This document shows, piece after piece, positions 1 to 59,233 of a DNA stretch of 59,233 nt. The notes beneath the pieces are model-generated. The model ran no database searches. It saw only the letters and a list, made by a program, of their open reading frames with translations, and was not told the DNA's origin. Numbering within the stretch: the stretch's first letter is position 1; every line of letters begins with the position of its first letter. This stretch comes from an uncultured Lachnospiraceae bacterium. GTDB taxonomy: Bacteria > Bacillota > Clostridia > Lachnospirales > Lachnospiraceae. Where the stretch lies: positions 1-59,233 of the forward strand of contig CATOJE010000001.1 of the NCBI GenBank assembly GCA_951800145.1, read 5' to 3'. Made by a program: the position numbers and the translations under genes.

Positions 1-100
1 TTGGCTGATTTCACTGATTCCTTTTGGTTTTTCGCAGCCTTGGCTGGCTTCACTGGCTCCTTTTGGTTTTTCGCAGCCTTGGCTGGCTTCGCTGGTTCCG
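1..100. repeat. 39-bp tandem repeat at the window edge
   Basis: Two near-identical copies of a 39-bp unit (1-39 and 40-78) are followed by a partial third copy (79-100). The unit length is a multiple of three. Read on the minus strand, one frame is open through all copies to the window edge and gives a 13-residue Ala/Lys/Pro-rich unit, AAKNQKEPVKPAK. The same frame runs back into the end of the aldolase gene and has no ATG before the edge. It may be the N-terminal part of the next minus-strand gene or only a minisatellite; the edge prevents a decision. Confidence 0.7.
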
Positions 101-178
101 CTGGTTCCCTTCGCTTGCTGCTTCCCTTCCCAGAAAGCTGCAGTCTGAGTCCTTCATCTGCTGTCTGGCTTCGCTCCC

Positions 179-778
179 TTAGGTTCTCTTTGCCAGATAC
201 TGCTGCCAGGCAATCTGGGCTGTCTCCTCGATGAGCTCCGCGATTTGCCCTGCCTTCACCGCGCTGGAAGCCATAGCCACGATCCCATGTCCCTTCAGGA
301 TAAATGCCGCTGTATTCGGCGCCTGATCCATCACTGAAAACACCTTGGGAAGCTCCTCCGCTGTCACTGCCTGAGTGGCCACATCGATCACTTGAACCGG
401 CTGCTTCAGCTTCAGCTCTGCATGCATCGTAACCAGATTCAGCCATGAAAAATTAAGGGAAATCAAGATGGCATAGGGACTGTGGGTGTGGACAATCCCA
501 CCGATATTCCCATATCGCTTATAAAGATTTCCGTGGAGCGTGCTCTCCCTGGTAGGCTTGCAGGTTCCCTCCAAAAGATTTCCCGAAAAATCTGTAATCG
601 TCAGATTCTCCTCTGTGCACTGGCCATAAGAATAGCCGCTGGGCTTAACGATCATAAGATCCGTTCCCGGGATACGCACACTCAAATTTCCTCCTGTCCC
701 AGTCTGAATCCCGCTCTGGTAGGTTCTGGCAGCAGATTGAAGGAAATCTGTCTTTGCCTTTAAAAATTCGCGGTACAT
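179..778 (-). CDS. class II aldolase/adducin family protein
   Basis: Zinc-dependent class II aldolase fold, 199 residues, the usual size for L-fuculose/L-rhamnulose-phosphate-type aldolases. Visible family residues are the Glu in PTREST, the paired His in GGIVHTHSPYA and the third His in KGHGIVAM, which together form the metal site. The GTGGNLS segment near the start matches the phosphate-binding loop. The ATG at 778 is preferred over an upstream in-frame ATG because GAGGAGG sits nine bases before it. The substrate cannot be told from sequence; a sugar phosphate or a four-carbon acid is likely. The gene is divergent from a GntR-type regulator, the usual arrangement for a substrate-induced catabolic gene. 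The next gene of the operon lies outside the window. Confidence 0.88.
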   Translation of the reverse strand: MYREFLKAKTDFLQSAARTYQSGIQTGTGGNLSVRIPGTDLMIVKPSGYSYGQCTEENLTITDFSGNLLEGTCKPTRESTLHGNLYKRYGNIGGIVHTHSPYAILISLNFSWLNLVTMHAELKLKQPVQVIDVATQAVTAEELPKVFSVMDQAPNTAAFILKGHGIVAMASSAVKAGQIAELIEETAQIAWQQYLAKRT

Positions 779-812
779 GGTATAAATGCCTCCTCTCTGA
801 AATGATACAGTT

Positions 813-986
813 TTGGTACTAATTGGTTTCATATTGGTTTATTTCCTACTTTGATTGGTATTATTCAAATACCTTTCATGTGCATAATCTAGCATTTTAT
901 AGGCATTAATGCAATATTTTTCCTCATTTTTGTCCCAAAATCTGCTTTTTATGCCAATTCATTTTAAGTTTTGGTATAAAATTGGT
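813..986. promoter_or_regulatory. TTGGT half-site array between aldolase and gntR
   Basis: The 510-bp divergent intergenic region (779-1288) holds six TTGGT motifs on the plus strand, starting at 813, 823, 834, 855, 971 and 982. Spacings within the two clusters are 10, 11, 21 and 11 bases, close to whole turns of the helix. Several extend to TTGGTAT or ATTGGTWT. FadR-subfamily GntR proteins often bind TTGGT/ACCAA-type half-sites, so this is probably the operator region of the adjacent regulator. That assignment is inference. Confidence 0.55.
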
Positions 987-1138
987 ATGTTTCAATCCCA
1001 ATAGGGATAATTGGAATATTTTTCCTTGCTGATTTTTTCCATTCATGATAAACTGGAGAAAACAGCCCGCCAGATACATATGCGGGCCATGTGCCCCGCT
1101 GCCGGATCTGCAGATGCAGGTTGGGATTTGGGCTGAAT

Positions 1139-1268
1139 CTGAATTCAGGTTGGAGCTGAATTTGGGTTTCATTTTGAATTTAGGGTTAGTTTTGGAATTA
1201 GAATTAGCTTTGGATTTAGAGCTAGTTTTGGGATTCAGAGTTGGTTTTGGATTTAAACTTAGATTTTA
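1139..1268 (+). repeat. degenerate T/G-rich repeats in the gntR leader
   Basis: Short degenerate repeats built from TTTTGGATTTAGA-like units, with a rough period of 12-18 bases, run almost up to the ribosome binding site of the GntR-type gene. One plus-strand frame through them (1045-1269) is open and gives a Leu/Glu/Gly-rich string without recognisable domains. I read this as a low-complexity leader and not a protein. Confidence 0.5.
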
Positions 1269-1288
1269 GAAAGGCAAGGAGAGATACC

Positions 1289-2071
1289 ATGGCCAGAGCC
1301 AGATTAAGTGATGATATTTTCCAGGATTTGAAGAACAAGATCATTGCAGGAACCTATAAAGTAAACGAGAAGCTTCCGCCAGAGCGAATACTGGCCGAAC
1401 ACTACGCCACAAGCCGGATCCCTGTGCGGGCAGCCATCCGGCTGCTGGCTGAACACGGGTTTGTTAAATCCATGGCCGGATCCGGTAACCTGGTTATCTC
1501 TCAGGGAAATTCCCTGTTTGAAGAAGACGGGGAATCCCTCATCCTCCACGCACCAGTAGAAATCGGGGACACCCGGATCCTTCTGGAAACCATCCGCGTC
1601 CGCCGCCTCATCGAATCCGAAGCCGCCCGCCTGGCTGCCGTAAACCGCACCACCGAAGATATCAAGGAAATTCAAAACGCACTATTCGAATCCATCAATG
1701 AGATCCGGAAGCTGAAGCTAAAAGAGAGCAACGCATTCTTTGACGCGGACAATGCCTTTCACCGCGCCATTATAAACGCATCAAAAAACCAGCTGCTCAT
1801 AGACGCCATTGACGCCATGCCGCTGCTGGTACTCTCCCATCAGTTCTGGAGCCTGAAATACACCACCCCAAGAGACGAGGTGGTCTCCTTTCACACCCAA
1901 ATCTACGAAAGCATCCTGGATGAAAATGAAGCCAAGGCCTACGAGGCCATGAATATACACCTCTCCCGCGTGGAAACCCTGATTATGATGCGCAGCAAGA
2001 AAGGAGAAAAAGATCACGAGGCAGAGGAAATGGGCGAAGAAGAAAACGGAGACGGCGAGGAAGAAATTTAA
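1289..2071 (+). CDS. GntR family transcriptional regulator, FadR/FCD type
   Basis: A 260-residue DNA-binding regulator. Residues 1-70 form the winged helix-turn-helix (LSDDIFQDLKNKI, then KLPPERILAEHYATSRIPVR and the wing GSGNLVIS). Residues from about 95 form a helical FCD ligand domain; DADNAFHRAI and the later H in FHTQIYES are the expected metal/ligand positions. The C-terminus (from about 240) is an acidic, Glu-rich tail. The ATG at 1289 is chosen because AAGGCAAGGAG precedes it and because an upstream ATG at 1241 would add non-family sequence. Divergent from the aldolase, which it probably represses until a sugar-acid or sugar-phosphate effector binds. Confidence 0.9.
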   Translation: MARARLSDDIFQDLKNKIIAGTYKVNEKLPPERILAEHYATSRIPVRAAIRLLAEHGFVKSMAGSGNLVISQGNSLFEEDGESLILHAPVEIGDTRILLETIRVRRLIESEAARLAAVNRTTEDIKEIQNALFESINEIRKLKLKESNAFFDADNAFHRAIINASKNQLLIDAIDAMPLLVLSHQFWSLKYTTPRDEVVSFHTQIYESILDENEAKAYEAMNIHLSRVETLIMMRSKKGEKDHEAEEMGEEENGDGEEEI

Positions 2072-2127
2072 TGGATTTAGCACAGGAACTTCAAGTACGA
2101 AGTATTCGTGTCCTGACCACTTTAAAT

Positions 2128-3261
2128 TCAGTCAAGGCATGAGGGCTCATGGTCCGCCACATAAGCAATAATTCCCGGGCAGATCCCCATAAGCCGCGCC
2201 ACCGCCCGCTCCACAGAAATCCCCTCCTTCTCCCTGGATTTGCAGATTCCGTGGAAAAAATCATTCCGCTTGCGAATGATCTGCCGGATATCCTCCCGCT
2301 GGATTTCAATTACATTACCCCATTCCTCAAAGGCATGAATCCCCATCCCTCTGAGAATATTCACCAGCTTCTGCTCCCTGCCAATGTCCGTAATATCCTT
2401 CACACGCTGAAGAATTGCAGACTCCAGCCGGCTCTGCCTGTCCGGCTCCTCAGGAAAGACCCCTGCAAGGGCGCTCTTAATCCTCCCTACCTCCTCCGGG
2501 GCATACAGCTTCACCGCTCCGGACAGGTGCACATATTCCCGCTCAATAAACTCAATGATCGAAAACAGATGAAAAAACTTGCTCTTCACATTCTCCTGGC
2601 CCAGAGCTGTGTAATATTCCTGAAGCAAATACTCCATCGCCTCATTCCCAACCCTGTAATACTTTGCAAAATCCCCTGCTGGCAGCTTCCCGTAAATCGT
2701 AGTCTCACAGCTCACCTGAGCTGCTATCCCAAAGCTGGCATACATCTCAATGTATCGGTTTCCCTCCCCATCGACACAATCCACCGTCCGCTCCCGCTCC
2801 TCACATCCGACAGCCCTGTCATACTCCTCCCATGCCCTGTGAGCCCATTCCGCCCGGCTGTACTGCGGCTCCACCCTGGGCTGGAATAAATGCTTGTTCC
2901 CATTCGCCCTGGTGATCATCATGCTCAGAGAACGGCAGACACGATGAAGGAAGGGCTGAAGCATTTCCCCGGCCTCCTCCTGGGAATGGGCAGCTATGCC
3001 ATCTATATGCAGGAAAAATTCCCTCCGGGGCAGCACATCCATCCCCTCCTCCTGTCCGCAGGTGATGGAAATCCTCCAGATGGCCTGGGAATGGAAGGGC
3101 GTACCATCCGGAATCAGCTCATGAACGGGGAAGACCTCTGTAAAGGAGATATCCTGATCCAGGCCCATGATAAGCTGGGTGTCGCTTTGGGGAGAATCGA
3201 TGCTGTAGGTATTGTAAGTTAAGGGTATGCGAAGCGTGTAGATGCGTAAGGTGCGTAGCAT
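2128..3261 (-). CDS. hypothetical protein with HEPN-like C-terminal domain
   Basis: A 377-residue soluble protein whose function I do not recognise. The N-terminal 110 residues look beta-rich. The C-terminal 150 residues are helical and end in RKRNDFFHGICK, an R-x4-H motif (R332, H337) of the kind that forms the active site of HEPN-type RNases and HEPN-like Apea/MauJ families. AAAGGAGG eight bases before the ATG supports the start. It stands alone between the GntR-type gene and the end of the polysaccharide operon and has its own promoter. The HEPN call rests on one motif and helical context; if real it could act on RNA, as in phage defence or stress proteins, but no partner gene is next to it. 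Confidence 0.6.
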   Translation of the reverse strand: MLRTLRIYTLRIPLTYNTYSIDSPQSDTQLIMGLDQDISFTEVFPVHELIPDGTPFHSQAIWRISITCGQEEGMDVLPRREFFLHIDGIAAHSQEEAGEMLQPFLHRVCRSLSMMITRANGNKHLFQPRVEPQYSRAEWAHRAWEEYDRAVGCEERERTVDCVDGEGNRYIEMYASFGIAAQVSCETTIYGKLPAGDFAKYYRVGNEAMEYLLQEYYTALGQENVKSKFFHLFSIIEFIEREYVHLSGAVKLYAPEEVGRIKSALAGVFPEEPDRQSRLESAILQRVKDITDIGREQKLVNILRGMGIHAFEEWGNVIEIQREDIRQIIRKRNDFFHGICKSREKEGISVERAVARLMGICPGIIAYVADHEPSCLD

Positions 3262-3282
3262 ATAGGTTTCCTCCTTTGGGAT

Positions 3283-3324
3283 TCGAGAGCTGCTTGCATG
3301 AAATCGGGCACTGCTTGCGTGAAA
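3283..3324. repeat. 21-bp tandem duplication in the leader of the HEPN-like gene
   Basis: Two adjacent 21-bp units (3283-3303 and 3304-3324) match at 17 of 21 positions; on the transcribed strand both contain TTTCAYGCAAGCAG. They lie in the untranslated leader between the promoter and the ribosome binding site. Confidence 0.6.
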
Positions 3325-3398
3325 GCTTCCGTGTGCTTCTGCTCAGGGACTTGCTGGAACTGTGAGGGGATTATTGAAGCATATTTCTTATATCTCTT

Positions 3399-3427
3399 AT
3401 TATAAAGAGAAGGGGGAGGAATAGCAA
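3399..3427 (-). promoter_or_regulatory. sigma-A-type promoter for the HEPN-like gene
   Basis: On the minus strand TTGCTA (3427-3422) is followed after 17 bases by a perfect TATAAT (3404-3399). It reads into the HEPN-like gene with a leader of about 130 bases. Confidence 0.6.
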
Positions 3428-3544
3428 GATAATCGCCAAATTTCCAGGTTATGCTGAGGTTTTTCGGCAACAAATGATACATTTGCCAAAAATGCGTGGT
3501 ATTTCAAAAATGCGCTTGTCCGTGCGAACTACAGGAATTAAAAA

Positions 3545-4363
3545 TCAATCCCCCGGCACATACACCCCTCTCAAATTTCGAAACAAAATCTTTAACAGCT
3601 CCACATTCCCCTTCCAAAAGCGAATCTTGGTCGGTGTTTTCCCTCTTTTCGGATAAACCCTGGATACCGGGATCTCACAAACTTTATATCGAAGCTGTGC
3701 AGCCCGGACAGATAAATACGCCAGCAATTCATAGGTTTGAAAAATCTCCCGCAGGGGCTGTACCCTTTCATCCGTCAGATATCGCCTGGAATAGGCCCGG
3801 TATGCATTCGTGGTATCTGTGAAATGATATCCCGCTGTCCAGGAAATTACCGGGGCGTGCAGCAAACGGACAGAAAGCAGCCGGAGCAGCGGTGTGCGGA
3901 TTGCCCGCCCTCCCTTGATAAAACGCGAGCCCTGAACAAAGTCATATCCTTCCTCCAGCTTCTGGATAAACCGGGGAACATCCTCGATGCTGTCCTTATT
4001 ATTCCCGTCAATGGTGAGGAGCCCTTTGTATCCCCTCTGAAGCGCCCACCATATCCCCATGCGCAGCTGGGCGCCCTGCCTGCCCTCATCGTCCTTTGTA
4101 AGGAGAGTATTCACCCCAAGCCGTCGGAGTATTCCCTCCTCCATACTGCCATCGCCCGATCCCCCGTCGCAAATTACAATGTCGGCGTAATCCGAAACCT
4201 TGTATTTGGCTGCCCTGGCCAGCTCCTTGTGGATTCGTTTTCCTTCATTAATCACCGGAATCAAAAGGACATAATCCTTCCCCTTTTCCCGAAATTCTTT
4301 ATAAAAAAATCTGGGAACGCCTTCCTGCTTCTCATAAATCCCGGATCCAGTTCCCTGGTTCAT
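3545..4363 (-). CDS. glycosyltransferase family 2 (DPM/DPG-synthase-like)
   Basis: GT-A fold transferase of 272 residues. Seen are the nucleotide-binding start VLLIPVINEGKRI, the CDGGSGDGS loop and TIDGNNKD, which takes the place of the DxD metal motif. The sequence resembles polyprenyl-phosphate mannose/glucose synthases but lacks their C-terminal membrane segments, so the donor product and acceptor are open. The ATG at 4363 overlaps the stop of the preceding gene (ATGA) and has GGGAGGTG seven bases upstream, so it is translationally coupled to the TIM-barrel gene. It is the last gene of the polysaccharide cluster. Confidence 0.82.
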   Translation of the reverse strand: MNQGTGSGIYEKQEGVPRFFYKEFREKGKDYVLLIPVINEGKRIHKELARAAKYKVSDYADIVICDGGSGDGSMEEGILRRLGVNTLLTKDDEGRQGAQLRMGIWWALQRGYKGLLTIDGNNKDSIEDVPRFIQKLEEGYDFVQGSRFIKGGRAIRTPLLRLLSVRLLHAPVISWTAGYHFTDTTNAYRAYSRRYLTDERVQPLREIFQTYELLAYLSVRAAQLRYKVCEIPVSRVYPKRGKTPTKIRFWKGNVELLKILFRNLRGVYVPGD

Positions 4364-5160
4364 CCAAACACCTCCCGAATATAGCTGCAAACCTGACGGA
4401 TTTTTTCCAGATCCTTCTGCCTTCCCATCTCCACAGAAACAAACCCTTCATATCCTTCCTCTCTCAGCAGACGGGATAATTCCAGGTGCTCCTGACGGAT
4501 CCTCACCGGCTGTAGTCCCGGCTCGCTGATATGGACATGATTTACCAGATTGATCTTCCCCTTTAGCTGTCCCACCAGCTCGCCATTCGCCAACATGGTC
4601 CCAAAATCCAGGTTTAACCGAAAAGCCTCCTCCCCCACCTTCCCGATCAGTTCCAGGGCCTCCTTTGTCGTATTGATATAATTGGTATGATAAATTGGCG
4701 GATTTGCCTCCATGGCAATGACTGCATAGTGCTCCTTCGCATACTGCGCCAATTCACAAAAAAATGGGGCTGCCAGCCTATCCACGGATGAAGGATCCAC
4801 GCTATCCGGAACCCTTCTGTTCCTTGGACATCCAAAAACCAGGTTCCCGCATCCAATCCGTTCCGCAAAATCAATCCCTTTCCTTGTATATTCAACTAAC
4901 GCCCCTCTCTCCTGGCTGCTTCCAAAAATCCGCTCGGTCCGTCCGAACCAGATAGACTGCATAGATGGGATCACCAGCCCCTCGGCCTCCCTTATATCCT
5001 GGCTCCACCGCCGTGCCCTCTCCCCTTGGTCATAGGGATTTTCCGCAAAAACCCGTGTGGGGGCAATCTCTAACCCAGTAAACTGATTCTCCCGAAGAAT
5101 CTGAAACACTGCCCGGTCATCCTTTTCCTCCCAGGCAATGTTCGACATTGCTAACCGCAT
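4360..5160 (-). CDS. sugar phosphate isomerase/epimerase-like TIM-barrel protein
   Basis: A 266-residue member of the xylose-isomerase-like TIM barrel family (AP_endonuc_2 fold). Candidate metal and acid residues are the Glu in AIAMEANPP, the Asp in LNLDFGTM, the His in VNHVHISEP and the Glu in VSVEMGR; these four positions form the divalent metal site in the family. The ATG at 5160 is used, with GGAGG eight bases upstream; an in-frame GTG at 5169 lacks that support. It probably isomerises or epimerises a sugar needed for the polymer, coupled to the GT2 downstream. The exact reaction is unknown. Confidence 0.78.
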   Translation of the reverse strand: MRLAMSNIAWEEKDDRAVFQILRENQFTGLEIAPTRVFAENPYDQGERARRWSQDIREAEGLVIPSMQSIWFGRTERIFGSSQERGALVEYTRKGIDFAERIGCGNLVFGCPRNRRVPDSVDPSSVDRLAAPFFCELAQYAKEHYAVIAMEANPPIYHTNYINTTKEALELIGKVGEEAFRLNLDFGTMLANGELVGQLKGKINLVNHVHISEPGLQPVRIRQEHLELSRLLREEGYEGFVSVEMGRQKDLEKIRQVCSYIREVFG

Positions 5161-5212
5161 TGATACCACCTCCTGCCTCTAAGTTTCCAGAACCTCCCTG
5201 GTATGCTGCCCT

Positions 5213-5256
5213 CGATTCCTCTCTCCTCGATTACTCTCTCCTCTATTCCTCTCTCT
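5213..5256. repeat. 15-bp pyrimidine-rich tandem repeat
   Basis: About three degenerate copies of a 15-bp unit of the form TTCCTCTCTCCTCGA lie between the epimerase-like gene and the TIM-barrel gene. On the transcribed strand this is a GAGGAGAGA-rich spacer, so it carries several imitation Shine-Dalgarno sequences. Confidence 0.6.
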
Positions 5257-5264
5257 TTTCGCTC

Positions 5265-6200
5265 TCATCTCGCAAGCTCTGCAGCGGACTCATTGACGAA
5301 GCGCCGGATATCCTCTAATACCTCCTGCTTGCTTAAGATATACCCTCCGCTCCTGCCAAAAAGATCTCCATGCTTTGTCCGGTAATCATAAAAGGCCGGC
5401 TGTGCCGTTATCTCATTTACAAATTCTCCGCCGGTCAGAAACTGGTATATTTCACCTGCTGATACTGGTTCGGTCGCTGGGTGCCATAGCTTAATCCCAG
5501 CCCTCAACACGATCTGCATATCCGTCCATAGACGTGAAAGATCGTAAAATTGATACTTACTTCTGCTGTCTGTAAAATTCAATGCAGAAAATCCGAGGGT
5601 TCTAAACTTATTTTTCAATTTCTCTTTATCACAGTCAGAAGCATAGATTTTATAGAACCCATTATTCTGTCGGATATAATACTTGCCAAGTTCCGGATCC
5701 TTCTCTAACAGCTCTTGATACTTTGATTCCTTAAGCATAAATGGAATAAAATTTATATAATCATAAATAAAATTTTTCTTTATATTTTTCCCAAATAGTC
5801 CTGGTAGTCTCACAATAAGGGCATCTGAAAAGTTCGTTCTCACCCAGTTTTCTAATTGGTATCGGTTAAATCCATACGGTAGAAGATTCACTGTGTCAAT
5901 AACAGAAGTCTCGTCTACACCTTGGGGCGTCCCAAAAACATCAACCGTTGAAATTAAAACAAGCCTTTTGGGATTTATCTTCAAAATGTTTTCTTCTGCT
6001 TGAAGGATATGTTTCAAATCCTTTATTGAATCACGATTTGCAAGATATTTTTCTGCCCGCACTCCTGCATAAATTAACAAATCCGGATTCGTCCCATAGG
6101 CGCTTTCTATGTTTTTTGAATTGTATTTGGCATCAAATCTATCTGGCAAATATAAATTACTTCCAACAAATCCTGTATATCCTACCAAAGCTGTCTTCAA
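5265..6200 (-). CDS. NAD(P)-dependent epimerase/dehydratase-like protein
   Basis: Extended short-chain dehydrogenase of 311 residues. The Rossmann motif GYTGFVGSNL opens the protein and VLISTVDVF carries the active-site Ser/Thr strand. The usual YxxxK is replaced by YxxxR in PYGFNRY, so the catalytic Lys is an Arg; this may be normal for its subfamily. The start is a TTG at 6200, supported by GAGGAGG seven bases upstream and a TTGA overlap with the stop of the preceding membrane transferase gene. Likely role: redox or epimerisation of a nucleotide sugar, or a sugar-nucleotide-binding protein, for the surface glycan. AT-rich like its neighbours upstream. Confidence 0.75.
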   Translation of the reverse strand: MKTALVGYTGFVGSNLYLPDRFDAKYNSKNIESAYGTNPDLLIYAGVRAEKYLANRDSIKDLKHILQAEENILKINPKRLVLISTVDVFGTPQGVDETSVIDTVNLLPYGFNRYQLENWVRTNFSDALIVRLPGLFGKNIKKNFIYDYINFIPFMLKESKYQELLEKDPELGKYYIRQNNGFYKIYASDCDKEKLKNKFRTLGFSALNFTDSRSKYQFYDLSRLWTDMQIVLRAGIKLWHPATEPVSAGEIYQFLTGGEFVNEITAQPAFYDYRTKHGDLFGRSGGYILSKQEVLEDIRRFVNESAAELAR

Positions 6201-8023
6201 TTCGTATCCTCCTCATCTATATCAACAATCCTGTATATCCAGACATCTCCTGTCCCGATAAATCCACGGTCAACTACCAATTGTTCTGAGCTTTGCTGTT
6301 CCGCTAACTGGCTCCTGATTGCCTCGCTGATTGGTGAAGAAAGAAACAGCCAATTATCGATGGTCTTATCTAATTCTGGTATTTCTGCTGGTCCCCAAAA
6401 ATCAGTTCGACCAAACAAACAATTCGAAGTCTCAGGATAATAAACCTTTTCGACCGTCCAAGCTAAATGAACAATATTTGTATAAATGCAATCATCTTCA
6501 CTTATTTCCGGAACGGTCAATGCCAAGGTTTTTGCAAGACGTTTATTCTGTTCCTGTTCCAGTATGAAAACACTGCAATAGTCAGGATAACAAGAGACAA
6601 AAATCACGCTGATAATTACAAATGTGTATAATTTATGTAGTCTGCATTTTGAGATGCTGACTCCAAAAAGCAGCCAAATAATAATATAAGACGGATATAA
6701 ATATCTCAAGACGATAATAGGGAAAAGCAGCGCGGAAATAGACTTTGCAACAATTATCGTTCCAAATACTGCACATATACCGCTTAATATCCATATCACA
6801 TATCCGCTTATATTCCATTCCTTCGGTGTAAACGATATTACAATATCTATCTTTTTATTTTCATTTTTTGAAATCCTCACAATACCAATTTCATATATCA
6901 GGTGTATAAATAAAACCACAAAAAATCCATATAAAAATTTCATGGAGCAGCGTGAATGAAAAATAAATTCAAAGCAGTCATACCATCCCACTTCACTAAT
7001 ATGATAGTTTGACATAACCATGCCCCGAATCTTACGGCAAAATATGATCCAGGGGACAAAAAGAAACAGGACGGTTGTTCCAGAGGCAAACACTTTCATA
7101 ACATTTTTCTGTTCAACCTTTGCTACATAGAGCAGCAGAATTAGATATAATAACCCTACTGCCGCAATGGCAAAATAATGTGAATATACAGCCCCTAAGG
7201 AGAATATCGACATAAGAAAAAAATAGCTGTTTTTTCTGGTTTTAAACAATTTGTACGCCGTTAAATATGTAAGAAAAATAAACAACTGACACCATGCATA
7301 CATTCTGACTTCCAAATTATATGTAACAGCACATTCAAGAAGTGTATCTAATGCTGTTAAAATAAGTACAACTTCCGTGCCGAACCATTTCCAGACAAAG
7401 ACTAACGTAAGCATAACGGTAATAAAATATGGAAGGGTGGAAGCAAAATGATAAACTACACCTGTATATCCAAGAATACGGCAGAATATCCATACCACTG
7501 CATAATGAAGGGGCGAGTGGCCATTTGCAGCAACATTTTCCAGCATCTCTGTCCAAGTCATTCTGGATGCAAGGATTGCAATTCCCTCATCCCCCCAAAA
7601 GCTATTGTCAAATATCCGAATCGCGTGATGGAGCATCATAATAACAGCAAAAAGAATCACCAATATTCTTTCTGTCTTTTTAGAGATCCAGCGCTTTTCC
7701 GCATTCATCTTAAGCTCGAACGATATTCTGTCCCTGCATATTCTCTCAATTTGTGGAACAGCTACTGCAAGGGCTAACCCTAGTAACAGATATTTCACCG
7801 CAAAATCGCTATATTGATTTAGCGTATTATATATATTTTCTGTCTTCTTCTGTATCAGGACCCGAAGAGCAATAATGGACGCATTAATCAATACATTACC
7901 GCAAATATATTCGAAACTATGATTAATAATACTACGAAATTCTCTTTTAAGCGTTTCTCCCCTCATTTTATTCCTTAAATAGCAGAGAATAAAGGATGGA
8001 AAAAACAAGCACACGATTGCCAT
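6197..8023 (-). CDS. GT-C-type membrane glycosyltransferase (GT39-like)
   Basis: A 608-residue polytopic membrane protein with roughly ten or more hydrophobic segments. The first large loop contains NSFWGDEGI and NGHSPLHY, the acidic and His-Pro motifs of GT-C enzymes such as ArnT/PMT, which use polyprenyl-phosphate sugars as donors outside the membrane. The C-terminal 130 residues form a soluble extracytoplasmic domain. Start ATG at 8023 with AAGGGGA upstream. It follows a GtrB-like donor synthase, so the pair probably adds a side sugar on the outer face of the membrane. Acceptor and sugar are unknown. Confidence 0.78.
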   Translation of the reverse strand: MAIVCLFFPSFILCYLRNKMRGETLKREFRSIINHSFEYICGNVLINASIIALRVLIQKKTENIYNTLNQYSDFAVKYLLLGLALAVAVPQIERICRDRISFELKMNAEKRWISKKTERILVILFAVIMMLHHAIRIFDNSFWGDEGIAILASRMTWTEMLENVAANGHSPLHYAVVWIFCRILGYTGVVYHFASTLPYFITVMLTLVFVWKWFGTEVVLILTALDTLLECAVTYNLEVRMYAWCQLFIFLTYLTAYKLFKTRKNSYFFLMSIFSLGAVYSHYFAIAAVGLLYLILLLYVAKVEQKNVMKVFASGTTVLFLFVPWIIFCRKIRGMVMSNYHISEVGWYDCFEFIFHSRCSMKFLYGFFVVLFIHLIYEIGIVRISKNENKKIDIVISFTPKEWNISGYVIWILSGICAVFGTIIVAKSISALLFPIIVLRYLYPSYIIIWLLFGVSISKCRLHKLYTFVIISVIFVSCYPDYCSVFILEQEQNKRLAKTLALTVPEISEDDCIYTNIVHLAWTVEKVYYPETSNCLFGRTDFWGPAEIPELDKTIDNWLFLSSPISEAIRSQLAEQQSSEQLVVDRGFIGTGDVWIYRIVDIDEEDTN

Positions 8024-8035
8024 TTATGTTTCCCC

Positions 8036-8974
8036 TTACTTTGACAACTTCTCTATACTCTCAAAATTGTAATGCTTTCTCTTAAATACCAGTTCTACCA
8101 AAATCTGCAAATATTTTATTATTACGGTCAATACTCCAAACAATCCGAAAAATGCTGCAGACAAAAATAATATCGTGGTTGTCCACCCGGCAACTGGATG
8201 TGATGTCGCATAAATAGTAATGGAATACACAGTCATAAAAATTGATATGACCATCATGACAATCGTCATCGCAATAGAAAAACAATATCCCAGCTTCGTA
8301 AACAGAATCAAGGAATCAACTGCTAACTGTGATTTATAGCATCTCTCCTTTTTATCCAAATGCTTCCTGGAATTCTGTACAACAGGATAGTTTATCTTAT
8401 CCATTTTTAATCCGCAGTTAGCATAGATAACTTTTCGGTATGGAATCGTTTTATTCATTGAACTGGCCCGATTAATTACCCGCCTGCTCAGAATCCGGAA
8501 GCTTTCTGTAGACATTCCATAAGAAATATCTGAAAATTTATCAAATATACGGTAAAACAGTCTGGAGGTAATTTTTTCTTTCTGGTTTGGAGATGCGCTT
8601 ACAACATCATATCCCTCCAGGGAACGGTAATATACTTCCATGATAACCGAAGGATCAAAATCCAAATTTACACTATCGAACTCGAACACAAAATCTCCTA
8701 TCGATAAATCTACCCCCCCATTCATGGCTAATTCAATGCCATGAAAATAGCTCATATTAATTAAAGCAATGCTTGTGGTAATCGCTTTTTTACCCACTTC
8801 CTTTATAATTTTAACGCTATCATCATCCGATGCATCATTCACACAGATGATTTCTGAATGTTCAAAATACTCCTCCATAACATGAATCATCGTATTCAAA
8901 AACTTCTCTATATAATTCTGCTTGTTATAAATATAAACAACTGCGGAAACAAACGTTTTTTCTTTATCCTTCAC
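8036..8974 (-). CDS. GtrB-like polyprenyl-phosphate glycosyltransferase
   Basis: A GT2 of 312 residues: cytoplasmic GT-A domain (1-220) with CVNDASDDDS, then two C-terminal membrane helices (about 225-255 and 260-295), the layout of GtrB/DPM-type enzymes that load a sugar on undecaprenyl phosphate. The usual DxD is in FEFDSVNLDFD. The start is GTG at 8974, overlapping the stop of the FAD oxidoreductase gene (GTGA), with GAGGT nine bases before. Probably makes the lipid-linked donor for the GT-C protein encoded next. Confidence 0.8.
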   Translation of the reverse strand: MKDKEKTFVSAVVYIYNKQNYIEKFLNTMIHVMEEYFEHSEIICVNDASDDDSVKIIKEVGKKAITTSIALINMSYFHGIELAMNGGVDLSIGDFVFEFDSVNLDFDPSVIMEVYYRSLEGYDVVSASPNQKEKITSRLFYRIFDKFSDISYGMSTESFRILSRRVINRASSMNKTIPYRKVIYANCGLKMDKINYPVVQNSRKHLDKKERCYKSQLAVDSLILFTKLGYCFSIAMTIVMMVISIFMTVYSITIYATSHPVAGWTTTILFLSAAFFGLFGVLTVIIKYLQILVELVFKRKHYNFESIEKLSK

Positions 8975-10098
8975 GTTTTAAGTACCTCATCTAAATCATA
9001 TACTGTATTTATTTTACCTGACAATACTCCTACAAAAGTGGGAGCCACCGAATACGTTCTGATTACTGTAGGTCTTGAATCATCAATCTCTGAACTCATG
9101 AGTATTGGCTTCATTGAAAACAGCGAATTTTGATACTCAAATTTGTATTCATCACGCATATACTTTTTTGCAAGATTTGCCATATATGAGAAGGCTGTAA
9201 CCGGCTTCGCCTGACAGTTATTGCAATTCCCGAGGTGATATTCCGAACAAACACCTCCGCTTTTCTCCTGACACAAAAAGTTTGGCATTTCGCCATAGCT
9301 TGTCATATGCGGTGTAAAGGTAACGGATGTCAGGGAATGACAGCCAGTTTTTCCAAAAGGCATAATCGAAAAAAATGGTCCGTCCATAACCGTAAATCCA
9401 ATACTCTTAAGCTTGTCATTTACATTGCAAAGAATAATCTCACATAGCTCGTACTTTATCTTAAATTTATCAAGCCCGGCAATATCTAAAATCTGGTTTG
9501 TTCCCGCATAGGTTGCATTAAGCACAAATCCACTTTTATATGTCATTCCATCATCACAGTAGATACTATAAGCATCCTGGAGCTTTTCTATTTTGATAAT
9601 GTTGACGCCATATCGAATCATAACTTCCGTCGGATATTTGGATAACTCATCCAGCAGATAATTCTTTAGAATCATTGCATCATAAGTGTATTCCCGCGTC
9701 CTGAACACACCATCACACATGCCGTCCTTAAAATAATTTGCCGGGTATAGCTCCTCACATGGAATATTTGCAGCCCTGCAGAATTCTTTGAATTGCCTTC
9801 CGTCTGACCAGGAATCTTTGCTTGAAGTTGCATATATTTGTTCAAATTCCTTATTGATACAGAATGAATAGTCTTCATTAAATCGTTCAAAATAACCAGC
9901 TGATTTTATTGCTGTAGATATTGATCTGGGATAGTGATAGCCCTGATGGACACGGGCTTGGTTTATGTATGTAGCCCGTTGGAATGAACCCGGGTCACAT
10001 TCCAATACAATGATATGCTGTCCCTTGCGAGCGCAATATAAAGCGGAATATAATCCGTATAATCCTGCTCCTATAATTATTTTGTCATAGCGATCCAT
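8971..10098 (-). CDS. FAD-dependent oxidoreductase with a cysteine cluster
   Basis: A 375-residue DAO-type flavoprotein. The dinucleotide-binding motif is IIGAGLYGLYSAL at the N-terminus, followed by the Glu of VLECDPG for the ribose. Residues 276-295 carry four cysteines spaced C-x7-C-x7-C-x2-C, which could bind zinc or an iron-sulfur cluster; I do not know this from common amino-acid oxidases. The ATG at 10098 is used (GGAGG ten bases before); a TTG at 10104 is an alternative. Placed inside the glycan operon with overlapping stops, so it may oxidise or reduce a sugar or aminosugar, or act on the AEP substituent. Substrate unknown. Confidence 0.72.
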   Translation of the reverse strand: MDRYDKIIIGAGLYGLYSALYCARKGQHIIVLECDPGSFQRATYINQARVHQGYHYPRSISTAIKSAGYFERFNEDYSFCINKEFEQIYATSSKDSWSDGRQFKEFCRAANIPCEELYPANYFKDGMCDGVFRTREYTYDAMILKNYLLDELSKYPTEVMIRYGVNIIKIEKLQDAYSIYCDDGMTYKSGFVLNATYAGTNQILDIAGLDKFKIKYELCEIILCNVNDKLKSIGFTVMDGPFFSIMPFGKTGCHSLTSVTFTPHMTSYGEMPNFLCQEKSGGVCSEYHLGNCNNCQAKPVTAFSYMANLAKKYMRDEYKFEYQNSLFSMKPILMSSEIDDSRPTVIRTYSVAPTFVGVLSGKINTVYDLDEVLKT

Positions 10099-10141
10099 CA
10101 GCAATTTTCCTCCATACTACAGTTATGACTCTGTAGTTACC

Positions 10142-12514
10142 TTATTCATAATTTTTTAATGTTGGAGTTAATAGCAGAATGAAAATTGCCATAAGGTTTA
10201 AAGGCCAATAATATCTAAATTCCGACCAGCCGGTTGATAGGATAAGACTAAGTATTTGAGAAAAAAACGGTAAAAATATCAACCCCCAATGGTAGTTTTT
10301 CTTCATACTTAAAAGTATTAGGAACGTCCAAACTATGAGCAATGTGTATATTCCTGTTTTCCAACTTATCATATTTAATAATTGATTATTTACAAATATT
10401 AATCCAAATCTATTAAATTTCCATGTATATTCATTTGTGCGCCTCTCAGGATAATATGAATTCCACTCTTCGATAATATTTGAAATCTCTAGTCCGTCTA
10501 CAGTTCCCACCCAGTTTACGCATCCTAACGTAGCGTCTTGTCCACCAAAAATATTCCAAATACCATCTTGCCTGCACAAAATCTCTCTAAGCATTATCTG
10601 TGGATTATTTATAAAGGTATTAATATAGCTGCGAAGAAATGATATAATGCTAACATCAAGATCATAACTTGAATTTGCCCAATATGGATCATAATTATAT
10701 TGTCCAATATCATTACTGGTCAATACACTGATCATTTCCATTGTATCATCAGAGACATTTCCTTCATTATAATATACCCCCAAAATATCCTGGCTTAATC
10801 CAATGTAAATCCCACCACCTGTACTTTGTACATCTATATATGAATATAATGGATATTTAATAAATAAAACTAACATAACAGAAATGCAAATTGAAATTAT
10901 CACTTTTTTATTATTCCACAATAAAATTCCTAATCCCAAAAAAGTTATCGCATAAACAACCATCCCATTTTGCCGGATAAAAAATATAAAAATAGAAGAA
11001 ATAATAAATTCGAGATAAGTGTACCAATTCATCTTGTTACTGTCTAATACAATCTTAGCGCAGATAACTGTCATCCATAGCAAAGCAATCGAGTAAGGAA
11101 TATCTTTCCATATTGTGCATAACTGAGTATAACTTGCAGGATTTACTCCTATCATGAAACTAAATAAAAGCAATATGTATTGATTCATCCCTCGCCCTTG
11201 AAGAAAAAGCAGCGCCTCTATCCACACATATCCCCAAAATAAGATTTGCACAATAATAACTGCATAAGTCGAATCCCATATAGTAATAATCATCCTCAAT
11301 AGCATGCAGTAAAAGGGAGGATGCCAGTTTTTCATACCACGTAGGTGATGTGCAAAATCCAGGCAACGAACAGAATCTATAGAACTGATACCGGGATTAT
11401 ATGCATAAAGGGCAAATAATGATGGTACGATCAATAAAAGACAGGATGCTATACAAAATCTACTTACACTTAATTGTTTCGAACTATGTAATGGTATATG
11501 TTCCAGTAGTCTTGTAAATAGAATTATGAGAGGAAATAGCCAAAGAACAACTAATAGAAAATATACTATTGAGGTCCATATTACTTTTATGTCTAGCGGA
11601 TAAATAAATGTTTGACTTCCTACTAAGGCAAATCCACCGAAAAAAGCTCCGGCAGCTAATTTAATAAATGTCCTTTTATCGTTCTCGTAGATTTGTCTCC
11701 CAAATTTCCTAATTGATTCTATATTCAAACCAGCAATAATCGAAATCCCATATATAAAAACCTTTGTGGATGATTGGATTTCTACTTTTAAGTTATTCAA
11801 CATAACATACGCCAGTAAAAGTTCCCAAAATATAAATGCTTGGAAATATTTCCTCCATAACTGTCTTATAATACTTTTATGCCATAATTTGCAAGCGAGA
11901 GATTTTATTCTATCCCAAAATATTATAATTGTAATATACATTACCAGATAAAAAAAGCAAAAAAATACTTCAATTATTCTGTCTAACAGTTCCGGCCTTT
12001 TCAAATATCCATACCCCATTAGCCAATTCCCATTTTGTTCAACACCATTTACTTTACATTTTGTGTTTTCCATCAATAAGTCATTATAGGATATAAGATA
12101 AATCTCTGGTTTTGTTTGGCAATTTTCTGCTGAAACTGTGACACTATATGTGTCATCCGGTATTATATTTAAGTTGCAATACAGACGATACCATGTATCA
12201 TTCTGCAAGCTTTTCAATGGAATGGTACTGCGATAAATATTTCTATCTCCATGACTAATATCACATCTCAAAAAGCCTTCTTCATCTGCTATATTTCCAA
12301 ATATAAATTCTAATGAATAAAGTTTAGCATTTTTTGCTGAAAATTCTTGTGTAATCCAGTTCAATGAGACAGCTTCTTCTATCTGTGGGACTTCTTCCCG
12401 AATGGGACATACATAGCTCTCTTTATCCCCCCCAGAAAACCATATGTAAATAGATATAGCAGCTGCTATTACCACTCCAATTGTAATCAAAATTTTTTTG
12501 TTTTTTTTAAGCAT
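10142..12514 (-). CDS. large polytopic membrane protein, probable GT-C-like transferase (DUF6020-like)
   Basis: A 790-residue protein. An N-terminal membrane anchor (8-27) is followed by a beta-rich outside domain (about 40-165) and then many hydrophobic helices. The motif YNPGISSIDS and, 20 residues later, NWHPPFYCML resemble the acidic and His-Pro loop motifs of GT-C glycosyltransferases. I assign it by that pattern to the DUF6020-like group; no reaction is established here. It lies four bases after the phosphonopyruvate decarboxylase gene and is much more AT-rich than it, marking a composition boundary. It might attach a lipid-linked sugar to the polymer. Alternatives are an unrelated membrane transferase or a polymerase. 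Confidence 0.62.
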   Translation of the reverse strand: MLKKNKKILITIGVVIAAAISIYIWFSGGDKESYVCPIREEVPQIEEAVSLNWITQEFSAKNAKLYSLEFIFGNIADEEGFLRCDISHGDRNIYRSTIPLKSLQNDTWYRLYCNLNIIPDDTYSVTVSAENCQTKPEIYLISYNDLLMENTKCKVNGVEQNGNWLMGYGYLKRPELLDRIIEVFFCFFYLVMYITIIIFWDRIKSLACKLWHKSIIRQLWRKYFQAFIFWELLLAYVMLNNLKVEIQSSTKVFIYGISIIAGLNIESIRKFGRQIYENDKRTFIKLAAGAFFGGFALVGSQTFIYPLDIKVIWTSIVYFLLVVLWLFPLIILFTRLLEHIPLHSSKQLSVSRFCIASCLLLIVPSLFALYAYNPGISSIDSVRCLDFAHHLRGMKNWHPPFYCMLLRMIITIWDSTYAVIIVQILFWGYVWIEALLFLQGRGMNQYILLLFSFMIGVNPASYTQLCTIWKDIPYSIALLWMTVICAKIVLDSNKMNWYTYLEFIISSIFIFFIRQNGMVVYAITFLGLGILLWNNKKVIISICISVMLVLFIKYPLYSYIDVQSTGGGIYIGLSQDILGVYYNEGNVSDDTMEMISVLTSNDIGQYNYDPYWANSSYDLDVSIISFLRSYINTFINNPQIMLREILCRQDGIWNIFGGQDATLGCVNWVGTVDGLEISNIIEEWNSYYPERRTNEYTWKFNRFGLIFVNNQLLNMISWKTGIYTLLIVWTFLILLSMKKNYHWGLIFLPFFSQILSLILSTGWSEFRYYWPLNLMAIFILLLTPTLKNYE

Positions 12515-12518
12515 AATT

Positions 12519-13640
12519 TTACAATTCTTTCAAATATTCCATAAAATTCCTCTTATTCTCTCCAGTTGTTGTAGTCGGTCTCCCCAGATCTTCTCTTGCG
12601 CCAATCGCACATTTCACCTCGATAAAGCAAAGACTATCTCCTGCCCTGGCTGCCTCCAGTTCCTTGTCTAAACATGCAAAGTCCTCCACAGACACTGCCC
12701 TTGGATATCCGCAGGCCTTTGCAATCCCTGTCAGATCAATCTTGCATGCTACTGTCGGCATACCGCCAACCGTTTCATGTGCCCCATTATTAATTACCAC
12801 ATGGACCAGATTTCCAGGTGCATTCGCACCAATTACCGCCATAGCCCCCATATGCATCAATACCGCCCCATCCCCATCAATGCACCAAACTTTGGTCCCC
12901 GGCTTATTGATCGCTATGCCAAGAGCAATGCTGCTGGAATGCCCCATGGAGCCAACGGTCAGAAAATCATATTTATGGCTCTGGCCGGTGTTTGCACGGA
13001 TTTCAAACAGCTCACGGCTTGCCTTGCCTGTAGTACTGACGATCGGCGCTTCCCCGGCTGCCCTTACGATATGCCGGATAATCTCCTCCCGGTTCATTGT
13101 GTGATCGTTCAGATATGTGATTTTGTCATCATAGGAAAGCGCCCCCTTCCGGATAACAAACGCCACGCTCCTCCCTGCTGCCAATACTCTCTTGAATTTT
13201 CCCATAGCGGCAGCAGCCTCTTCCTCTGTGGTATCTCTGCCTATGACAAAGTTTTGGATATCCATATCTTCCAGAAGCTTTACCGTCACCTCTCCCTGAT
13301 AGATGTGCTGAGGCTCATCAGGGACTCCTGGCTCCCCTCTCCAGCCTATGATAAAAATCATAGGAATCCCATAGACCTTATCATTCAGAAGGGATGCCAC
13401 TGGATTGATGAGATTGCCTTCCCCGCTGTTCTGCAGGTAAACTGCTGGGATGTTACCGGTTGCCAGATAATAGCCTGCCGCAAGGGCCGCACAGTTCCCC
13501 TCATTTGCCCCGATAACATGATGCTTCGGATCTATGCCATAGATATTCATTAGATAATTGCAAAGCGCCTTTAACTGAGAATCTGGCACTCCTGTATAGA
13601 AGTCCGAACCAATGATTTTAATCAGCTTTTCAACCTTCAA
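12519..13640 (-). CDS. ppd: phosphonopyruvate decarboxylase
   Basis: Thiamine-diphosphate enzyme of 373 residues that turns phosphonopyruvate into phosphonoacetaldehyde, the irreversible second step of C-P natural product synthesis. Seen are the N-terminal start FYTGVPDSQLK, the catalytic Glu in GANEGN (E47), and the TPP/Mg motif starting GDGAVL (256-261) and ending VINNGAHE (N284, N285). The length matches the short Ppd/AepY proteins and not the larger acetolactate synthases. The start is TTG at 13640, with AAGGAG about ten bases upstream. It lies in one run with pepM, a cytidylyltransferase and phnW, which supports this specific call over sulfopyruvate decarboxylase. Confidence 0.92.
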   Translation of the reverse strand: MKVEKLIKIIGSDFYTGVPDSQLKALCNYLMNIYGIDPKHHVIGANEGNCAALAAGYYLATGNIPAVYLQNSGEGNLINPVASLLNDKVYGIPMIFIIGWRGEPGVPDEPQHIYQGEVTVKLLEDMDIQNFVIGRDTTEEEAAAAMGKFKRVLAAGRSVAFVIRKGALSYDDKITYLNDHTMNREEIIRHIVRAAGEAPIVSTTGKASRELFEIRANTGQSHKYDFLTVGSMGHSSSIALGIAINKPGTKVWCIDGDGAVLMHMGAMAVIGANAPGNLVHVVINNGAHETVGGMPTVACKIDLTGIAKACGYPRAVSVEDFACLDKELEAARAGDSLCFIEVKCAIGAREDLGRPTTTTGENKRNFMEYLKEL

Positions 13641-13673
13641 CTCCCTGCTTCTCCTTCCGATCGTTTTAAATCT

Positions 13674-14378
13674 CTAAACTCCCTTTTCAAGCCTTTCTGA
13701 TATCAGCTTCAGCTCCTCCACTGTGTCCAGCTCTATAATCTGCCCCTTCTCAATCGGATGGACCGTCAGCTTCCATTCACCGATATGCCGGTCTACCACC
13801 TCATCCCAAAATAAGGCTTCATACCCCGGTAGTCCATATTCCAATTCAATGGCAGCATGAAGAATCCTTGCATCTTGAGCCGTAAAGTACGCGATCCCAG
13901 TCATGTTATAGCAGCTGTCCCCCGCTTTCCCCACCCGGGTTATAATGCCATGTTCATCCAGATCAAATACCCAGTCATCGGAATGGCCGGGCACCAATTT
14001 TCCGTAATAACAGGATCCGGGAAGTTCTGCCAGAAAAACAGATGGATCCGCTACAAATAAATCTGCCTCGCAGATAAAGCAGCTTCCTTTCAGCAGCATA
14101 TGGCGCGCTGCATAGACGGAGGATATGTTATTTACCGATTCATAAACCGGATTTTTCACAATGGACAGGTTTTCATACTTGTCCATCAAATATTGGAATT
14201 TCTCTCCTAAATAGCCTGCCACAACCGCTATTTCATTCACGCCTCTCCGTTCCAGGCCATCGATCAGGGTTTCGATCATTGGCCTGCCCCCCACTGGAAT
14301 CAGCGGCTTCGGTGTGGTTTTGGTCAGCGGCCCCATCCTTGTCCCCATTCCGGACGCCATTAAAATCGCATTTTCCAT
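13674..14378 (-). CDS. LicC/PntC-like cytidylyltransferase, probably AEP-activating
   Basis: A 234-residue nucleotidyltransferase. The N-terminus MENAILMASGMGTRM with TPKPLIPVGGRPM is the nucleotide-binding loop, and NNISSVYAA is shared by CTP:phosphocholine cytidylyltransferases and the related PntC enzymes that make CMP-2-aminoethylphosphonate. The Asp in CEADLFV is the metal position. Start ATG at 14378 with AAAGGAG upstream. Between ppd and pepM, with a LicD-type transferase in the same operon, the likely product is CMP-AEP; phosphocholine is the alternative but no choline kinase or transporter is present. Confidence 0.82.
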   Translation of the reverse strand: MENAILMASGMGTRMGPLTKTTPKPLIPVGGRPMIETLIDGLERRGVNEIAVVAGYLGEKFQYLMDKYENLSIVKNPVYESVNNISSVYAARHMLLKGSCFICEADLFVADPSVFLAELPGSCYYGKLVPGHSDDWVFDLDEHGIITRVGKAGDSCYNMTGIAYFTAQDARILHAAIELEYGLPGYEALFWDEVVDRHIGEWKLTVHPIEKGQIIELDTVEELKLISERLEKGV

Positions 14379-14389
14379 GTCCGCTCCTT

Positions 14390-15685
14390 TTACAGTGTGT
14401 CAATCAGGGAAATAATATCTTTAATCGGAAGCAGCCGGTCATCCACCTCTTTTGCCCTGTGATACCGGAGGATATCCTTTGCGGTCTCCTCCATTGCCGG
14501 GAATGCGCTTCGGGTAAGCTGGTTTGCATAAATGACGATGTTTACGCCATAGTTCTGAAGCTCTTCTTCTGTAACCGTATTAAAGGAAGAAGGTACTGCC
14601 ACAAGGGGGGTTTTATTATCTTCCGCCCGGAACCTCCCGCAAAATTCAATGATTTCTGCCGGATCCTTTTTCCGGCTGTGGATCATGATCCCATCCGCCC
14701 CTGCTTGTACGAAAGCTGCAGCCCTCTTTAAGGCATCTTCCATCCCCCGCTCTAATATCAGGCTTTCTATACGGGCAATGATCATAAAATCATCTGTAAG
14801 CTGCACGCTCTTGCCAGCTCTTATTTTTTCACTGAAGTGCTCGATACTGTCCTGGGTCTGCTTTACCTCTGTACCAAAAAGAGAATTCTTTTTTAGCCCG
14901 GTTTTATCTTCGATAATAACCGCAGAGACCCCCATACGCTCCAGAGAGCGGACCGTGTATACAAAATGCTCTGTCAATCCCCCAGTATCGCCATCAAAAA
15001 TAACCGGCTTCGTCGTTACCTCCATAACATCATCTATGGTGCGGAAACGGGAGGTCATATCCACCAGCTCGATATCCGGCTTTCCCTTTGCAGTTGAATC
15101 ACAGAGAGAGGAAATCCACATGGCGTCAAACTGATCCAGCCTTCCTTCATGATCCACTACGGTTTTCTCTGCGATCAGCCCGGTGATTCCGCTATGTACC
15201 TCGATCGCCTTCACAATGGGGCGGATCCTTAACAGCTGCCGCAGCCGCTTTCTCCGGAACTCCGGCATCATTAGCTTCTCCCGTATTTTAGCGTCGATAT
15301 GCTTTACCTTCTCATTATAGGTATAGGGGACATCGATGATCTGGCCCCCGTAGGGAGTAATAAGCCTTTCCACATTGTCCCGGATTGCCTTCGTTGGGCC
15401 TTGGAGCCAGTTATCGCCATGGATTACATAATCTGGATGGAGCAGTTCCACAACCTCATCGTACATCAGGGACTCCTGCTTTATTACCCGATCAACCCCC
15501 GGAACTGATTTTACCAGCTCCATCCGCTCTTCAAAGGAAATGGTAGGAAAGCGGTCGAACTTTACCATAGCGGCATCCGATAATACGCCGATGACAACTG
15601 TGCCATATTTTTTCGCTTCCCTTATTATATTTAAATGCCCCTCGTGGATCACATCCGTCGTAAAGCAGGAATAGACTATTTTCAT
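14390..15685 (-). CDS. pepM: phosphoenolpyruvate mutase fused to an N-terminal HxGH nucleotidyltransferase domain
   Basis: A 431-residue two-domain protein. Residues 1-130 are a TagD-like cytidylyltransferase fold with the HxGH motif (HEGH, 14-17). Residues 150-431 are the PEP mutase/isocitrate lyase-like barrel with DGDTGG (231-236) and the hallmark EDK followed by NS (259-261, 267-268), which separate PEP mutases from other lyases. The mutase forms the C-P bond, converting PEP to phosphonopyruvate. The ATG at 15685 is chosen because GGAGG lies eight bases before it. Mutases with this front domain occur in glycan loci; what the front domain activates is unclear, since a separate cytidylyltransferase gene follows. 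Confidence 0.94.
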   Translation of the reverse strand: MKIVYSCFTTDVIHEGHLNIIREAKKYGTVVIGVLSDAAMVKFDRFPTISFEERMELVKSVPGVDRVIKQESLMYDEVVELLHPDYVIHGDNWLQGPTKAIRDNVERLITPYGGQIIDVPYTYNEKVKHIDAKIREKLMMPEFRRKRLRQLLRIRPIVKAIEVHSGITGLIAEKTVVDHEGRLDQFDAMWISSLCDSTAKGKPDIELVDMTSRFRTIDDVMEVTTKPVIFDGDTGGLTEHFVYTVRSLERMGVSAVIIEDKTGLKKNSLFGTEVKQTQDSIEHFSEKIRAGKSVQLTDDFMIIARIESLILERGMEDALKRAAAFVQAGADGIMIHSRKKDPAEIIEFCGRFRAEDNKTPLVAVPSSFNTVTEEELQNYGVNIVIYANQLTRSAFPAMEETAKDILRYHRAKEVDDRLLPIKDIISLIDTL

Positions 15686-15701
15686 GAAAGTTACCTCCAC
15701 C

Positions 15702-16829
15702 TTATTGATATACCACCGGAATCTGAATCTGGTTTAATTCCAAAGCTTCCCTGAACACCACAAAAAAATCTTGAATATCCTTTTCATCAATCGCACCAAG
15801 GGCGCAGAGCCGGAAGGTATTTGCGCCAGATATTTTCCCGGGATAAATGGTAAAGCCCCGCTCATAGCAATAATCATGGATTTTCTCGAAATCCCAATTC
15901 GGATCGTCAGGATAGCGAGCGGAAACCACCAGGCCGCTCTGCCATTCCCGCCTTACGGCATCTTTAAATCCGAGCTTGTCCAGGCCATCATGGAGTGCGT
16001 GGAATATACGGGTATGCCTCGCCCACTTCGCCGCCTCCCCCTCCGCCCAGTATTCCTTTAGCGCCTGGAGCAATGCGTAAATGGTCTGTACTGGCGGGGT
16101 AAAATGCATTTCACCGGTCTTCTCAAAAAACTCATATTGAAGGTAAAGATTGCAGTAATAAGAACGCTTGGGATAATCCTTAGATGCTTCAATTAGTTCC
16201 CGCTTTCCTATAATGAAGGAAAGGCCAGTCATAGCCATCAGCCCTTTTTGAGCAGAAGCCATGCAGAAATCGATCTGATCCTTTTCAATATCGATGGGGC
16301 GCATAGCCAGTGTAGAAGTGGTATCTACCGTAAAAATAGCACCATACTGGTGTGCCAGGGAGCCGATCTCCCGGATCGGGTTCAGAATGCCCGTTCCTGT
16401 TTCATTATGCGTCGTATGAACCAAACCGATATCCGGATTGCTTTTCAGCGTTTCCTCCACCTTCGAAAGATCCGGGAGCTGATCCACAGGAAATCTCAAA
16501 TCAATATAGGGCAGGCCATAATACTGGCAGATCTCCACTGCTCTCGTACTGTATGCCCCATTGTTGACTACTAAAGCCTTTTTTCCCTCTGCCAGCAAAG
16601 AGTTTATACATACATCAATATTTAACGTTCCGGATCCGCAGAACAGCACACTGGTGTATTTATCTAAATCACCATGAACGATTTTCACCAGATCCTCCCG
16701 CAGACCTTTCATTAAATTTGCAAATTCCTTTTCACGGGGGCAGATATCTGGTACAACCTGAGCCATTTTTACTGTATCTGTTGTCGTGGATGGACCGGGG
16801 TTTAGTAGGATATTTCGTTTTATATTCAT
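15702..16829 (-). CDS. phnW: 2-aminoethylphosphonate--pyruvate transaminase
   Basis: PLP-dependent class V aminotransferase of 375 residues. The N-terminus RNILLNPGPSTTT is typical of the PhnW/AEPT family; GSGTLNIDV binds the phosphate of PLP and SAQKGLM carries the Schiff-base Lys (K195). With PEP mutase and phosphonopyruvate decarboxylase next to it, it most likely works in the biosynthetic direction and aminates phosphonoacetaldehyde to 2-aminoethylphosphonate. AAGGAG nine bases before the ATG supports the start. No phosphonate degradation genes (phnX, C-P lyase) are present. Confidence 0.93.
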   Translation of the reverse strand: MNIKRNILLNPGPSTTTDTVKMAQVVPDICPREKEFANLMKGLREDLVKIVHGDLDKYTSVLFCGSGTLNIDVCINSLLAEGKKALVVNNGAYSTRAVEICQYYGLPYIDLRFPVDQLPDLSKVEETLKSNPDIGLVHTTHNETGTGILNPIREIGSLAHQYGAIFTVDTTSTLAMRPIDIEKDQIDFCMASAQKGLMAMTGLSFIIGKRELIEASKDYPKRSYYCNLYLQYEFFEKTGEMHFTPPVQTIYALLQALKEYWAEGEAAKWARHTRIFHALHDGLDKLGFKDAVRREWQSGLVVSARYPDDPNWDFEKIHDYCYERGFTIYPGKISGANTFRLCALGAIDEKDIQDFFVVFREALELNQIQIPVVYQ

Positions 16830-16850
16830 CGGTAGGATCTCCTTAAAAAA

Positions 16851-17678
16851 TCAATAGTGGTAAAAATTATGCCCCGGAACTCGATCGGCTTCCGGTGGTA
16901 AAGACATATAATCCCCAAACATAATTGTTAAATACCTCTGATAATCACTAATTGCTGAAAATAATCTGCCCTCAAACCAGATTTCCGAATATGATTCGAA
17001 TAAATAATATGGATATAAATCATCAGACGTAAGTTTATGGGGAGGCTTAACAGAATCTGCATATGTTATTTGAGAAGCTGAATAATTATATTTTGTTCTT
17101 ATACGATTCTCCCATTGATTTATCTTTTTTACACCAACTTTTTTGACAATAAATGACATACATCTGTGCAAAAGGGCGGTAACATAATTTTCATTTTCAC
17201 GCACCAGCAAAGAGTACTTTAACATCGAGCAAAAGCTCATACAAATTAAGCTCTGAATTCTTTTCAAACAACTTTCAGCAACTTTATCAATTGGGAATAT
17301 ATCAATACAAATACCCTTTTTTATATCAAGGCTCTCCGTCTCAGCAATATGTGCTGGAATATTCAAGTTAATAATTTTTGCAAAGCTATTCAAATACTGT
17401 GCGTCTGTCAAAAAAGTTTGCAAAAAATATGTCTCGTCAAATTCTTCTTTAAATATGTCACAAAATCTATCGAACTCTTTTCGCGGCATTAATACATCTA
17501 TATCATCGTCCCATGGAATAAATCCTCTATGTCGGACTGCCCCCAGTAATGTTCCGGCTGCTAAAGAATATTTTAGATTATGCTTTTTGCATACTTTGTC
17601 AAACCTAATTAATATGTCTAGCTCTTCCTTTTTCACATACTCTAAATCATAATATATTCTTTCTCTGCTCTTCTCCAT
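16851..17678 (-). CDS. licD: LicD family phosphotransferase
   Basis: A 275-residue LicD-family protein with the family core GTLLGAVRHRGFIPWDDDID (residues about 42-61), whose Asp residues bind the metal. LicD proteins transfer phosphocholine, ribitol phosphate or related groups from CDP/CMP carriers to glycans. In this operon the expected donor is CMP-AEP, so it probably places 2-aminoethylphosphonate on the surface polysaccharide. It sits just before the phnW-pepM run in transcription order but is AT-rich like the flippase gene, so it may belong to the older glycan block. Start ATG 17678 with GGAG eight bases upstream. Confidence 0.88.
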   Translation of the reverse strand: MEKSRERIYYDLEYVKKEELDILIRFDKVCKKHNLKYSLAAGTLLGAVRHRGFIPWDDDIDVLMPRKEFDRFCDIFKEEFDETYFLQTFLTDAQYLNSFAKIINLNIPAHIAETESLDIKKGICIDIFPIDKVAESCLKRIQSLICMSFCSMLKYSLLVRENENYVTALLHRCMSFIVKKVGVKKINQWENRIRTKYNYSASQITYADSVKPPHKLTSDDLYPYYLFESYSEIWFEGRLFSAISDYQRYLTIMFGDYMSLPPEADRVPGHNFYHY

Positions 17679-17679
17679 C

Positions 17680-19101
17680 TTATTTACTCCACTTTCTTTT
17701 TTTATGCAAAAAAAGTTTACTCCACAAAACTACTGTTTTTATTTCCCCCCTATATAAGAAAACGATAACCATAAACAAAAATATTTGATTGAAATTAAAC
17801 ACATATTCATCATGCTTTACAAGTATGACTGCCTGGACAAAGAGTATAGCTACTGATAAAACCATTCGTGTCATGTCAAAGGACATCCCTATAGCTTTTT
17901 GTGCATCCTTTGCGCGAATAAGAAAAACAATAACATACCCTAAGGTTGTGCCGATAGCAATGCCATATAATCCATATAATTTTATCAATATTAAATTTAA
18001 TATTAAATTTGTAATTGCACCAATGAATGTAGTAATAAATGATTTATGAGATTCTACCTTAACCAAATATATAACTCCAGCAAAGGTAGAAAAACAGCTA
18101 AATAATGTTGCTATACTTAAAAAAGGAACATATTTCCATGCTTCAACAAAAGAATCTTCAATCATTAAAATAAATATGGGTTTAACAAACACAATTATGC
18201 AAGATGTACATAGCACTAATAATGCAGATGTCCATTTAAATATGTATGTATAGAATGTTTTACCACTTTTTTGCTCTTCTAATGCAGATAGCTGCCACGC
18301 CTGCATAAAAATAGAATATATTAAATTCAATATTGTAGGTAATTTCATGGAAAGTGAATAAATACCATTCGCTGAACTTCCCATAAAATAATTAATCATA
18401 TACTTATCTCCGGCATTCATCAGCCACCACATTAAATTATTAGGTATTAGCGGTATACTATATAGCAGCATTCTTTTTAGAAAGTTAATGTTTATACTTC
18501 TAAATGAACAATGATGTAAAACATCTCCAGCAATCGTACATTGAATCCCGGCTAACAATTGGGCCAATATTAAAGAATACAGGTATCCATATACCCCGCA
18601 TCGAAATATTAGTAAAAAGATTACATTTGAAAAAACCGTAACAACTGTAATAATCATTCCATTCAGACTGAATGAAATACTTTTTCCTCTTGCCCGCAAA
18701 TATTGTCCAAATATCTGATTATATGAATTAAAGATAAGACAAACAATAAAATACAAAACAAATTCTGATTTATTAAATAAATATTTATAAACAGGTATGC
18801 CGAGAAAAGTAATACACGTCCCCCACATAAAAATAAGCATACTAATAGAAATTGCTTCATCCTTATCAATTTCATATGTTGGCAAAAAGCGTATTATTGA
18901 TTCATAAATAACTAAGGTAGTAAAAGGAAGCATTAAACTTATTGCAGTGGAAAACAAGTCTATATTTCCATAGTCTTCCGTTGACAAATAGTATGTATAT
19001 ATAGGTACAATTAGAAATGTCAGTATTTTGCTTCCAAATGTTCCAACTGCGAAGATCGCTGTATTTTTTGCTAAGTATTTATATTTACTGGTGTTATCCA
19101 T
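17680..19101 (-). CDS. Wzx-type flippase (oligosaccharide exporter)
   Basis: A polytopic MATE/MVF-superfamily protein of 473 residues with about 12-14 hydrophobic helices. The start NTAIFAVGTFGSKILTFLIV and the later LPTILNLIYSIF are typical of Wzx/RfbX flippases that move lipid-linked repeat units across the membrane. The ATG at 19101 is preferred on homology. An in-frame TTG at 19128 would overlap the preceding gene by 20 bases. Neither has a good ribosome binding site, so the start is uncertain. Works with the Wzy-like polymerase encoded at 21926-23233. Confidence 0.87.
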   Translation of the reverse strand: MDNTSKYKYLAKNTAIFAVGTFGSKILTFLIVPIYTYYLSTEDYGNIDLFSTAISLMLPFTTLVIYESIIRFLPTYEIDKDEAISISMLIFMWGTCITFLGIPVYKYLFNKSEFVLYFIVCLIFNSYNQIFGQYLRARGKSISFSLNGMIITVVTVFSNVIFLLIFRCGVYGYLYSLILAQLLAGIQCTIAGDVLHHCSFRSININFLKRMLLYSIPLIPNNLMWWLMNAGDKYMINYFMGSSANGIYSLSMKLPTILNLIYSIFMQAWQLSALEEQKSGKTFYTYIFKWTSALLVLCTSCIIVFVKPIFILMIEDSFVEAWKYVPFLSIATLFSCFSTFAGVIYLVKVESHKSFITTFIGAITNLILNLILIKLYGLYGIAIGTTLGYVIVFLIRAKDAQKAIGMSFDMTRMVLSVAILFVQAVILVKHDEYVFNFNQIFLFMVIVFLYRGEIKTVVLWSKLFLHKKRKWSK

Positions 19102-19108
19102 ATATATT

Positions 19109-20212
19109 CTAAGCCAATACCCTATCAATCAACGTTAAGTGTCCCATGGCTTCCTCCATTTTTTTGTAATTCATATCCGGAGTTTTATTTAAAAGTTCTA
19201 TAGCAGCCTCTATACTTATATTATCTCCTTCCTTTATGTTCCACCTGTATCCTACATAATCAAAATCCTCTAGCATATCCGAGATTTTATTACTATATAT
19301 AACCGGAATAAAGGGAATTCTTAGTGCTATAGCAAGAATGTTTGCATGAAATCGTGTACATACCATCGCTGATATGTCTGAAAAAAATCGTATTGAATCT
19401 TCTACATTAGTATGATTAAATATCTCAATCTCATGTTGTAAAAAGCCACCCTTATCTATAATTAGTTTACAAGCATCTAAATCTCCCTCATTCTCGCAAA
19501 AAGAGAGTAAAACTATTGCATATTTTTCATATTTTTTTCTTATAGCCTTGATTAAACTAACTATCCCGGTTATGTATTTATCTTTGTTATCTCTAATACC
19601 TTTATTATTTAAACTAATCACAGATATTCCAACTCTTTTTCTACAGCTTTTTATATGTGTAAAGGGTATATTAAATACAATATCAGGATAGCATTTCACA
19701 TTATTCAAGCACGAAAACATTTTATAAGATGTCAGATCCCTAAATATAACTATATCATAGTTTTTAAAAAGTTCTTGATGCTTAGCATGAAATTCTGTAG
19801 TAAAAAAGGGGCCAAAATTGCTATTAACAATCATATTATAATCACAATGATTCACTATATATTCAGCATCTCTGATCTTATTAATCCAAGATTTAGGAGT
19901 AACTTGCATAAAGATCGATCCGCCCAGTTCCAAATTAACATCATATTTTTTGCTTTTAAATTCCTTTATAATCTGGATTTTAGGCACATTAAAATAGGAT
20001 ATAAATTTATTAAACATTCTCCTAAGCACATCATTTTTATAAGGTGTAATAGATTTTATAATATGAAGATTTGAACACTTACATGCAACATCATATAAAT
20101 TATTTGTATTGCTCACAAAAAAATCATGATTCGGGTATCTTTCACATATTAGTTTAATCATTAAGTCGTCGCCTAAATTATTATTTAAATACGAGGATAA
20201 ATAAATTTTCAT
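19109..20212 (-). CDS. polysaccharide pyruvyl transferase family protein
   Basis: A 367-residue CsaB/WcaK-like protein. The N-terminus YLNNNLGDDLM and the C-terminal CTRFHANILAIA are the two family signatures; the Arg-His of the latter belongs to the active site. Members add ketal-linked pyruvate to sugars, though many homologues act as phosphate or glycosyl transferases. If active, it would give the glycan a second acidic substituent beside the AEP group. Start ATG at 20212 with only a weak AGAGTG upstream. Confidence 0.83.
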   Translation of the reverse strand: MKIYLSSYLNNNLGDDLMIKLICERYPNHDFFVSNTNNLYDVACKCSNLHIIKSITPYKNDVLRRMFNKFISYFNVPKIQIIKEFKSKKYDVNLELGGSIFMQVTPKSWINKIRDAEYIVNHCDYNMIVNSNFGPFFTTEFHAKHQELFKNYDIVIFRDLTSYKMFSCLNNVKCYPDIVFNIPFTHIKSCRKRVGISVISLNNKGIRDNKDKYITGIVSLIKAIRKKYEKYAIVLLSFCENEGDLDACKLIIDKGGFLQHEIEIFNHTNVEDSIRFFSDISAMVCTRFHANILAIALRIPFIPVIYSNKISDMLEDFDYVGYRWNIKEGDNISIEAAIELLNKTPDMNYKKMEEAMGHLTLIDRVLA

Positions 20213-20225
20213 ATATTACACTCTT

Positions 20226-21260
20226 TTATTGTAAGATAAAATATCTCAATTTTGCCACAATGATTAATAATAAGACAAGCTTATATTTCATCAAATAGAA
20301 ATAACTTTTTTGCATCCATGGCAATTTACTTATTGGATATGTTTCCAAGACTTGCAGTAATTGTTGATCTTCCAAAATTTTTCGAATTTCTTTCTCAGTA
20401 TTTTTAAAATTTTTAATTCCGCACCATCTGGATTTTTCAACTATTGTTACTCTGATGTTTGCTAAAAATCTTCTCGTTGCACGAAGCTTTTCTTCCTGAT
20501 TTTCAGAATATTCTAACAGCTTTGCATATAATTCTTTAAACATGAAATACCGTTTAGAATTCTGTTTAAGTGAAAAGGAACATGGATTATCATGGCAATA
20601 ATGATAAAATATCTTATTAACCATGCAGATTCGGTCGCATCGGTTTAAATAGTCCAAATTAAATAATAAGTCCTCAGAGTTTACTAACCGCTCAGAAACA
20701 AACCGAAGATTGTACTTCATAATTATAGTTCGCCTAAATATTGATCTACATACAGACATACCTAAGAAGCTATCATATTTATCTGTTGGAAGGCCTCCTA
20801 ATAGCAGTGATTTTATATAAGATTTTGCCTTTGCTGTATCAGCTATAACGCAATCTTTATACTGCTTAACAAAATCTGATTTTAAAAATGTTTCGCCCTC
20901 CATATAGCTATATGACCAATCGCTTTTTGTTTCCTTAGCATAATCATATAGACACCTGAACATATTGGGTTCAACATAGTCGTCTGCATCTACAAATCCT
21001 ATGTATTCTCCGCTAGCATGCTCTATTCCTACATTTCTAGCTATCCCCTGTCCCTCGTTCTCTTTTGAAATTATAGTTACACTATCATACTTTTCTAAAA
21101 ATTCTTTGCATATCTTTTCAGTATTATCCGTAGATCCATCATTCACAATTACGATTTCTACCTCTATGCCTTTTTGCATAATCAAACTATTTAAACATCT
21201 ACTTATATATTTTTCAGCATTAAATGCTGGTATTATTACACTAACCGCATATGTTTTCAT
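20226..21260 (-). CDS. glycosyltransferase family 2
   Basis: A 344-residue GT-A enzyme. VSVIIPAFNAEKYI, VNDGSTDNT, GQGIARNVGI and the metal motif FVDADDYVEP are all present. A short hydrophobic C-terminus (about 325-340) suggests membrane association. It adds a sugar to the repeat unit inside the cell; sugar and linkage cannot be told. The gene overlaps the start of GT2 coding with the end of the acyltransferase gene by 20 bases, so they are likely translated together. Confidence 0.9.
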   Translation of the reverse strand: MKTYAVSVIIPAFNAEKYISRCLNSLIMQKGIEVEIVIVNDGSTDNTEKICKEFLEKYDSVTIISKENEGQGIARNVGIEHASGEYIGFVDADDYVEPNMFRCLYDYAKETKSDWSYSYMEGETFLKSDFVKQYKDCVIADTAKAKSYIKSLLLGGLPTDKYDSFLGMSVCRSIFRRTIIMKYNLRFVSERLVNSEDLLFNLDYLNRCDRICMVNKIFYHYCHDNPCSFSLKQNSKRYFMFKELYAKLLEYSENQEEKLRATRRFLANIRVTIVEKSRWCGIKNFKNTEKEIRKILEDQQLLQVLETYPISKLPWMQKSYFYLMKYKLVLLLIIVAKLRYFILQ

Positions 21261-21960
21261 TTTCTATGGCCTTTTCACAAAATAGTTCATATGACTGATA
21301 TCTTGGTTCTGATTTACTGTATTTCTTTAGAGATATATTTGCATTACCACCATATAGCATTTTTTTCTCAAAATATTTATTAAAAGGAATATCTCTATTT
21401 TGAAATAGCCAAAAAAACTCAGCTAATTCTTTTTCAGGTGGAAATGTCCCATACCGCTCATAATAGGAACAAACTAATTCTCTCGCTTCCTGTTCTTCAA
21501 GTTGCTTCCTCTTGCTATAGTACTCCTCTAAGGAACAAATTACCTTGCAAGGATTTCCTGCTGCTACGGAATTTTCGGGAATATCTTTACAGACTAAGCT
21601 TCCAGCGCCAATAATGCTATTTTTCCCTATAGTTACTCCCTTTAAGATAATAGTATTTACACCAATAAAGCAGTTATCTTCAATTACAACTCGTCCAGCG
21701 GACCCAATAATATCCCCATATACAATTTTTAATACGCTCCAGTCAAATCCATGAGTTAAGATAACAACACCTTCTGTAATGGTTACATTCTTCCCGATTT
21801 CAATTAAATATGGACGAGTCTCATCAATTAAAATTTTATTAGGAGTAACAAAGTAAACATCATTTTCCACTTTTGCTCCAATTTCGTTTAAATACTTGAT
21901 ATATGTCTTCGAGCTATACTTATGCCTATAAATAACTCTTTTTACAATTTCTTTGATCAT
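21241..21960 (-). CDS. LbH-fold acetyl/acyltransferase
   Basis: A 239-residue left-handed beta-helix transferase. Hexapeptide repeats run from about 50 to 145 (for example IGVNTIILKGVTIGKNSIIG, then AAGNPCKVI), with the catalytic His in LTHGFDWS. The C-terminal 90 residues are a helical extension rich in Lys/Glu. It should O- or N-acetylate a sugar of the repeat unit. Its N-terminus overlaps the 3-prime end of the polymerase gene by 35 bases. Confidence 0.87.
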   Translation of the reverse strand: MIKEIVKRVIYRHKYSSKTYIKYLNEIGAKVENDVYFVTPNKILIDETRPYLIEIGKNVTITEGVVILTHGFDWSVLKIVYGDIIGSAGRVVIEDNCFIGVNTIILKGVTIGKNSIIGAGSLVCKDIPENSVAAGNPCKVICSLEEYYSKRKQLEEQEARELVCSYYERYGTFPPEKELAEFFWLFQNRDIPFNKYFEKKMLYGGNANISLKKYSKSEPRYQSYELFCEKAIENENICG

Positions 21961-23233
21961 ATTTTACTTCCTTAGATAAAGATATCGCTATCACTGTATA
22001 AAACAAATATCCACTACTTTCAATTCTTAACGCTGAATTGTAAATATTGATTATAATTCCTACTATTGCTGTAATTCCAGCTATCAATAAGTAATAACTT
22101 TTTTCAGGATATCGATCTAATAATTTCTTGCACTTTATAAATATTAAAAGGTATAGTCCTAAAAATAATAATACCCCTAATAATCCATTTTCTATAAGAA
22201 CATGAGGATATAAGTATCCTGAAATAGCAATTCCCCCATATCTTTTATGTAATGCACTTTCAAAAAATACCGAGTATTCAAACGACCCTGTCCCTAAACC
22301 AAATAATAGCTTCCATAAATCAATTAAAAAGTATTCTATAACAATGCTATAAGCGGTAAGTCTATTCGATATCGGTATCCCATTAATGTATAACACCTTT
22401 GACGAGTTATATGATCTCGTTAAATAATCTAATAAAATATCAACCTGAAAAAACTTCCGAAATCCTGGATAGAAAGTGCTTAATATTTGATACCCAATTA
22501 TCGTTAGAGTTAAGCCAAATAGTAATATACCTAAGCACTTTTTAACAATGGATATCGAAACCTTTTTATCATTTACTAAAACGAATAAAATAAGTATGAT
22601 TGCTATAAGCTCTACAAAATAAAATTTTATTTCATTTACAGCACAGGTAATGCATATTATACTCAAAAAAAATCCCGTTTTTAATATACCACGTCTTTTA
22701 GAAAAAAAGGCAGCTATATTTTCAGAAGTTAAAATAACACATATTGTATTGATGGCTGAATTACCACCTGAATACGTTCCAAAAAATCCATTTAAATAGT
22801 CGTCACGTATTCCAAGATAAATATATTGATATAACATAACAAACAAATTTATAATAATAAAATAGTTTAAGTTTTTAAATATTTTATCTATTGCTTTTAA
22901 GTCTAAAAATTTTGATGCAATTATTATCCAAACAAAGAATCTTCCATGATTTCGTATTCCCCACAAAATTAATACGAATGATATTCCGTTTATGGCTGAA
23001 ACTATTATTCCTGTTACAAAAAACAATAACATAAAGCAAACAACTTTAATATCGTCAATGCTCCAATATTGATTGCCTATTAATTTGATCAGCAATATAA
23101 GTGTAATTACGTCTGTTACATAGTTAAAGTATGTTGGAAAGTTTAAATCTGATATTAAGAATTTAACAATTATGTTATAGTACAGCTGAAATTCTATAAG
23201 TCCAACAGCTGACATTTTACTCCTATAAAACAT
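21926..23233 (-). CDS. Wzy-like O-antigen/capsule polymerase
   Basis: A 435-residue membrane protein with about 11 hydrophobic segments and a large outside loop around residues 250-345. That loop holds LFGLGTGSFEYS and YPHVLIENGLLG, the pattern of Wzy/WaaL-type polymerases, where a His in the second motif is usual. It joins repeat units delivered by the flippase. Low overall similarity between Wzy proteins means the call rests on topology, these motifs and context. Confidence 0.82.
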   Translation of the reverse strand: MFYRSKMSAVGLIEFQLYYNIIVKFLISDLNFPTYFNYVTDVITLILLIKLIGNQYWSIDDIKVVCFMLLFFVTGIIVSAINGISFVLILWGIRNHGRFFVWIIIASKFLDLKAIDKIFKNLNYFIIINLFVMLYQYIYLGIRDDYLNGFFGTYSGGNSAINTICVILTSENIAAFFSKRRGILKTGFFLSIICITCAVNEIKFYFVELIAIILILFVLVNDKKVSISIVKKCLGILLFGLTLTIIGYQILSTFYPGFRKFFQVDILLDYLTRSYNSSKVLYINGIPISNRLTAYSIVIEYFLIDLWKLLFGLGTGSFEYSVFFESALHKRYGGIAISGYLYPHVLIENGLLGVLLFLGLYLLIFIKCKKLLDRYPEKSYYLLIAGITAIVGIIINIYNSALRIESSGYLFYTVIAISLSKEVKYDQRNCKKSYL

Positions 23234-23240
23234 CTTTAGT

Positions 23241-25532
23241 CTACCGAAACTCTTTCTTAATAATTTTAATTATTTCTTCTGAAATGCTATCAGCATCATA
23301 CTTTTTTGCAAACTTAACACACTTATCTTTTAATTGATCTTTTTCCTTTACACTTCTACATATTCCATCAATAAAAGCAGCTTTATTTAGTTCCTTTACT
23401 AAAATCCCAGTCTCGCCAGGAATAACTAAGTTACGAACTCCAATGACATCAAACCCTACAACCGGAAGGCCTGCTGCAAGAGCCTCTAATACTGAAAGAG
23501 AAACTCCCTCTCCTTTCGATGGAAATAAAAAAACATCACTCTTACTCAATTCTTTTACTATTTCTACATGATCCTTTCTGCCTAATAATTTTATAAATTG
23601 CTCTGCTCTTGCTTTATTTATTTTACTCAGAATATTTTTATAATCTGGTCCATCTCCTATTATCACAAGAATACTATTAGGATTCATTTTATAATAGTCT
23701 ATAAATGAATCAACTAATAAATCCACATTCTTCCATGCATCTATTCTTCCTGTATAAATAAATCTTAATTCCTTTTCTTTCTGTTTCTTACATGCAGCAA
23801 TTCCTTTATAATCGATAGGGCTTCCTATGGAATAAAAAACTTTTTTGTTAAATATTTTTTTATTTTTGTGCAATTCTAATTCTTCTTCACTAGACACAAA
23901 AAAAGTTACGTTTGCTAAAAGTTGTGCAAAAGTATATCCGATATTTAAGATTCGTATAAATCCGCTATTTTTTTTGTAAGACAACCCATGTTGATGATGA
24001 ACGACAAATTTTTGAGGGTAACATATTTTTATAGCTATCGTTGTTGCAGATGTATGAGAGTAAATAATATCATATTGTTTAAACTGTTTTCGATGCTTTA
24101 AAATGCCGAAAAAGCTTCTTATAAAATTAGGTATAATTTTATTATTAGCTTTAATATTCGTATATATAAATATCCTTTTTCCTAAAACACTAAAGGGGGC
24201 ATTATCTCCTTCGACCTTCCCTCCCCATATATCTACTGACCAATTTTTTTCTTTGACAAATGAAGGTAATAAATTCTTTACATAGTTTAGCATCCCTCCC
24301 ATAGGCCAATTTTTATAATTCGATAAATAGATGTCTTCTATTATGATTCCGCTTCCTTCCCTTAAAATATCTTTCGCTCCTACTGTATCGCTTATAATAA
24401 CAGGGACTCCATGACAAATTGCTTCAAGCACTGTAAAACCAAATGTTTCATACCATACACTTGGAACAATCAGCACATCTGTGTTTAAAAAAATATTCTT
24501 CAGCTCATTATAACTATATCTATCGTGAATATTCATATAAGGTTTCTTTTCATTTAAATTAAAATGTATATCCAAGCAAAAATTTTGCTTCTCTAACCAA
24601 AGCTTATCCAATGCTGACACCAATAAATAAAATCCCTTACCTCCACTTTGTGACCCCATATATCTAATTTTTATTTTCTTATCAGAAAATGTTTTTTTAA
24701 TTCTATTATCTACTATATTCAAATGACTAATATTAATAACAGTGCAAGTGTGCTTACCAAAATATTGCTCATATATCATTTGTGTTACAGAACTATTAAA
24801 ATGAATAATATCCATCATTTTTAAAAGTGAAAAATAATAGCTGCGTAACTTCTTATATTCCAAACTTGTATTCCTTGATTTACCATTTCTCTGTATACCC
24901 GCCAGATATTGCTTTCTATGCTCTTGCCGGATTTTTTTTATGATTGCAATATCTTTTAATTTTCGGTATATGGGCGTCTGCAATATTTTAATTTTTTTCA
25001 TAGATAATGCTGTGCTGTTACATTGGCTGCAATTTTCGCAGGATATAACAGATGAACAAATCTCTCCTTGAGAAAACATCGTCACCTTAGGACAAATTGG
25101 AAAAAAATCATGTGCTGAAAATACAATCCGTATATTCCTATCCTTTGCAATGGATAAAAAACTTTTATGTATTCCCATTAGAGTATGCATATGGATGACA
25201 TCTGGTTTGAAATCATCAAACAGTTTTCTGTAAACTTTCGTATCAACATTTTTCATAAACAATTCAAATTTATTAATTCCCTCGTCAAAAGGAATTGGTA
25301 ATGGATTAACTATTTCATAGCTTTGGATAAATATTTCATTACAGCTACTTTTTATTAATCCACAATCTAAAATTGATACATGCTGATTAATTAGTCTCAT
25401 TCTGCCTGGCCACAGTAATGCCACCTGATGTCCCTTTTTGCTCTGCTGTATCATTAAATCGATATTAAATTTTGTCATTCCACCACTTCTATACGGAGGA
25501 AATCCTAATGCATAGTGTAATATTCTCATCAT
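23241..25532 (-). CDS. fused tandem GT4 glycosyltransferases
   Basis: A 763-residue protein with two GT-B units. Residues 1-397 are a GT4 with LHYALGFPPYRSGGM, a cysteine-rich loop (146-171, five Cys) and the E-x7-E region YETFGFTVLEA, but the terminal helices that normally follow GSGIII are missing. Residues 398-763 are a second, full-length GT4 starting IYLSNYKNWPMGGML, with GRIDAWKN and GEGVSLSVLEALAAGLP. The switch is abrupt, at about base 24335, with no stop or frameshift. Such a join suggests an in-frame deletion that merged two adjacent genes, or a stable bifunctional enzyme. Each unit would add one sugar to the repeat unit. Confidence 0.85.
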   Translation of the reverse strand: MMRILHYALGFPPYRSGGMTKFNIDLMIQQSKKGHQVALLWPGRMRLINQHVSILDCGLIKSSCNEIFIQSYEIVNPLPIPFDEGINKFELFMKNVDTKVYRKLFDDFKPDVIHMHTLMGIHKSFLSIAKDRNIRIVFSAHDFFPICPKVTMFSQGEICSSVISCENCSQCNSTALSMKKIKILQTPIYRKLKDIAIIKKIRQEHRKQYLAGIQRNGKSRNTSLEYKKLRSYYFSLLKMMDIIHFNSSVTQMIYEQYFGKHTCTVINISHLNIVDNRIKKTFSDKKIKIRYMGSQSGGKGFYLLVSALDKLWLEKQNFCLDIHFNLNEKKPYMNIHDRYSYNELKNIFLNTDVLIVPSVWYETFGFTVLEAICHGVPVIISDTVGAKDILREGSGIIIEDIYLSNYKNWPMGGMLNYVKNLLPSFVKEKNWSVDIWGGKVEGDNAPFSVLGKRIFIYTNIKANNKIIPNFIRSFFGILKHRKQFKQYDIIYSHTSATTIAIKICYPQKFVVHHQHGLSYKKNSGFIRILNIGYTFAQLLANVTFFVSSEEELELHKNKKIFNKKVFYSIGSPIDYKGIAACKKQKEKELRFIYTGRIDAWKNVDLLVDSFIDYYKMNPNSILVIIGDGPDYKNILSKINKARAEQFIKLLGRKDHVEIVKELSKSDVFLFPSKGEGVSLSVLEALAAGLPVVGFDVIGVRNLVIPGETGILVKELNKAAFIDGICRSVKEKDQLKDKCVKFAKKYDADSISEEIIKIIKKEFR

Positions 25533-25569
25533 AGCCTCATACTTTAAAGTAAACTATTTATGTATCCAA

Positions 25570-26736
25570 CTATAATATATTTTTTAAAAATAGCATTTTG
25601 TATTCCATTGCTATCTTTTCCCATATGTAATGTTCTTTAATACGTTTTTTGGCTTGTATTTCAAGTTTTTTTCTTTCTTCTAACGTTATAGATTCTGCTT
25701 TATTTATTAATGAAGTCAAACTTCCCTTTTCTTTATTCCAATATAATGCACTGTCTTTTGCCACCTCCCGGTTAAACCCCACATCTAATAATAAGCTCAG
25801 TTTTGTACTTCCCAGTGCTTCTAGCAATGAAGGATTCGTTCCTCCAACAGAATGTCCATGCAAATATCCATATGCATTTTCCCGAATTTTTTTCAATAAT
25901 TCCTGGTCATAAACGGTTCCTACAAATTTAATTCTTTTATTCTCTCTAAAATGTAATCTTCTCTCTAGCTGCTGCAAAAATTTTTCGTCCGCTGTTGTAA
26001 TAATGGCAAGATCTCTCTCTGACTTTGAATTCATAAATTCCTGAATCATAATTTCAAAATTATTTTCTGGAACAAATCTGCCTACAATCAGATAATATCC
26101 GTCCGCCTTTAATCCATTCTCATTCATCCATCCTACATACGCTTCATCATCATCCTTCAATTTGGATGGCTTTACTTCAGCTCCGTAGGCAATAAAGGTT
26201 GTTTTTGGTTTGTACTCCTGATACTCCTTTTGAATATATCTTTCAATATTTCTACTATCACAAATAAGTAGATCTGCATGTTTTACCATCATACCTTCAG
26301 ATTTTTTCCAATACCAGCGCACCGGCTTTGACCATTTTGCTCTCATCCATTCATGTCCATCTGGATTAACATACAGTTCCCCGTTCAAGCGATGAATTCT
26401 CCTCTGAAAATATGCAGCAAACGGTCCAATCCTGCAAGCCAATACATAAATGATCGACTTTTGTATTTGCTTTTCTTCAATATATTCGCAGCACTGTTTC
26501 AATGCCAAAGCGTCATAATAAATTGCCTGTGCTGATCCTATATTTGGAACCTTCAGTTGAAAGCATCTGGCATTGTTGTATTCGAATTCCCTTTTCTCTT
26601 TGCCTTTGCATGCGATATGATACTGGATATTCGAATTATCTTGGTGGTATTCTGTCAATTTATCCACAAATGTTTCATATCCTCCGTATCGCCCCGGAAT
26701 CCCTTTTGAACCAATGATAAAAACATGCCGCTTCAT
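25570..26736 (-). CDS. DUF1972 glycosyltransferase (rhamnosyltransferase-like)
   Basis: A 388-residue GT4-type enzyme with the DUF1972 N-terminus VFIIGSKGIPGRYGGYETFV, typical of Cps2T/RgpA-like beta-1,4-L-rhamnosyltransferases that act on the first sugar of Gram-positive polysaccharides. YVNPDGHEW follows, and GHSVGGTNPSLLEALGS is the donor-binding loop. As the first glycosyltransferase of the operon it probably adds the second sugar. No priming sugar-phosphate transferase of the WbaP/WecA type is seen in the window, so priming must be encoded elsewhere. Confidence 0.85.
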   Translation of the reverse strand: MKRHVFIIGSKGIPGRYGGYETFVDKLTEYHQDNSNIQYHIACKGKEKREFEYNNARCFQLKVPNIGSAQAIYYDALALKQCCEYIEEKQIQKSIIYVLACRIGPFAAYFQRRIHRLNGELYVNPDGHEWMRAKWSKPVRWYWKKSEGMMVKHADLLICDSRNIERYIQKEYQEYKPKTTFIAYGAEVKPSKLKDDDEAYVGWMNENGLKADGYYLIVGRFVPENNFEIMIQEFMNSKSERDLAIITTADEKFLQQLERRLHFRENKRIKFVGTVYDQELLKKIRENAYGYLHGHSVGGTNPSLLEALGSTKLSLLLDVGFNREVAKDSALYWNKEKGSLTSLINKAESITLEERKKLEIQAKKRIKEHYIWEKIAMEYKMLFLKNIL

Positions 26737-26765
26737 CCCTATTCACATTCCCTTCCGTCCCATCC

Positions 26766-27668
26766 TCAACTACACCTTTCCATCATCAATTCCCTTGCAT
26801 ACACCTTCATACTGCTCTCCTTCAAATCCTTCGGTGTCAGCTTCTTCTCGATCCCCGCCAGCCTCCGATACTTATCAAATATCTGAATAAACATCTCCAT
26901 GGAAAGCGGCTTACCATACTTGGATAAAAACATCCTTTCACCATACTCCCCGCCCCTTTGAAAGGCCTTTCTCTCCTCCAGCCACCACTCCATCTTCCGT
27001 CGAAGCCCCTGGGAGTATAGCCGTATGCTATAATCTGCCCCCTTCTTCCTCCGGATTACCAGCACCCCCATCTCCCTGTCATAATCCGGCACCTCGATCC
27101 GCAGCAGTTCGCTGATCTCAATCCTGTGATAAAAAAGCAGCTCCATCATCACCCGATCCCGAAGACAGACCCGCCTGCGGAACTCGCTGTCCAGTCCTTC
27201 ATACTCCCGCTCCATAGCCAGGAAAAATGCATCCACATCCTTCCTGGACAGCAGCCCTTCTGCTGCCTGGCTCCTCTGATTTCTTTTTCCAGCACCCTCT
27301 ACCGGCTTTAAGGAACGGCAGCTGGAGATGACCCCCTTGTTTACTAAATAAGTGAGATAATATCCCAGCACCCGGTTCTTCCGGTAAATGGTGGAAAAGC
27401 TCAGCTTCCTTTCATCTCTGAGATATTCCAGGTAGGCTTCCATCTGCTCTTCGCAGGCAGTTCCATCTTCACAGGTAGTTCCGCCTTCACAGGTAGTTCC
27501 AGATTCCTTGCCCTCTTCCTTACCCGCCCGGCCCTCCGCCCATACATAGAAATGCTCCAGATCCATGCGGTATGCCTTTTCTGTCCTTCGGTCTAAACCG
27601 TGCTGTACTACATAGCTGTCAATAAAGCCTTCAATCAGACTTTTTGAATCAAAAAACACATCCCGCAC
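26766..27668 (-). CDS. tyrosine-recombinase-like protein lacking catalytic residues
   Basis: A 300-residue homologue of XerC/D-type integrases at the head of the polysaccharide operon, 29 bases before the next gene. A SAM-like core-binding domain (10-115) and the catalytic-domain fold (140-300) are recognisable. Box I, normally G-L-R-I-S-E, reads RIEISELL, so the catalytic Arg aligns with E184. Box II, normally H-x-L-R, reads TPKDLK (His to K280, Arg to K283). The protein ends 17 residues later, before any nucleophilic Tyr. It is therefore probably catalytically dead. It may bind DNA as a regulator of the operon or of the invertible element upstream. The start is GTG at 27668 with AGGTG before it. 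More GC-rich than the next genes. Confidence 0.85.
   Translation of the reverse strand: MRDVFFDSKSLIEGFIDSYVVQHGLDRRTEKAYRMDLEHFYVWAEGRAGKEEGKESGTTCEGGTTCEDGTACEEQMEAYLEYLRDERKLSFSTIYRKNRVLGYYLTYLVNKGVISSCRSLKPVEGAGKRNQRSQAAEGLLSRKDVDAFFLAMEREYEGLDSEFRRRVCLRDRVMMELLFYHRIEISELLRIEVPDYDREMGVLVIRRKKGADYSIRLYSQGLRRKMEWWLEERKAFQRGGEYGERMFLSKYGKPLSMEMFIQIFDKYRRLAGIEKKLTPKDLKESSMKVYARELMMERCS
27450..27503. repeat. 18-bp coding repeat in the recombinase-like gene
   Basis: Three consecutive 18-bp units (27450, 27468, 27486) encode a six-residue repeat of the form GTTCEG/GTTCED/GTACEE, residues about 57-74. It lies inside the core-binding domain, where Xer proteins have a loop, so it probably lengthens that loop. 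Copy number could vary without breaking the frame. Confidence 0.8.
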
Positions 27669-27767
27669 CCGTTATCACCTCTCATTCATCTCTCAATATT
27701 TATAATTATTTGAATTTATTTAAATGCATCATTTAAAGGGCTTATCTACATCAGGCCTTTAAGTCTG

Positions 27768-27832
27768 TTTCTTTTCTATGTTTCTTTTCTATGTTTCTTT
27801 TCTATGTTTCTTTTCTATGTCTCCTTTCAATG
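27768..27832. repeat. 13-bp tandem repeat
   Basis: Four perfect copies of TTTCTTTTCTATG (27768-27819) are followed by one degenerate copy (27820-27832). It lies 100 bases upstream of the recombinase-like gene, in the predicted leader of the polysaccharide operon. Perfect short copies are prone to slippage. Confidence 0.9.
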
Positions 27833-28063
27833 TTTCCTCTCCAGAAGCATTGACTGAAGCAGTGACGCAGCTGGTAGCAATGGTGGCAAAAAACAGATCT
27901 GCAATATATTCCACTTTTATTCGTTATTTGAAGTTATTTGATTTTTGTAAGCTGCCTCAAATCCCCCTCCTTTCGCTGCCGCTCTGTGCTATGCTTGCTG
28001 CGGCTTTCCACACTGTCACTGCAGTTCCGCGTGAAAAAGCCTACAAGCCCAGGGCCCGGAAAA

Positions 28064-28168
28064 CCTTCATAAAAGCCCGCGAGCCGGAGCCCAGGAAGCC
28101 TTCATAAAAGCCCACGAGCCGGAGCCCAGGAAGCCTTCATAAAAGCCCACAAGCCGGAGCCAGGAAAG
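28064..28168. repeat. 35-bp tandem repeat
   Basis: Three 35-bp units (28064-28098, 28099-28133, 28134-28168), each starting CCTTCATAAA and containing GAGCCGGAGCC or AAGCCGGAGCC, with partial copies on both sides (about 28033-28063 and 28169-28190). Units differ by only a few bases. They lie between the invertible element and the operon, so a leftward transcript would carry them in its leader. No spacers are present, so this is not a CRISPR array. Confidence 0.88.
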
Positions 28169-28216
28169 CCTTCATAAAGACCTGGAATCCGCTGTCCTCT
28201 AAGGACTCACAGCCAG

Positions 28217-28371
28217 TGTTTCAAAAAGTATAGGTTTTGAGACTGACACCGCATTGGTAAAAATGAACAAGAAAAATCCAGATTTTGTGATTGACAATTC
28301 AAGAATTTTATAGTATTGTTGTTAAAGTTGATGAAAGAAAAACTGTCTCAAAACCTATACCTTTTGAGACA
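28217..28371. promoter_or_regulatory. predicted invertible promoter element (inverton)
   Basis: Two 27-bp inverted repeats (28217-28243 and 28345-28371) match at 25 of 27 positions and enclose 101 bp. Each repeat is itself built like a tyrosine-recombinase core site. In the right copy TGTCTCAAAA and TTTTGAGACA are perfect inverted arms around the 8-bp centre GGTATAGG (read on the minus strand). The left copy is TGTTTCAAAA, AGTATAGG, TTTTGAGACT. The inner GTATAGG is identical and asymmetric, so the two sites are in inverted orientation and recombination would invert the segment. A promoter lies inside it. In this orientation it points right, away from the polysaccharide operon. The structure is read directly; inversion itself is inferred. 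Confidence 0.75.
28291..28319 (+). promoter_or_regulatory. promoter inside the invertible segment
   Basis: TTGACA at 28291-28296, a perfect -35, is followed after 17 bases by TATTGT at 28314-28319 (four of six matches to the -10). The expected start is near 28326. In the present orientation transcription runs into the hairpin at 28338-28377 after about 12 bases. If the segment were inverted, the start would map near 28262 and read left toward the recombinase-like gene. Confidence 0.65.
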
Positions 28372-28378
28372 GTTTTTT
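28338..28378 (+). terminator. terminator formed by the right recombination site
   Basis: AAAAACTGTCTCAAAA (28338-28353) and TTTTGAGACAGTTTTT (28362-28377) form a perfect 16-bp stem around an 8-base loop, followed by a T-rich run. The loop plus left arm is the right inverted repeat. Six of the 16 base pairs use bases 28338-28343, which lie inside the invertible segment, so inversion would shorten the stem. Confidence 0.8.
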
Positions 28379-28625
28379 CTTTCTTGTATTCTTTCTTTTA
28401 TTTTCTTTTTTCCCATGATACTCAGCATAATACTCAAGTTAATCAGAAACCTTTCTAAAACCCTGCTGCAGGCAGCTGCCATCCATTTCTCAGCGCTGCA
28501 GGGCAGTGTTATCTGAAGCATTCACACAAAGGCAGCCCCGCTATCATACACAATGGCTATGAGCAGGCAGAAGGATATACTATTTTCATATTCTGTTACT
28601 TTTTGTATATCTTGTATAATTTTTA

Positions 28626-28654
28626 TTGTAAATATTCCTATCGCTTTGTATAAT
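28626..28654 (+). promoter_or_regulatory. sigma-A-type promoter for the two-component genes
   Basis: TTGTAA (28626-28631), a 17-base spacer and a perfect TATAAT (28649-28654) lie 36 bases before the sensor kinase start. This gives the kinase its own promoter downstream of the terminator in the invertible element. The stretch 28372-28625 is T-rich at first and otherwise holds nothing I can assign. Confidence 0.75.
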
Positions 28655-28690
28655 AGCTTTAAGAATGATAAAAAGGTGTGTCTATTGAAT

Positions 28691-30538
28691 ATGAGTCGAA
28701 TCCCTATAACCTTCCGCAAGCGCATGATCTTATATAATCTTCTGATGATTATCTGCATTGCCTGCATGATCAGCGTTTATACCTACTCTTTCTATCGAAA
28801 GGATGCTATTACCAGCGAGACGGCCAGCTCGGTGAACCGGCTCCATCTGCTTTCCTCCAGGCTTGAGGTCGCCTGCGATGAGCTGATTAATATTGTCCAG
28901 AACTGTGCCGGGAGAAAGTCTCTGTTCCGCACCTCTATCCTCTCCAGGCACGATCGGTTTTCCGATGAGGAGTCCGGGCTTTATGCGGCAGGGGTGTTGA
29001 AGGATCTCTGCGCCATCTCCGGGTACAGCGAATATATCCATAAAATCACGGTGTATGAGAAGGATTCTCTTTTTATCCAGGCAGGCACCTCCCACGGCAG
29101 CTGGAATGACGCGGGCTCGATTATGGACGCGCCCTGGTTTGATGAGCTGTTGAATAAAAACATACGGGAGAATACCCTGACTCTAAGGGATAATCCTTTC
29201 CCTTTGGATGCAAAAACCGTCCCCTATATCCTTCCTCTCATCCGCCCCCTTCAGTATTCTAAGAAGGAGTCGTCCCGGGATGCATGGGTCTGCCTTACCC
29301 TGTCGCCAAAGCTGTTCCAGCATACCCTGGCCCTTTTGCCTCAGGATAAATCCCTGCTGATTTTGACCAGTGATTTTGATCCTGTCAGCAGTATGAATAT
29401 GGACTCCTTCCCTGTGGCAGAGCTGGAAGGGGTTCTCCGGGCCCATCCGGCTCAGACTGGCAGCCTGCAGGTGAAGCTGTCCGGCAAGGGCTGCATCCTG
29501 ACCTGGGAACGCCTCCCCATCAGCGGCTTGATCCTATGCGAGGTTCTGCCCTTAAAGAGTATTTCGCCCAATCTCAATGCCATCCGCGCTACGGTGGGGC
29601 TGGTTTTTTTCTCCTGCATTGCCATCGGGTTTTCTCTGTCCCTTTTATTCACCCGTTATCTGACGCGGCCGATTATGCGTCTGATCGCACACATGGATGT
29701 GATTTCTTCTGGAAACTTTGACCGGAATCCGGATATTGAATCTGATGATGAGCTGGGGCTTATCGGACAGCGGATCAATGAAATGTCCGCCCATGTTTCG
29801 AATCTGATGGAAAGCCGCATTCACGATGAGCAGGAAAAGCTGAATTTAGAGATCAAGATGCTCCAGGCCCAGATTAATCCTCATTTTCTCTATAATACGC
29901 TGGATTCCATCAAATGGATTGCGACTATGCAGCAAAGCGCGGGGATTGTCCGGGTGGTCTCAGCCCTCTCCTCCCTGCTGAAAAATATGGCTAAGGGATT
30001 TAATGAAAAGGTTACCATCCGTCAGGAGCTGGATTTTCTTGATCATTATGTGACCATTGAAAAGATCCGCTATATTGAGCTGTTTGATGTTGAAATCACT
30101 GTAGACGATCCGGCCTTGTACCAGGCGGGCATCATCAAGCTTACCCTGCAGCCCCTGGTGGAGAACAGCATTTTCTCCGGTATTGAGCCCAGCGGGAAGC
30201 CGGGGCTGATCCAGATCCACGTTTATTCTGAGGAGGAGGTTTTGTATATCTCCATCCGGGATAATGGGGTGGGCATTTCCCAGGAAGGGATCGCCCGGAT
30301 GCTGACAGATACCTCCCGGGTATCGAAGCACTATATGAGCGGTATCGGCCTCCCCAATGTTGACCGGAGGATCAAGCTGGTATACGGGCAGCAGTATGGC
30401 CTTACCATGGACAGCGTGGTGGGCGTCTATACCTGCGTCACCGTGTCTCTTCCCTTAGAGTTCTTGTCTGGCGCTGAGGGGCAAAAAGATGTGCTGACTG
30501 AGCAGGAGCAGCCGTCTGGGCGAACCTATCCCGGCTGA
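28691..30538 (+). CDS. YesM-like sensor histidine kinase
   Basis: A 615-residue membrane sensor kinase. A first membrane helix (about 12-32), a Cache-like outside domain (35-295), a second helix (about 300-322), HAMP (325-375), the phospho-acceptor region LQAQINPHFLYNTLDS (His near 398) and a C-terminal HATPase with LVENSIFSG (N-box) and IRDNGVG (G-box). This is the His_kinase/LytS-YesM type that usually senses extracellular oligosaccharides or binding-protein complexes. ATG 28691 is used; a TTG six bases earlier has better spacing to AAGGTG. Paired with the AraC-type regulator that follows; it probably controls the sulfated-glycan genes. Confidence 0.92.
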   Translation: MSRIPITFRKRMILYNLLMIICIACMISVYTYSFYRKDAITSETASSVNRLHLLSSRLEVACDELINIVQNCAGRKSLFRTSILSRHDRFSDEESGLYAAGVLKDLCAISGYSEYIHKITVYEKDSLFIQAGTSHGSWNDAGSIMDAPWFDELLNKNIRENTLTLRDNPFPLDAKTVPYILPLIRPLQYSKKESSRDAWVCLTLSPKLFQHTLALLPQDKSLLILTSDFDPVSSMNMDSFPVAELEGVLRAHPAQTGSLQVKLSGKGCILTWERLPISGLILCEVLPLKSISPNLNAIRATVGLVFFSCIAIGFSLSLLFTRYLTRPIMRLIAHMDVISSGNFDRNPDIESDDELGLIGQRINEMSAHVSNLMESRIHDEQEKLNLEIKMLQAQINPHFLYNTLDSIKWIATMQQSAGIVRVVSALSSLLKNMAKGFNEKVTIRQELDFLDHYVTIEKIRYIELFDVEITVDDPALYQAGIIKLTLQPLVENSIFSGIEPSGKPGLIQIHVYSEEEVLYISIRDNGVGISQEGIARMLTDTSRVSKHYMSGIGLPNVDRRIKLVYGQQYGLTMDSVVGVYTCVTVSLPLEFLSGAEGQKDVLTEQEQPSGRTYPG

Positions 30539-30679
30539 GCTGCCATTTCAGGCAGAACAAACATGCCCCGGCTTCGCTGCCACTTCAGGCAGAACGAACA
30601 CGCCCCGGCTTCCCAGCTACTGCGGGCAGGCTGGAAGATGCCCAGCCGGATATCTACGAATTTGGAAAAGGAGCTTTTT

Positions 30680-32296
30680 ATGTACCGAATCATTCTGATT
30701 GACGATGAACCATTGATCCTGGCAGGCATCGCATCCCTGATCTGCTGGGAGGATCATGACTGCTGCATTGTGGGGAAGGCCACGAACGGCCATACGGCCC
30801 TGGAGCTGATCCTGGACACCCGGCCGGATATCGTGATCACGGATATCCGGATGCCGGTGATGAACGGCCTGGAGCTAATCCAGGCCTGCAAGGAGCGGAG
30901 CGGTGACTTTGCCTTCATCTTCCTGACGAATCTGGAGGATTTCCAGCTGGCGAAGGAGGCGGTGCATCTGGGCGCCACCGACTATCTGGTAAAGCTGGAT
31001 CTCCAGCCCCAGACGCTGATCCAGGCCCTGGAGCGGGCCAAGGAGCACTGCTCCCGCATGGAAAGCCATCACAATAAGGAGCTGTACACCCTTCTATTAA
31101 AGGACAGCAAAAAGCAGCTGGAGCAGAATTATTTTTCCCAGCTGCTTCTGCACCCCTGGGATGCGCCCTTTCCCTTTCAGCCGGAAATCGACAATGCCTA
31201 CCCAAAGGCTTACCTGATTCTGTGTCAGATGAAGCCGGAGCAGATCCGTTTCGGCCAGACAGAGTCTTATGACTTTCAGTTTATTTCCAGTCAGCTGCTG
31301 GATGTTGTTTCCGGAATCGGGGCGCGGTATTTCTCCAGCCACACCATACTGATGCCCCAAAAGGATACCATGCTCCTGGTAGTCTCCCCCAAGGAGGAGC
31401 ATGACCGAGAAGGCTCTCTCTCCGAATTCTGCACCAAGGTGAATGTGGCGCTTGGCACCTATTTTGCCCTGACCGCCCTCTTCGGCGTCAGTCAAAGGAA
31501 GATGGAGGTTTCCCAGTTTCCTGAGGGGCTGACAGAGGCCCGGTCTGCCCTGGGCCGCTGCTACTATGCTTCTGCTCTTGGCATTGTTTTTTACCAGGAT
31601 CAGAAGTCGCGTCTGCGTCCCCCCGTCCAGCGGGAGTTTAATATTAATTTCCTGAAGAAGTCCATGTCCATGGCTGTGCTGGAAAATGAAAGTCAGGATT
31701 TAATGGAAATCTTCCACCAGCTTTCCGATCTGTTTACCCAGTATAAGCCGGATAAAACCCAGGCAGTCAGCGCCTGCATTAATATTTACTCCTATCTCCA
31801 CGACCTGCTGCAGAATGAGGGTTCCCAGGACAATGAATTCCCCTATAGCATGGATATCGCCAAGCAGCTCTCCAGCCTTGGGAGCCTGGATGATATTCTG
31901 CTGTGGCTGGACAGCTTCTGTGAGAAAATATGCGCCATGCTCACAGAGCGGAAGGAAAAGCGTTCGGACAAATTCGTCTATATGGCAAAGCGCTACATCC
32001 ATGAGCATTACCGGGAGAAATTAACCTTGTCTGAAATTGCAGAGCACTTAAAGATCAGTCCCGGTTATCTCAGCTCTACCTTCAGCCGCTATATGAACCG
32101 AACAGTCTCCGACTACATTGCCGAGGTAAAGATCGAGCACGCCAAGGAGCTGATCGATTCCGGCCAATACCTGATCTACGAGATCGCGGACCAGCTGGGC
32201 TTTGAAAATGCCTATTATTTCAGCAAGGTGTTTAAAAAGGTCACTGGCATGGCTCCAAAGAATTATGAGTGCTGGCATAAATTAAATAAGAATTAA
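30680..32296 (+). CDS. YesN-like response regulator with AraC DNA-binding domain
   Basis: A 538-residue regulator. The receiver domain (1-125) has the acidic pocket IDDEP and phospho-acceptor D55 in ITDIRMP. A long middle region (about 130-430) of the kind seen in YesN proteins is followed by an AraC-type double helix-turn-helix (440-538): LTLSEIAEHLKISPGYLSS and IYEIADQLGFENAYYFSKVF. AAGGAG eight bases before the ATG at 30680 fixes the start; upstream in-frame sequence is not family-like. Partner of the sensor kinase; likely activates the sulfatase, ABC transporter and GH88 genes. Confidence 0.93.
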   Translation: MYRIILIDDEPLILAGIASLICWEDHDCCIVGKATNGHTALELILDTRPDIVITDIRMPVMNGLELIQACKERSGDFAFIFLTNLEDFQLAKEAVHLGATDYLVKLDLQPQTLIQALERAKEHCSRMESHHNKELYTLLLKDSKKQLEQNYFSQLLLHPWDAPFPFQPEIDNAYPKAYLILCQMKPEQIRFGQTESYDFQFISSQLLDVVSGIGARYFSSHTILMPQKDTMLLVVSPKEEHDREGSLSEFCTKVNVALGTYFALTALFGVSQRKMEVSQFPEGLTEARSALGRCYYASALGIVFYQDQKSRLRPPVQREFNINFLKKSMSMAVLENESQDLMEIFHQLSDLFTQYKPDKTQAVSACINIYSYLHDLLQNEGSQDNEFPYSMDIAKQLSSLGSLDDILLWLDSFCEKICAMLTERKEKRSDKFVYMAKRYIHEHYREKLTLSEIAEHLKISPGYLSSTFSRYMNRTVSDYIAEVKIEHAKELIDSGQYLIYEIADQLGFENAYYFSKVFKKVTGMAPKNYECWHKLNKN

Positions 32297-32385
32297 ATTA
32301 AAATGGTGCAAGTTAAATAAAAGTTAAAATTAAAAGAATTAAACTAAATGAGAATCAAACTAAATAAGAATTAAAATCAGGAAAG
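32281..32385. repeat. AT-rich low-complexity spacer
   Basis: Between the response regulator and the first sulfatase the sequence is made of degenerate AATTAAACTAAATAAG-like units of about 16 bases. No promoter stands out. AGGAAAGGA before the sulfatase ATG is the only clear signal. Confidence 0.5.
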
Positions 32386-32396
32386 GAATCTCCGAT

Positions 32397-33929
32397 ATGA
32401 GCAAAAAAGTAATTCTAATTATGACCGATACCACCCGCACCGATATGCTGAGCTGCTACGGCAATCCTGCCATGGACACCCCAAACCTGGACCGGCTGGC
32501 CGCCGGCGGCATCCGTTTCGACCAGGCCTATACCACCCAGCCAGTATGCCAGCCTGCCCGCTCAGCTATTTTCACTGGAAGCTATCCCCACTCCTGTGCC
32601 GGCTGGTCCAACTGCATGGGCCTGTCTGATAATGTACAGAATATCGGGCGTCGCTTACAGGATCAGGGCGTCCACAGCGCTTATATTGGAAAATGGCATC
32701 TGGACGGAGGGGATTATTTCGGCCTTGGCCGCTGCCCAGAGGGCTGGGATCCGGATTACTGGTATGATATGCGGAATTATCTGGAGGAGCTTTCACCAGA
32801 GGAGCGGTATATCTCCCGTCAGGCCCACACCATGGAAACCCAGGATATCCCGGCGGAATTTACCTATGGCCACCGCTGCTCGGACCGGGCCATTGATTTT
32901 CTTCAAAAGCATCAGGACTGTGAGCAGGATTATTTCCTGGTGGTTTCCTACGACGAGCCTCATGACCCCTGCCTCTGCCCAAGGGAATTCTGGTCTAAAT
33001 ATGAGCAGGTGGAATTTCATCGGAAGAAAAATCTCCTGGACACTCTGGAGGGCAAGCCGGAGCACCACCGGATCTGGGCGGGCAAGGACTACTTAAAGGC
33101 CGCCTCCCCCGATTTCTCCATGAATTTTAAATATTTTCTCGGCTGCAACAGCTTCGTGGACTATGAGATCGGGCGGGTGCTCCAGGCAGTGGAGGATTAT
33201 GCAGAGGATGGTGTTGTGATTTACACCTCGGACCACGGAGATATGCTCTACTCCCATTCCCTGACCCAAAAGGGGCCTGCCATGTATGAAGAGATCACCC
33301 ATATCCCTCTGATTATCCGGGGCTTCGGCAAGGGCCAGGCGAATCCTAATCCGGTTTCCCATATAAATCTGGCCCCTACCATCTTTGATATCTTTAACCT
33401 CCCTGTGCCAAAGGTGTTCGAGGGAAAAAGCATCTATGAAGAATTAAAAACCGGGCGCAGGACCAATGAGTATGTGTTTATGGAATTCGGGCGGTACGAG
33501 GTAGACCACGACGGCTTCGGAGGCTACCAGCCTATCCGCTGCGCCTTTGACGGGCGGCATAAGCTGGTTATCAATCTTATGACCTCCGACGAATTTTATG
33601 ACCTGAAGGAAGATCCGGAGGAGATGGATAACCGGATCCTGGATCCTGCATTAGACAGGGAAAAGCGCCGTCTCCACAAGGCCCTGCTAGATAACATGTA
33701 TCAGACCCGGGATCCCTTCCGCGGGTACTACTGGGAAAACCGCCCCTGGAACAGCTATCCCGAGGATCGAACCTGGGACAGCCGCCGGATGACCCGCCAG
33801 CGGGAAAATGAAGACTATGAGCCCCGCCAGCTGGACTACTCAACCGGGCTTCCCATGGAGGCGGCGGTTCGGAAAAAGGGAGAATGCACCTCCCAGGCGG
33901 ACAGCACCCATGGAGAAGAGCAGATTTAG
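32397..33929 (+). CDS. sulfatase (S1 family type)
   Basis: A 510-residue formylglycine-dependent sulfatase. The metal site starts with LIMTDTTRTD, the modification motif is C51 in VCQPARSAIFTG (C-x-P-x-R) and the second metal motif is YTSDHGDM. GKWHLDGGD is the conserved Lys/His segment. There is no signal peptide, so it works in the cytoplasm on imported oligosaccharides. The Cys-type motif needs an anaerobic sulfatase-maturing enzyme, and one is encoded at 42249-43364. The C-terminal 60 residues are rich in Arg/Glu and probably disordered. Exact sulfate position (N, 2-O, 6-O) is not readable. Confidence 0.92.
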   Translation: MSKKVILIMTDTTRTDMLSCYGNPAMDTPNLDRLAAGGIRFDQAYTTQPVCQPARSAIFTGSYPHSCAGWSNCMGLSDNVQNIGRRLQDQGVHSAYIGKWHLDGGDYFGLGRCPEGWDPDYWYDMRNYLEELSPEERYISRQAHTMETQDIPAEFTYGHRCSDRAIDFLQKHQDCEQDYFLVVSYDEPHDPCLCPREFWSKYEQVEFHRKKNLLDTLEGKPEHHRIWAGKDYLKAASPDFSMNFKYFLGCNSFVDYEIGRVLQAVEDYAEDGVVIYTSDHGDMLYSHSLTQKGPAMYEEITHIPLIIRGFGKGQANPNPVSHINLAPTIFDIFNLPVPKVFEGKSIYEELKTGRRTNEYVFMEFGRYEVDHDGFGGYQPIRCAFDGRHKLVINLMTSDEFYDLKEDPEEMDNRILDPALDREKRRLHKALLDNMYQTRDPFRGYYWENRPWNSYPEDRTWDSRRMTRQRENEDYEPRQLDYSTGLPMEAAVRKKGECTSQADSTHGEEQI

Positions 33930-33943
33930 AATCGATAGCGTGA

Positions 33944-33973
33944 AAAAGCGGAGGGCCGCAGCCCTCCGCTTTT
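33944..33973. terminator. bidirectional terminator between convergent operons
   Basis: A perfect 13-bp stem, AAAAGCGGAGGGC with GCCCTCCGCTTTT, around the loop CGCA. A-rich and T-rich ends let it act on both strands, ending the sulfatase transcript and the leftward operon that stops at 34002. Confidence 0.93.
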
Positions 33974-34001
33974 ACTGATTAGTTAATGATTCGATAAGCA
34001 T

Positions 34002-35135
34002 TCACAGGCCTTCTGCCAGCCCCTTCATCCCATCCCATTTCCGCTCCATATCCGCCGCAAGGGCGAACTGTACCCTGGCCCGGTCCAGGTTGTGCTCCGG
34101 CCTGTGGATGCGGAAATACCGATCCCCCTCCAGATAATCGGTTAAAAACCGCATCCCGCATTCTAAGGTCATCAGCTTTGCCCCCCATGGAAGCATGCGG
34201 ATTTCCCCATCGGTCAGGCGGTTGGCGCAGCCCTCCAGAAACCCTTGGGTATAGGCTTTAAACAGGGGAAGGGACAGGGAAACCTTTGCCAGATCCAGCT
34301 CATCCTCAGCCGCTGTATTCGCGCCGAACCGGATGGAATCGCCGAAATCAAAGACAGCGGTCCCCGGCATCACTGTATCCAGGTCGATGACGCACAGAGC
34401 CCTTCTGGTATGGTCATCCAGCAGCACATTGTTCAGCTTGGTGTCATTATGGGTAACCCGGTATGGGATCTCCCCCTGCCTTAAGGCATCCATCACCTTA
34501 GAGATCTCCTCCCTCCGATCCATCACAAAGGCCAGCTCTCTCTCCACCCCCTTGGCACGTCCCTTTACATCCGCCCTTGCGGCCCTGGACAGCGCTTCAA
34601 GCCGCTTAGGCGTATTGTGAAAATCCGGGATGGTTTCCACAAGCTTCTCCACTGGATACTGGTCTAACAGGCGCTGGAAATGCCCGAAGGCCTTTCCGCT
34701 CTGATAGAAATCCTCCTGATTTTCCGCTACATCATAGCCTGTGGCGTCAGTAATAAACAGGTACATCCTCCACCATGAGCCCAGGCTGTCCACATAGTAA
34801 TCCTGCCCCTGTCTGGTTTTCACCAGAGTCAGGGTTTCCCGGTCCGCGTCCCCTCCGGATTTCTGGATCTGCTCCCTGAGGTAAGCCGTCACCCCGGATA
34901 TATTTTTCATCAGGCCCTCTGGATCTGCAAATACATGGGTATTCATCCGCTGCAGAATATACCGGCCCCTGCGTCCCTCCTGACCCGGAGCTTTGGTACA
35001 GAGGAGAAAGGTATCATTAATATGCCCGTTTCCATAGCGCCCTATCGAATAGGGCTCGCCCTCCACTAAAAATTGCTCTGCAGCTTCTCCGATTCTCCCG
35101 CACGCCCCTGCGGCAACTGTCTGGTAATCCATCAT
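34002..35135 (-). CDS. hexosamine kinase-like phosphotransferase (NahK/APH fold)
   Basis: A 377-residue APH-fold kinase. GRYGNGHINDTFLL is the nucleotide loop, THNDTKLNNVLLD the catalytic loop and CVIDLDTVMPG the metal site (Asp of D-L-D). Among APH proteins the length and these motifs resemble N-acetylhexosamine 1-kinases. The ATG at 35135 overlaps the stop of the preceding nucleotidyltransferase gene (ATGA) with GGGAGG in front; a second ATG follows directly. Coupling to a nucleotidyltransferase suggests that a released amino sugar is phosphorylated at C1 and activated to a UDP-sugar. Substrate inferred from context only. Confidence 0.75.
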   Translation of the reverse strand: MMDYQTVAAGACGRIGEAAEQFLVEGEPYSIGRYGNGHINDTFLLCTKAPGQEGRRGRYILQRMNTHVFADPEGLMKNISGVTAYLREQIQKSGGDADRETLTLVKTRQGQDYYVDSLGSWWRMYLFITDATGYDVAENQEDFYQSGKAFGHFQRLLDQYPVEKLVETIPDFHNTPKRLEALSRAARADVKGRAKGVERELAFVMDRREEISKVMDALRQGEIPYRVTHNDTKLNNVLLDDHTRRALCVIDLDTVMPGTAVFDFGDSIRFGANTAAEDELDLAKVSLSLPLFKAYTQGFLEGCANRLTDGEIRMLPWGAKLMTLECGMRFLTDYLEGDRYFRIHRPEHNLDRARVQFALAADMERKWDGMKGLAEGL

Positions 35136-36064
35136 TCTTCCTCCCACAGCTGTTCCGGATACAGCCCTTCTGCCTTCATCCGGCGGATGGCCTCCACTAC
35201 CTTTTCCTTATCCTCCTTGTAGGTCACTCCGTACCAGCTGTCCCCCGAGGGAAGCACCCTCACATCCGCCCGTCCCTCCCGAAGGAGCTCATCCACCACA
35301 AAGGGCAGGAAATATTCGCATTTCAGCGGATCTGTGCCCATGCCGTGATCCAGGAAGGCTGGAAAGCGGCGGCTCAGCTCCTCTAAGATGCTTGGGGTAA
35401 ATCCCCACAGGTTCATGGACACTACGGTTTCTCCTGGAAGGGATATCCAGGTAAGCCCCTCATCCTCTGTATATTCAGCCCGGCCCCCATGGCTTTCGAT
35501 CCGGGTTCTCTCCACAATCTCCCGAAGCATCCCATCCGGATCCAGGGAGCACACGCCCCGGGCAACATGGCCGTGATCCGTCAGGGTTTTATCCAGCTCA
35601 TAGCCGATCATGGCGTAATGGTATCGATCCCCATCCTCCATATGGGAGAGCTGGTGAAATATGGCGGGAAAAGCAGATTTCCCGTAGTAATCATCAGCAT
35701 TGATCACAGCAAAGGGAGCGCCCTCCAGCTCCCGGGCGCAGCAGAGAATGGCGTGGCCTGTACCCCAGGGCTTTTTCCGGCCTTCAGGGCAGGTGTACCC
35801 CTCTGGCAGCTGGTCAAGCTCCTGATAGACATAGGCGATTTCTGCGCGGCCCTCCATGCGCCTTCCGATCTGCTCTTTAAATTCCTTTTCAATGGCCTTT
35901 TTAATAATAAAAATAATTTTTTCAAATCCTGCTGCAATGGCATCATAGATAGAAAAGTCAATGATCAGGTTTCCCTGCTCATCCACCGGGTCGATCTGCT
36001 TCAGACCGCCATACCGGCTTCCCATGCCTGCCGCCATTATCACAAGTACTGGCTTTTTCTTCAT
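35132..36064 (-). CDS. sugar-1-phosphate nucleotidyltransferase
   Basis: A 310-residue NTP-transferase. VLVIMAAGMGSRYGG is the nucleotide loop, PWGTGHAILC contacts the base and NADDYYG is the metal-binding Asp motif. The C-terminus contains SWYGVTYKED. It should make an NDP-sugar from the sugar 1-phosphate produced by the coupled kinase. ATG 36064 is chosen because it overlaps the sulfatase stop (ATGA), with a GGGGA in front; an upstream in-frame start at 36091 would overlap the sulfatase gene further. Whether the donor is UTP or another NTP is not readable. Confidence 0.82.
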   Translation of the reverse strand: MKKKPVLVIMAAGMGSRYGGLKQIDPVDEQGNLIIDFSIYDAIAAGFEKIIFIIKKAIEKEFKEQIGRRMEGRAEIAYVYQELDQLPEGYTCPEGRKKPWGTGHAILCCARELEGAPFAVINADDYYGKSAFPAIFHQLSHMEDGDRYHYAMIGYELDKTLTDHGHVARGVCSLDPDGMLREIVERTRIESHGGRAEYTEDEGLTWISLPGETVVSMNLWGFTPSILEELSRRFPAFLDHGMGTDPLKCEYFLPFVVDELLREGRADVRVLPSGDSWYGVTYKEDKEKVVEAIRRMKAEGLYPEQLWEEE

Positions 36065-37458
36065 GGCTTTCCCCTTTCCTTCTCCCACCAAAAGGGATCC
36101 CCCAGCATGGTGAGATATTCCTTTAACTGCTTCCGAAATTCTAAAATCCTCGGATCCCTACAGTCCCGCTCTATCACCTTAGGATGGAGCTGCCAGGGAT
36201 CCTTCTGGTCATCATACAGATATTCCGCCTGCTTTTCCTCCGGCATATAGCCATTCGTAATCACGTAGGTATACTCCCGGGTCTTGATTCCCCGCCACCC
36301 ATGGGCCTTGTGGGTCATCCCCAGCCTGGAAAAAGCCGATACACTCTCCGGCATCCCCGGATAAGAGCACAGAAACATCTGCTTTGGCCCCTGCTCCTCC
36401 CCGCCCAGAGCTGCCGCCTTATGGCTGATTCCCTGGCAGGTGTCCGGCACCGGCAAATCCAAAAGCTCTAAAAGCGTGGGCATGTGATCCGGGCTGGCAA
36501 ACAGAACCTGGCTTTTCCCCGGGGGAATCCGGTTCTTCTGCCGCATCAAAAGCGGGATGTGGATGGACTCTTCATACCAGACATTTTTGCTCATCCGCCC
36601 ATGGGAGCCCAGCATCTCCCCGTGATCCGCAGAGAGCACAACCAGGGTATCCTCCTCCATCCCCTTTTCCCGAAGATAGCTTAGGATCCGCCCAAACTGC
36701 TGGTCAATCCCATAGACCGCGGCAAAATACTGCCTGGCGATGGTCTCCATTTCCGGGGTGCGTTTCTCCTGGGGCACATTAGGCCGCCAGGAAATCTCCA
36801 GATCCCGGAACCTCTGGTAATACTGCTCCGGAACCAGCTCATAAGGCAGATGGGGCGGATTATAGGATACGAACAGGGCAAAGGGCGCCGGATCCCTTCT
36901 GTGAGCCTCCAGATACTCCAGGGCTTTATCTGTTTCGTATTCCGCCGACCATTTCCCCGGGAAGACAGGCTTTGGAGAATCTGCCCAGTAGTGGGGATTT
37001 AAATGGTCGTCGCAGGCCCCATAAGACAGCCAGTAGTCAAAGCCCTGCCGCCGCTCTCCCGGCGGCGTATAGGCGTCCCAGCCCGCCGCCCCAGATAAGG
37101 GATGGCTGGTAAAATTCTGTTCCGAGGCATCCAGGTGCCACTTTCCGATGTACCCGGTCTCATAGCCGCCCTCCTGCAGAACATTCCCGATGCAGGTCTC
37201 CTGGGGCTTCAGCATCAGCCTCTCCTCAAGCCCTGTCTTGCAATTCGTCCACAGGCCGATGGAGAAGGGATATTTCCCAGTCATCAAGCTCCCGCGGTGA
37301 GGCGTACATAAGGGGAAGGTGCTGTATGCATGCTCAAAGCAGCGGCTTTCCTCTGCAAACCCATCGATATTCGGGGTGAGCGCCGGATCCTTGTGGACAA
37401 ACCCCATAGCCTGGTATCTCCACTGATCCGCAAAAATATAAATAAGATTTGTCTTCAT
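36061..37458 (-). CDS. sulfatase (S1 family type), second copy
   Basis: A 465-residue formylglycine sulfatase. C51 lies in LCTPHRGSLMTG (C-x-P-x-R), metal residues are in YIFADQWRYQ and LSADHGEML, and GKWHLDA is the conserved Lys/His segment. No signal peptide, so cytoplasmic. It differs clearly from the sulfatase at 32397-33929 (different motif surroundings and C-terminus), so the two probably remove sulfate from different positions. GAGGAATCAGG before the ATG fits the start. Follows the GH88 gene in the operon. Confidence 0.92.
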   Translation of the reverse strand: MKTNLIYIFADQWRYQAMGFVHKDPALTPNIDGFAEESRCFEHAYSTFPLCTPHRGSLMTGKYPFSIGLWTNCKTGLEERLMLKPQETCIGNVLQEGGYETGYIGKWHLDASEQNFTSHPLSGAAGWDAYTPPGERRQGFDYWLSYGACDDHLNPHYWADSPKPVFPGKWSAEYETDKALEYLEAHRRDPAPFALFVSYNPPHLPYELVPEQYYQRFRDLEISWRPNVPQEKRTPEMETIARQYFAAVYGIDQQFGRILSYLREKGMEEDTLVVLSADHGEMLGSHGRMSKNVWYEESIHIPLLMRQKNRIPPGKSQVLFASPDHMPTLLELLDLPVPDTCQGISHKAAALGGEEQGPKQMFLCSYPGMPESVSAFSRLGMTHKAHGWRGIKTREYTYVITNGYMPEEKQAEYLYDDQKDPWQLHPKVIERDCRDPRILEFRKQLKEYLTMLGDPFWWEKERGKP

Positions 37459-37486
37459 CCTGATTCCTCTTCTCTGTGAACATCAC

Positions 37487-38665
37487 CTACCAGTACATGT
37501 TCCAATCCCCAAGGCTCCTGGTCAGCGCTTCCATGTAAAAGTAATCCCCCCAGGTATTACACTCATCCACGCCTCTGTCTCTGCAGGTATTTTCCCTGGA
37601 ATCCCTGGCATAGGTTCCATGAAGCAGCAGGCCATTGGACCGGGTCCGATCCCGGTTGCCGCAGTGCTTAATCAGAGCGTATAAAAGCCGGCCTGCCGCG
37701 CCTGTGTACCGCTTCGCCCCTTCCTCGTCCAGATATTTTGCCATTTCCAGCATGCCGCAGACCGCGATGGCCGCCGCCGAGGAATCCCTTGGCTCTTTGC
37801 TTCCCGTATCAAAATCAAAATCCCAGTAGGGGATCAGATCCTCTGGCAGATGGCTGAGGAAGAAGTCCGTCACCCGCTCAAACAGCGGGATATAGGATGG
37901 ATCCTTAAGGTAGTGGTAGCTGAGGGCAATGCCGTAGATCCCCCACGCCTGCCCTCTGGCCCAGGCAGAGCCGTTCCGATTCCCCTGGTGCGTCACGCCG
38001 AAGGAGGGCTCCCCTGTTTCCATATCGATAAAATAGGTGTGGTAGGTGGAATCATCCTCCCGCAGGATGCACTTCATAGCCGTACGGATATGGTTCCCGG
38101 CTATCTTAGCATAATGCCTGTCTCCCGTCGTCTCACTGGCCCAGTACAGAAGCGGAAGATTCAGCAGACAGTCGATAATCAGCCGGTACTCCGACGCATC
38201 CCCTGTATTTCCCCAGGCCTGGAGAAACTCTCCCTTCTCCCGGTACCGCCCTGCAAGGTGATCCGCTGCCTTAAGCGCTGCCTCCCTTGCCTTTGGATTC
38301 CCGGTAAGCTTGTAGCCTGCTACGCAGGAAAGGCTGAAGAGAAATCCCATGTCGTGATGGTTCACATCGATCTGATCCCGGATCCGGTCATAGAAGCTAT
38401 CCACCTGCACCTGGGCCGCCGCCTGAAAGGCAGCATCCCCGGTATATTCATAAGCCAGCCACAGCACCCCGGTCCAAAAGCCTGTGGTCCACTCCACATT
38501 CTCTGTGGCTTTATAAAATCCGTCAAAGCTGTTGGAAGACGGAAAATGATTGGTAAATACAGGAAGATCCTCCCGGATAATCCGGACTGCCTCCTCCATG
38601 GCCCTTCCCGCCAGCCCCTTATCTGCCGTCGGATAGCCCATCAATGTTTCCCACGTCTGTGCCAT
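37487..38665 (-). CDS. GH88 unsaturated glucuronyl hydrolase
   Basis: A 392-residue alpha/alpha-barrel glycosidase. VEWTTGFWTGVLW and DVNHHDMGFLF (catalytic Asp) are GH88 signatures, and ARGQAWGIYG and SSAAAIAVCGMLE follow. These enzymes remove the 4,5-unsaturated uronic acid left at the non-reducing end by polysaccharide lyases acting on chondroitin, hyaluronan or heparin-like chains. No signal peptide, so it acts on imported di- or oligosaccharides. GGAGG precedes the ATG. It lies between the importer and the sulfatase, the basis for calling this a sulfated-glycan locus. Confidence 0.93.
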   Translation of the reverse strand: MAQTWETLMGYPTADKGLAGRAMEEAVRIIREDLPVFTNHFPSSNSFDGFYKATENVEWTTGFWTGVLWLAYEYTGDAAFQAAAQVQVDSFYDRIRDQIDVNHHDMGFLFSLSCVAGYKLTGNPKAREAALKAADHLAGRYREKGEFLQAWGNTGDASEYRLIIDCLLNLPLLYWASETTGDRHYAKIAGNHIRTAMKCILREDDSTYHTYFIDMETGEPSFGVTHQGNRNGSAWARGQAWGIYGIALSYHYLKDPSYIPLFERVTDFFLSHLPEDLIPYWDFDFDTGSKEPRDSSAAAIAVCGMLEMAKYLDEEGAKRYTGAAGRLLYALIKHCGNRDRTRSNGLLLHGTYARDSRENTCRDRGVDECNTWGDYFYMEALTRSLGDWNMYW

Positions 38666-38686
38666 ATAATCCTCCCTCCTCCTTAA

Positions 38687-39514
38687 TCATCCCTTAATGC
38701 CGCTGGCAGCTACGCCCTCCACAAAGAACCGCTGGCAGCTTAAAAATACAATCACAATAGGAATCAGGGAGCACACCGAAGCCGCCATAATCCATGCGTA
38801 ATCCGCCCCATACTGGGAGATAAACATACGGATGCCAAGCTGCACTGTCTTTAACTCCTTTGTCTTCAGATAAATCAATGGCCCCATAAAATCATTCCAC
38901 ACATTAGTAAAGGTAAAAATCGTCAGGGTAGCCATGGCCGGCTTTCCTAAGGGGAACACGATTCTCCGGAAAATCCCCAGCTCATTTAACCCGTCAATCC
39001 TGGCCGCCTCACACAGCTCGTCGGGAATACTGATGTAAAACTGCCGGATGAGGAAGACCCCGAAGGCGGAAAACGCCTGCATCAAAATCAGTCCCAGATG
39101 GGTATCATTCAGCCCCATTTTCGATACCAGGATAAACTGAGGAACCATATATACCTGCCAGGGCACGGCTATGGTGGTGACATACATCAGGAAAATAATA
39201 TCTCTTCCTGCAAACTTACACTTGGTAAAGCCGTAAGCGGCAAAGCAGCTGGTGCACAGCTGAATCACCGTGGTAATCACCGTCAGCTTCACTGTATTTT
39301 TAAAGAAGGTGACTAAGGGAAGCTTCTCCCAGATCACCTGGTAATTCTCCGGATGCATGGTCTGGGGCCACCACCGCATCGGGATGGAAAACACGTCCTT
39401 ATTCAGCTTCAGGGAGGAAATCACCATCCAGTAAAAGGGAACCAGCATAGTCACCGCCAGGGCAATCAGCAGAATATAGAGAACGATCCGCGTTATTTTT
39501 TTCTTTTCCTTCAT
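38687..39514 (-). CDS. sugar ABC transporter permease (MalG type)
   Basis: A 275-residue CUT1 permease with six membrane helices. The EAA loop that contacts the ATPase is present as ELCEAARIDGLNELGIFRRI. The N-terminus is a short Lys/Arg-rich cytoplasmic tail. GGAGG seven bases before the ATG. Forms the channel with the MalF-type permease encoded just upstream. No ATPase gene is in the operon, so a shared MsmK/UgpC-type ATPase encoded elsewhere must power it, as is common in Firmicutes. Confidence 0.94.
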   Translation of the reverse strand: MKEKKKITRIVLYILLIALAVTMLVPFYWMVISSLKLNKDVFSIPMRWWPQTMHPENYQVIWEKLPLVTFFKNTVKLTVITTVIQLCTSCFAAYGFTKCKFAGRDIIFLMYVTTIAVPWQVYMVPQFILVSKMGLNDTHLGLILMQAFSAFGVFLIRQFYISIPDELCEAARIDGLNELGIFRRIVFPLGKPAMATLTIFTFTNVWNDFMGPLIYLKTKELKTVQLGIRMFISQYGADYAWIMAASVCSLIPIVIVFLSCQRFFVEGVAASGIKG

Positions 39515-39525
39515 CCTGATTCCTC

Positions 39526-40443
39526 CTATAGATCCTTAGACCACTTTTTCTCGCCGCCAAACTGAATCAGGGTAATGGTCAGCACGATGGCAAACAGCAC
39601 GATGGCCCCTGCGCTGGCTGGACCAAACTCCCAGCTGGTAAAGGCTTTTTCATAGATATAGTTCACCAGTGTCTTAGTGGCATTCCCAGGCCCTCCCCCG
39701 GTCATAACGTACACCAGGTCAAACACCTTAAAGCACTGGATAGTGAGCATAATCAGCACAAAAAAGGTGGTGGGCGTCAGCATGGGCACTGTAATATACA
39801 AAAGCTTCTGCCACCCGTTCGCCCCGTCAATGCTTGCCGCCTCATATAATGAATGGGAAATTCCCTGGAGCGCTGCCAGATACACAATCATGTAATAGCC
39901 CATATATTTCCACACACTGACAATGGAAACTGCAACCATAGCCCAATTCTTATCCACAACCCACCTGGGTGGATTAGCTATGCCCAGAAGCTTAAGGACT
40001 TCATTCACCGGGCCAAAGTCTGGCTGAAAGAGCATATTCCACACAGCGCCCACCGCAACGATGGAGGCAATATATGGAAAATAAAACGCCGTGCGGAAGA
40101 TGGCGACTCCCTTCAGCTTATTATTTAACAGCACCGCCAGCAAAAGCGCCAGAATCAGCGTAGGCACAACGGTCATCAGGGCATAGCTCACGGTGTGCCC
40201 CAAGGTTCCCCGAAAGATCCGGTCCCCGAAAATATCTGCGAAATTCTGCAGCCCCACAAACTCCATCGGCCTTTGGGAGCCGTCCCAGCGCATCACGCTT
40301 AATATAAAAGAAAATACAACCGGTATAAATACAAAGATGGTGTAGCCGATTAAATTGGGAAGGATAAACCCATATCCTGTCAAATTATTCCGGATCTTAC
40401 GCTTCTGCCCGGATGTGAGATAACCTGTTTTCCCACTGCTCAT
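39526..40443 (-). CDS. sugar ABC transporter permease (MalF type)
   Basis: A 305-residue CUT1 permease with six helices and the EAA loop SLYEAASIDGANGWQKLLYI. The ATG at 40443 is used: AAGGAGGG is seven bases before it, whereas the in-frame ATG at 40449 lies directly against that site. Pairs with the MalG-type permease and the lipoprotein encoded at 40508-41857 to import oligosaccharides for GH88 and the sulfatases. Confidence 0.94.
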   Translation of the reverse strand: MSSGKTGYLTSGQKRKIRNNLTGYGFILPNLIGYTIFVFIPVVFSFILSVMRWDGSQRPMEFVGLQNFADIFGDRIFRGTLGHTVSYALMTVVPTLILALLLAVLLNNKLKGVAIFRTAFYFPYIASIVAVGAVWNMLFQPDFGPVNEVLKLLGIANPPRWVVDKNWAMVAVSIVSVWKYMGYYMIVYLAALQGISHSLYEAASIDGANGWQKLLYITVPMLTPTTFFVLIMLTIQCFKVFDLVYVMTGGGPGNATKTLVNYIYEKAFTSWEFGPASAGAIVLFAIVLTITLIQFGGEKKWSKDL

Positions 40444-40507
40444 ATGCATCCCTCCTTGATTCTCAAGAGCGGTCCCGGAAACGCAAGGGCCCGCTCAGAG
40501 GGCTGGT

Positions 40508-41857
40508 TTAATTCCAGCCCTTGATCTCCGCCACTCGTTCCGTCAGCTCCGCGATTCCTTCATCCACACTGTAGGAATGGATCATAATCATCTCATGTAC
40601 CTCATTCAGCACAGTGCGGATCTCTTCGATCTGGGGATCCAGCGGACGGTCGAGGGAATAGTTGGTATAGTTAAGCGCTTCCACATTACTTTCTCCTTCA
40701 GGGAACCGCTCTGCTGACGCGATGGTCCGGAAAGCAGCTTCCGAGGGAATACCGGTAAACACGCCCTGCTCTGCTAAGATCTCCGTCGCCTTCTCCGAGG
40801 AGGCAAATTTCACAAAATCCCAGGCCAGATCCGGCTGGTCCGTAAATGCACTGATGGCGATCGGAGTAAGGGCGCCTACTGTATACCCTGCCTCGGTATC
40901 CTCCGGATGAGGAATCGTAGCGATCCCCCAGTTAAAATCTGTCTCCCCCTCTTCCTGGGACTGCATCATAATGGCGATAAACCAGGTTCCCATAGGCATC
41001 ATGGCGCACTGCTGATTCTTAAATACAGAGGTGTAATGGATATTCGCTGTCTTCAGTGTGGCATAGTCCTGGATATAGCCATTGTCCTGGAGAGCCAGGC
41101 CCTCCTCATACCAGGGCTTCATAAAGCTGTAATCCTTCTCCACCACTGTATGCTTCCCATCCTGCACTGCCCAGTTGGTCACCAGGGCCTGCCAGGTATG
41201 GTTGTGGGAGCCATATACCTTGCTTCCTCCCTCGCCGCTGGTCAGCTTCGCCGCCAGCTCATAGTACTCCTCCCAGGTCATATCATTAGAAGGGTATTCC
41301 ACTCCTGCCGCGTCAAACAGATCCTTATTATAATAGAGGACATACCAGTCATTCCGGTAGGGAAGGGAGTAGGATTTCCCATTATACATCAGCTGCTCTG
41401 CCGCCCCCTTATAGATGGACAGGTCAAAATGATCCCTCGCAATAAAGTCGTCAATGGGAAGAAGCTGCTCCTTATCCGCCATCTGAAGCATGGAGCCCAT
41501 GTCCTTCACCCAGATCACATCCGGATCCGGCTGGGCCGCGGAAAGGCTGATTCCCAGAGAATTATTGTACTCATCCGCCGAGGTGTCGATCACCTTGATC
41601 TCCACATTTGGGTTTTCCGCTTCATAGGCGTCAATCACCGCCTGGAACTGGGGGCTGGATTCATTATCCCATGTGGTCACGGATAGTACCTGCTTCCCAT
41701 CTGCTGCGCCAGATCCCTGGGCAGCCTTGTCATCCGCAGCCTGCTCGGATCCTCCCTGGCCTCCTGAGCCTGAGGCCGGCTTGCTCTGACAGGCGGTCAG
41801 GGTGCTGCACAAAAGCGCTGCCGCAGTAAATGCTGCGATAAATTGTTTTCTTCTCAT
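40508..41857 (-). CDS. sugar ABC transporter substrate-binding lipoprotein
   Basis: A 449-residue solute-binding protein. The N-terminus MRRKQFIAAFTAAALLCS leads to the lipobox LTAC, so Cys-23 is lipidated and the protein sits on the outer face of the membrane. A Gly/Ser/Ala/Asp-rich linker (26-55) precedes the SBP_bac_1 fold (VLSVTTWDNESSPQFQAVID onward). AAGGAGG before the ATG. It captures the oligosaccharide that feeds the locus and may also present it to the YesM-like sensor. First gene of its transcription unit. Confidence 0.94.
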   Translation of the reverse strand: MRRKQFIAAFTAAALLCSTLTACQSKPASGSGGQGGSEQAADDKAAQGSGAADGKQVLSVTTWDNESSPQFQAVIDAYEAENPNVEIKVIDTSADEYNNSLGISLSAAQPDPDVIWVKDMGSMLQMADKEQLLPIDDFIARDHFDLSIYKGAAEQLMYNGKSYSLPYRNDWYVLYYNKDLFDAAGVEYPSNDMTWEEYYELAAKLTSGEGGSKVYGSHNHTWQALVTNWAVQDGKHTVVEKDYSFMKPWYEEGLALQDNGYIQDYATLKTANIHYTSVFKNQQCAMMPMGTWFIAIMMQSQEEGETDFNWGIATIPHPEDTEAGYTVGALTPIAISAFTDQPDLAWDFVKFASSEKATEILAEQGVFTGIPSEAAFRTIASAERFPEGESNVEALNYTNYSLDRPLDPQIEEIRTVLNEVHEMIMIHSYSVDEGIAELTERVAEIKGWN

Positions 41858-42051
41858 GTTCGATTCCTCCTTAATTCTCCATCGCTTTTTCCATAAATTC
41901 TTGTTGGATTTAGTGTATCAAAAAACAATCCTTATCTGAATCAACGATTTTCGGTTCCGGATTTCCTTTTTTCCAAGATTTTGATTTCTGCACCAGGCAG
42001 GATATACTTTTTTCGAATTCTGTTACAATTTTTCTATAAACGGCGGCAGCA

Positions 42052-42101
42052 AAAAAGACAGATTTATCCCTCGCTGCTTCTCCTCGCTAAGGATAAATCT
42101 G
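42052..42101 (-). terminator. terminator after the sulfatase-maturing enzyme gene
   Basis: On the minus strand CAGATTTATCC and GGATAAATCTG (42101-42091 and 42069-42059) form a perfect 11-bp stem around a 21-base loop, followed within two bases by six T. It separates the maturase gene from the ABC transporter operon, whose promoter must lie in 41858-42050; I see no clean -35/-10 pair there. Confidence 0.7.
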
Positions 42102-42183
42102 CCCTTCGGCACTGCCAGCTGCTTTTTGTTATGACATCGCCCTTCCTTCTCACACAGCTTTCCTAATGTGCTGTCCACCGGTT

Positions 42184-42278
42184 CATCTTCTGCGCAGCAA
42201 GGCTGCGATCTCCGCGACAGGCACGGAAGGACGCGGCCCGGCGGTAATTTATCTTCTCCGCAGCAAGGCTGCGATCTC
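42184..42278. repeat. direct duplication at the 3-prime end of the maturase gene
   Basis: A stretch of about 29 bases covering the last codons of the maturase gene (42250-42278) is repeated 66 bases downstream (42184-42212) with one mismatch. Each copy holds the small palindrome CGCAGCCTTGCTGCG. It looks like a short tandem duplication. Confidence 0.65.
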
Positions 42279-43364
42279 CCTCATCCTGGGCAGGCAGGCA
42301 TCAAAAAAGGCCCGATACCCTTCACAGAAATAATTCTCCCCCGCCGCTGTCCCCGGCTGCTCCCGGTGCCTGCGGCAGCCGCCGCGGCAAATGGTAAAAT
42401 ACGGGCAAAGCCTGCACCCATCCGTATGATGAAAGGAATTCTCCACAAACCGGCTTTTCTTCCGATTCTCCTCGATCTCCTGAAAGCTGTCGGTTTTCAG
42501 ATTCCCAAGACAGTAGGAATCCAATGCATAAAAATCACATGGAAATACGCTCCCGTCCGCCTCCACAATATTCTGAAAGCTGCACACCCCCCGCTGCTCG
42601 CAGGATTCCGGAAGCTGCCCCAGGAGAATCCCGATATAATTTTCAAACTGACGGATATACGGCTGCTTCCCCTTCCGCAAATCCAGATCCCAAAGCTCAA
42701 ACAAATCAATCAGAAACTGCCCGTACATCTGAGGCGACAGAGAATATTCCTGCTGTCCCTGCACCTCCTGAATAGGATCCATACAGGCGATATACTGCTG
42801 CCAGAAAAACCCCTGCTTTCGATAATTCTCATAAATTTTCCGTATTTTCGGCGCCGTTTTTCCATTTACTACCGTCAGGATATTAAACTCCACCCCCGCC
42901 TTCCTCAGCCCTCCGGCCGTCTCCATAATCCGGACATAGGTGTCCTTTCCCTGGACATCCTTCCGGTATGCGTCGTGGGTTGCCTTAATGCCGTCCACTG
43001 ACAGGCCGATCAGGAAATGATTTTCCGCAAAAAAAGAATACCAGTCTTCATCCAATGCATATCCATTAGTCTGCAGCCCATGGGAAACCGGGATCCTGTT
43101 TACATTATATTTCTCTTCAAAGCTTAAACACTGCCGGTAAAAGTCCAGCCCTGCCAGCGTAGGCTCCCCACCCTGAAAGGCGATGGTGCACTGCCCCTCT
43201 GCAAAATCAAAAATAGCCTGGATGACCTGCTCCAGCGTTTCCATACTCATCATCCCGTAAGACGCCTGGCTCCTTTTTTCCATTTCATCTGCATAAAAGC
43301 AGTATTTACAGCGCATATTGCATAGCCCTGAGGCTGGCTTAATCATAACATGAATCTGAGGCAT
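42249..43364 (-). CDS. anaerobic sulfatase-maturating radical SAM enzyme
   Basis: A 371-residue radical SAM/SPASM enzyme of the anSME type. The SAM cluster motif is C15-x3-C19-x2-C22 in GLCNMRCKYCFYAD. GGEPTLAG is the SAM-binding strand. C-terminal SPASM cysteines (about 265-345) include CEQRGVCSF, CDFYALDSYC and CPYFTICRGGC, which hold two more 4Fe-4S clusters. It oxidises the active-site Cys of the C-x-P-x-R sulfatases to formylglycine in the absence of oxygen. Two client sulfatases lie in the same locus. GGGAGATAAGATA before the ATG fits the start. Confidence 0.93.
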   Translation of the reverse strand: MPQIHVMIKPASGLCNMRCKYCFYADEMEKRSQASYGMMSMETLEQVIQAIFDFAEGQCTIAFQGGEPTLAGLDFYRQCLSFEEKYNVNRIPVSHGLQTNGYALDEDWYSFFAENHFLIGLSVDGIKATHDAYRKDVQGKDTYVRIMETAGGLRKAGVEFNILTVVNGKTAPKIRKIYENYRKQGFFWQQYIACMDPIQEVQGQQEYSLSPQMYGQFLIDLFELWDLDLRKGKQPYIRQFENYIGILLGQLPESCEQRGVCSFQNIVEADGSVFPCDFYALDSYCLGNLKTDSFQEIEENRKKSRFVENSFHHTDGCRLCPYFTICRGGCRRHREQPGTAAGENYFCEGYRAFFDACLPRMREIAALLRRR

Positions 43365-43380
43365 TATCTTATCTCCCTGT

Positions 43381-43520
43381 TTACTTTTGTGGTTTCACTT
43401 TATCATACAGCGTGGTGGTCTTCCCGTACTGCCTGGCCCGATTGATGGTAAAATAGTCCCCCCTGTCTACCATCGCCTTAATTGTAAGACAGGATCCCAC
43501 GGCCGAAAAACCGATGCAAG
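43381..43520 (-). pseudogene. relic of an AAA-ATPase-like gene
   Basis: A minus-strand open stretch ends in a 30-residue piece from the ATG at 43473 to the stop at 43381. It contains GDYFTINRARQYGKTTTL, the Walker A region typical of the AAA-ATPase_like family (PF09820), which is common in gut Clostridia. The frame stays open upstream to about 43520 (with FSAVGSCLTIKAMVDR) and then meets a stop. The rest of the roughly 500-residue family protein is missing, so this is a remnant. Confidence 0.65.
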
Positions 43521-43651
43521 CTTGCCTGCAAGAGGATGTTTATTATTACAAGGATTTTATCATGAAGAATTGCAAATAGCAAGGTTCTCCAAGCTCCAGC
43601 GAAACCGCTAATGAAAAATTGTAAAAAATCCTAACCATATTCCCAATTTTG

Positions 43652-43660
43652 TGCTATACT
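43652..43660 (+). promoter_or_regulatory. extended -10 promoter for map
   Basis: TGCTATACT is an extended -10 element; the -35 position 17 bases upstream (TAACCA) is weak. It lies 88 bases before the methionine aminopeptidase start. The stretch 43521-43651 holds nothing else I can assign. Confidence 0.5.
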
Positions 43661-43748
43661 AATACCGGCATTCCTGCTGCTGGCCTGAGTTTTCTACTGT
43701 TCGTGCTGCCGGTAAGGCTAAGGAAAGCCGAAAGGAAGGATATTTGTT

Positions 43749-44621
43749 ATGGAATTTATTGGAAGAAATGATCCCTGCTGGTGCAAAAGCGGCTTGAAAT
43801 ATAAGAAGTGCCATCTGGCATTTGATGAGAAGATCGAGTCTTTCCGAAGGCGCGGCTGCGTTGTCCCGTCTCACAAGCTGATTAAGACGCCGGATCAGAT
43901 TGAACGGATCCGCCAGAGCGCGAAGATCAATATCGCGGTTCTGGACTATATTTCCCAGCACATCGGGGAAGGTGTTTCCACGGCCCAGATCGACCGGTGG
44001 GTGTATGACATTACCACCCAGGCCGGCGGGATTCCTGCTCCCTTAAATTTTGAGGGTTTTCCCTGCAGCGTCTGCACCTCCCTCAATGATCAGGTGTGCC
44101 ATGGCATTCCGTCGGAGGATGTGATTTTAAAGGATGGAGATATTGTCAATGTAGATGTTTCTACGAATTTTCACGGCTATTTTTCTGACTCCTCCCGGAT
44201 GTTCTGCATTGGCAATGTTTCAGAGGAGAAAAGGCGTCTGGTGCGGGTGGTGAAGGAGTGTGTGGAGCTGGGGCTGGAGCAGGTGAGGCCCTGGGGCTTT
44301 TTAGGGGATATGGCTCAGGCTGTCTTCGACCATGCCTCGGAGAATGGATATTCGGTGGTTCACGAGATCGGAGGCCACGGGGTGGGACTGGAATTCCACG
44401 AGGATCCCTGGGTGGGATACTTTGCCAGACGGGGAACGGAAATGCTTATGGTTCCAGGGATGATTTTTACCATTGAGCCCATGATTAATATGGGGACACA
44501 GGAAATCTTTGTGGATGATGAGAATGGCTGGACAGTGTACACAGAGGATCGGAAGCCCTCCGCCCAGTGGGAGATTCAGGTGCTGGTGACAGAGACCGGA
44601 CATGAGGTAATCGCTTATTAG
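43749..44621 (+). CDS. map: type I methionine aminopeptidase with SEC-C zinc motif
   Basis: A 290-residue enzyme that removes the initiator Met. Residues 1-22 form a SEC-C motif (NDPCWCKSGLKYKKCH), a small zinc-binding element that may bind the ribosome. The catalytic domain (40-290) shows the metal ligands: Asp in NVDVSTNF, Asp in YFSDSSR, His in GHGVGLEF, Glu in FTIEPM and Glu in WEIQVLV. The first catalytic His is in VCHGIPS. Its stop overlaps the stop of the convergent cobK-cbiE gene by four bases, so neither gene has an intergenic terminator there. Confidence 0.95.
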   Translation: MEFIGRNDPCWCKSGLKYKKCHLAFDEKIESFRRRGCVVPSHKLIKTPDQIERIRQSAKINIAVLDYISQHIGEGVSTAQIDRWVYDITTQAGGIPAPLNFEGFPCSVCTSLNDQVCHGIPSEDVILKDGDIVNVDVSTNFHGYFSDSSRMFCIGNVSEEKRRLVRVVKECVELGLEQVRPWGFLGDMAQAVFDHASENGYSVVHEIGGHGVGLEFHEDPWVGYFARRGTEMLMVPGMIFTIEPMINMGTQEIFVDDENGWTVYTEDRKPSAQWEIQVLVTETGHEVIAY

Positions 44622-46273
44622 CTATCACTGGGGCGGGTGGGTAGCTCTCTTTGTACTGGCGCCAGCCATGCTACAGCAAGGCTTCCCACTTCGAGCGAAA
44701 GAAGCTCCTCCGGTCTTCCAGACCAGATCCGCTCCTCTGGATAGGAAAGCCGCTCTCCCACCCAGAGCCGGGCAGCGCCTTGACCGGACTGGAGCAAGGC
44801 TTTGCACAAGGCTTGAAGCCTCTCCCTTCCATCCAGAAGGAAGAAGCATTCCTTCCCTTCGGATAGGAGCGATGGGAGCTCCTCCTCCCTTCCGTGGAAG
44901 CTTACCGGCTGTACCTTCTCCCAGCTCCTGCCGATTTTGGCAGCAAATGCGGCCATAGAAGAAATTCCCGGAACCAGATGACAGGTAATGCTGCGCTTTT
45001 CCTCCTGGATTTTCTCCATCAGCCCCTTTGCGCCGCTGTAAAATCCCACATCTCCGGAATATAGGATGACCGGACGGTGAATCTGGGGATGGGCATCCAG
45101 CCAGGGGAGGATTTCCTCCGGGCGGTAGAGCGGCTGCATTACTCGCACTTCCCGCGCTTCTTGCCCTTCCCATGGAGCGGATATCCGGATCACCTGTCTG
45201 CCGCACTCCACCATCCGTGAGGCTCCAAGGATAGCATCGCTATCCAAAATCGCCTGAATTCCCTCAAGGGTAATCTGGCGGATATCCCCCATCCCGATTC
45301 CAACCAGGTGGATCTCCCTTTTGATCTTCTCCTGATTCCCTGGCTCTTTCTGATTTCCCGGCTCTTCCTGACTTCCTGACTCTTTCTGATTTCCCGACTC
45401 TTTCTGATTCCCTGGCTCTTCCTGATTTCCCGGCTCTTGCTCTGCCGTCCCCTTCCCCAGATACTCCTGCCTTAGCCACGCTTCTATCTCCTCCAGGCTC
45501 ATCCCCTCTTCCTTTACTGGCCTTCCCACCGCGATTACCTGGCAGCCATAGTTCAGGGCAGCCGCTACCTTCTCCTCAAAGCCTCCTGCCCGTCCGGATT
45601 CCTTGGTTATCAGGTAGGAGGCCTGGATCGTTTTCAGCAGAGCCAGATTCATGTCATAGGAAAAGGGGCCCTGCATGGCTATGATGTGGCTTCCCTTCAC
45701 CCCTGCCTTAAGGCAGGCTTCTATCCCCTCCGCCGTGGGGAGCACTCTGGCGTAAAGCCCCTCCTTCCCCGGATCCACTGCTGCAAACCAGGACAGTTCT
45801 TTACTCCCGGTGGTAATCAGCGCCCGGCGCTTAGGATGCTGCGCCAGCTCTTCTTTCAGACAGTCTGCCGCGGCTGCCACCGAGGGAACCCACCGGATGG
45901 CTCCGGACAAAGGCTCCAAAAGGCCTGGATCGCGCTGGCTTTGGGCCTTCTCACGCACCAGGCGCAGGCAGGGGATGCCGTTTTCTTTGCAGGCCTGGCG
46001 GATCTGGCAGGTGACATCCCGGGCATAGGGATGGGTCGCGTCGATGACCAAACGGATCCCCATCTCTTTGATCCATTCCTTCATCCTCTCCTTGTCCATC
46101 CTGCCAACCTGGATCCGCAGCCCCCTGTCACCATGGCTTTGCAAACCAGGCCCCTCTTCAAGCAAGCCCTTCCCATAGCTGGTAGCCACGGACACTGCTG
46201 CCAAAAGCCCCTCCTTTCGGCAAAACTCTGCCAGGAGCCGTCCCTCTCTGGTTCCTCCGAAAATTCCTATCAT
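44618..46273 (-). CDS. cobK: precorrin-6A reductase fused to precorrin-6B/7 methyltransferase (CobK-CbiE)
   Basis: A 551-residue fusion. Residues 1-255 are CobK/CbiJ: GIFGGTREGRLLAEFC at the start, DATHPYA and TTGSKEL. Residues 256-312 are a low-complexity linker of six-residue EPGNQK repeats. Residues 313-551 are CbiE, a tetrapyrrole methylase starting HLVGIGMGDIRQITLEG with the SAM motif YSGDVGFYSG. The C-terminus ends shortly after the CbiE fold, so no CbiT decarboxylase/methylase is attached and none is seen elsewhere in the window. Last gene of the cobalamin operon. ATG 46273 with AAGGAGAGGG in front. Confidence 0.93.
   Translation of the reverse strand: MIGIFGGTREGRLLAEFCRKEGLLAAVSVATSYGKGLLEEGPGLQSHGDRGLRIQVGRMDKERMKEWIKEMGIRLVIDATHPYARDVTCQIRQACKENGIPCLRLVREKAQSQRDPGLLEPLSGAIRWVPSVAAAADCLKEELAQHPKRRALITTGSKELSWFAAVDPGKEGLYARVLPTAEGIEACLKAGVKGSHIIAMQGPFSYDMNLALLKTIQASYLITKESGRAGGFEEKVAAALNYGCQVIAVGRPVKEEGMSLEEIEAWLRQEYLGKGTAEQEPGNQEEPGNQKESGNQKESGSQEEPGNQKEPGNQEKIKREIHLVGIGMGDIRQITLEGIQAILDSDAILGASRMVECGRQVIRISAPWEGQEAREVRVMQPLYRPEEILPWLDAHPQIHRPVILYSGDVGFYSGAKGLMEKIQEEKRSITCHLVPGISSMAAFAAKIGRSWEKVQPVSFHGREEELPSLLSEGKECFFLLDGRERLQALCKALLQSGQGAARLWVGERLSYPEERIWSGRPEELLSLEVGSLAVAWLAPVQRELPTRPSDS
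45331..45438. repeat. 18-bp coding repeat in the CobK-CbiE linker
   Basis: Six degenerate 18-bp units encode the six-residue repeats EPGNQE, EPGNQK, ESGNQK, ESGSQE, EPGNQK and EPGNQE, a hydrophilic linker between the two enzyme domains. Unit length keeps the frame when copy number changes. Confidence 0.85.
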
Positions 46274-46285
46274 CCTGCCCTCTCC

Positions 46286-47014
46286 TTACAGCCCGTACCC
46301 CCTGGGCGTCACCATAAATTCCTGAATCTGCTTTGTCTGGGAATTTCCTATAAATACGGTGGTAAACATATCCACCTCTCTCCCGGACAGACGTGCAAGG
46401 CTCAGGAGCTCCCTCCTCTGGCCCTCCCTGCCGATATTGGCCGCAATACCGCAGACCGTGTCCCCTGACCGGTATTCCAGCAGGATTTCACAGGCCATTT
46501 TCAGGTATCCCTTCCGCTTCTGGCTGGATGGGTTATAGATGCACAGGGCAAAATCAGCTGCCGCTGCCGCCCTCAGCCTGGCCTGGATGGTTTCCATGGG
46601 CGTCAGCCGGTCGCTCAGGCTGATGACCGCGAAGTCATGGGTCAGAGGCGCCCCCAGGATAGCGCCCCCGGCCAGGGCCGCACTTACCCCGGGAATTATT
46701 TCAACCTCTGCCTCCGGGTATTCTGGTAAAAGCTCCAGCACCAGCCCTGCCATCCCATAGACTCCGCTGTCGCCGCTGCAGACCATCGCGGTCTGGTATC
46801 CCTCCTGCGCCTTCTCAAGGGCCAGCCTGCACCTTGTAACCTCCTGGCACATGGCGGAGGTCAGGTACTCCTTTTCTGGAAAATGCTTCTTCACCAGATC
46901 CACATAGACCGTGTAGCCTGCGATCACCTGGCATTGCTCCAGAACCTGAACCGCCCTCAGAGTCATATCCTCATAATCCCCGGGACCGATTCCCACGATC
47001 CATAATTTCGCCAT
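46286..47014 (-). CDS. cbiH: precorrin-3B C17-methyltransferase
   Basis: A 242-residue tetrapyrrole methylase that does the ring-contracting C17 methylation of the corrin ring. LWIVGIGPGDYEDMT is the N-terminal methylase motif, VCSGDSGVYGMAG the SAM site, and PLTHDFAVISLSDRLTPM the segment that marks CobJ/CbiH. ATG at 47014 is used because GGAGG lies ten bases before it; it overlaps the end of cbiF by 44 bases. Short form, without the C-terminal iron-sulfur extension seen in some CbiH proteins. Confidence 0.92.
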   Translation of the reverse strand: MAKLWIVGIGPGDYEDMTLRAVQVLEQCQVIAGYTVYVDLVKKHFPEKEYLTSAMCQEVTRCRLALEKAQEGYQTAMVCSGDSGVYGMAGLVLELLPEYPEAEVEIIPGVSAALAGGAILGAPLTHDFAVISLSDRLTPMETIQARLRAAAAADFALCIYNPSSQKRKGYLKMACEILLEYRSGDTVCGIAANIGREGQRRELLSLARLSGREVDMFTTVFIGNSQTKQIQEFMVTPRGYGL

Positions 47015-47774
47015 CTCTTTCTCTCCTCCTCCTGAATTCCGTCTCAAAGTCCGGGCTGTAAAGCTTTGACCGGAGATATCCCTTCTGAGCCACCGCCCTT
47101 CCCACCAGGATCAGCGCGGTCTTTCGGATTCCCGCCTTCTCTGCCTCATCCCCAAGCTCAGCCAGTGTGCAGCGGAGGATTTTCTCATCCGGCCAGGTGG
47201 CCTTGTAAACCACAGCCGCCGGAGTATCACCCTTATATCCCCCGGCCATTAATTCCTCTGACAGCTGTCTCGCCATCCCGGCGCTTAAAAAGATCACCAT
47301 GGTGGACTGGTGAGCTGCAAAGCTGCGGATGCTCTCCCGATCCGGCACCCTTGTCCGCCCTTCCATCCGGGTCAGGATCACGCTCTGGGAGATCTCCGGA
47401 AGGGTATACTCTATGGCAAGGGCGGATGCCGCTCCGCAGAAGGAGCTGACTCCGGGACAGATATCATAGGGGATTCCCCTGGCGTCCATCTCATCCATCT
47501 GCTCCCGGATAGCCCCGTAGAGACAGGGATCCCCAGTGTGGAGGCGGACCATAGAAAGCCCGTCCCTCTCTCCTGCTTCCATGACCTCCATCACTTCCTC
47601 CAGGGTCATATTTGCACTGTTATACACCTGACAGCCTGCCTTTGTCTCCTGCAGAATCTCCGGATTCACCAGGGAGCCCGCATAGATCACCATATCCGCC
47701 TGCTGTAAAAATCGCTGCCCTCTTACTGTAATTAAGTCCGCTGCTCCAGGCCCTGCCCCTACGATATGTACCAT
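46971..47774 (-). CDS. cbiF: precorrin-4 C11-methyltransferase
   Basis: A 267-residue methylase (CbiF/CobM). VHIVGAGPGAADLITVRG, HTGDPCLYGA (SAM site), YDICPGVSSF and the TRMEGRTRVPD loop are diagnostic. The ATG at 47774 overlaps the end of cbiL by 16 bases; long in-frame sequence upstream of it is the antisense of cbiL coding and is not part of the protein. The Arg-rich C-terminal tail overlaps the start of cbiH. Confidence 0.92.
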   Translation of the reverse strand: MVHIVGAGPGAADLITVRGQRFLQQADMVIYAGSLVNPEILQETKAGCQVYNSANMTLEEVMEVMEAGERDGLSMVRLHTGDPCLYGAIREQMDEMDARGIPYDICPGVSSFCGAASALAIEYTLPEISQSVILTRMEGRTRVPDRESIRSFAAHQSTMVIFLSAGMARQLSEELMAGGYKGDTPAAVVYKATWPDEKILRCTLAELGDEAEKAGIRKTALILVGRAVAQKGYLRSKLYSPDFETEFRRRRERDGEIMDRGNRSRGL

Positions 47775-48469
47775 ATATCTGCCTCCAAATCCTCTGCGAT
47801 AAACAGGGAATAGTACCCCCCGTCCTCCCGGATGTCCTCCAGGCTCTGATAAATCCGCTCCCCCTCCATCCCGCAGCGCTCCACACCGCAGACCTGAAGG
47901 CCCTGTTTCCTCAGCTGCTCCTTCACTGCCCCCAGCTGCCGCCCTGCCTTCATCAGCACCTTTACCCCCGGAAGGCGTAAGCTCTCCTCCAGAGAATAGG
48001 AGGCAGGGAGGATATGCAGCTGCTGGCTGCCTGAGACCAGGGCCCGGTCCAGTCGGGCCGCCGCTGCACAGAAGGAGGGAACCCCGCTGATCAGCTCCCC
48101 CTCCTCCCCCATCCTGCGCAGCCGCTGGTACAGATACCAGCAGGTTGAATACACGCTCACATCTCCAAGGGTCAAAAGGGCCACATCCTTCCCCTGGGCC
48201 AAGTAAGCCTGGATCTGTCCTGCCCCTGCCTGGTGGCTTGCCTCCAGGATCTCTGGATCCTTGGTCATAGGCATGGGGATCAAAAGGCACTCCTTCTCCT
48301 CTATCTCCGGCTCAGCCTGCACTGCTATCTGGTAGGCAGCGCAGGCCTCCTTCCTTTCATGGGGCAGGGCAATCACCTGGGCGGATCGTATCACCCGGAC
48401 CGCCTTTAAGGTCATCAGCTCCGGATCCCCCGGGCCGGTGCTGACCCCATAGATCTTTCCTCTTTTCAT
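47759..48469 (-). CDS. cbiL: precorrin-2 C20-methyltransferase
   Basis: A 236-residue methylase. KIYGVSTGPGDPELMTLKAV is the CobI/CbiL start and TLGDVSVYSTCWYL the SAM-binding segment. It methylates C20 at the first committed corrin step after cobalt insertion. GGAGG nine bases upstream of the ATG. An 85-base gap separates it from cbiD, the only clear gap in the operon. Confidence 0.93.
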   Translation of the reverse strand: MKRGKIYGVSTGPGDPELMTLKAVRVIRSAQVIALPHERKEACAAYQIAVQAEPEIEEKECLLIPMPMTKDPEILEASHQAGAGQIQAYLAQGKDVALLTLGDVSVYSTCWYLYQRLRRMGEEGELISGVPSFCAAAARLDRALVSGSQQLHILPASYSLEESLRLPGVKVLMKAGRQLGAVKEQLRKQGLQVCGVERCGMEGERIYQSLEDIREDGGYYSLFIAEDLEADIWYIS

Positions 48470-48554
48470 CCCATCCGTCCTCCTTTTCCCGTTTATGTGC
48501 TCTCCTAATTACGTCCTCTCAGGATCGCTTTGTTCCTGATTTTACGAGATGCTT

Positions 48555-49757
48555 TTAATTCATCTTCCCCATCATAGCCACCGCTCCCGGGGTCGTTCCC
48601 ACGATCCCCCGGTCATTGGTAAATAAAATAGCTTCAATCATCATTTGATTTTTCGCCCGCCGCTTTAGATGGCTGTGAATCCGATCCATAGCCACCTCCA
48701 TCACCGCCTCCAGAAGCCCTTCTGCTTCCTCTAATATCCCAAAGGCCTCCTCCACTGTAACACAGGATAAAATCCGGCACACCATTTCCGTGGGAGCGCC
48801 GCAGGCAGCCCCATAAGCGGCCAGGCACTCCATCCGCCCGTCGGCTACTGAGGAGTGGGTATTCATCACCCCGGCGGCAAGCTTTAACAGCTTTCCTGCA
48901 TGCCCTATAAAAAGAAGTCCCTCCACCTCAGCCTCCAGGGCGTAGTCGATGGTATTTCCGATGAAATTGCTGCACTTTATCCCTTGATCCAGTCCCAGCC
49001 CCAGATACCCTGAGACAAACTGCTCTCCATAATTTCCAGGAACCACCAGAAGATTAGTGCTCCCCTCCGCCCTCCTCTGACAGATTTCCAGGCGGATGGT
49101 TTCCAGAAGGGCGGCTTCGCTCATGGGTTCCACGATACCGCTTGTCCCCAGCACCGACAGCCCTCCCAGGATGCCCAGATGGGGATTCATGGTCTTTTGG
49201 GCCAGCTCCTCTCCTCCGGGGATCTCGATGGTGAGATACACCCTTCCTGTGATATGGCAGCGCCTGCAGACACGCTGAACCTGCTGGAAAATCATCTGCC
49301 GGGGAACCGGGTTAATGGCCCACATCCCCGGCGGACACTCCAGCCCTTCCCGGGTCACCTGGCCGATCCCCTGGCCACCCCTGAGAAAAAGAAGGGCGTC
49401 TCCCTCCGAAGGCTCCTGGCCGCTGTCCGGGTATCGATACCATTTCTCCGGTTCCTGTAAAGGCTTGTGCAGCCCTTCCTCTTCTCCCCCATCCCTTTCC
49501 CAGGTAATGGTAACCTGAACCAAAGCGCCATTTGTCACATCCGGGTCATCCCCGGAATCCTTAATTACGCCGCATCTGGCCCATCCATTTTCCAGGACAG
49601 ACTCCGCTATGGGGATGGTAAGCTCCACTCCCTTAGGAGTCGTTACCAAGACCCTGGTCAGCTCCTCCTCCTCAAACAGCAAGGCGGCCGCTGCGAAAGC
49701 GGCTGCCGCCCCACAGGTTCCTGTGGTATATCCACATCGCAATTCTTCTTGACTCAC
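48555..49757 (-). CDS. cbiD: cobalt-precorrin-5B C1-methyltransferase
   Basis: A 400-residue CbiD. LRCGYTTGTCGAAAAFAA near the start, SGDDPDVTNGALV and GLGLDQGIKCSNFIGNTIDY are conserved family segments; GHAGKLLKLAAGVMNTHSS is near the C-terminus. CbiD belongs to the anaerobic, cobalt-early route and its presence fixes the pathway type. Start GTG at 49757 overlaps the cbiG stop (GTGA), with GGAAGGTG in front. Confidence 0.94.
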   Translation of the reverse strand: MSQEELRCGYTTGTCGAAAAFAAAALLFEEEELTRVLVTTPKGVELTIPIAESVLENGWARCGVIKDSGDDPDVTNGALVQVTITWERDGGEEEGLHKPLQEPEKWYRYPDSGQEPSEGDALLFLRGGQGIGQVTREGLECPPGMWAINPVPRQMIFQQVQRVCRRCHITGRVYLTIEIPGGEELAQKTMNPHLGILGGLSVLGTSGIVEPMSEAALLETIRLEICQRRAEGSTNLLVVPGNYGEQFVSGYLGLGLDQGIKCSNFIGNTIDYALEAEVEGLLFIGHAGKLLKLAAGVMNTHSSVADGRMECLAAYGAACGAPTEMVCRILSCVTVEEAFGILEEAEGLLEAVMEVAMDRIHSHLKRRAKNQMMIEAILFTNDRGIVGTTPGAVAMMGKMN

Positions 49758-50929
49758 ATAATCACCTTCCAGTCTGACAGGGCCGCTGCCACGGTCACAC
49801 CATCAAACTGCTCTTTCCTCTGTATTAATCGCCAAAACCCGCCCCCGCTGCCCATCACAGCCGCCCGCTCGCACACATTCCCCACCCCTGTGACCCTCTC
49901 TACAAAGTCTGAGTGGGAAAATGCTCCCGGCAGGCCTTTTAGCTCTTCTGCTGAGAAAAACGTAAGGCTCCACCCCATCTGATAGCAAAAACGGCAAAGC
50001 CCCTCCTCCGTCTCCTTTCGGTCAATGCTGGCCACCTGGGATATGGACTGAGAGAATATCCTATGAGCCTCCAAGAATCGGGAAACCCCCTCCTTTATCT
50101 GCTCCGCCCGGATCCCCCTGCGGCAGCCAATCCCCAGAGTCACTGCTTTGGGAACCAGGCAGAGGCTTCCCTCCTCCTTGGGCCTTCTCACTGTAATCAC
50201 AATATTTCTCCTGCATTTTTGATTCCAGGCACACTCCTTAGGCACCTCTCCTTCTATGGGAAAATCAGAGAAAAATCCCACCCTCTCCCCTGCCAAAAGC
50301 GCGGCAGAAATTTCCTTTGCCAGCCTCCGGCTGTGGATCCCAAGTCCCTGCTCCCTGGCAAATACATCCACTGCAAAAAGTCCCTGTACATCCGTGGCTG
50401 TGGTGATCACTGGCAATGCCCCCGTCATCCGGCCGAGCTCCGTAGCTAAAGCATTGGCCCCGCCGGCATGGCCGGACAGGATCGGGATGGCAAACCGTGC
50501 CCTCTCATCCACCACCACCACTGCCGGATCCTGAAATTTATCCCGAATCCACCTGGACACTGCGCGGACTGCGATTCCCGCCGCCCCGATAAAGATCAGC
50601 CCCTGTGACCGCTCAAACTGCGCCCCGGTCCACTCCTCCAGGGATTCCAAAACCCTGGTAATCTCCTCCCGGCTGCTTCCTTCTGCAGCGCCAGCCACAT
50701 TCAGACCAGCCACATCCCCAGCACCGCCAGCCTTCATGCCTGCCGCCACACTATCCCCGTTTAACCCAGCCCCATCCAGGAAGCTGCCCTTTCCATATCC
50801 CCGGGCCGGCACTCCCATCTCTCTCAAGCCAGCCACGATCCGCCTGCACAGCCCTTCTCCGTTCCGGGTAAAGCAGATCACACTCATCCCCCGAGTCAAA
50901 TCCGGCATTTCTTTCTTCTCCAACCCCAT
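49754..50929 (-). CDS. cbiG: cobalt-precorrin-5A hydrolase
   Basis: A 391-residue CbiG, which opens the delta-lactone and releases acetaldehyde. The central domain (about 95-200) shows GLIFIGAAGIAVRAVSRWI and ILSGHAGGANALA; the C-terminal domain starts VTLGIGCRRG with FYSAEEL-like FFSAEELKGLPG. The N-terminal 85 residues include a Gly/Ala-rich stretch (50-80) that looks inserted and low in complexity. GAGGAG before the ATG at 50929. First gene of the cobalamin operon. Confidence 0.93.
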   Translation of the reverse strand: MGLEKKEMPDLTRGMSVICFTRNGEGLCRRIVAGLREMGVPARGYGKGSFLDGAGLNGDSVAAGMKAGGAGDVAGLNVAGAAEGSSREEITRVLESLEEWTGAQFERSQGLIFIGAAGIAVRAVSRWIRDKFQDPAVVVVDERARFAIPILSGHAGGANALATELGRMTGALPVITTATDVQGLFAVDVFAREQGLGIHSRRLAKEISAALLAGERVGFFSDFPIEGEVPKECAWNQKCRRNIVITVRRPKEEGSLCLVPKAVTLGIGCRRGIRAEQIKEGVSRFLEAHRIFSQSISQVASIDRKETEEGLCRFCYQMGWSLTFFSAEELKGLPGAFSHSDFVERVTGVGNVCERAAVMGSGGGFWRLIQRKEQFDGVTVAAALSDWKVIM

Positions 50930-51015
50930 GCTCTCCTCACCTTGCCGCTGTCCGGCATCCTATTCCTCTGTCTTATCCATCTATATCCGACAGCTCCCCC
51001 TCGAACACTGCGCCG

Positions 51016-51106
51016 CTCCGAAAGCCCTCTCTCCATAAGAAAAGCAGACCATCTTCAAAGCGCCCCTCCATAAAAAAGACATCCTGCCTTCAAAGCGCCC
51101 CTCCAT
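51016..51106. repeat. 35-bp-period repeats in the cbi leader
   Basis: CTTCAAAGCGCCCCTCCAT occurs at 51053-51071 and 51088-51106, exactly 35 bases apart, with a degenerate third copy ending at 51036, again 35 bases away. On the transcribed strand each copy begins ATGGAG. The region 50930-51248 holds the cbi promoter, these repeats and no recognisable cobalamin riboswitch core. Confidence 0.75.
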
Positions 51107-51133
51107 TATAGCAAAAAAAAAGATGCCGCACAA
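51105..51133 (-). promoter_or_regulatory. promoter for the cbi operon
   Basis: TTGTGC (51133-51128), a 17-base spacer containing nine T, and a perfect TATAAT (51110-51105) on the minus strand. The start would be near 51098, giving a leader of about 170 bases before cbiG. Confidence 0.6.
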
Positions 51134-51248
51134 TCTCTTCTTCTCGGGGGCTGCAAATCCCCCGGCTGTGTTCCGGTTCGCTCCCCTGCAGGACTGTACC
51201 CGGCAACACACTGCGCCACGCGCACAAGATGATACGGCATACTATTTT

Positions 51249-51461
51249 TTAATTCATCGCTTCCTTCTGAAGCTCTTTTTTCTTTTTTGTCATCAGGCCG
51301 CCGATCCGGCCGCTCTCCTTTGCTGTCAGGCTTCTCCATCCCCCGGCAATCACCTTATCCGCCAGGCCAAGCTCTGTGGCAATCTCGAATTTCAGCACAT
51401 CCTCCGGCTTCATATTCTCCGGATCAAAGGAATTCTTTTCACTTTTTTTGCTTTTTGGCAT
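51249..51461 (-). CDS. alpha/beta-type small acid-soluble spore protein
   Basis: A 70-residue SASP that coats and protects spore DNA. KFEIATELGLADKV includes the germination-protease cut region (E-I-A), and LTAKESGRIGGLMTKKKK is the conserved C-terminal DNA-binding segment. The N-terminus is Lys/Ser-rich. AAAGGAG eight bases before the ATG at 51461. Proves that the organism is a spore former. It should be under forespore sigma-G control, though I could not pick out a convincing sigma-G promoter. Confidence 0.93.
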   Translation of the reverse strand: MPKSKKSEKNSFDPENMKPEDVLKFEIATELGLADKVIAGGWRSLTAKESGRIGGLMTKKKKELQKEAMN

Positions 51462-51571
51462 AGGGTACACTCCTTTCCGTTACGGTTCACACAAAGCTGC
51501 AAGCCATAACCCTTTCTCTCTAAGTGTACCCCCTTTTCCTTCCCTTATACAGCCGCCCGGCACACCTGCCC

Positions 51572-51757
51572 CTAATCGATGGGAATAATCACTGCCGCAA
51601 TCAAATATGCCGCGATCCCTGCGCCGGAGCAGGCAAACAGCGCCCAGATCAGCCGGATTAAGGTCGGGTCGATGTCGAAATATTCTCCAATCCCCCCGCA
51701 CACGCCAAAGAGCATTTTATTATACTGTGAACGATATAATTTCTTTCCCTGAAACAT
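51572..51757 (-). CDS. small PspC domain membrane protein
   Basis: A 61-residue protein made of a PspC domain: KKLYRSQYNKMLFGVCGGIG, then YFDIDPTLIRL and a hydrophobic helix (about 40-58). Stand-alone PspC proteins are common at the end of PadR/DUF1700/DUF4097 operons and sit in the membrane as stress or envelope sensors. Its ATG shares one base with the stop of the DUF4097 gene (TAATG) and has AGGAGG seven bases upstream. Confidence 0.9.
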   Translation of the reverse strand: MFQGKKLYRSQYNKMLFGVCGGIGEYFDIDPTLIRLIWALFACSGAGIAAYLIAAVIIPID

Positions 51758-52620
51758 TAATTTTCCTCCTGATTCTTCTTTTCTGTAAAGCTTACCTGAA
51801 TGCTTCCTGCGGCGCACTGGAGCTCCATATCCCTGGAGGCCCCATAGTTGCGCTCCTTGCTGAAGGCGACTCCGCTAAAGTCTGAATCTCCGATCCGGAT
51901 ATTCCCTCCCACGCCCTCTGCCTGATAATTAAAATCGGTTTCCTTCTGGAAGAGAATCAGATCGATCCTTCCGGTAGCACACTCGCAGTCTGCATCTTTG
52001 GAAATCGTTCCCGTGTACCCCAGCTTCCCGGCAGCGCACTGGAGCTCTGCGCTGTGAACCCCACCATTTAAAATCTCTGCCCTTCCCTGGGCCACCCCCA
52101 CTTCCAGATCCTCTGCAAGGATTTCCTCCACATGGCATTCCCCGGCCCCTACAAAGATTTCCACGTCCTGGAACCGGTAGCCCTTAGGAAGGATTACCTC
52201 TGCCTCCACATAGCCCACATTCGACGCCGGGCCCATATAGAGGTTCGTCTCATCTTCATCCCCGTAAAGCTGTATCAAATCCTCCATATTCGCCAGATCC
52301 TTACAGACAATACGGATTTCCTGGGCCTCCCCAGTCTTCACCCACACCTTCCCCGCCTCCATATCCAGGCGAAAATCCTTGGTGAGAGGGAGGGCTAAGG
52401 TATTCTCATCCAGCTGCTGAGCCGTCTTTGCCTCCTCATAGGAAAAATCATCGGTGCTGAAATGATGGCTCCGCCCAAAATACGGGAGAGAGATCGAGGA
52501 TCCAAGGATTTCCTTTCTATTCCAGCGCCCTCCATTCACCCTGGCCGCCCAAGCTGTCCCAAAGCCCAGCACTGTCATCACTGCGCCCAGAATCGCCGTG
52601 TATTTGACAAATCTCTTCAT
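51757..52620 (-). CDS. DUF4097 family beta-repeat protein
   Basis: A 287-residue protein with an N-terminal hydrophobic helix (8-25, anchor or signal) and a right-handed beta-repeat domain from about 75. Two copies of the motif ELQCAAG (near 195 and 265) and repeated short strands fit DUF4097. Function unknown in general; family members follow PadR and DUF1700 genes and are thought to act at the envelope. Coupled to the DUF1700 gene by an ATGA overlap. Confidence 0.88.
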   Translation of the reverse strand: MKRFVKYTAILGAVMTVLGFGTAWAARVNGGRWNRKEILGSSISLPYFGRSHHFSTDDFSYEEAKTAQQLDENTLALPLTKDFRLDMEAGKVWVKTGEAQEIRIVCKDLANMEDLIQLYGDEDETNLYMGPASNVGYVEAEVILPKGYRFQDVEIFVGAGECHVEEILAEDLEVGVAQGRAEILNGGVHSAELQCAAGKLGYTGTISKDADCECATGRIDLILFQKETDFNYQAEGVGGNIRIGDSDFSGVAFSKERNYGASRDMELQCAAGSIQVSFTEKKNQEEN

Positions 52621-53450
52621 TCTGTCACCCTCCTTCTATGAATCAGCCGGCTGAAAAAGTTAACCGCTGAGGTTACCAGCCATGGCAGAAATCTTCCGTA
52701 ATACAGTCCGCACAGGGATAAGCCGAGAAAGCCCAGGCCGAAAAGCCCCACTCCCGTCCCAATATACAGGATACCCTGAACCAGCACCGTCAAACGGGTA
52801 ATGCCGAAAATAATCAGAATCACCCCTGCCAGCAGGATCCCGAAGGTGGCTGCCGGAAGTGCGATAGCCAGACACAAAAGCACCGTCAGCAGTGCGGTGA
52901 GAATTCCGATGGCTCCGCTGCCCACGCCGAAGGCCAGCCCTAAAGCGCCTCCTCCCACTCCCAGCACCAGTGGCAGGAGAAAGGGAACTGCAAGGCACAG
53001 CAGAAGGATCTGCCACCATTCCCATCTTCTCCGGACTCTGCCCTTCTCCTTTTCCTCCGCCTCGCCATATCTTCCGCTCCGGGAGCCGTAGGAGCCGCCT
53101 CTCCCTCTGCCGTATCCCTTCGCCTTCTGGCTGTCTCCTCCAGCCTCCCCGGCCGGCTCCTCCGGCAGGTCCAGACGGGGTGTGAGCTGGTAATTTGGTT
53201 CCTTAAACCGCTCATCCTCATATCCATGGTCGGTGAATTCCCCACCCTGCTCCAGGTTTCCGCTTAAATCCGCCCGGATGATCGCCGCCACCCGCTCCGG
53301 GCTGCCGAATTCCCGGATGGCGCTCTCCTCATTCTCAGGTCCGGCCTCCTCCAGGTAGTCCCGGTAGTAGGCAATGGCATCCGCCTTATCCTCATCCGGA
53401 ATATCCTGCAGAAGATACTCCAGCTCCCTCATAAATTCATCCCTACTCAT
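52617..53450 (-). CDS. DUF1700 (HAAS domain) membrane protein
   Basis: A 277-residue protein. The N-terminal HAAS/DUF1700 domain (1-65) includes FMRELEYLLQDIPDEDKADA and YYRDYLEEAG. A hydrophilic Gly/Arg/Glu-rich linker (75-140) follows, then about four to five membrane helices (145-262). Such proteins probably pass an envelope signal to the PadR repressor encoded in front. ATGA overlap with padR; ATGA overlap with the DUF4097 gene. Confidence 0.88.
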   Translation of the reverse strand: MSRDEFMRELEYLLQDIPDEDKADAIAYYRDYLEEAGPENEESAIREFGSPERVAAIIRADLSGNLEQGGEFTDHGYEDERFKEPNYQLTPRLDLPEEPAGEAGGDSQKAKGYGRGRGGSYGSRSGRYGEAEEKEKGRVRRRWEWWQILLLCLAVPFLLPLVLGVGGGALGLAFGVGSGAIGILTALLTVLLCLAIALPAATFGILLAGVILIIFGITRLTVLVQGILYIGTGVGLFGLGFLGLSLCGLYYGRFLPWLVTSAVNFFSRLIHRRRVTE

Positions 53451-53803
53451 ATCATAGCCTCCTCAAAAATACGGGATATCTTACAGGAATAATTTCCCCA
53501 TTCACTGCAGTACAGCTTCAGCTGCACCCTCCCTTTCTCGGTGATCTTATAATACCGCCGGTTCCTCCCGTCGATGGCCTGGTCATAGACCTCCAGGCAC
53601 TCATCCTTTAGCAGCCTGCGGAGCACCGGATAAAGGGTAGATTCCGAAATATCAATCACCCCCCGCACATCCTGGGTAATCCGGTATCCATAGGTCCCTT
53701 CCATCTCCTTCGAAACCACCGCCAAGACCACGGCGTCCAATAGAGCAGCTCCTGTGTTAAAAACCATATCCTCACTCCCATTCTTTATTCCCTCATCGGT
53801 CAT
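53447..53803 (-). CDS. PadR family transcriptional regulator
   Basis: A 118-residue winged-helix repressor: LLDAVVLAVVSKE, then TYGYRITQDV and the recognition region ISESTLYPVLRRLLKDECLE, with NRRYYKITEKGR as the wing. The C-terminal helix for dimerisation is short. AAGGAG nine bases upstream of the ATG at 53803. It leads the envelope operon and most likely represses it from the large palindrome at 53854-53902. Confidence 0.92.
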   Translation of the reverse strand: MTDEGIKNGSEDMVFNTGAALLDAVVLAVVSKEMEGTYGYRITQDVRGVIDISESTLYPVLRRLLKDECLEVYDQAIDGRNRRYYKITEKGRVQLKLYCSEWGNYSCKISRIFEEAMI

Positions 53804-53853
53804 GCTGCTTCTCTCCTTAATTATGGTCCTTTTATAATATTATTTTGTTACCT

Positions 53854-53902
53854 ATATTATATGCTGTATAATATTATAGCAATACTATACAGCATATAAT
53901 AT
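53854..53902. promoter_or_regulatory. 17-bp inverted repeat, predicted PadR operator
   Basis: ATATTATATGCTGTATA (53854-53870) is perfectly repeated in inverted form at 53886-53902 with a 15-base spacer. The element overlaps several TATAAT-like -10 sequences on the minus strand 50-100 bases before padR, so a bound repressor would block the promoter. Perfect symmetry over 34 bases and placement support an autoregulatory operator. Confidence 0.72.
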
Positions 53903-54014
53903 TGTATGTCAAGTATTTTTGAAAAATTTTGTGGGAATAATGTTGCTGTTCACACCCAAAGTCATTAACTCAAAGAAGATTTCTGGCTTCCAGCTGCCTG
54001 AACTGTTACGTATA

Positions 54015-54059
54015 AAAAGCTCCAAGCAGCGGTGACATCTATTGCTGCTTGAAGCTTTT
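54015..54059. terminator. bidirectional terminator downstream of the AAA ATPase unit
   Basis: AAAAGCTCCAAGCAGC (54015-54030) pairs with GCTGCTTGAAGCTTTT (54044-54059) with one mismatch, around a 13-base loop. On the minus strand it is followed by a T-rich run, so it ends the ATPase and small-protein transcript. Confidence 0.82.
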
Positions 54060-54091
54060 AGCATAGAACGCGTTTGAATCGCCTTCTCCCC

Positions 54092-54244
54092 TTATATTCG
54101 TATTTGATCCCCATGATTTCCAAACTCTTTAAAACAATTATCTGGAATCCGGCTCCAAAACTTTTCCATCGTAAATCCACATTTTCTTAAACGTGCGTCA
54201 AGGTTTGATTCCACATAATATTGGTAATAAACATTTTCAGCCAT
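54092..54244 (-). CDS. small hypothetical protein downstream of the AAA ATPase
   Basis: A 50-residue reading frame starting MAENVYYQYYVESNLDARLR and ending NHGDQIRI. It begins 33 bases after the ATPase stop and has GGGGA six bases before its ATG. It is hydrophilic, mixed acidic and basic, without a membrane segment or cysteine cluster. I do not recognise a family. Its tight placement between the ATPase and the terminator suggests that it is translated with the ATPase as a two-gene unit. Confidence 0.5.
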   Translation of the reverse strand: MAENVYYQYYVESNLDARLRKCGFTMEKFWSRIPDNCFKEFGNHGDQIRI

Positions 54245-54277
54245 ACGCTTCCCCACTTATCGAATCTGTACACTCTG

Positions 54278-55381
54278 TTACAGCTCCGCCGCTTCAAACA
54301 GTAAATCACTATCCGGAATCACAGAAAATAAATCATTCTCCACTGCATGCTTCACAGAATCTGTATTCCTCTTCAGAAAGTCTGACGCATAAATACAGCG
54401 AATCGTCCCTTCTTCATTTCCCCTTCCCTTTTTTAGAAACATAAAAGAATGCTTTGGAAGCTGCATATCCAGTATATCCGTATTATGTGTAGTGAAAAAG
54501 AGCTGCTTTCTCCCATGCAAATGGTCAATCAAAATCGAGAGACATGCTTTTTCAATATCACTATACACATAAGAGAATAGCTCATCACAATAATACAAAT
54601 CATGTTTATCGCAGATTAAAGACGCAATAATATAGGAAATATCAAGTCCAGCCTTTGTACCGCTTGACAAAATTTCAGTATCTAATATTTTCCCATTTTG
54701 AATAATGACCGATTTCTTTTCCAATTTAATGGCATAGGTATTTTCAACCTCTTTCATTTTAATCACTTCTTGAATGGATGGATCCAAGGTTTTTAATACA
54801 CATTCCAGTATTTGCAAATATCTAGGGTCATCTTCAATCGCATGGTACCAATTATGTTTTCTTGCATCTGCCGGATAAGAAAAGCACCATCCTCTCGTAT
54901 CCAATTCATGAATCGAGATCCGTTTTCCTTTTGATTCGCTCAATCGTTTCTCACATGTTTCATAATTATCCTTTATTCCAATTTCTGTCGAAAAAATATG
55001 TACCGATATCTCAGAGTCCTGCTTTTCCATACCTATTTTAGGAATCGACGACAAAGAAAAACGATATAAATAATTTTCATTGGTCACAAAATCAATGTTA
55101 AGAGCCGCTGGTTTCGCCGTGTCATTAATCACATCCAAGAACCATTCCTTTCGCTCGTCCTTGCAGTAATTAGCAAATAGCATTAGCATTTTCCCAAAGG
55201 AAGTTTTTCCTGTCGCATTTCCTCCCATTAAGATATTTACCTTTTTATAGCGAAAATTTGGCCTGTCTTCCAAATATTCACCCTCAATGGTGGAATCGAC
55301 AATCCTTTTTGGATAGGACATATTTATATGGAAATTTTTAAATGAATAAAAATTCTCGATTTTAACATCCATAATTATCAT
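54278..55381 (-). CDS. AAA/ABC-type ATPase (AAA_15/OLD-like)
   Basis: A 367-residue stand-alone ATPase. KIENFYSFKNFHIN opens the protein, Walker A is GGNATGKTS (54-61), Walker B is LYYCDELFS near 270, preceded by the ABC-type signature LSSGTKAGL, and TTHNTDIL is the switch His. No nuclease (Toprim) domain is seen at the C-terminus, so this is the ATPase-only type. The family is often found in phage-defence pairs such as Retron, RloA/RloB or Septu-like systems. Start ATG 55381 with AGGAGG eight bases upstream. AT-rich relative to both neighbours, which suggests recent gain. Confidence 0.85.
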   Translation of the reverse strand: MIIMDVKIENFYSFKNFHINMSYPKRIVDSTIEGEYLEDRPNFRYKKVNILMGGNATGKTSFGKMLMLFANYCKDERKEWFLDVINDTAKPAALNIDFVTNENYLYRFSLSSIPKIGMEKQDSEISVHIFSTEIGIKDNYETCEKRLSESKGKRISIHELDTRGWCFSYPADARKHNWYHAIEDDPRYLQILECVLKTLDPSIQEVIKMKEVENTYAIKLEKKSVIIQNGKILDTEILSSGTKAGLDISYIIASLICDKHDLYYCDELFSYVYSDIEKACLSILIDHLHGRKQLFFTTHNTDILDMQLPKHSFMFLKKGRGNEEGTIRCIYASDFLKRNTDSVKHAVENDLFSVIPDSDLLFEAAEL

Positions 55382-55511
55382 GGCCTGTCCTCCTTTGTTT
55401 ATTAGTTCGCTATTTCCGAAATAATATGCTTCTATCATCATACACCATCCGAAGAAATTTGTAAAGTATTTGAGAGCCTTATTTTAAAATATATTCAAGC
55501 ATTACATAAAA

Positions 55512-55554
55512 AATACCGCAAAATGAAGCTTTCAAGCAGTCATTTCACGGTATT
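55512..55554 (-). terminator. terminator after pflA
   Basis: AATACCG and AAATGA on one side pair with TCATTT and CGGTATT on the other, separated by a two-base internal loop, with a 13-base loop between (55527-55539). On the minus strand the stem is followed by TTTTTAT, eleven bases past the pflA stop. Confidence 0.8.
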
Positions 55555-55565
55555 CCTAAATCGCC

Positions 55566-56342
55566 CTAATCCTCCAAATACCCCCGGTAATCCCCCGTAT
55601 GCAGCAGCTCATTCACATAGGCCACCCGCTCCCTTGCCGGGGGATCGATCCCCCGCAGAGGATAGGGAATCCTAAGCTTCTCCCACTTATACTGCCCCAG
55701 GGTGTGGTAAGGCAGCACCTCAAACCGGCGGACATTCTTTAAGGAGCGGACGAATTCCTCCAGCTGCCTCAGATATTCATCCTCATCATTTCGCTCCGGC
55801 ACCAGCACATGGCGGATCCACACCGGCTTTTGGATCTGGGATAAGTACCGGGCCATGTCCAGGATGTTCTCATTCCCATGGCCTGTAAGGCGCCTGTGCT
55901 GCTCACTGTCCATATGTTTTACATCCAAAAGCACCAGATCCGTAACCTGCATCAGCCGGCGAAGCTTCCCAAAAAAGGGCTCCTGGCGGCAAAAGGGCTG
56001 CCCGGCGGTGTCTAAGCAGGTGTGGACGCCTGCTTCCTTCGCCCTGGTAAAAAGCTCTATCAGAAAATCCATCTGAAGAAGAGGCTCCCCGCCGCTGACG
56101 GTGATCCCGCCCTTCTTCCCCCAGTAGGTTCGGTACTTCAGCGCCTGAAGCAGCATATCCTCCGCGCTCACCGGCTCCCCGCCCCGACGGCTCCAGCTGT
56201 CCGGGTTATGACAGTACTGGCACCGAAGCCTGCAGCCCTGGAGGAAGATCACATAGCGGATCCCCGGCCCGTCCACCGAGCCGAAGGTTTCCACTGAGTG
56301 AATAAATCCCATCACGCTTTTCTTAGAGCTACATCCGTTCAT
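55566..56342 (-). CDS. pflA: pyruvate formate-lyase activating enzyme
   Basis: A 258-residue radical SAM activase. The cluster motif is C37-x3-C41-x2-C44 in [14 protein letters not shown], preceded by [10 protein letters not shown], and [13 protein letters not shown] binds SAM. It puts the glycyl radical on PflB. ATG 56342 is used because AAGGAG lies five to six bases before it; it overlaps the last codons of pflB by 14 bases, so translation is coupled. A later in-frame ATG at 56312 has no ribosome binding site. Confidence 0.95.
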
Positions 56343-58581
56343 GGGCGCTCCTTGCAATCACATCCAGCTGCTGCTCCTTTGTCAAGTCGATAAACTTCAC
56401 CGCATAGCCGGATACCCGGATGGTAAAGTTGGCGTACTCCTCCTTTTCCGGGTGCTCCATGGCATCCACCAGCTTCTCCATGCCGAATACATTCACATTC
56501 AGATGATGGGCGCCCTGGTCGAAATATCCATCCAGGACATGAACCAGATTCCCTACCCGCTCTCCCTCATCATGCCCCAGAGCATCCGGGCTGATGGTCT
56601 GGGTATTCGAGATCCCGTCCAGGGCCCAGCCGTAGGGAAGCTTTGCCACTGAATTTAAGGAAGCCAGAAGGCCTTTCTTCTCCGCCCCGTAGCTGGGATT
56701 GGCTCCGGGAGACAGAGGCTCTCCCGCCTTTCTCCCATCAGGCAGGGAGCCGGTGGCCTTCCCATAGACCACATTGGAGGTGATAGTAAGGATGGAGGTG
56801 GTGGCCTCCGAATTCCGGTATGTGTGGTGCTTCTTGATCTTATCCAGGAAGGATTTCAGCAGCCAGATACCGATGTCGTCCGCCCGGTCGTCATCATTTC
56901 CATACCTTGGGAAATCTCCCTCCACCTCAAAGTCCTCCGCCAGCCCGTCCTCTCCCCGGATCACCTTTACCCTGGCATACTTGATGGCGCTTAAGGAATC
57001 AATCACATGGGAAAAGCCTGCGATGCCAGTGGCAAAGGTCCGCCGCACGTGGGAATCAATCAGTGCCATCTCCGCTGCCTCATAATAGTATTTATCATGC
57101 ATATATTGGATCACATTCAAGGTGTTCACATACAAGCCTGCCAGCCAGTCCATCATCGAATCGTACTTGGCGATTACCTGGTCATAGTCAAGATACTCTG
57201 AGGTAATGGGCTTGTAGTCCGGGCCCACCTGAACCTTTGTCTTCTCATCCACCCCTCCATTGATGGCGTAGAGAAGGCACTTGGCCAAATTCGCCCTGGC
57301 GCCGAAGAACTGGATCTCCTTCCCGGTCTCCGTGGCAGACACACAGCAGCAGATGGAGTAGTCGTCCCCCCAGAAGGGCCGCATCACATCGTCATTTTCA
57401 TACTGGACTGAGCTGGTCTTAATGGAAATGTAGGCAGCGTAGGACTTAAAATGCTCCGGCAGCCTGGAGGAGTAAAGCACGGTCATATTGGGCTCCGGGC
57501 TGGGGCCCATATTTTCCAGGGTGTGGAGGAATCGGTAGTCGGTCTTTGTCACCATAGAGCGGCCGTCCTGTCCCATGCCTCCCACCTCCAGAGTCGCCCA
57601 CACCGGATCCCCGGAGAAAAGCTGGGTGTAGGAGGGAACCCTGGCAAACTTCACCATCCGGCACTTCATCACAAAATGGTCGATAAGCTCCTGGGCCTCC
57701 TTCTCTGTCAGGATCCCCTTCTTCAAATCCCGCTGGATATAAATATCCAGGAAGGTAGAGATCCGCCCCACACTCATAGCCGCCCCATTCTGAGTCTTAA
57801 TGGCGGCCAGATAGCCGAAATAGGTCCACTGCACCGCCTCCCTGGCATCCCTTGCCGGAAGGGATATATCAAAGCCATAGGACGCTGCCATGGTCTTCAT
57901 ATCCTTTAATGCCCGGTACTGCATGGAGATCTCCTCCCGCTGGCGGATGATATCATCGGTCATGGTGCCATCGCCGCAAAGCTCCAGATCCTCCAGCTTT
58001 TTCTCCATTAAAAGGTCGATTCCATAGAGAGCCACTCTCCGGTAATCCCCTACGATCCGCCCCCGGCCATAAGTGTCTGGCAGCCCGGTGATGATCTTAT
58101 TATGCCTGGCCTTCTTCATCTCCGGGGTATAGGCGTCAAACACGCCCTGATTATGAGTCTTGTGATATTCTGTAAAAATCCGGTGAAATTCCGGATCCGG
58201 CTCGTACCCATTATTCCTGCAGGCGTCCTCCGCCATCTTGATTCCGCCGAAGGGCATAAAAGCCCGCTTTAAGGGCTGATCCGTCTGAAGGCCTACCACC
58301 TTTTCCAGCTCCTTCCTCTCCGGGCAGAGATAGCCAGGCTCATGGGAATTTAAGCCGGACACCACATGGGTATCCATATCCAGCACGCCGCCTCTGGCCC
58401 GCTCCTCCTTCTGAAGCTTCTGCAGAAGCCCCCACAGGATATCCGTCCCTTTGGTAGGCCCCTCTAAAAAGGAAGCATCCCCCTCATAGGGAATGTAGTT
58501 ATTCTGGATAAAGTCCCTGGTATTTACCTCTTCCTTCCAGATCCGTCCCTGAAAACCGCTCCACTCTTCTCTCTGTATCAT
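56329..58581 (-). CDS. pflB: pyruvate formate-lyase
   Basis: A 750-residue glycyl radical enzyme that splits pyruvate with CoA into acetyl-CoA and formate. The active-site Cys pair lies in [14 protein letters not shown] (three Cys in a row), and the radical Gly is G725 in RVSGYAVKF at the C-terminus. The length and these motifs fit true PFL, not a diol dehydratase or choline lyase. ATG 58581 is chosen: AGGAGG seven bases upstream; sequence further upstream is open but not family-like. Confidence 0.96.
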
Positions 58582-58782
58582 GATTTTTCCTCCTGCTGTC
58601 CATTCCGGATCCCAGGGCGCGCCTTTATCCGGCGGCTCCCTGGTTGCTGTCCACACCCCTGCCAGGTCGCGCCTGGCAGGCCGCTCTGCGATCCACACAA
58701 GCCGCCCCCGCCATCCAGGCGCAAGACAGCCGCACAATTTGTAGTGTCAAGGGATGTATCACCCACAATATTTAGCATATAT

Positions 58783-58811
58783 ACTATATCAGCCGCTGGG
58801 GCATAAGTCAA
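58783..58811 (-). promoter_or_regulatory. sigma-A-type promoter for pflB-pflA
   Basis: TTGACT (58811-58806), a 17-base spacer and TATAGT (58788-58783) on the minus strand, about 200 bases before pflB. The leader between has no structure I can assign; a TTGACA-like stretch at about 58750 could be a second weak -35. Confidence 0.65.
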
Positions 58812-58850
58812 GCTGTAACGTCATGCTTGGGCCCACTGCAGCCTTTAGTA

Positions 58851-59233
58851 TCACCGATATTCCACATAAAGATACACCATCCCTGTGACAACCAGATAAA
58901 ACCAGGTGGCCGGATTGGAAAACCAGGTAGTAAAGAAGGACAGCATCATATACATGGCCATCTGCGCATAAAAAACATAGCCCACCGGATTTTTTTGAAC
59001 TTTGATTTTCCTTACCATGAAACAGCAGAGCACCCCTAAAAGGGCGCAAAACAGCACCACACCCACAACGCCGAAATCATAATACGCATCATAGATCAGC
59101 GTCAGGGTAGTCAGCTCTGTCTTATTTACATAGATGGTAAAATCCACCAGGGACGGCACGAGAAATTTCAGCCCGCTTAAGGCCCACAGAGGGAACAGCA
59201 TCCGCATCCCCAGGCTGTGGCGGGGCAGCTCTG
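58851..59233 (-). CDS. C-terminal part of a polysaccharide polymerase (partial)
   Basis: The frame is open from the window edge to the stop at 58851 and covers the last 127 residues of a membrane protein with three hydrophobic helices. YDAYYDFGVVGVVLFCALLG resembles the loop-helix junction of O-antigen/oligosaccharide repeat-unit polymerases. It appears to be the last gene of another surface polysaccharide locus lying to the right. Partial, so family is tentative. Confidence 0.6.
   Translation of the reverse strand, partial: ELPRHSLGMRMLFPLWALSGLKFLVPSLVDFTIYVNKTELTTLTLIYDAYYDFGVVGVVLFCALLGVLCCFMVRKIKVQKNPVGYVFYAQMAMYMMLSFFTTWFSNPATWFYLVVTGMVYLYVEYR

Follow-up and report, generated by a model that had tools for sequence, protein, structure and literature searches.

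Invertible capsule promoters of Bacteroides (Mpi and others) occur several to a genome before polysaccharide operons with regulatory first genes, and those first genes encode the NusG-like UpxY and UpxZ, not dead recombinases. Dead relatives of TnpB, termed TldR, reportedly regulate surface structures. For cwpV of Clostridioides difficile, the passages on the switch describe a predicted intrinsic terminator that is completed at the repeat junction in the OFF orientation (Emerson et al., 2009; PMC2784873). A Clostridia inverton group (group 139), whose flipping was measured by reads, is tied by proximity to tyrosine recombinase group 35 in the sections that treat these groups (PMC11892184). The parts of the literature that concern regulators present MrpR, the master repressor of SPbeta, as a tyrosine-recombinase fold that has lost recombinase function and is now a DNA-binding regulator (PMC10516654), and TldR proteins as nuclease-dead TnpB regulators (PMC13418256). 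Among open-licence papers, we found none that describes switches of this kind in Lachnospiraceae, invertons at AEP-glycan loci, or a part for dead recombinases in phase variation.

Here, we analyzed a stretch of 59,233 nucleotides (the window) that opens contig C1 of an uncultured Lachnospiraceae bacterium (G000 in locus labels; 148 contigs, 86% complete). An earlier note had read positions 28217–28371 as a candidate invertible promoter at the head of an AEP-glycan operon. The operon label is sound as annotation: a PEP mutase, a TPP enzyme, a class V aminotransferase, an NTP transferase, a LicD protein and a flippase are among the predicted products (Table 1). The repeats were also as the note had described them. 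They are complementary at 25 of 27 positions (93%) around 101 bp; the right repeat consists of arms TGTCTCAAAA and TTTTGAGACA, perfect over 10 bp, around the asymmetric centre CCTATACC, and the left repeat is built likewise, 8 of its 10 arm positions pairing around the centre AGTATAGG.

Table 1. Features of the glycan locus in window coordinates, with related segments elsewhere given by locus label (strand: +, − or none, shown as a dot).
Feature	Position	Strand	Remarks
TPP enzyme, candidate phosphonopyruvate decarboxylase	12519–13640	−	
NTP transferase, candidate CTP:phosphonate cytidylyltransferase	13674–14378	−	
PEP mutase with N-terminal cytidylyltransferase-like domain	14390–15700	−	
Class V aminotransferase, candidate 2-aminoethylphosphonate transaminase	15702–16829	−	
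LicD-family phosphotransferase	16851–17678	−	
Polysaccharide flippase (Polysacc_synt)	17680–19128	−	
Pyruvyl transferase		−	operon member
Glycosyltransferase group 1 / family 4	23241–25532	−	
Glycosyltransferase with DUF1972 domain	25570–26736	−	
XerD-like tyrosine-recombinase homologue without catalytic residues	26766–27668	−	first gene of the operon
Leader box 2, TAAATTCAAATAAT	27705–27718	−	near ribosome-binding site
Leader box 1, TAACTTCAAATAAC	27923–27936	−	conserved; lies between the inverton and the first gene
Operon-side inverted repeat / crossover site	28217–28243	.	core TTTCAAAA-AGTATAGG-TTTTGAGA at 28219–28242
Invertible interior, 101 bp	28244–28344	.	ATTGAC..TTTTATAGTAATGTTGTTAAAGTTGATGAAA kept in related loci
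Sigma-70-type promoter motif, TTGACA-N17-TATTGT	28291–28319	+	10 of 12 consensus matches; conserved in relatives
Intrinsic-terminator-like hairpin	28337–28378	+	17 pairs, 8-nt loop, T run; encloses distal crossover site
Distal inverted repeat / crossover site	28345–28371	.	core TCTCAAAA-CCTATACC-TTTTGAGA at 28346–28369
Histidine kinase gene	28553–30538	+	downstream of promoter in OFF orientation
A-type segments with own full-length recombinase, own genome	L157:8825–10311 (C42); L158:8560–10051 (C23)		
A-type segments with resident recombinase upstream of dead homologues	L038, L040–L042, L046, L047, L049, L101, L104, L112, L114, L115		

Within the 59-kb window, this was the sole inverted pair with an extension score of at least 17 at a separation of 40–700 bp, and its score of 21 was equalled in none of 100 first-order Markov resamplings (maximum 15). 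A search of the same genome with the site pattern, allowing up to three mismatches, returned both window sites and two sites on contig C47 (12807–12832 and 12934–12959) only, against zero control matches. The C47 sites belong to a second segment of the same (B) type, G000:C47:12806–12964, which lies before an operon for a GlfT2-like glycosyltransferase and an ABC exporter. This segment is without a recombinase homologue, the centre of its right site is palindromic (CTATAG), and its promoter, read by eye, is also directed away from the operon. Contig C34 begins within a distal crossover site (G000:C34:1–70); its 70 bp are identical to 28351–28420 and lead into a diverged copy of the flank, and this sequence is a further copy or a strain variant of the segment. 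In the leader that separates the inverton from the first gene, a repeat with a 35-bp period also occurs in four tandem copies (28049–28213, 63–100% alike). No RNA family was found in the window at the Rfam gathering threshold.

The promoter element that the earlier note had placed between the repeats was recovered at its position, and it scored best among seven promoter-like sites in a 911-bp stretch (shuffle mean 1.7). By its consensus matches and its conservation in relatives, it is a predicted promoter that would face the regulated genes in one of the two orientations only. As that note had proposed, the element is aimed away from the glycan operon, hence the deposited state would be OFF. 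As sequenced, it is directly followed on the 3' side by an intrinsic-terminator-like hairpin, half of which lies within the invertible segment. The RNA fold of the 70 nt past the –10 box was –24.7 kcal/mol as sequenced versus –5.5 kcal/mol after an in-silico flip; on sequence and RNA folding, the repeat junction is predicted to form the terminator in OFF and to lose it in ON. The earlier note had omitted both this hairpin and the tyrosine-recombinase homologue that separates the segment from the glycan genes.

Related loci share this asymmetry between the two flanks. Of 13 distal sites, 11 have at least four consecutive T on their outer side, versus 2 of 12 operon-side sites (Fisher p 0.0012); among the 8 loci for which both sides could be assigned, the counts are 6 versus 1 (p 0.041), both p values serving as indications because the loci are related; the exceptions are L027 and L028. 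Five of the 13 distal flanks (G004:C46, C67 and C166; G010:C81 and C77) are contig ends that were called distal for their absent recombinase homologue. We think that the distal-site hairpin probably functions as a terminator. In the OFF state, such a terminator would shield the neighboring histidine kinase gene from the promoter. The far side of the inverton (28553–33929) encodes this histidine kinase together with a sulfatase and an AraC-type response regulator, in an orientation divergent from that of the glycan operon.

A single orientation in all relatives, which the earlier note had named as evidence against a switch, was not what we found. Among 12 homologous segments before operons, which come from several genomes and are separate loci, as opposed to one locus in several strains, the promoter is directed toward the operon in 5 (G008:C18, L027, L028, G004:C139, and G008:C1, the last without a recombinase homologue) and away from it in 7 (the window, G010:C114, G004:C131, G008:C4, G004:C157, G004:C128, and G004:C159, the last judged from the segment end alone). 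This comparison supports the inverton reading. Seven of the 12 are whole within one contig, with the recombinase homologue, both sites and the flanks: the first four of the away group, and G008:C18, L027 and L028 of the toward group. Aligned on the promoter, the interiors have the stretch given in Table 1 in common. A search of 11 genomes of the genus with the window-segment DNA gave matches in four, the own genome counted. More broadly, of 40 recombinase-homologue loci (L050 counted among them, and five with less than 1 kb of upstream sequence), 21 had a repeat pair scoring at least 17 on their upstream side, against 0 to 0.05 pairs per locus in shuffled sequence. We had considered contig ends within invertons as evidence of mixed orientation and discarded this argument, because several G004 loci have identical interiors and repeats alone explain the breaks; most of the compared genomes are fragmented assemblies. 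At one locus (L031 / L130, G008:C18), two promoter segments stand back to back in an almost perfect inverted duplication of 489 bp that precedes a glycan operon.

We then turned to the first gene of the operon. In its product, ArgI is replaced by Glu, HisII by Lys and ArgII by Lys, and the C-terminal segment with His and Tyr is absent. The protein matches PF00589 at 3.6e-12, with a match that ends at position 134 of 172, and its profile alignments with XerA and XerD stop at the LRH motif. A structure model (mean pLDDT 85, pTM 0.55) matched XerA, XerD, XerH, lambda Int and Cre; whole-chain TM-scores were low, about 0.4, and the XerD C-terminal domain fitted better (TM 0.53 on target). The loss of catalytic residues is a family trait. 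Across 39 homologues, ArgI is E in 37 (Q and D once each), ArgII is K in all 39, and the C-terminal His/Tyr are absent from all 39; L050, a gene split into two fragments, and L065, with 27% identity, were left out of this set. The genes that follow the dead homologue are co-directional in 38 of the 38 loci with downstream sequence, and among the 112 proteins of the next three genes, glycosyltransferases are the commonest in Pfam (PF00534 27, PF00535 10), followed by other sugar enzymes.

Site type tracks the protein tree, in that the 11 B-type proteins form one clade and the 16 A-type proteins (see below) need two changes; linked inheritance could also yield this agreement. The remaining dead homologues have no recognized site type (11 of 39) or a third type (1). 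First-gene relatives are encoded in Lachnospiraceae, Hungatella and Clostridiaceae records, many of them metagenome assemblies and several of them from mouse-gut catalogues, and G008 alone has 16 dead-recombinase loci, counted from the homologue list. In 397 family genomes searched at E ≤ 1e-40, a sample that evidently omitted other carriers of the same genus, the own genome had five copies, six genomes had one full-length relative each, and no others were found. The six full-length relatives keep the catalytic motifs and are matched by PF00589 to positions 169–171 of 172; they adjoin glycan-type genes in the four loci read further by eye, and within their loci of 3.4–3.8 kb we found no B-type sites, the repeat pairs scoring 16 at most. 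A different inverted repeat, TCGGGTTCACTGTGACTTTCACTCACAG, surrounds a dead-recombinase gene at L024 (8999–9026 and 10064–10091), and recurs by eye at the end of L160, on a short contig (C139) that also encodes two tyrosine recombinases side by side.

Upstream of the dead homologues, the leaders have their own conserved sequence. The motif TAACT[TA]CAAATAA[TC], allowing one mismatch, occurs on the coding strand of 20 of 39 leaders and on the opposite strand of none, a count that is descriptive because the motif was picked from the same leaders; 0.08 were expected by shuffling, and 1 of 781 control windows had it. All 11 B-type leaders contain this box, which is a candidate regulator site.

Since the adjacent recombinase homologue is without catalytic residues, it is not the flipping enzyme, and another enzyme must therefore flip the segment. 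Adjacency gave no candidate for B-type sites: the sole PF00589 match on C1 is the dead protein itself, and there is none on C47. Other recombinase-homologue loci have a second family of sites. These A-type sites (TTTCGCAGA-N9-TCTGCGAAA) form inverted pairs around 0.3 to 2.1 kb. All 17 pairs tested agree exactly in their central 5 bp when read as inverted repeats, and 13 different spacers occur among them; the same pairs read as direct repeats match at 14 of 85 positions. Random re-pairing gave a mean of 1.6 exact matches, and none of 100,000 permutations reached the observed total. This set leaves out L043, where 701 bp of upstream sequence were available and contain a single A-type site, and it does not cover the sites of this type in G008:C1 and G009:C16. 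Locus-matched spacers are what tyrosine-recombinase strand exchange requires, and they give most loci an address of their own.

Inside 14 of the 17 A-type segments resides a full-length tyrosine recombinase with catalytic motifs, the gene for which runs toward the operon in 12 and away from it in 2. The HisII/ArgII motifs of these residents were read separately, as their columns were misaligned in the 39-homologue alignment; L101, with one unknown base, was omitted there. Short gene-less A-type segments on C8 and C13 of the own genome could be served in trans. The residents use arms different from the B-type arms. B or B-like sites occur in G000, G004, G008, G009 and G010, and of the 11 genomes it is exactly these 5 that have a strong match (E ≤ 1e-95) to the A-type resident recombinase. 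This co-occurrence is a correlation only; in the other six genomes the sole search for B sites used the window DNA, which failed to pick up G009 as well. Genes for large serine recombinases (Resolvase and Recombinase domains) lie beside a B-type inverton (L132:4152–5876) and an A-type one (L042:4313–5905), and are perhaps mobile-element insertions. Because one of them adjoins the L132 locus, an enzyme class other than tyrosine recombinase is possible for B-type sites.

The position behind such sites is not always taken by a dead recombinase. The segments on C42 and C23 of G000 are followed by TnpB-family genes (L157:10429–11793 and L158:7019–8395), and with L209–L212, L214 and L215 there are eight such genes in 5 of 11 genomes of the genus. 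All eight have a crossover-type site or repeat pair upstream (A-type in four, B-type or B-like in four), with a single site only where the contig or the examined stretch ends. An acidic residue is kept in none of the eight at the three RuvC positions that we take to be canonical. Downstream genes were examined for C42 and C23, and a search for a guide RNA at these two loci gave chance-length matches only. By analogy, the TnpB relatives behind inverton sites are candidate TldR-like regulators.

We propose the following course of events at the window locus. A tyrosine recombinase encoded elsewhere in the genome would invert 28217–28371, with strand exchange inside the GTATAG spacer that the two palindromic sites contain. 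In the OFF state, the promoter would fire away from the operon and its transcript would end after about 50 nt at the terminator that the distal crossover site completes. In the ON state, the promoter would face the operon, the hairpin that it meets would be weak and lack a T run, and the transcript would pass the leader with its two conserved boxes and enter the operon. The first ON product would be the catalytically dead recombinase homologue, which may act as a DNA-binding regulator, made mainly in ON cells, whose targets would be crossover arms or leader boxes, either in its own switch or in sister switches. Judging from the sites and from the same layout found both ways round in relatives, the segment very likely inverts in this strain as a phase-variation switch. 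We hold with good confidence the account as a whole, that is, a flipping promoter, an orientation-dependent terminator and a dead-recombinase regulator. For a regulatory role of the first gene, taken singly, we lean toward yes, because the dead fold is conserved, its placement would have it made mainly in ON cells, the TnpB relatives offer a parallel and MrpR offers a precedent.

The orientation differences might stem from something other than inversion. The repeats could be non-recombining binding sites for the dead homologue, set beside a divergent promoter and a terminator, with orientations that came to differ by ordinary divergence; the adjacent homologue without catalytic residues and the failure to find a B-type enzyme by adjacency (PF00589 on C1 and C47) would suit this. 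We nevertheless find it improbable, since promoter-bearing interiors are conserved yet reversed between homologous loci, and since sister A-type sites hold recombinases with catalytic motifs and the locus-matched spacers that strand exchange requires. It is more improbable still that the OFF and ON calls are wrong joins of mixed repeats in fragmented assemblies. Contigs do often end within segments and several G004 interiors are identical, but seven loci, four away and three toward, have both sites and both flanks in one contig. Equally hard to credit, if not harder, is a MITE-like small transposable repeat with terminal inverted repeats that came to lie before operons by chance. Near copies do exist in the own genome (C1, C47 and the contig end on C34) and in relatives, and by eye the G010 copies on C81 and C77 lie beside genes unlike glycan genes; yet no target duplication was seen by eye at the ends, twelve copies precede operons, the distal and operon-side flanks differ systematically, and the crossover-like plan is common to a second, sequence-unrelated site family.

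A weightier alternative accepts the inverton and disputes the regulator: the dead homologue would be a passenger, or a structural subunit of an active recombinase tetramer. Tyrosine recombinases can function as mixed tetramers, and the coincidence of clade and site type fits a site-recognition subunit too. At eight other loci, however, a TnpB relative without nuclease residues, hardly a recombinase subunit, stands behind such a site, and MrpR shows that a recombinase fold can become a regulator; we regard the passenger or subunit role as unlikely, though far from negligible. Returning to the regulator reading, one can extend it into a tentative picture that we would sooner doubt than accept. 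Many glycan operons of this group would be flip-switches whose first product is a disarmed DNA-targeting enzyme of mobile elements, mostly a dead recombinase and elsewhere a dead TnpB. This ON-only product would bind crossover sites or leaders and lock its own switch or silence its sisters, giving one glycan per cell, with the crossover site doubling as half a terminator.

If the switch operates as proposed, it would extend phase-variable glycan control to Lachnospiraceae with a repeated architecture. We found no description among open-licence papers of two of its parts, namely a promoter inverton whose crossover site is half a terminator and a conserved dead-recombinase family that would be made mainly in ON cells. 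With dead relatives of TnpB also found behind these sites, the slot may favor DNA-targeting regulators, which bears on how cells might display one surface coat at a time. For inverton surveys, there is a warning that a recombinase gene beside an inverton is not necessarily its flipping enzyme.

Like the Bacteroides systems, the window has, as proposed here, a promoter-bearing inverton before a polysaccharide operon and a regulatory first gene; Bacteroides belongs to another phylum and uses another recombinase class. TldR proteins and the TnpB-like genes on C42 and C23, likened here by description, are both of a nuclease-dead type, and no guide RNA was found at the latter two. As portrayed in the parts of the paper that concern it, MrpR is a phage repressor that keeps Tyr and Lys, whereas the first-gene protein has Glu at ArgI and Lys at ArgII and lacks the C-terminal end; the likeness shown is one of fold (PMC10516654). 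The group 139 invertons resemble the window in being Clostridia invertons near a tyrosine-type recombinase; the sections on that group mention neither adjoining glycan operons nor missing catalytic residues (PMC11892184). The cwpV switch and the window both have imperfect inverted repeats around a short intergenic segment and a predicted OFF-state terminator, and the passages on cwpV mention no dead recombinase homologue, whereas the window has one (PMC2784873). As those passages present it, cwpV transcription is initiated outside the segment, and it is the terminator that is proposed to act as the switch; in the window, by contrast, the promoter lies inside the segment and the terminator would cap it in the OFF state.
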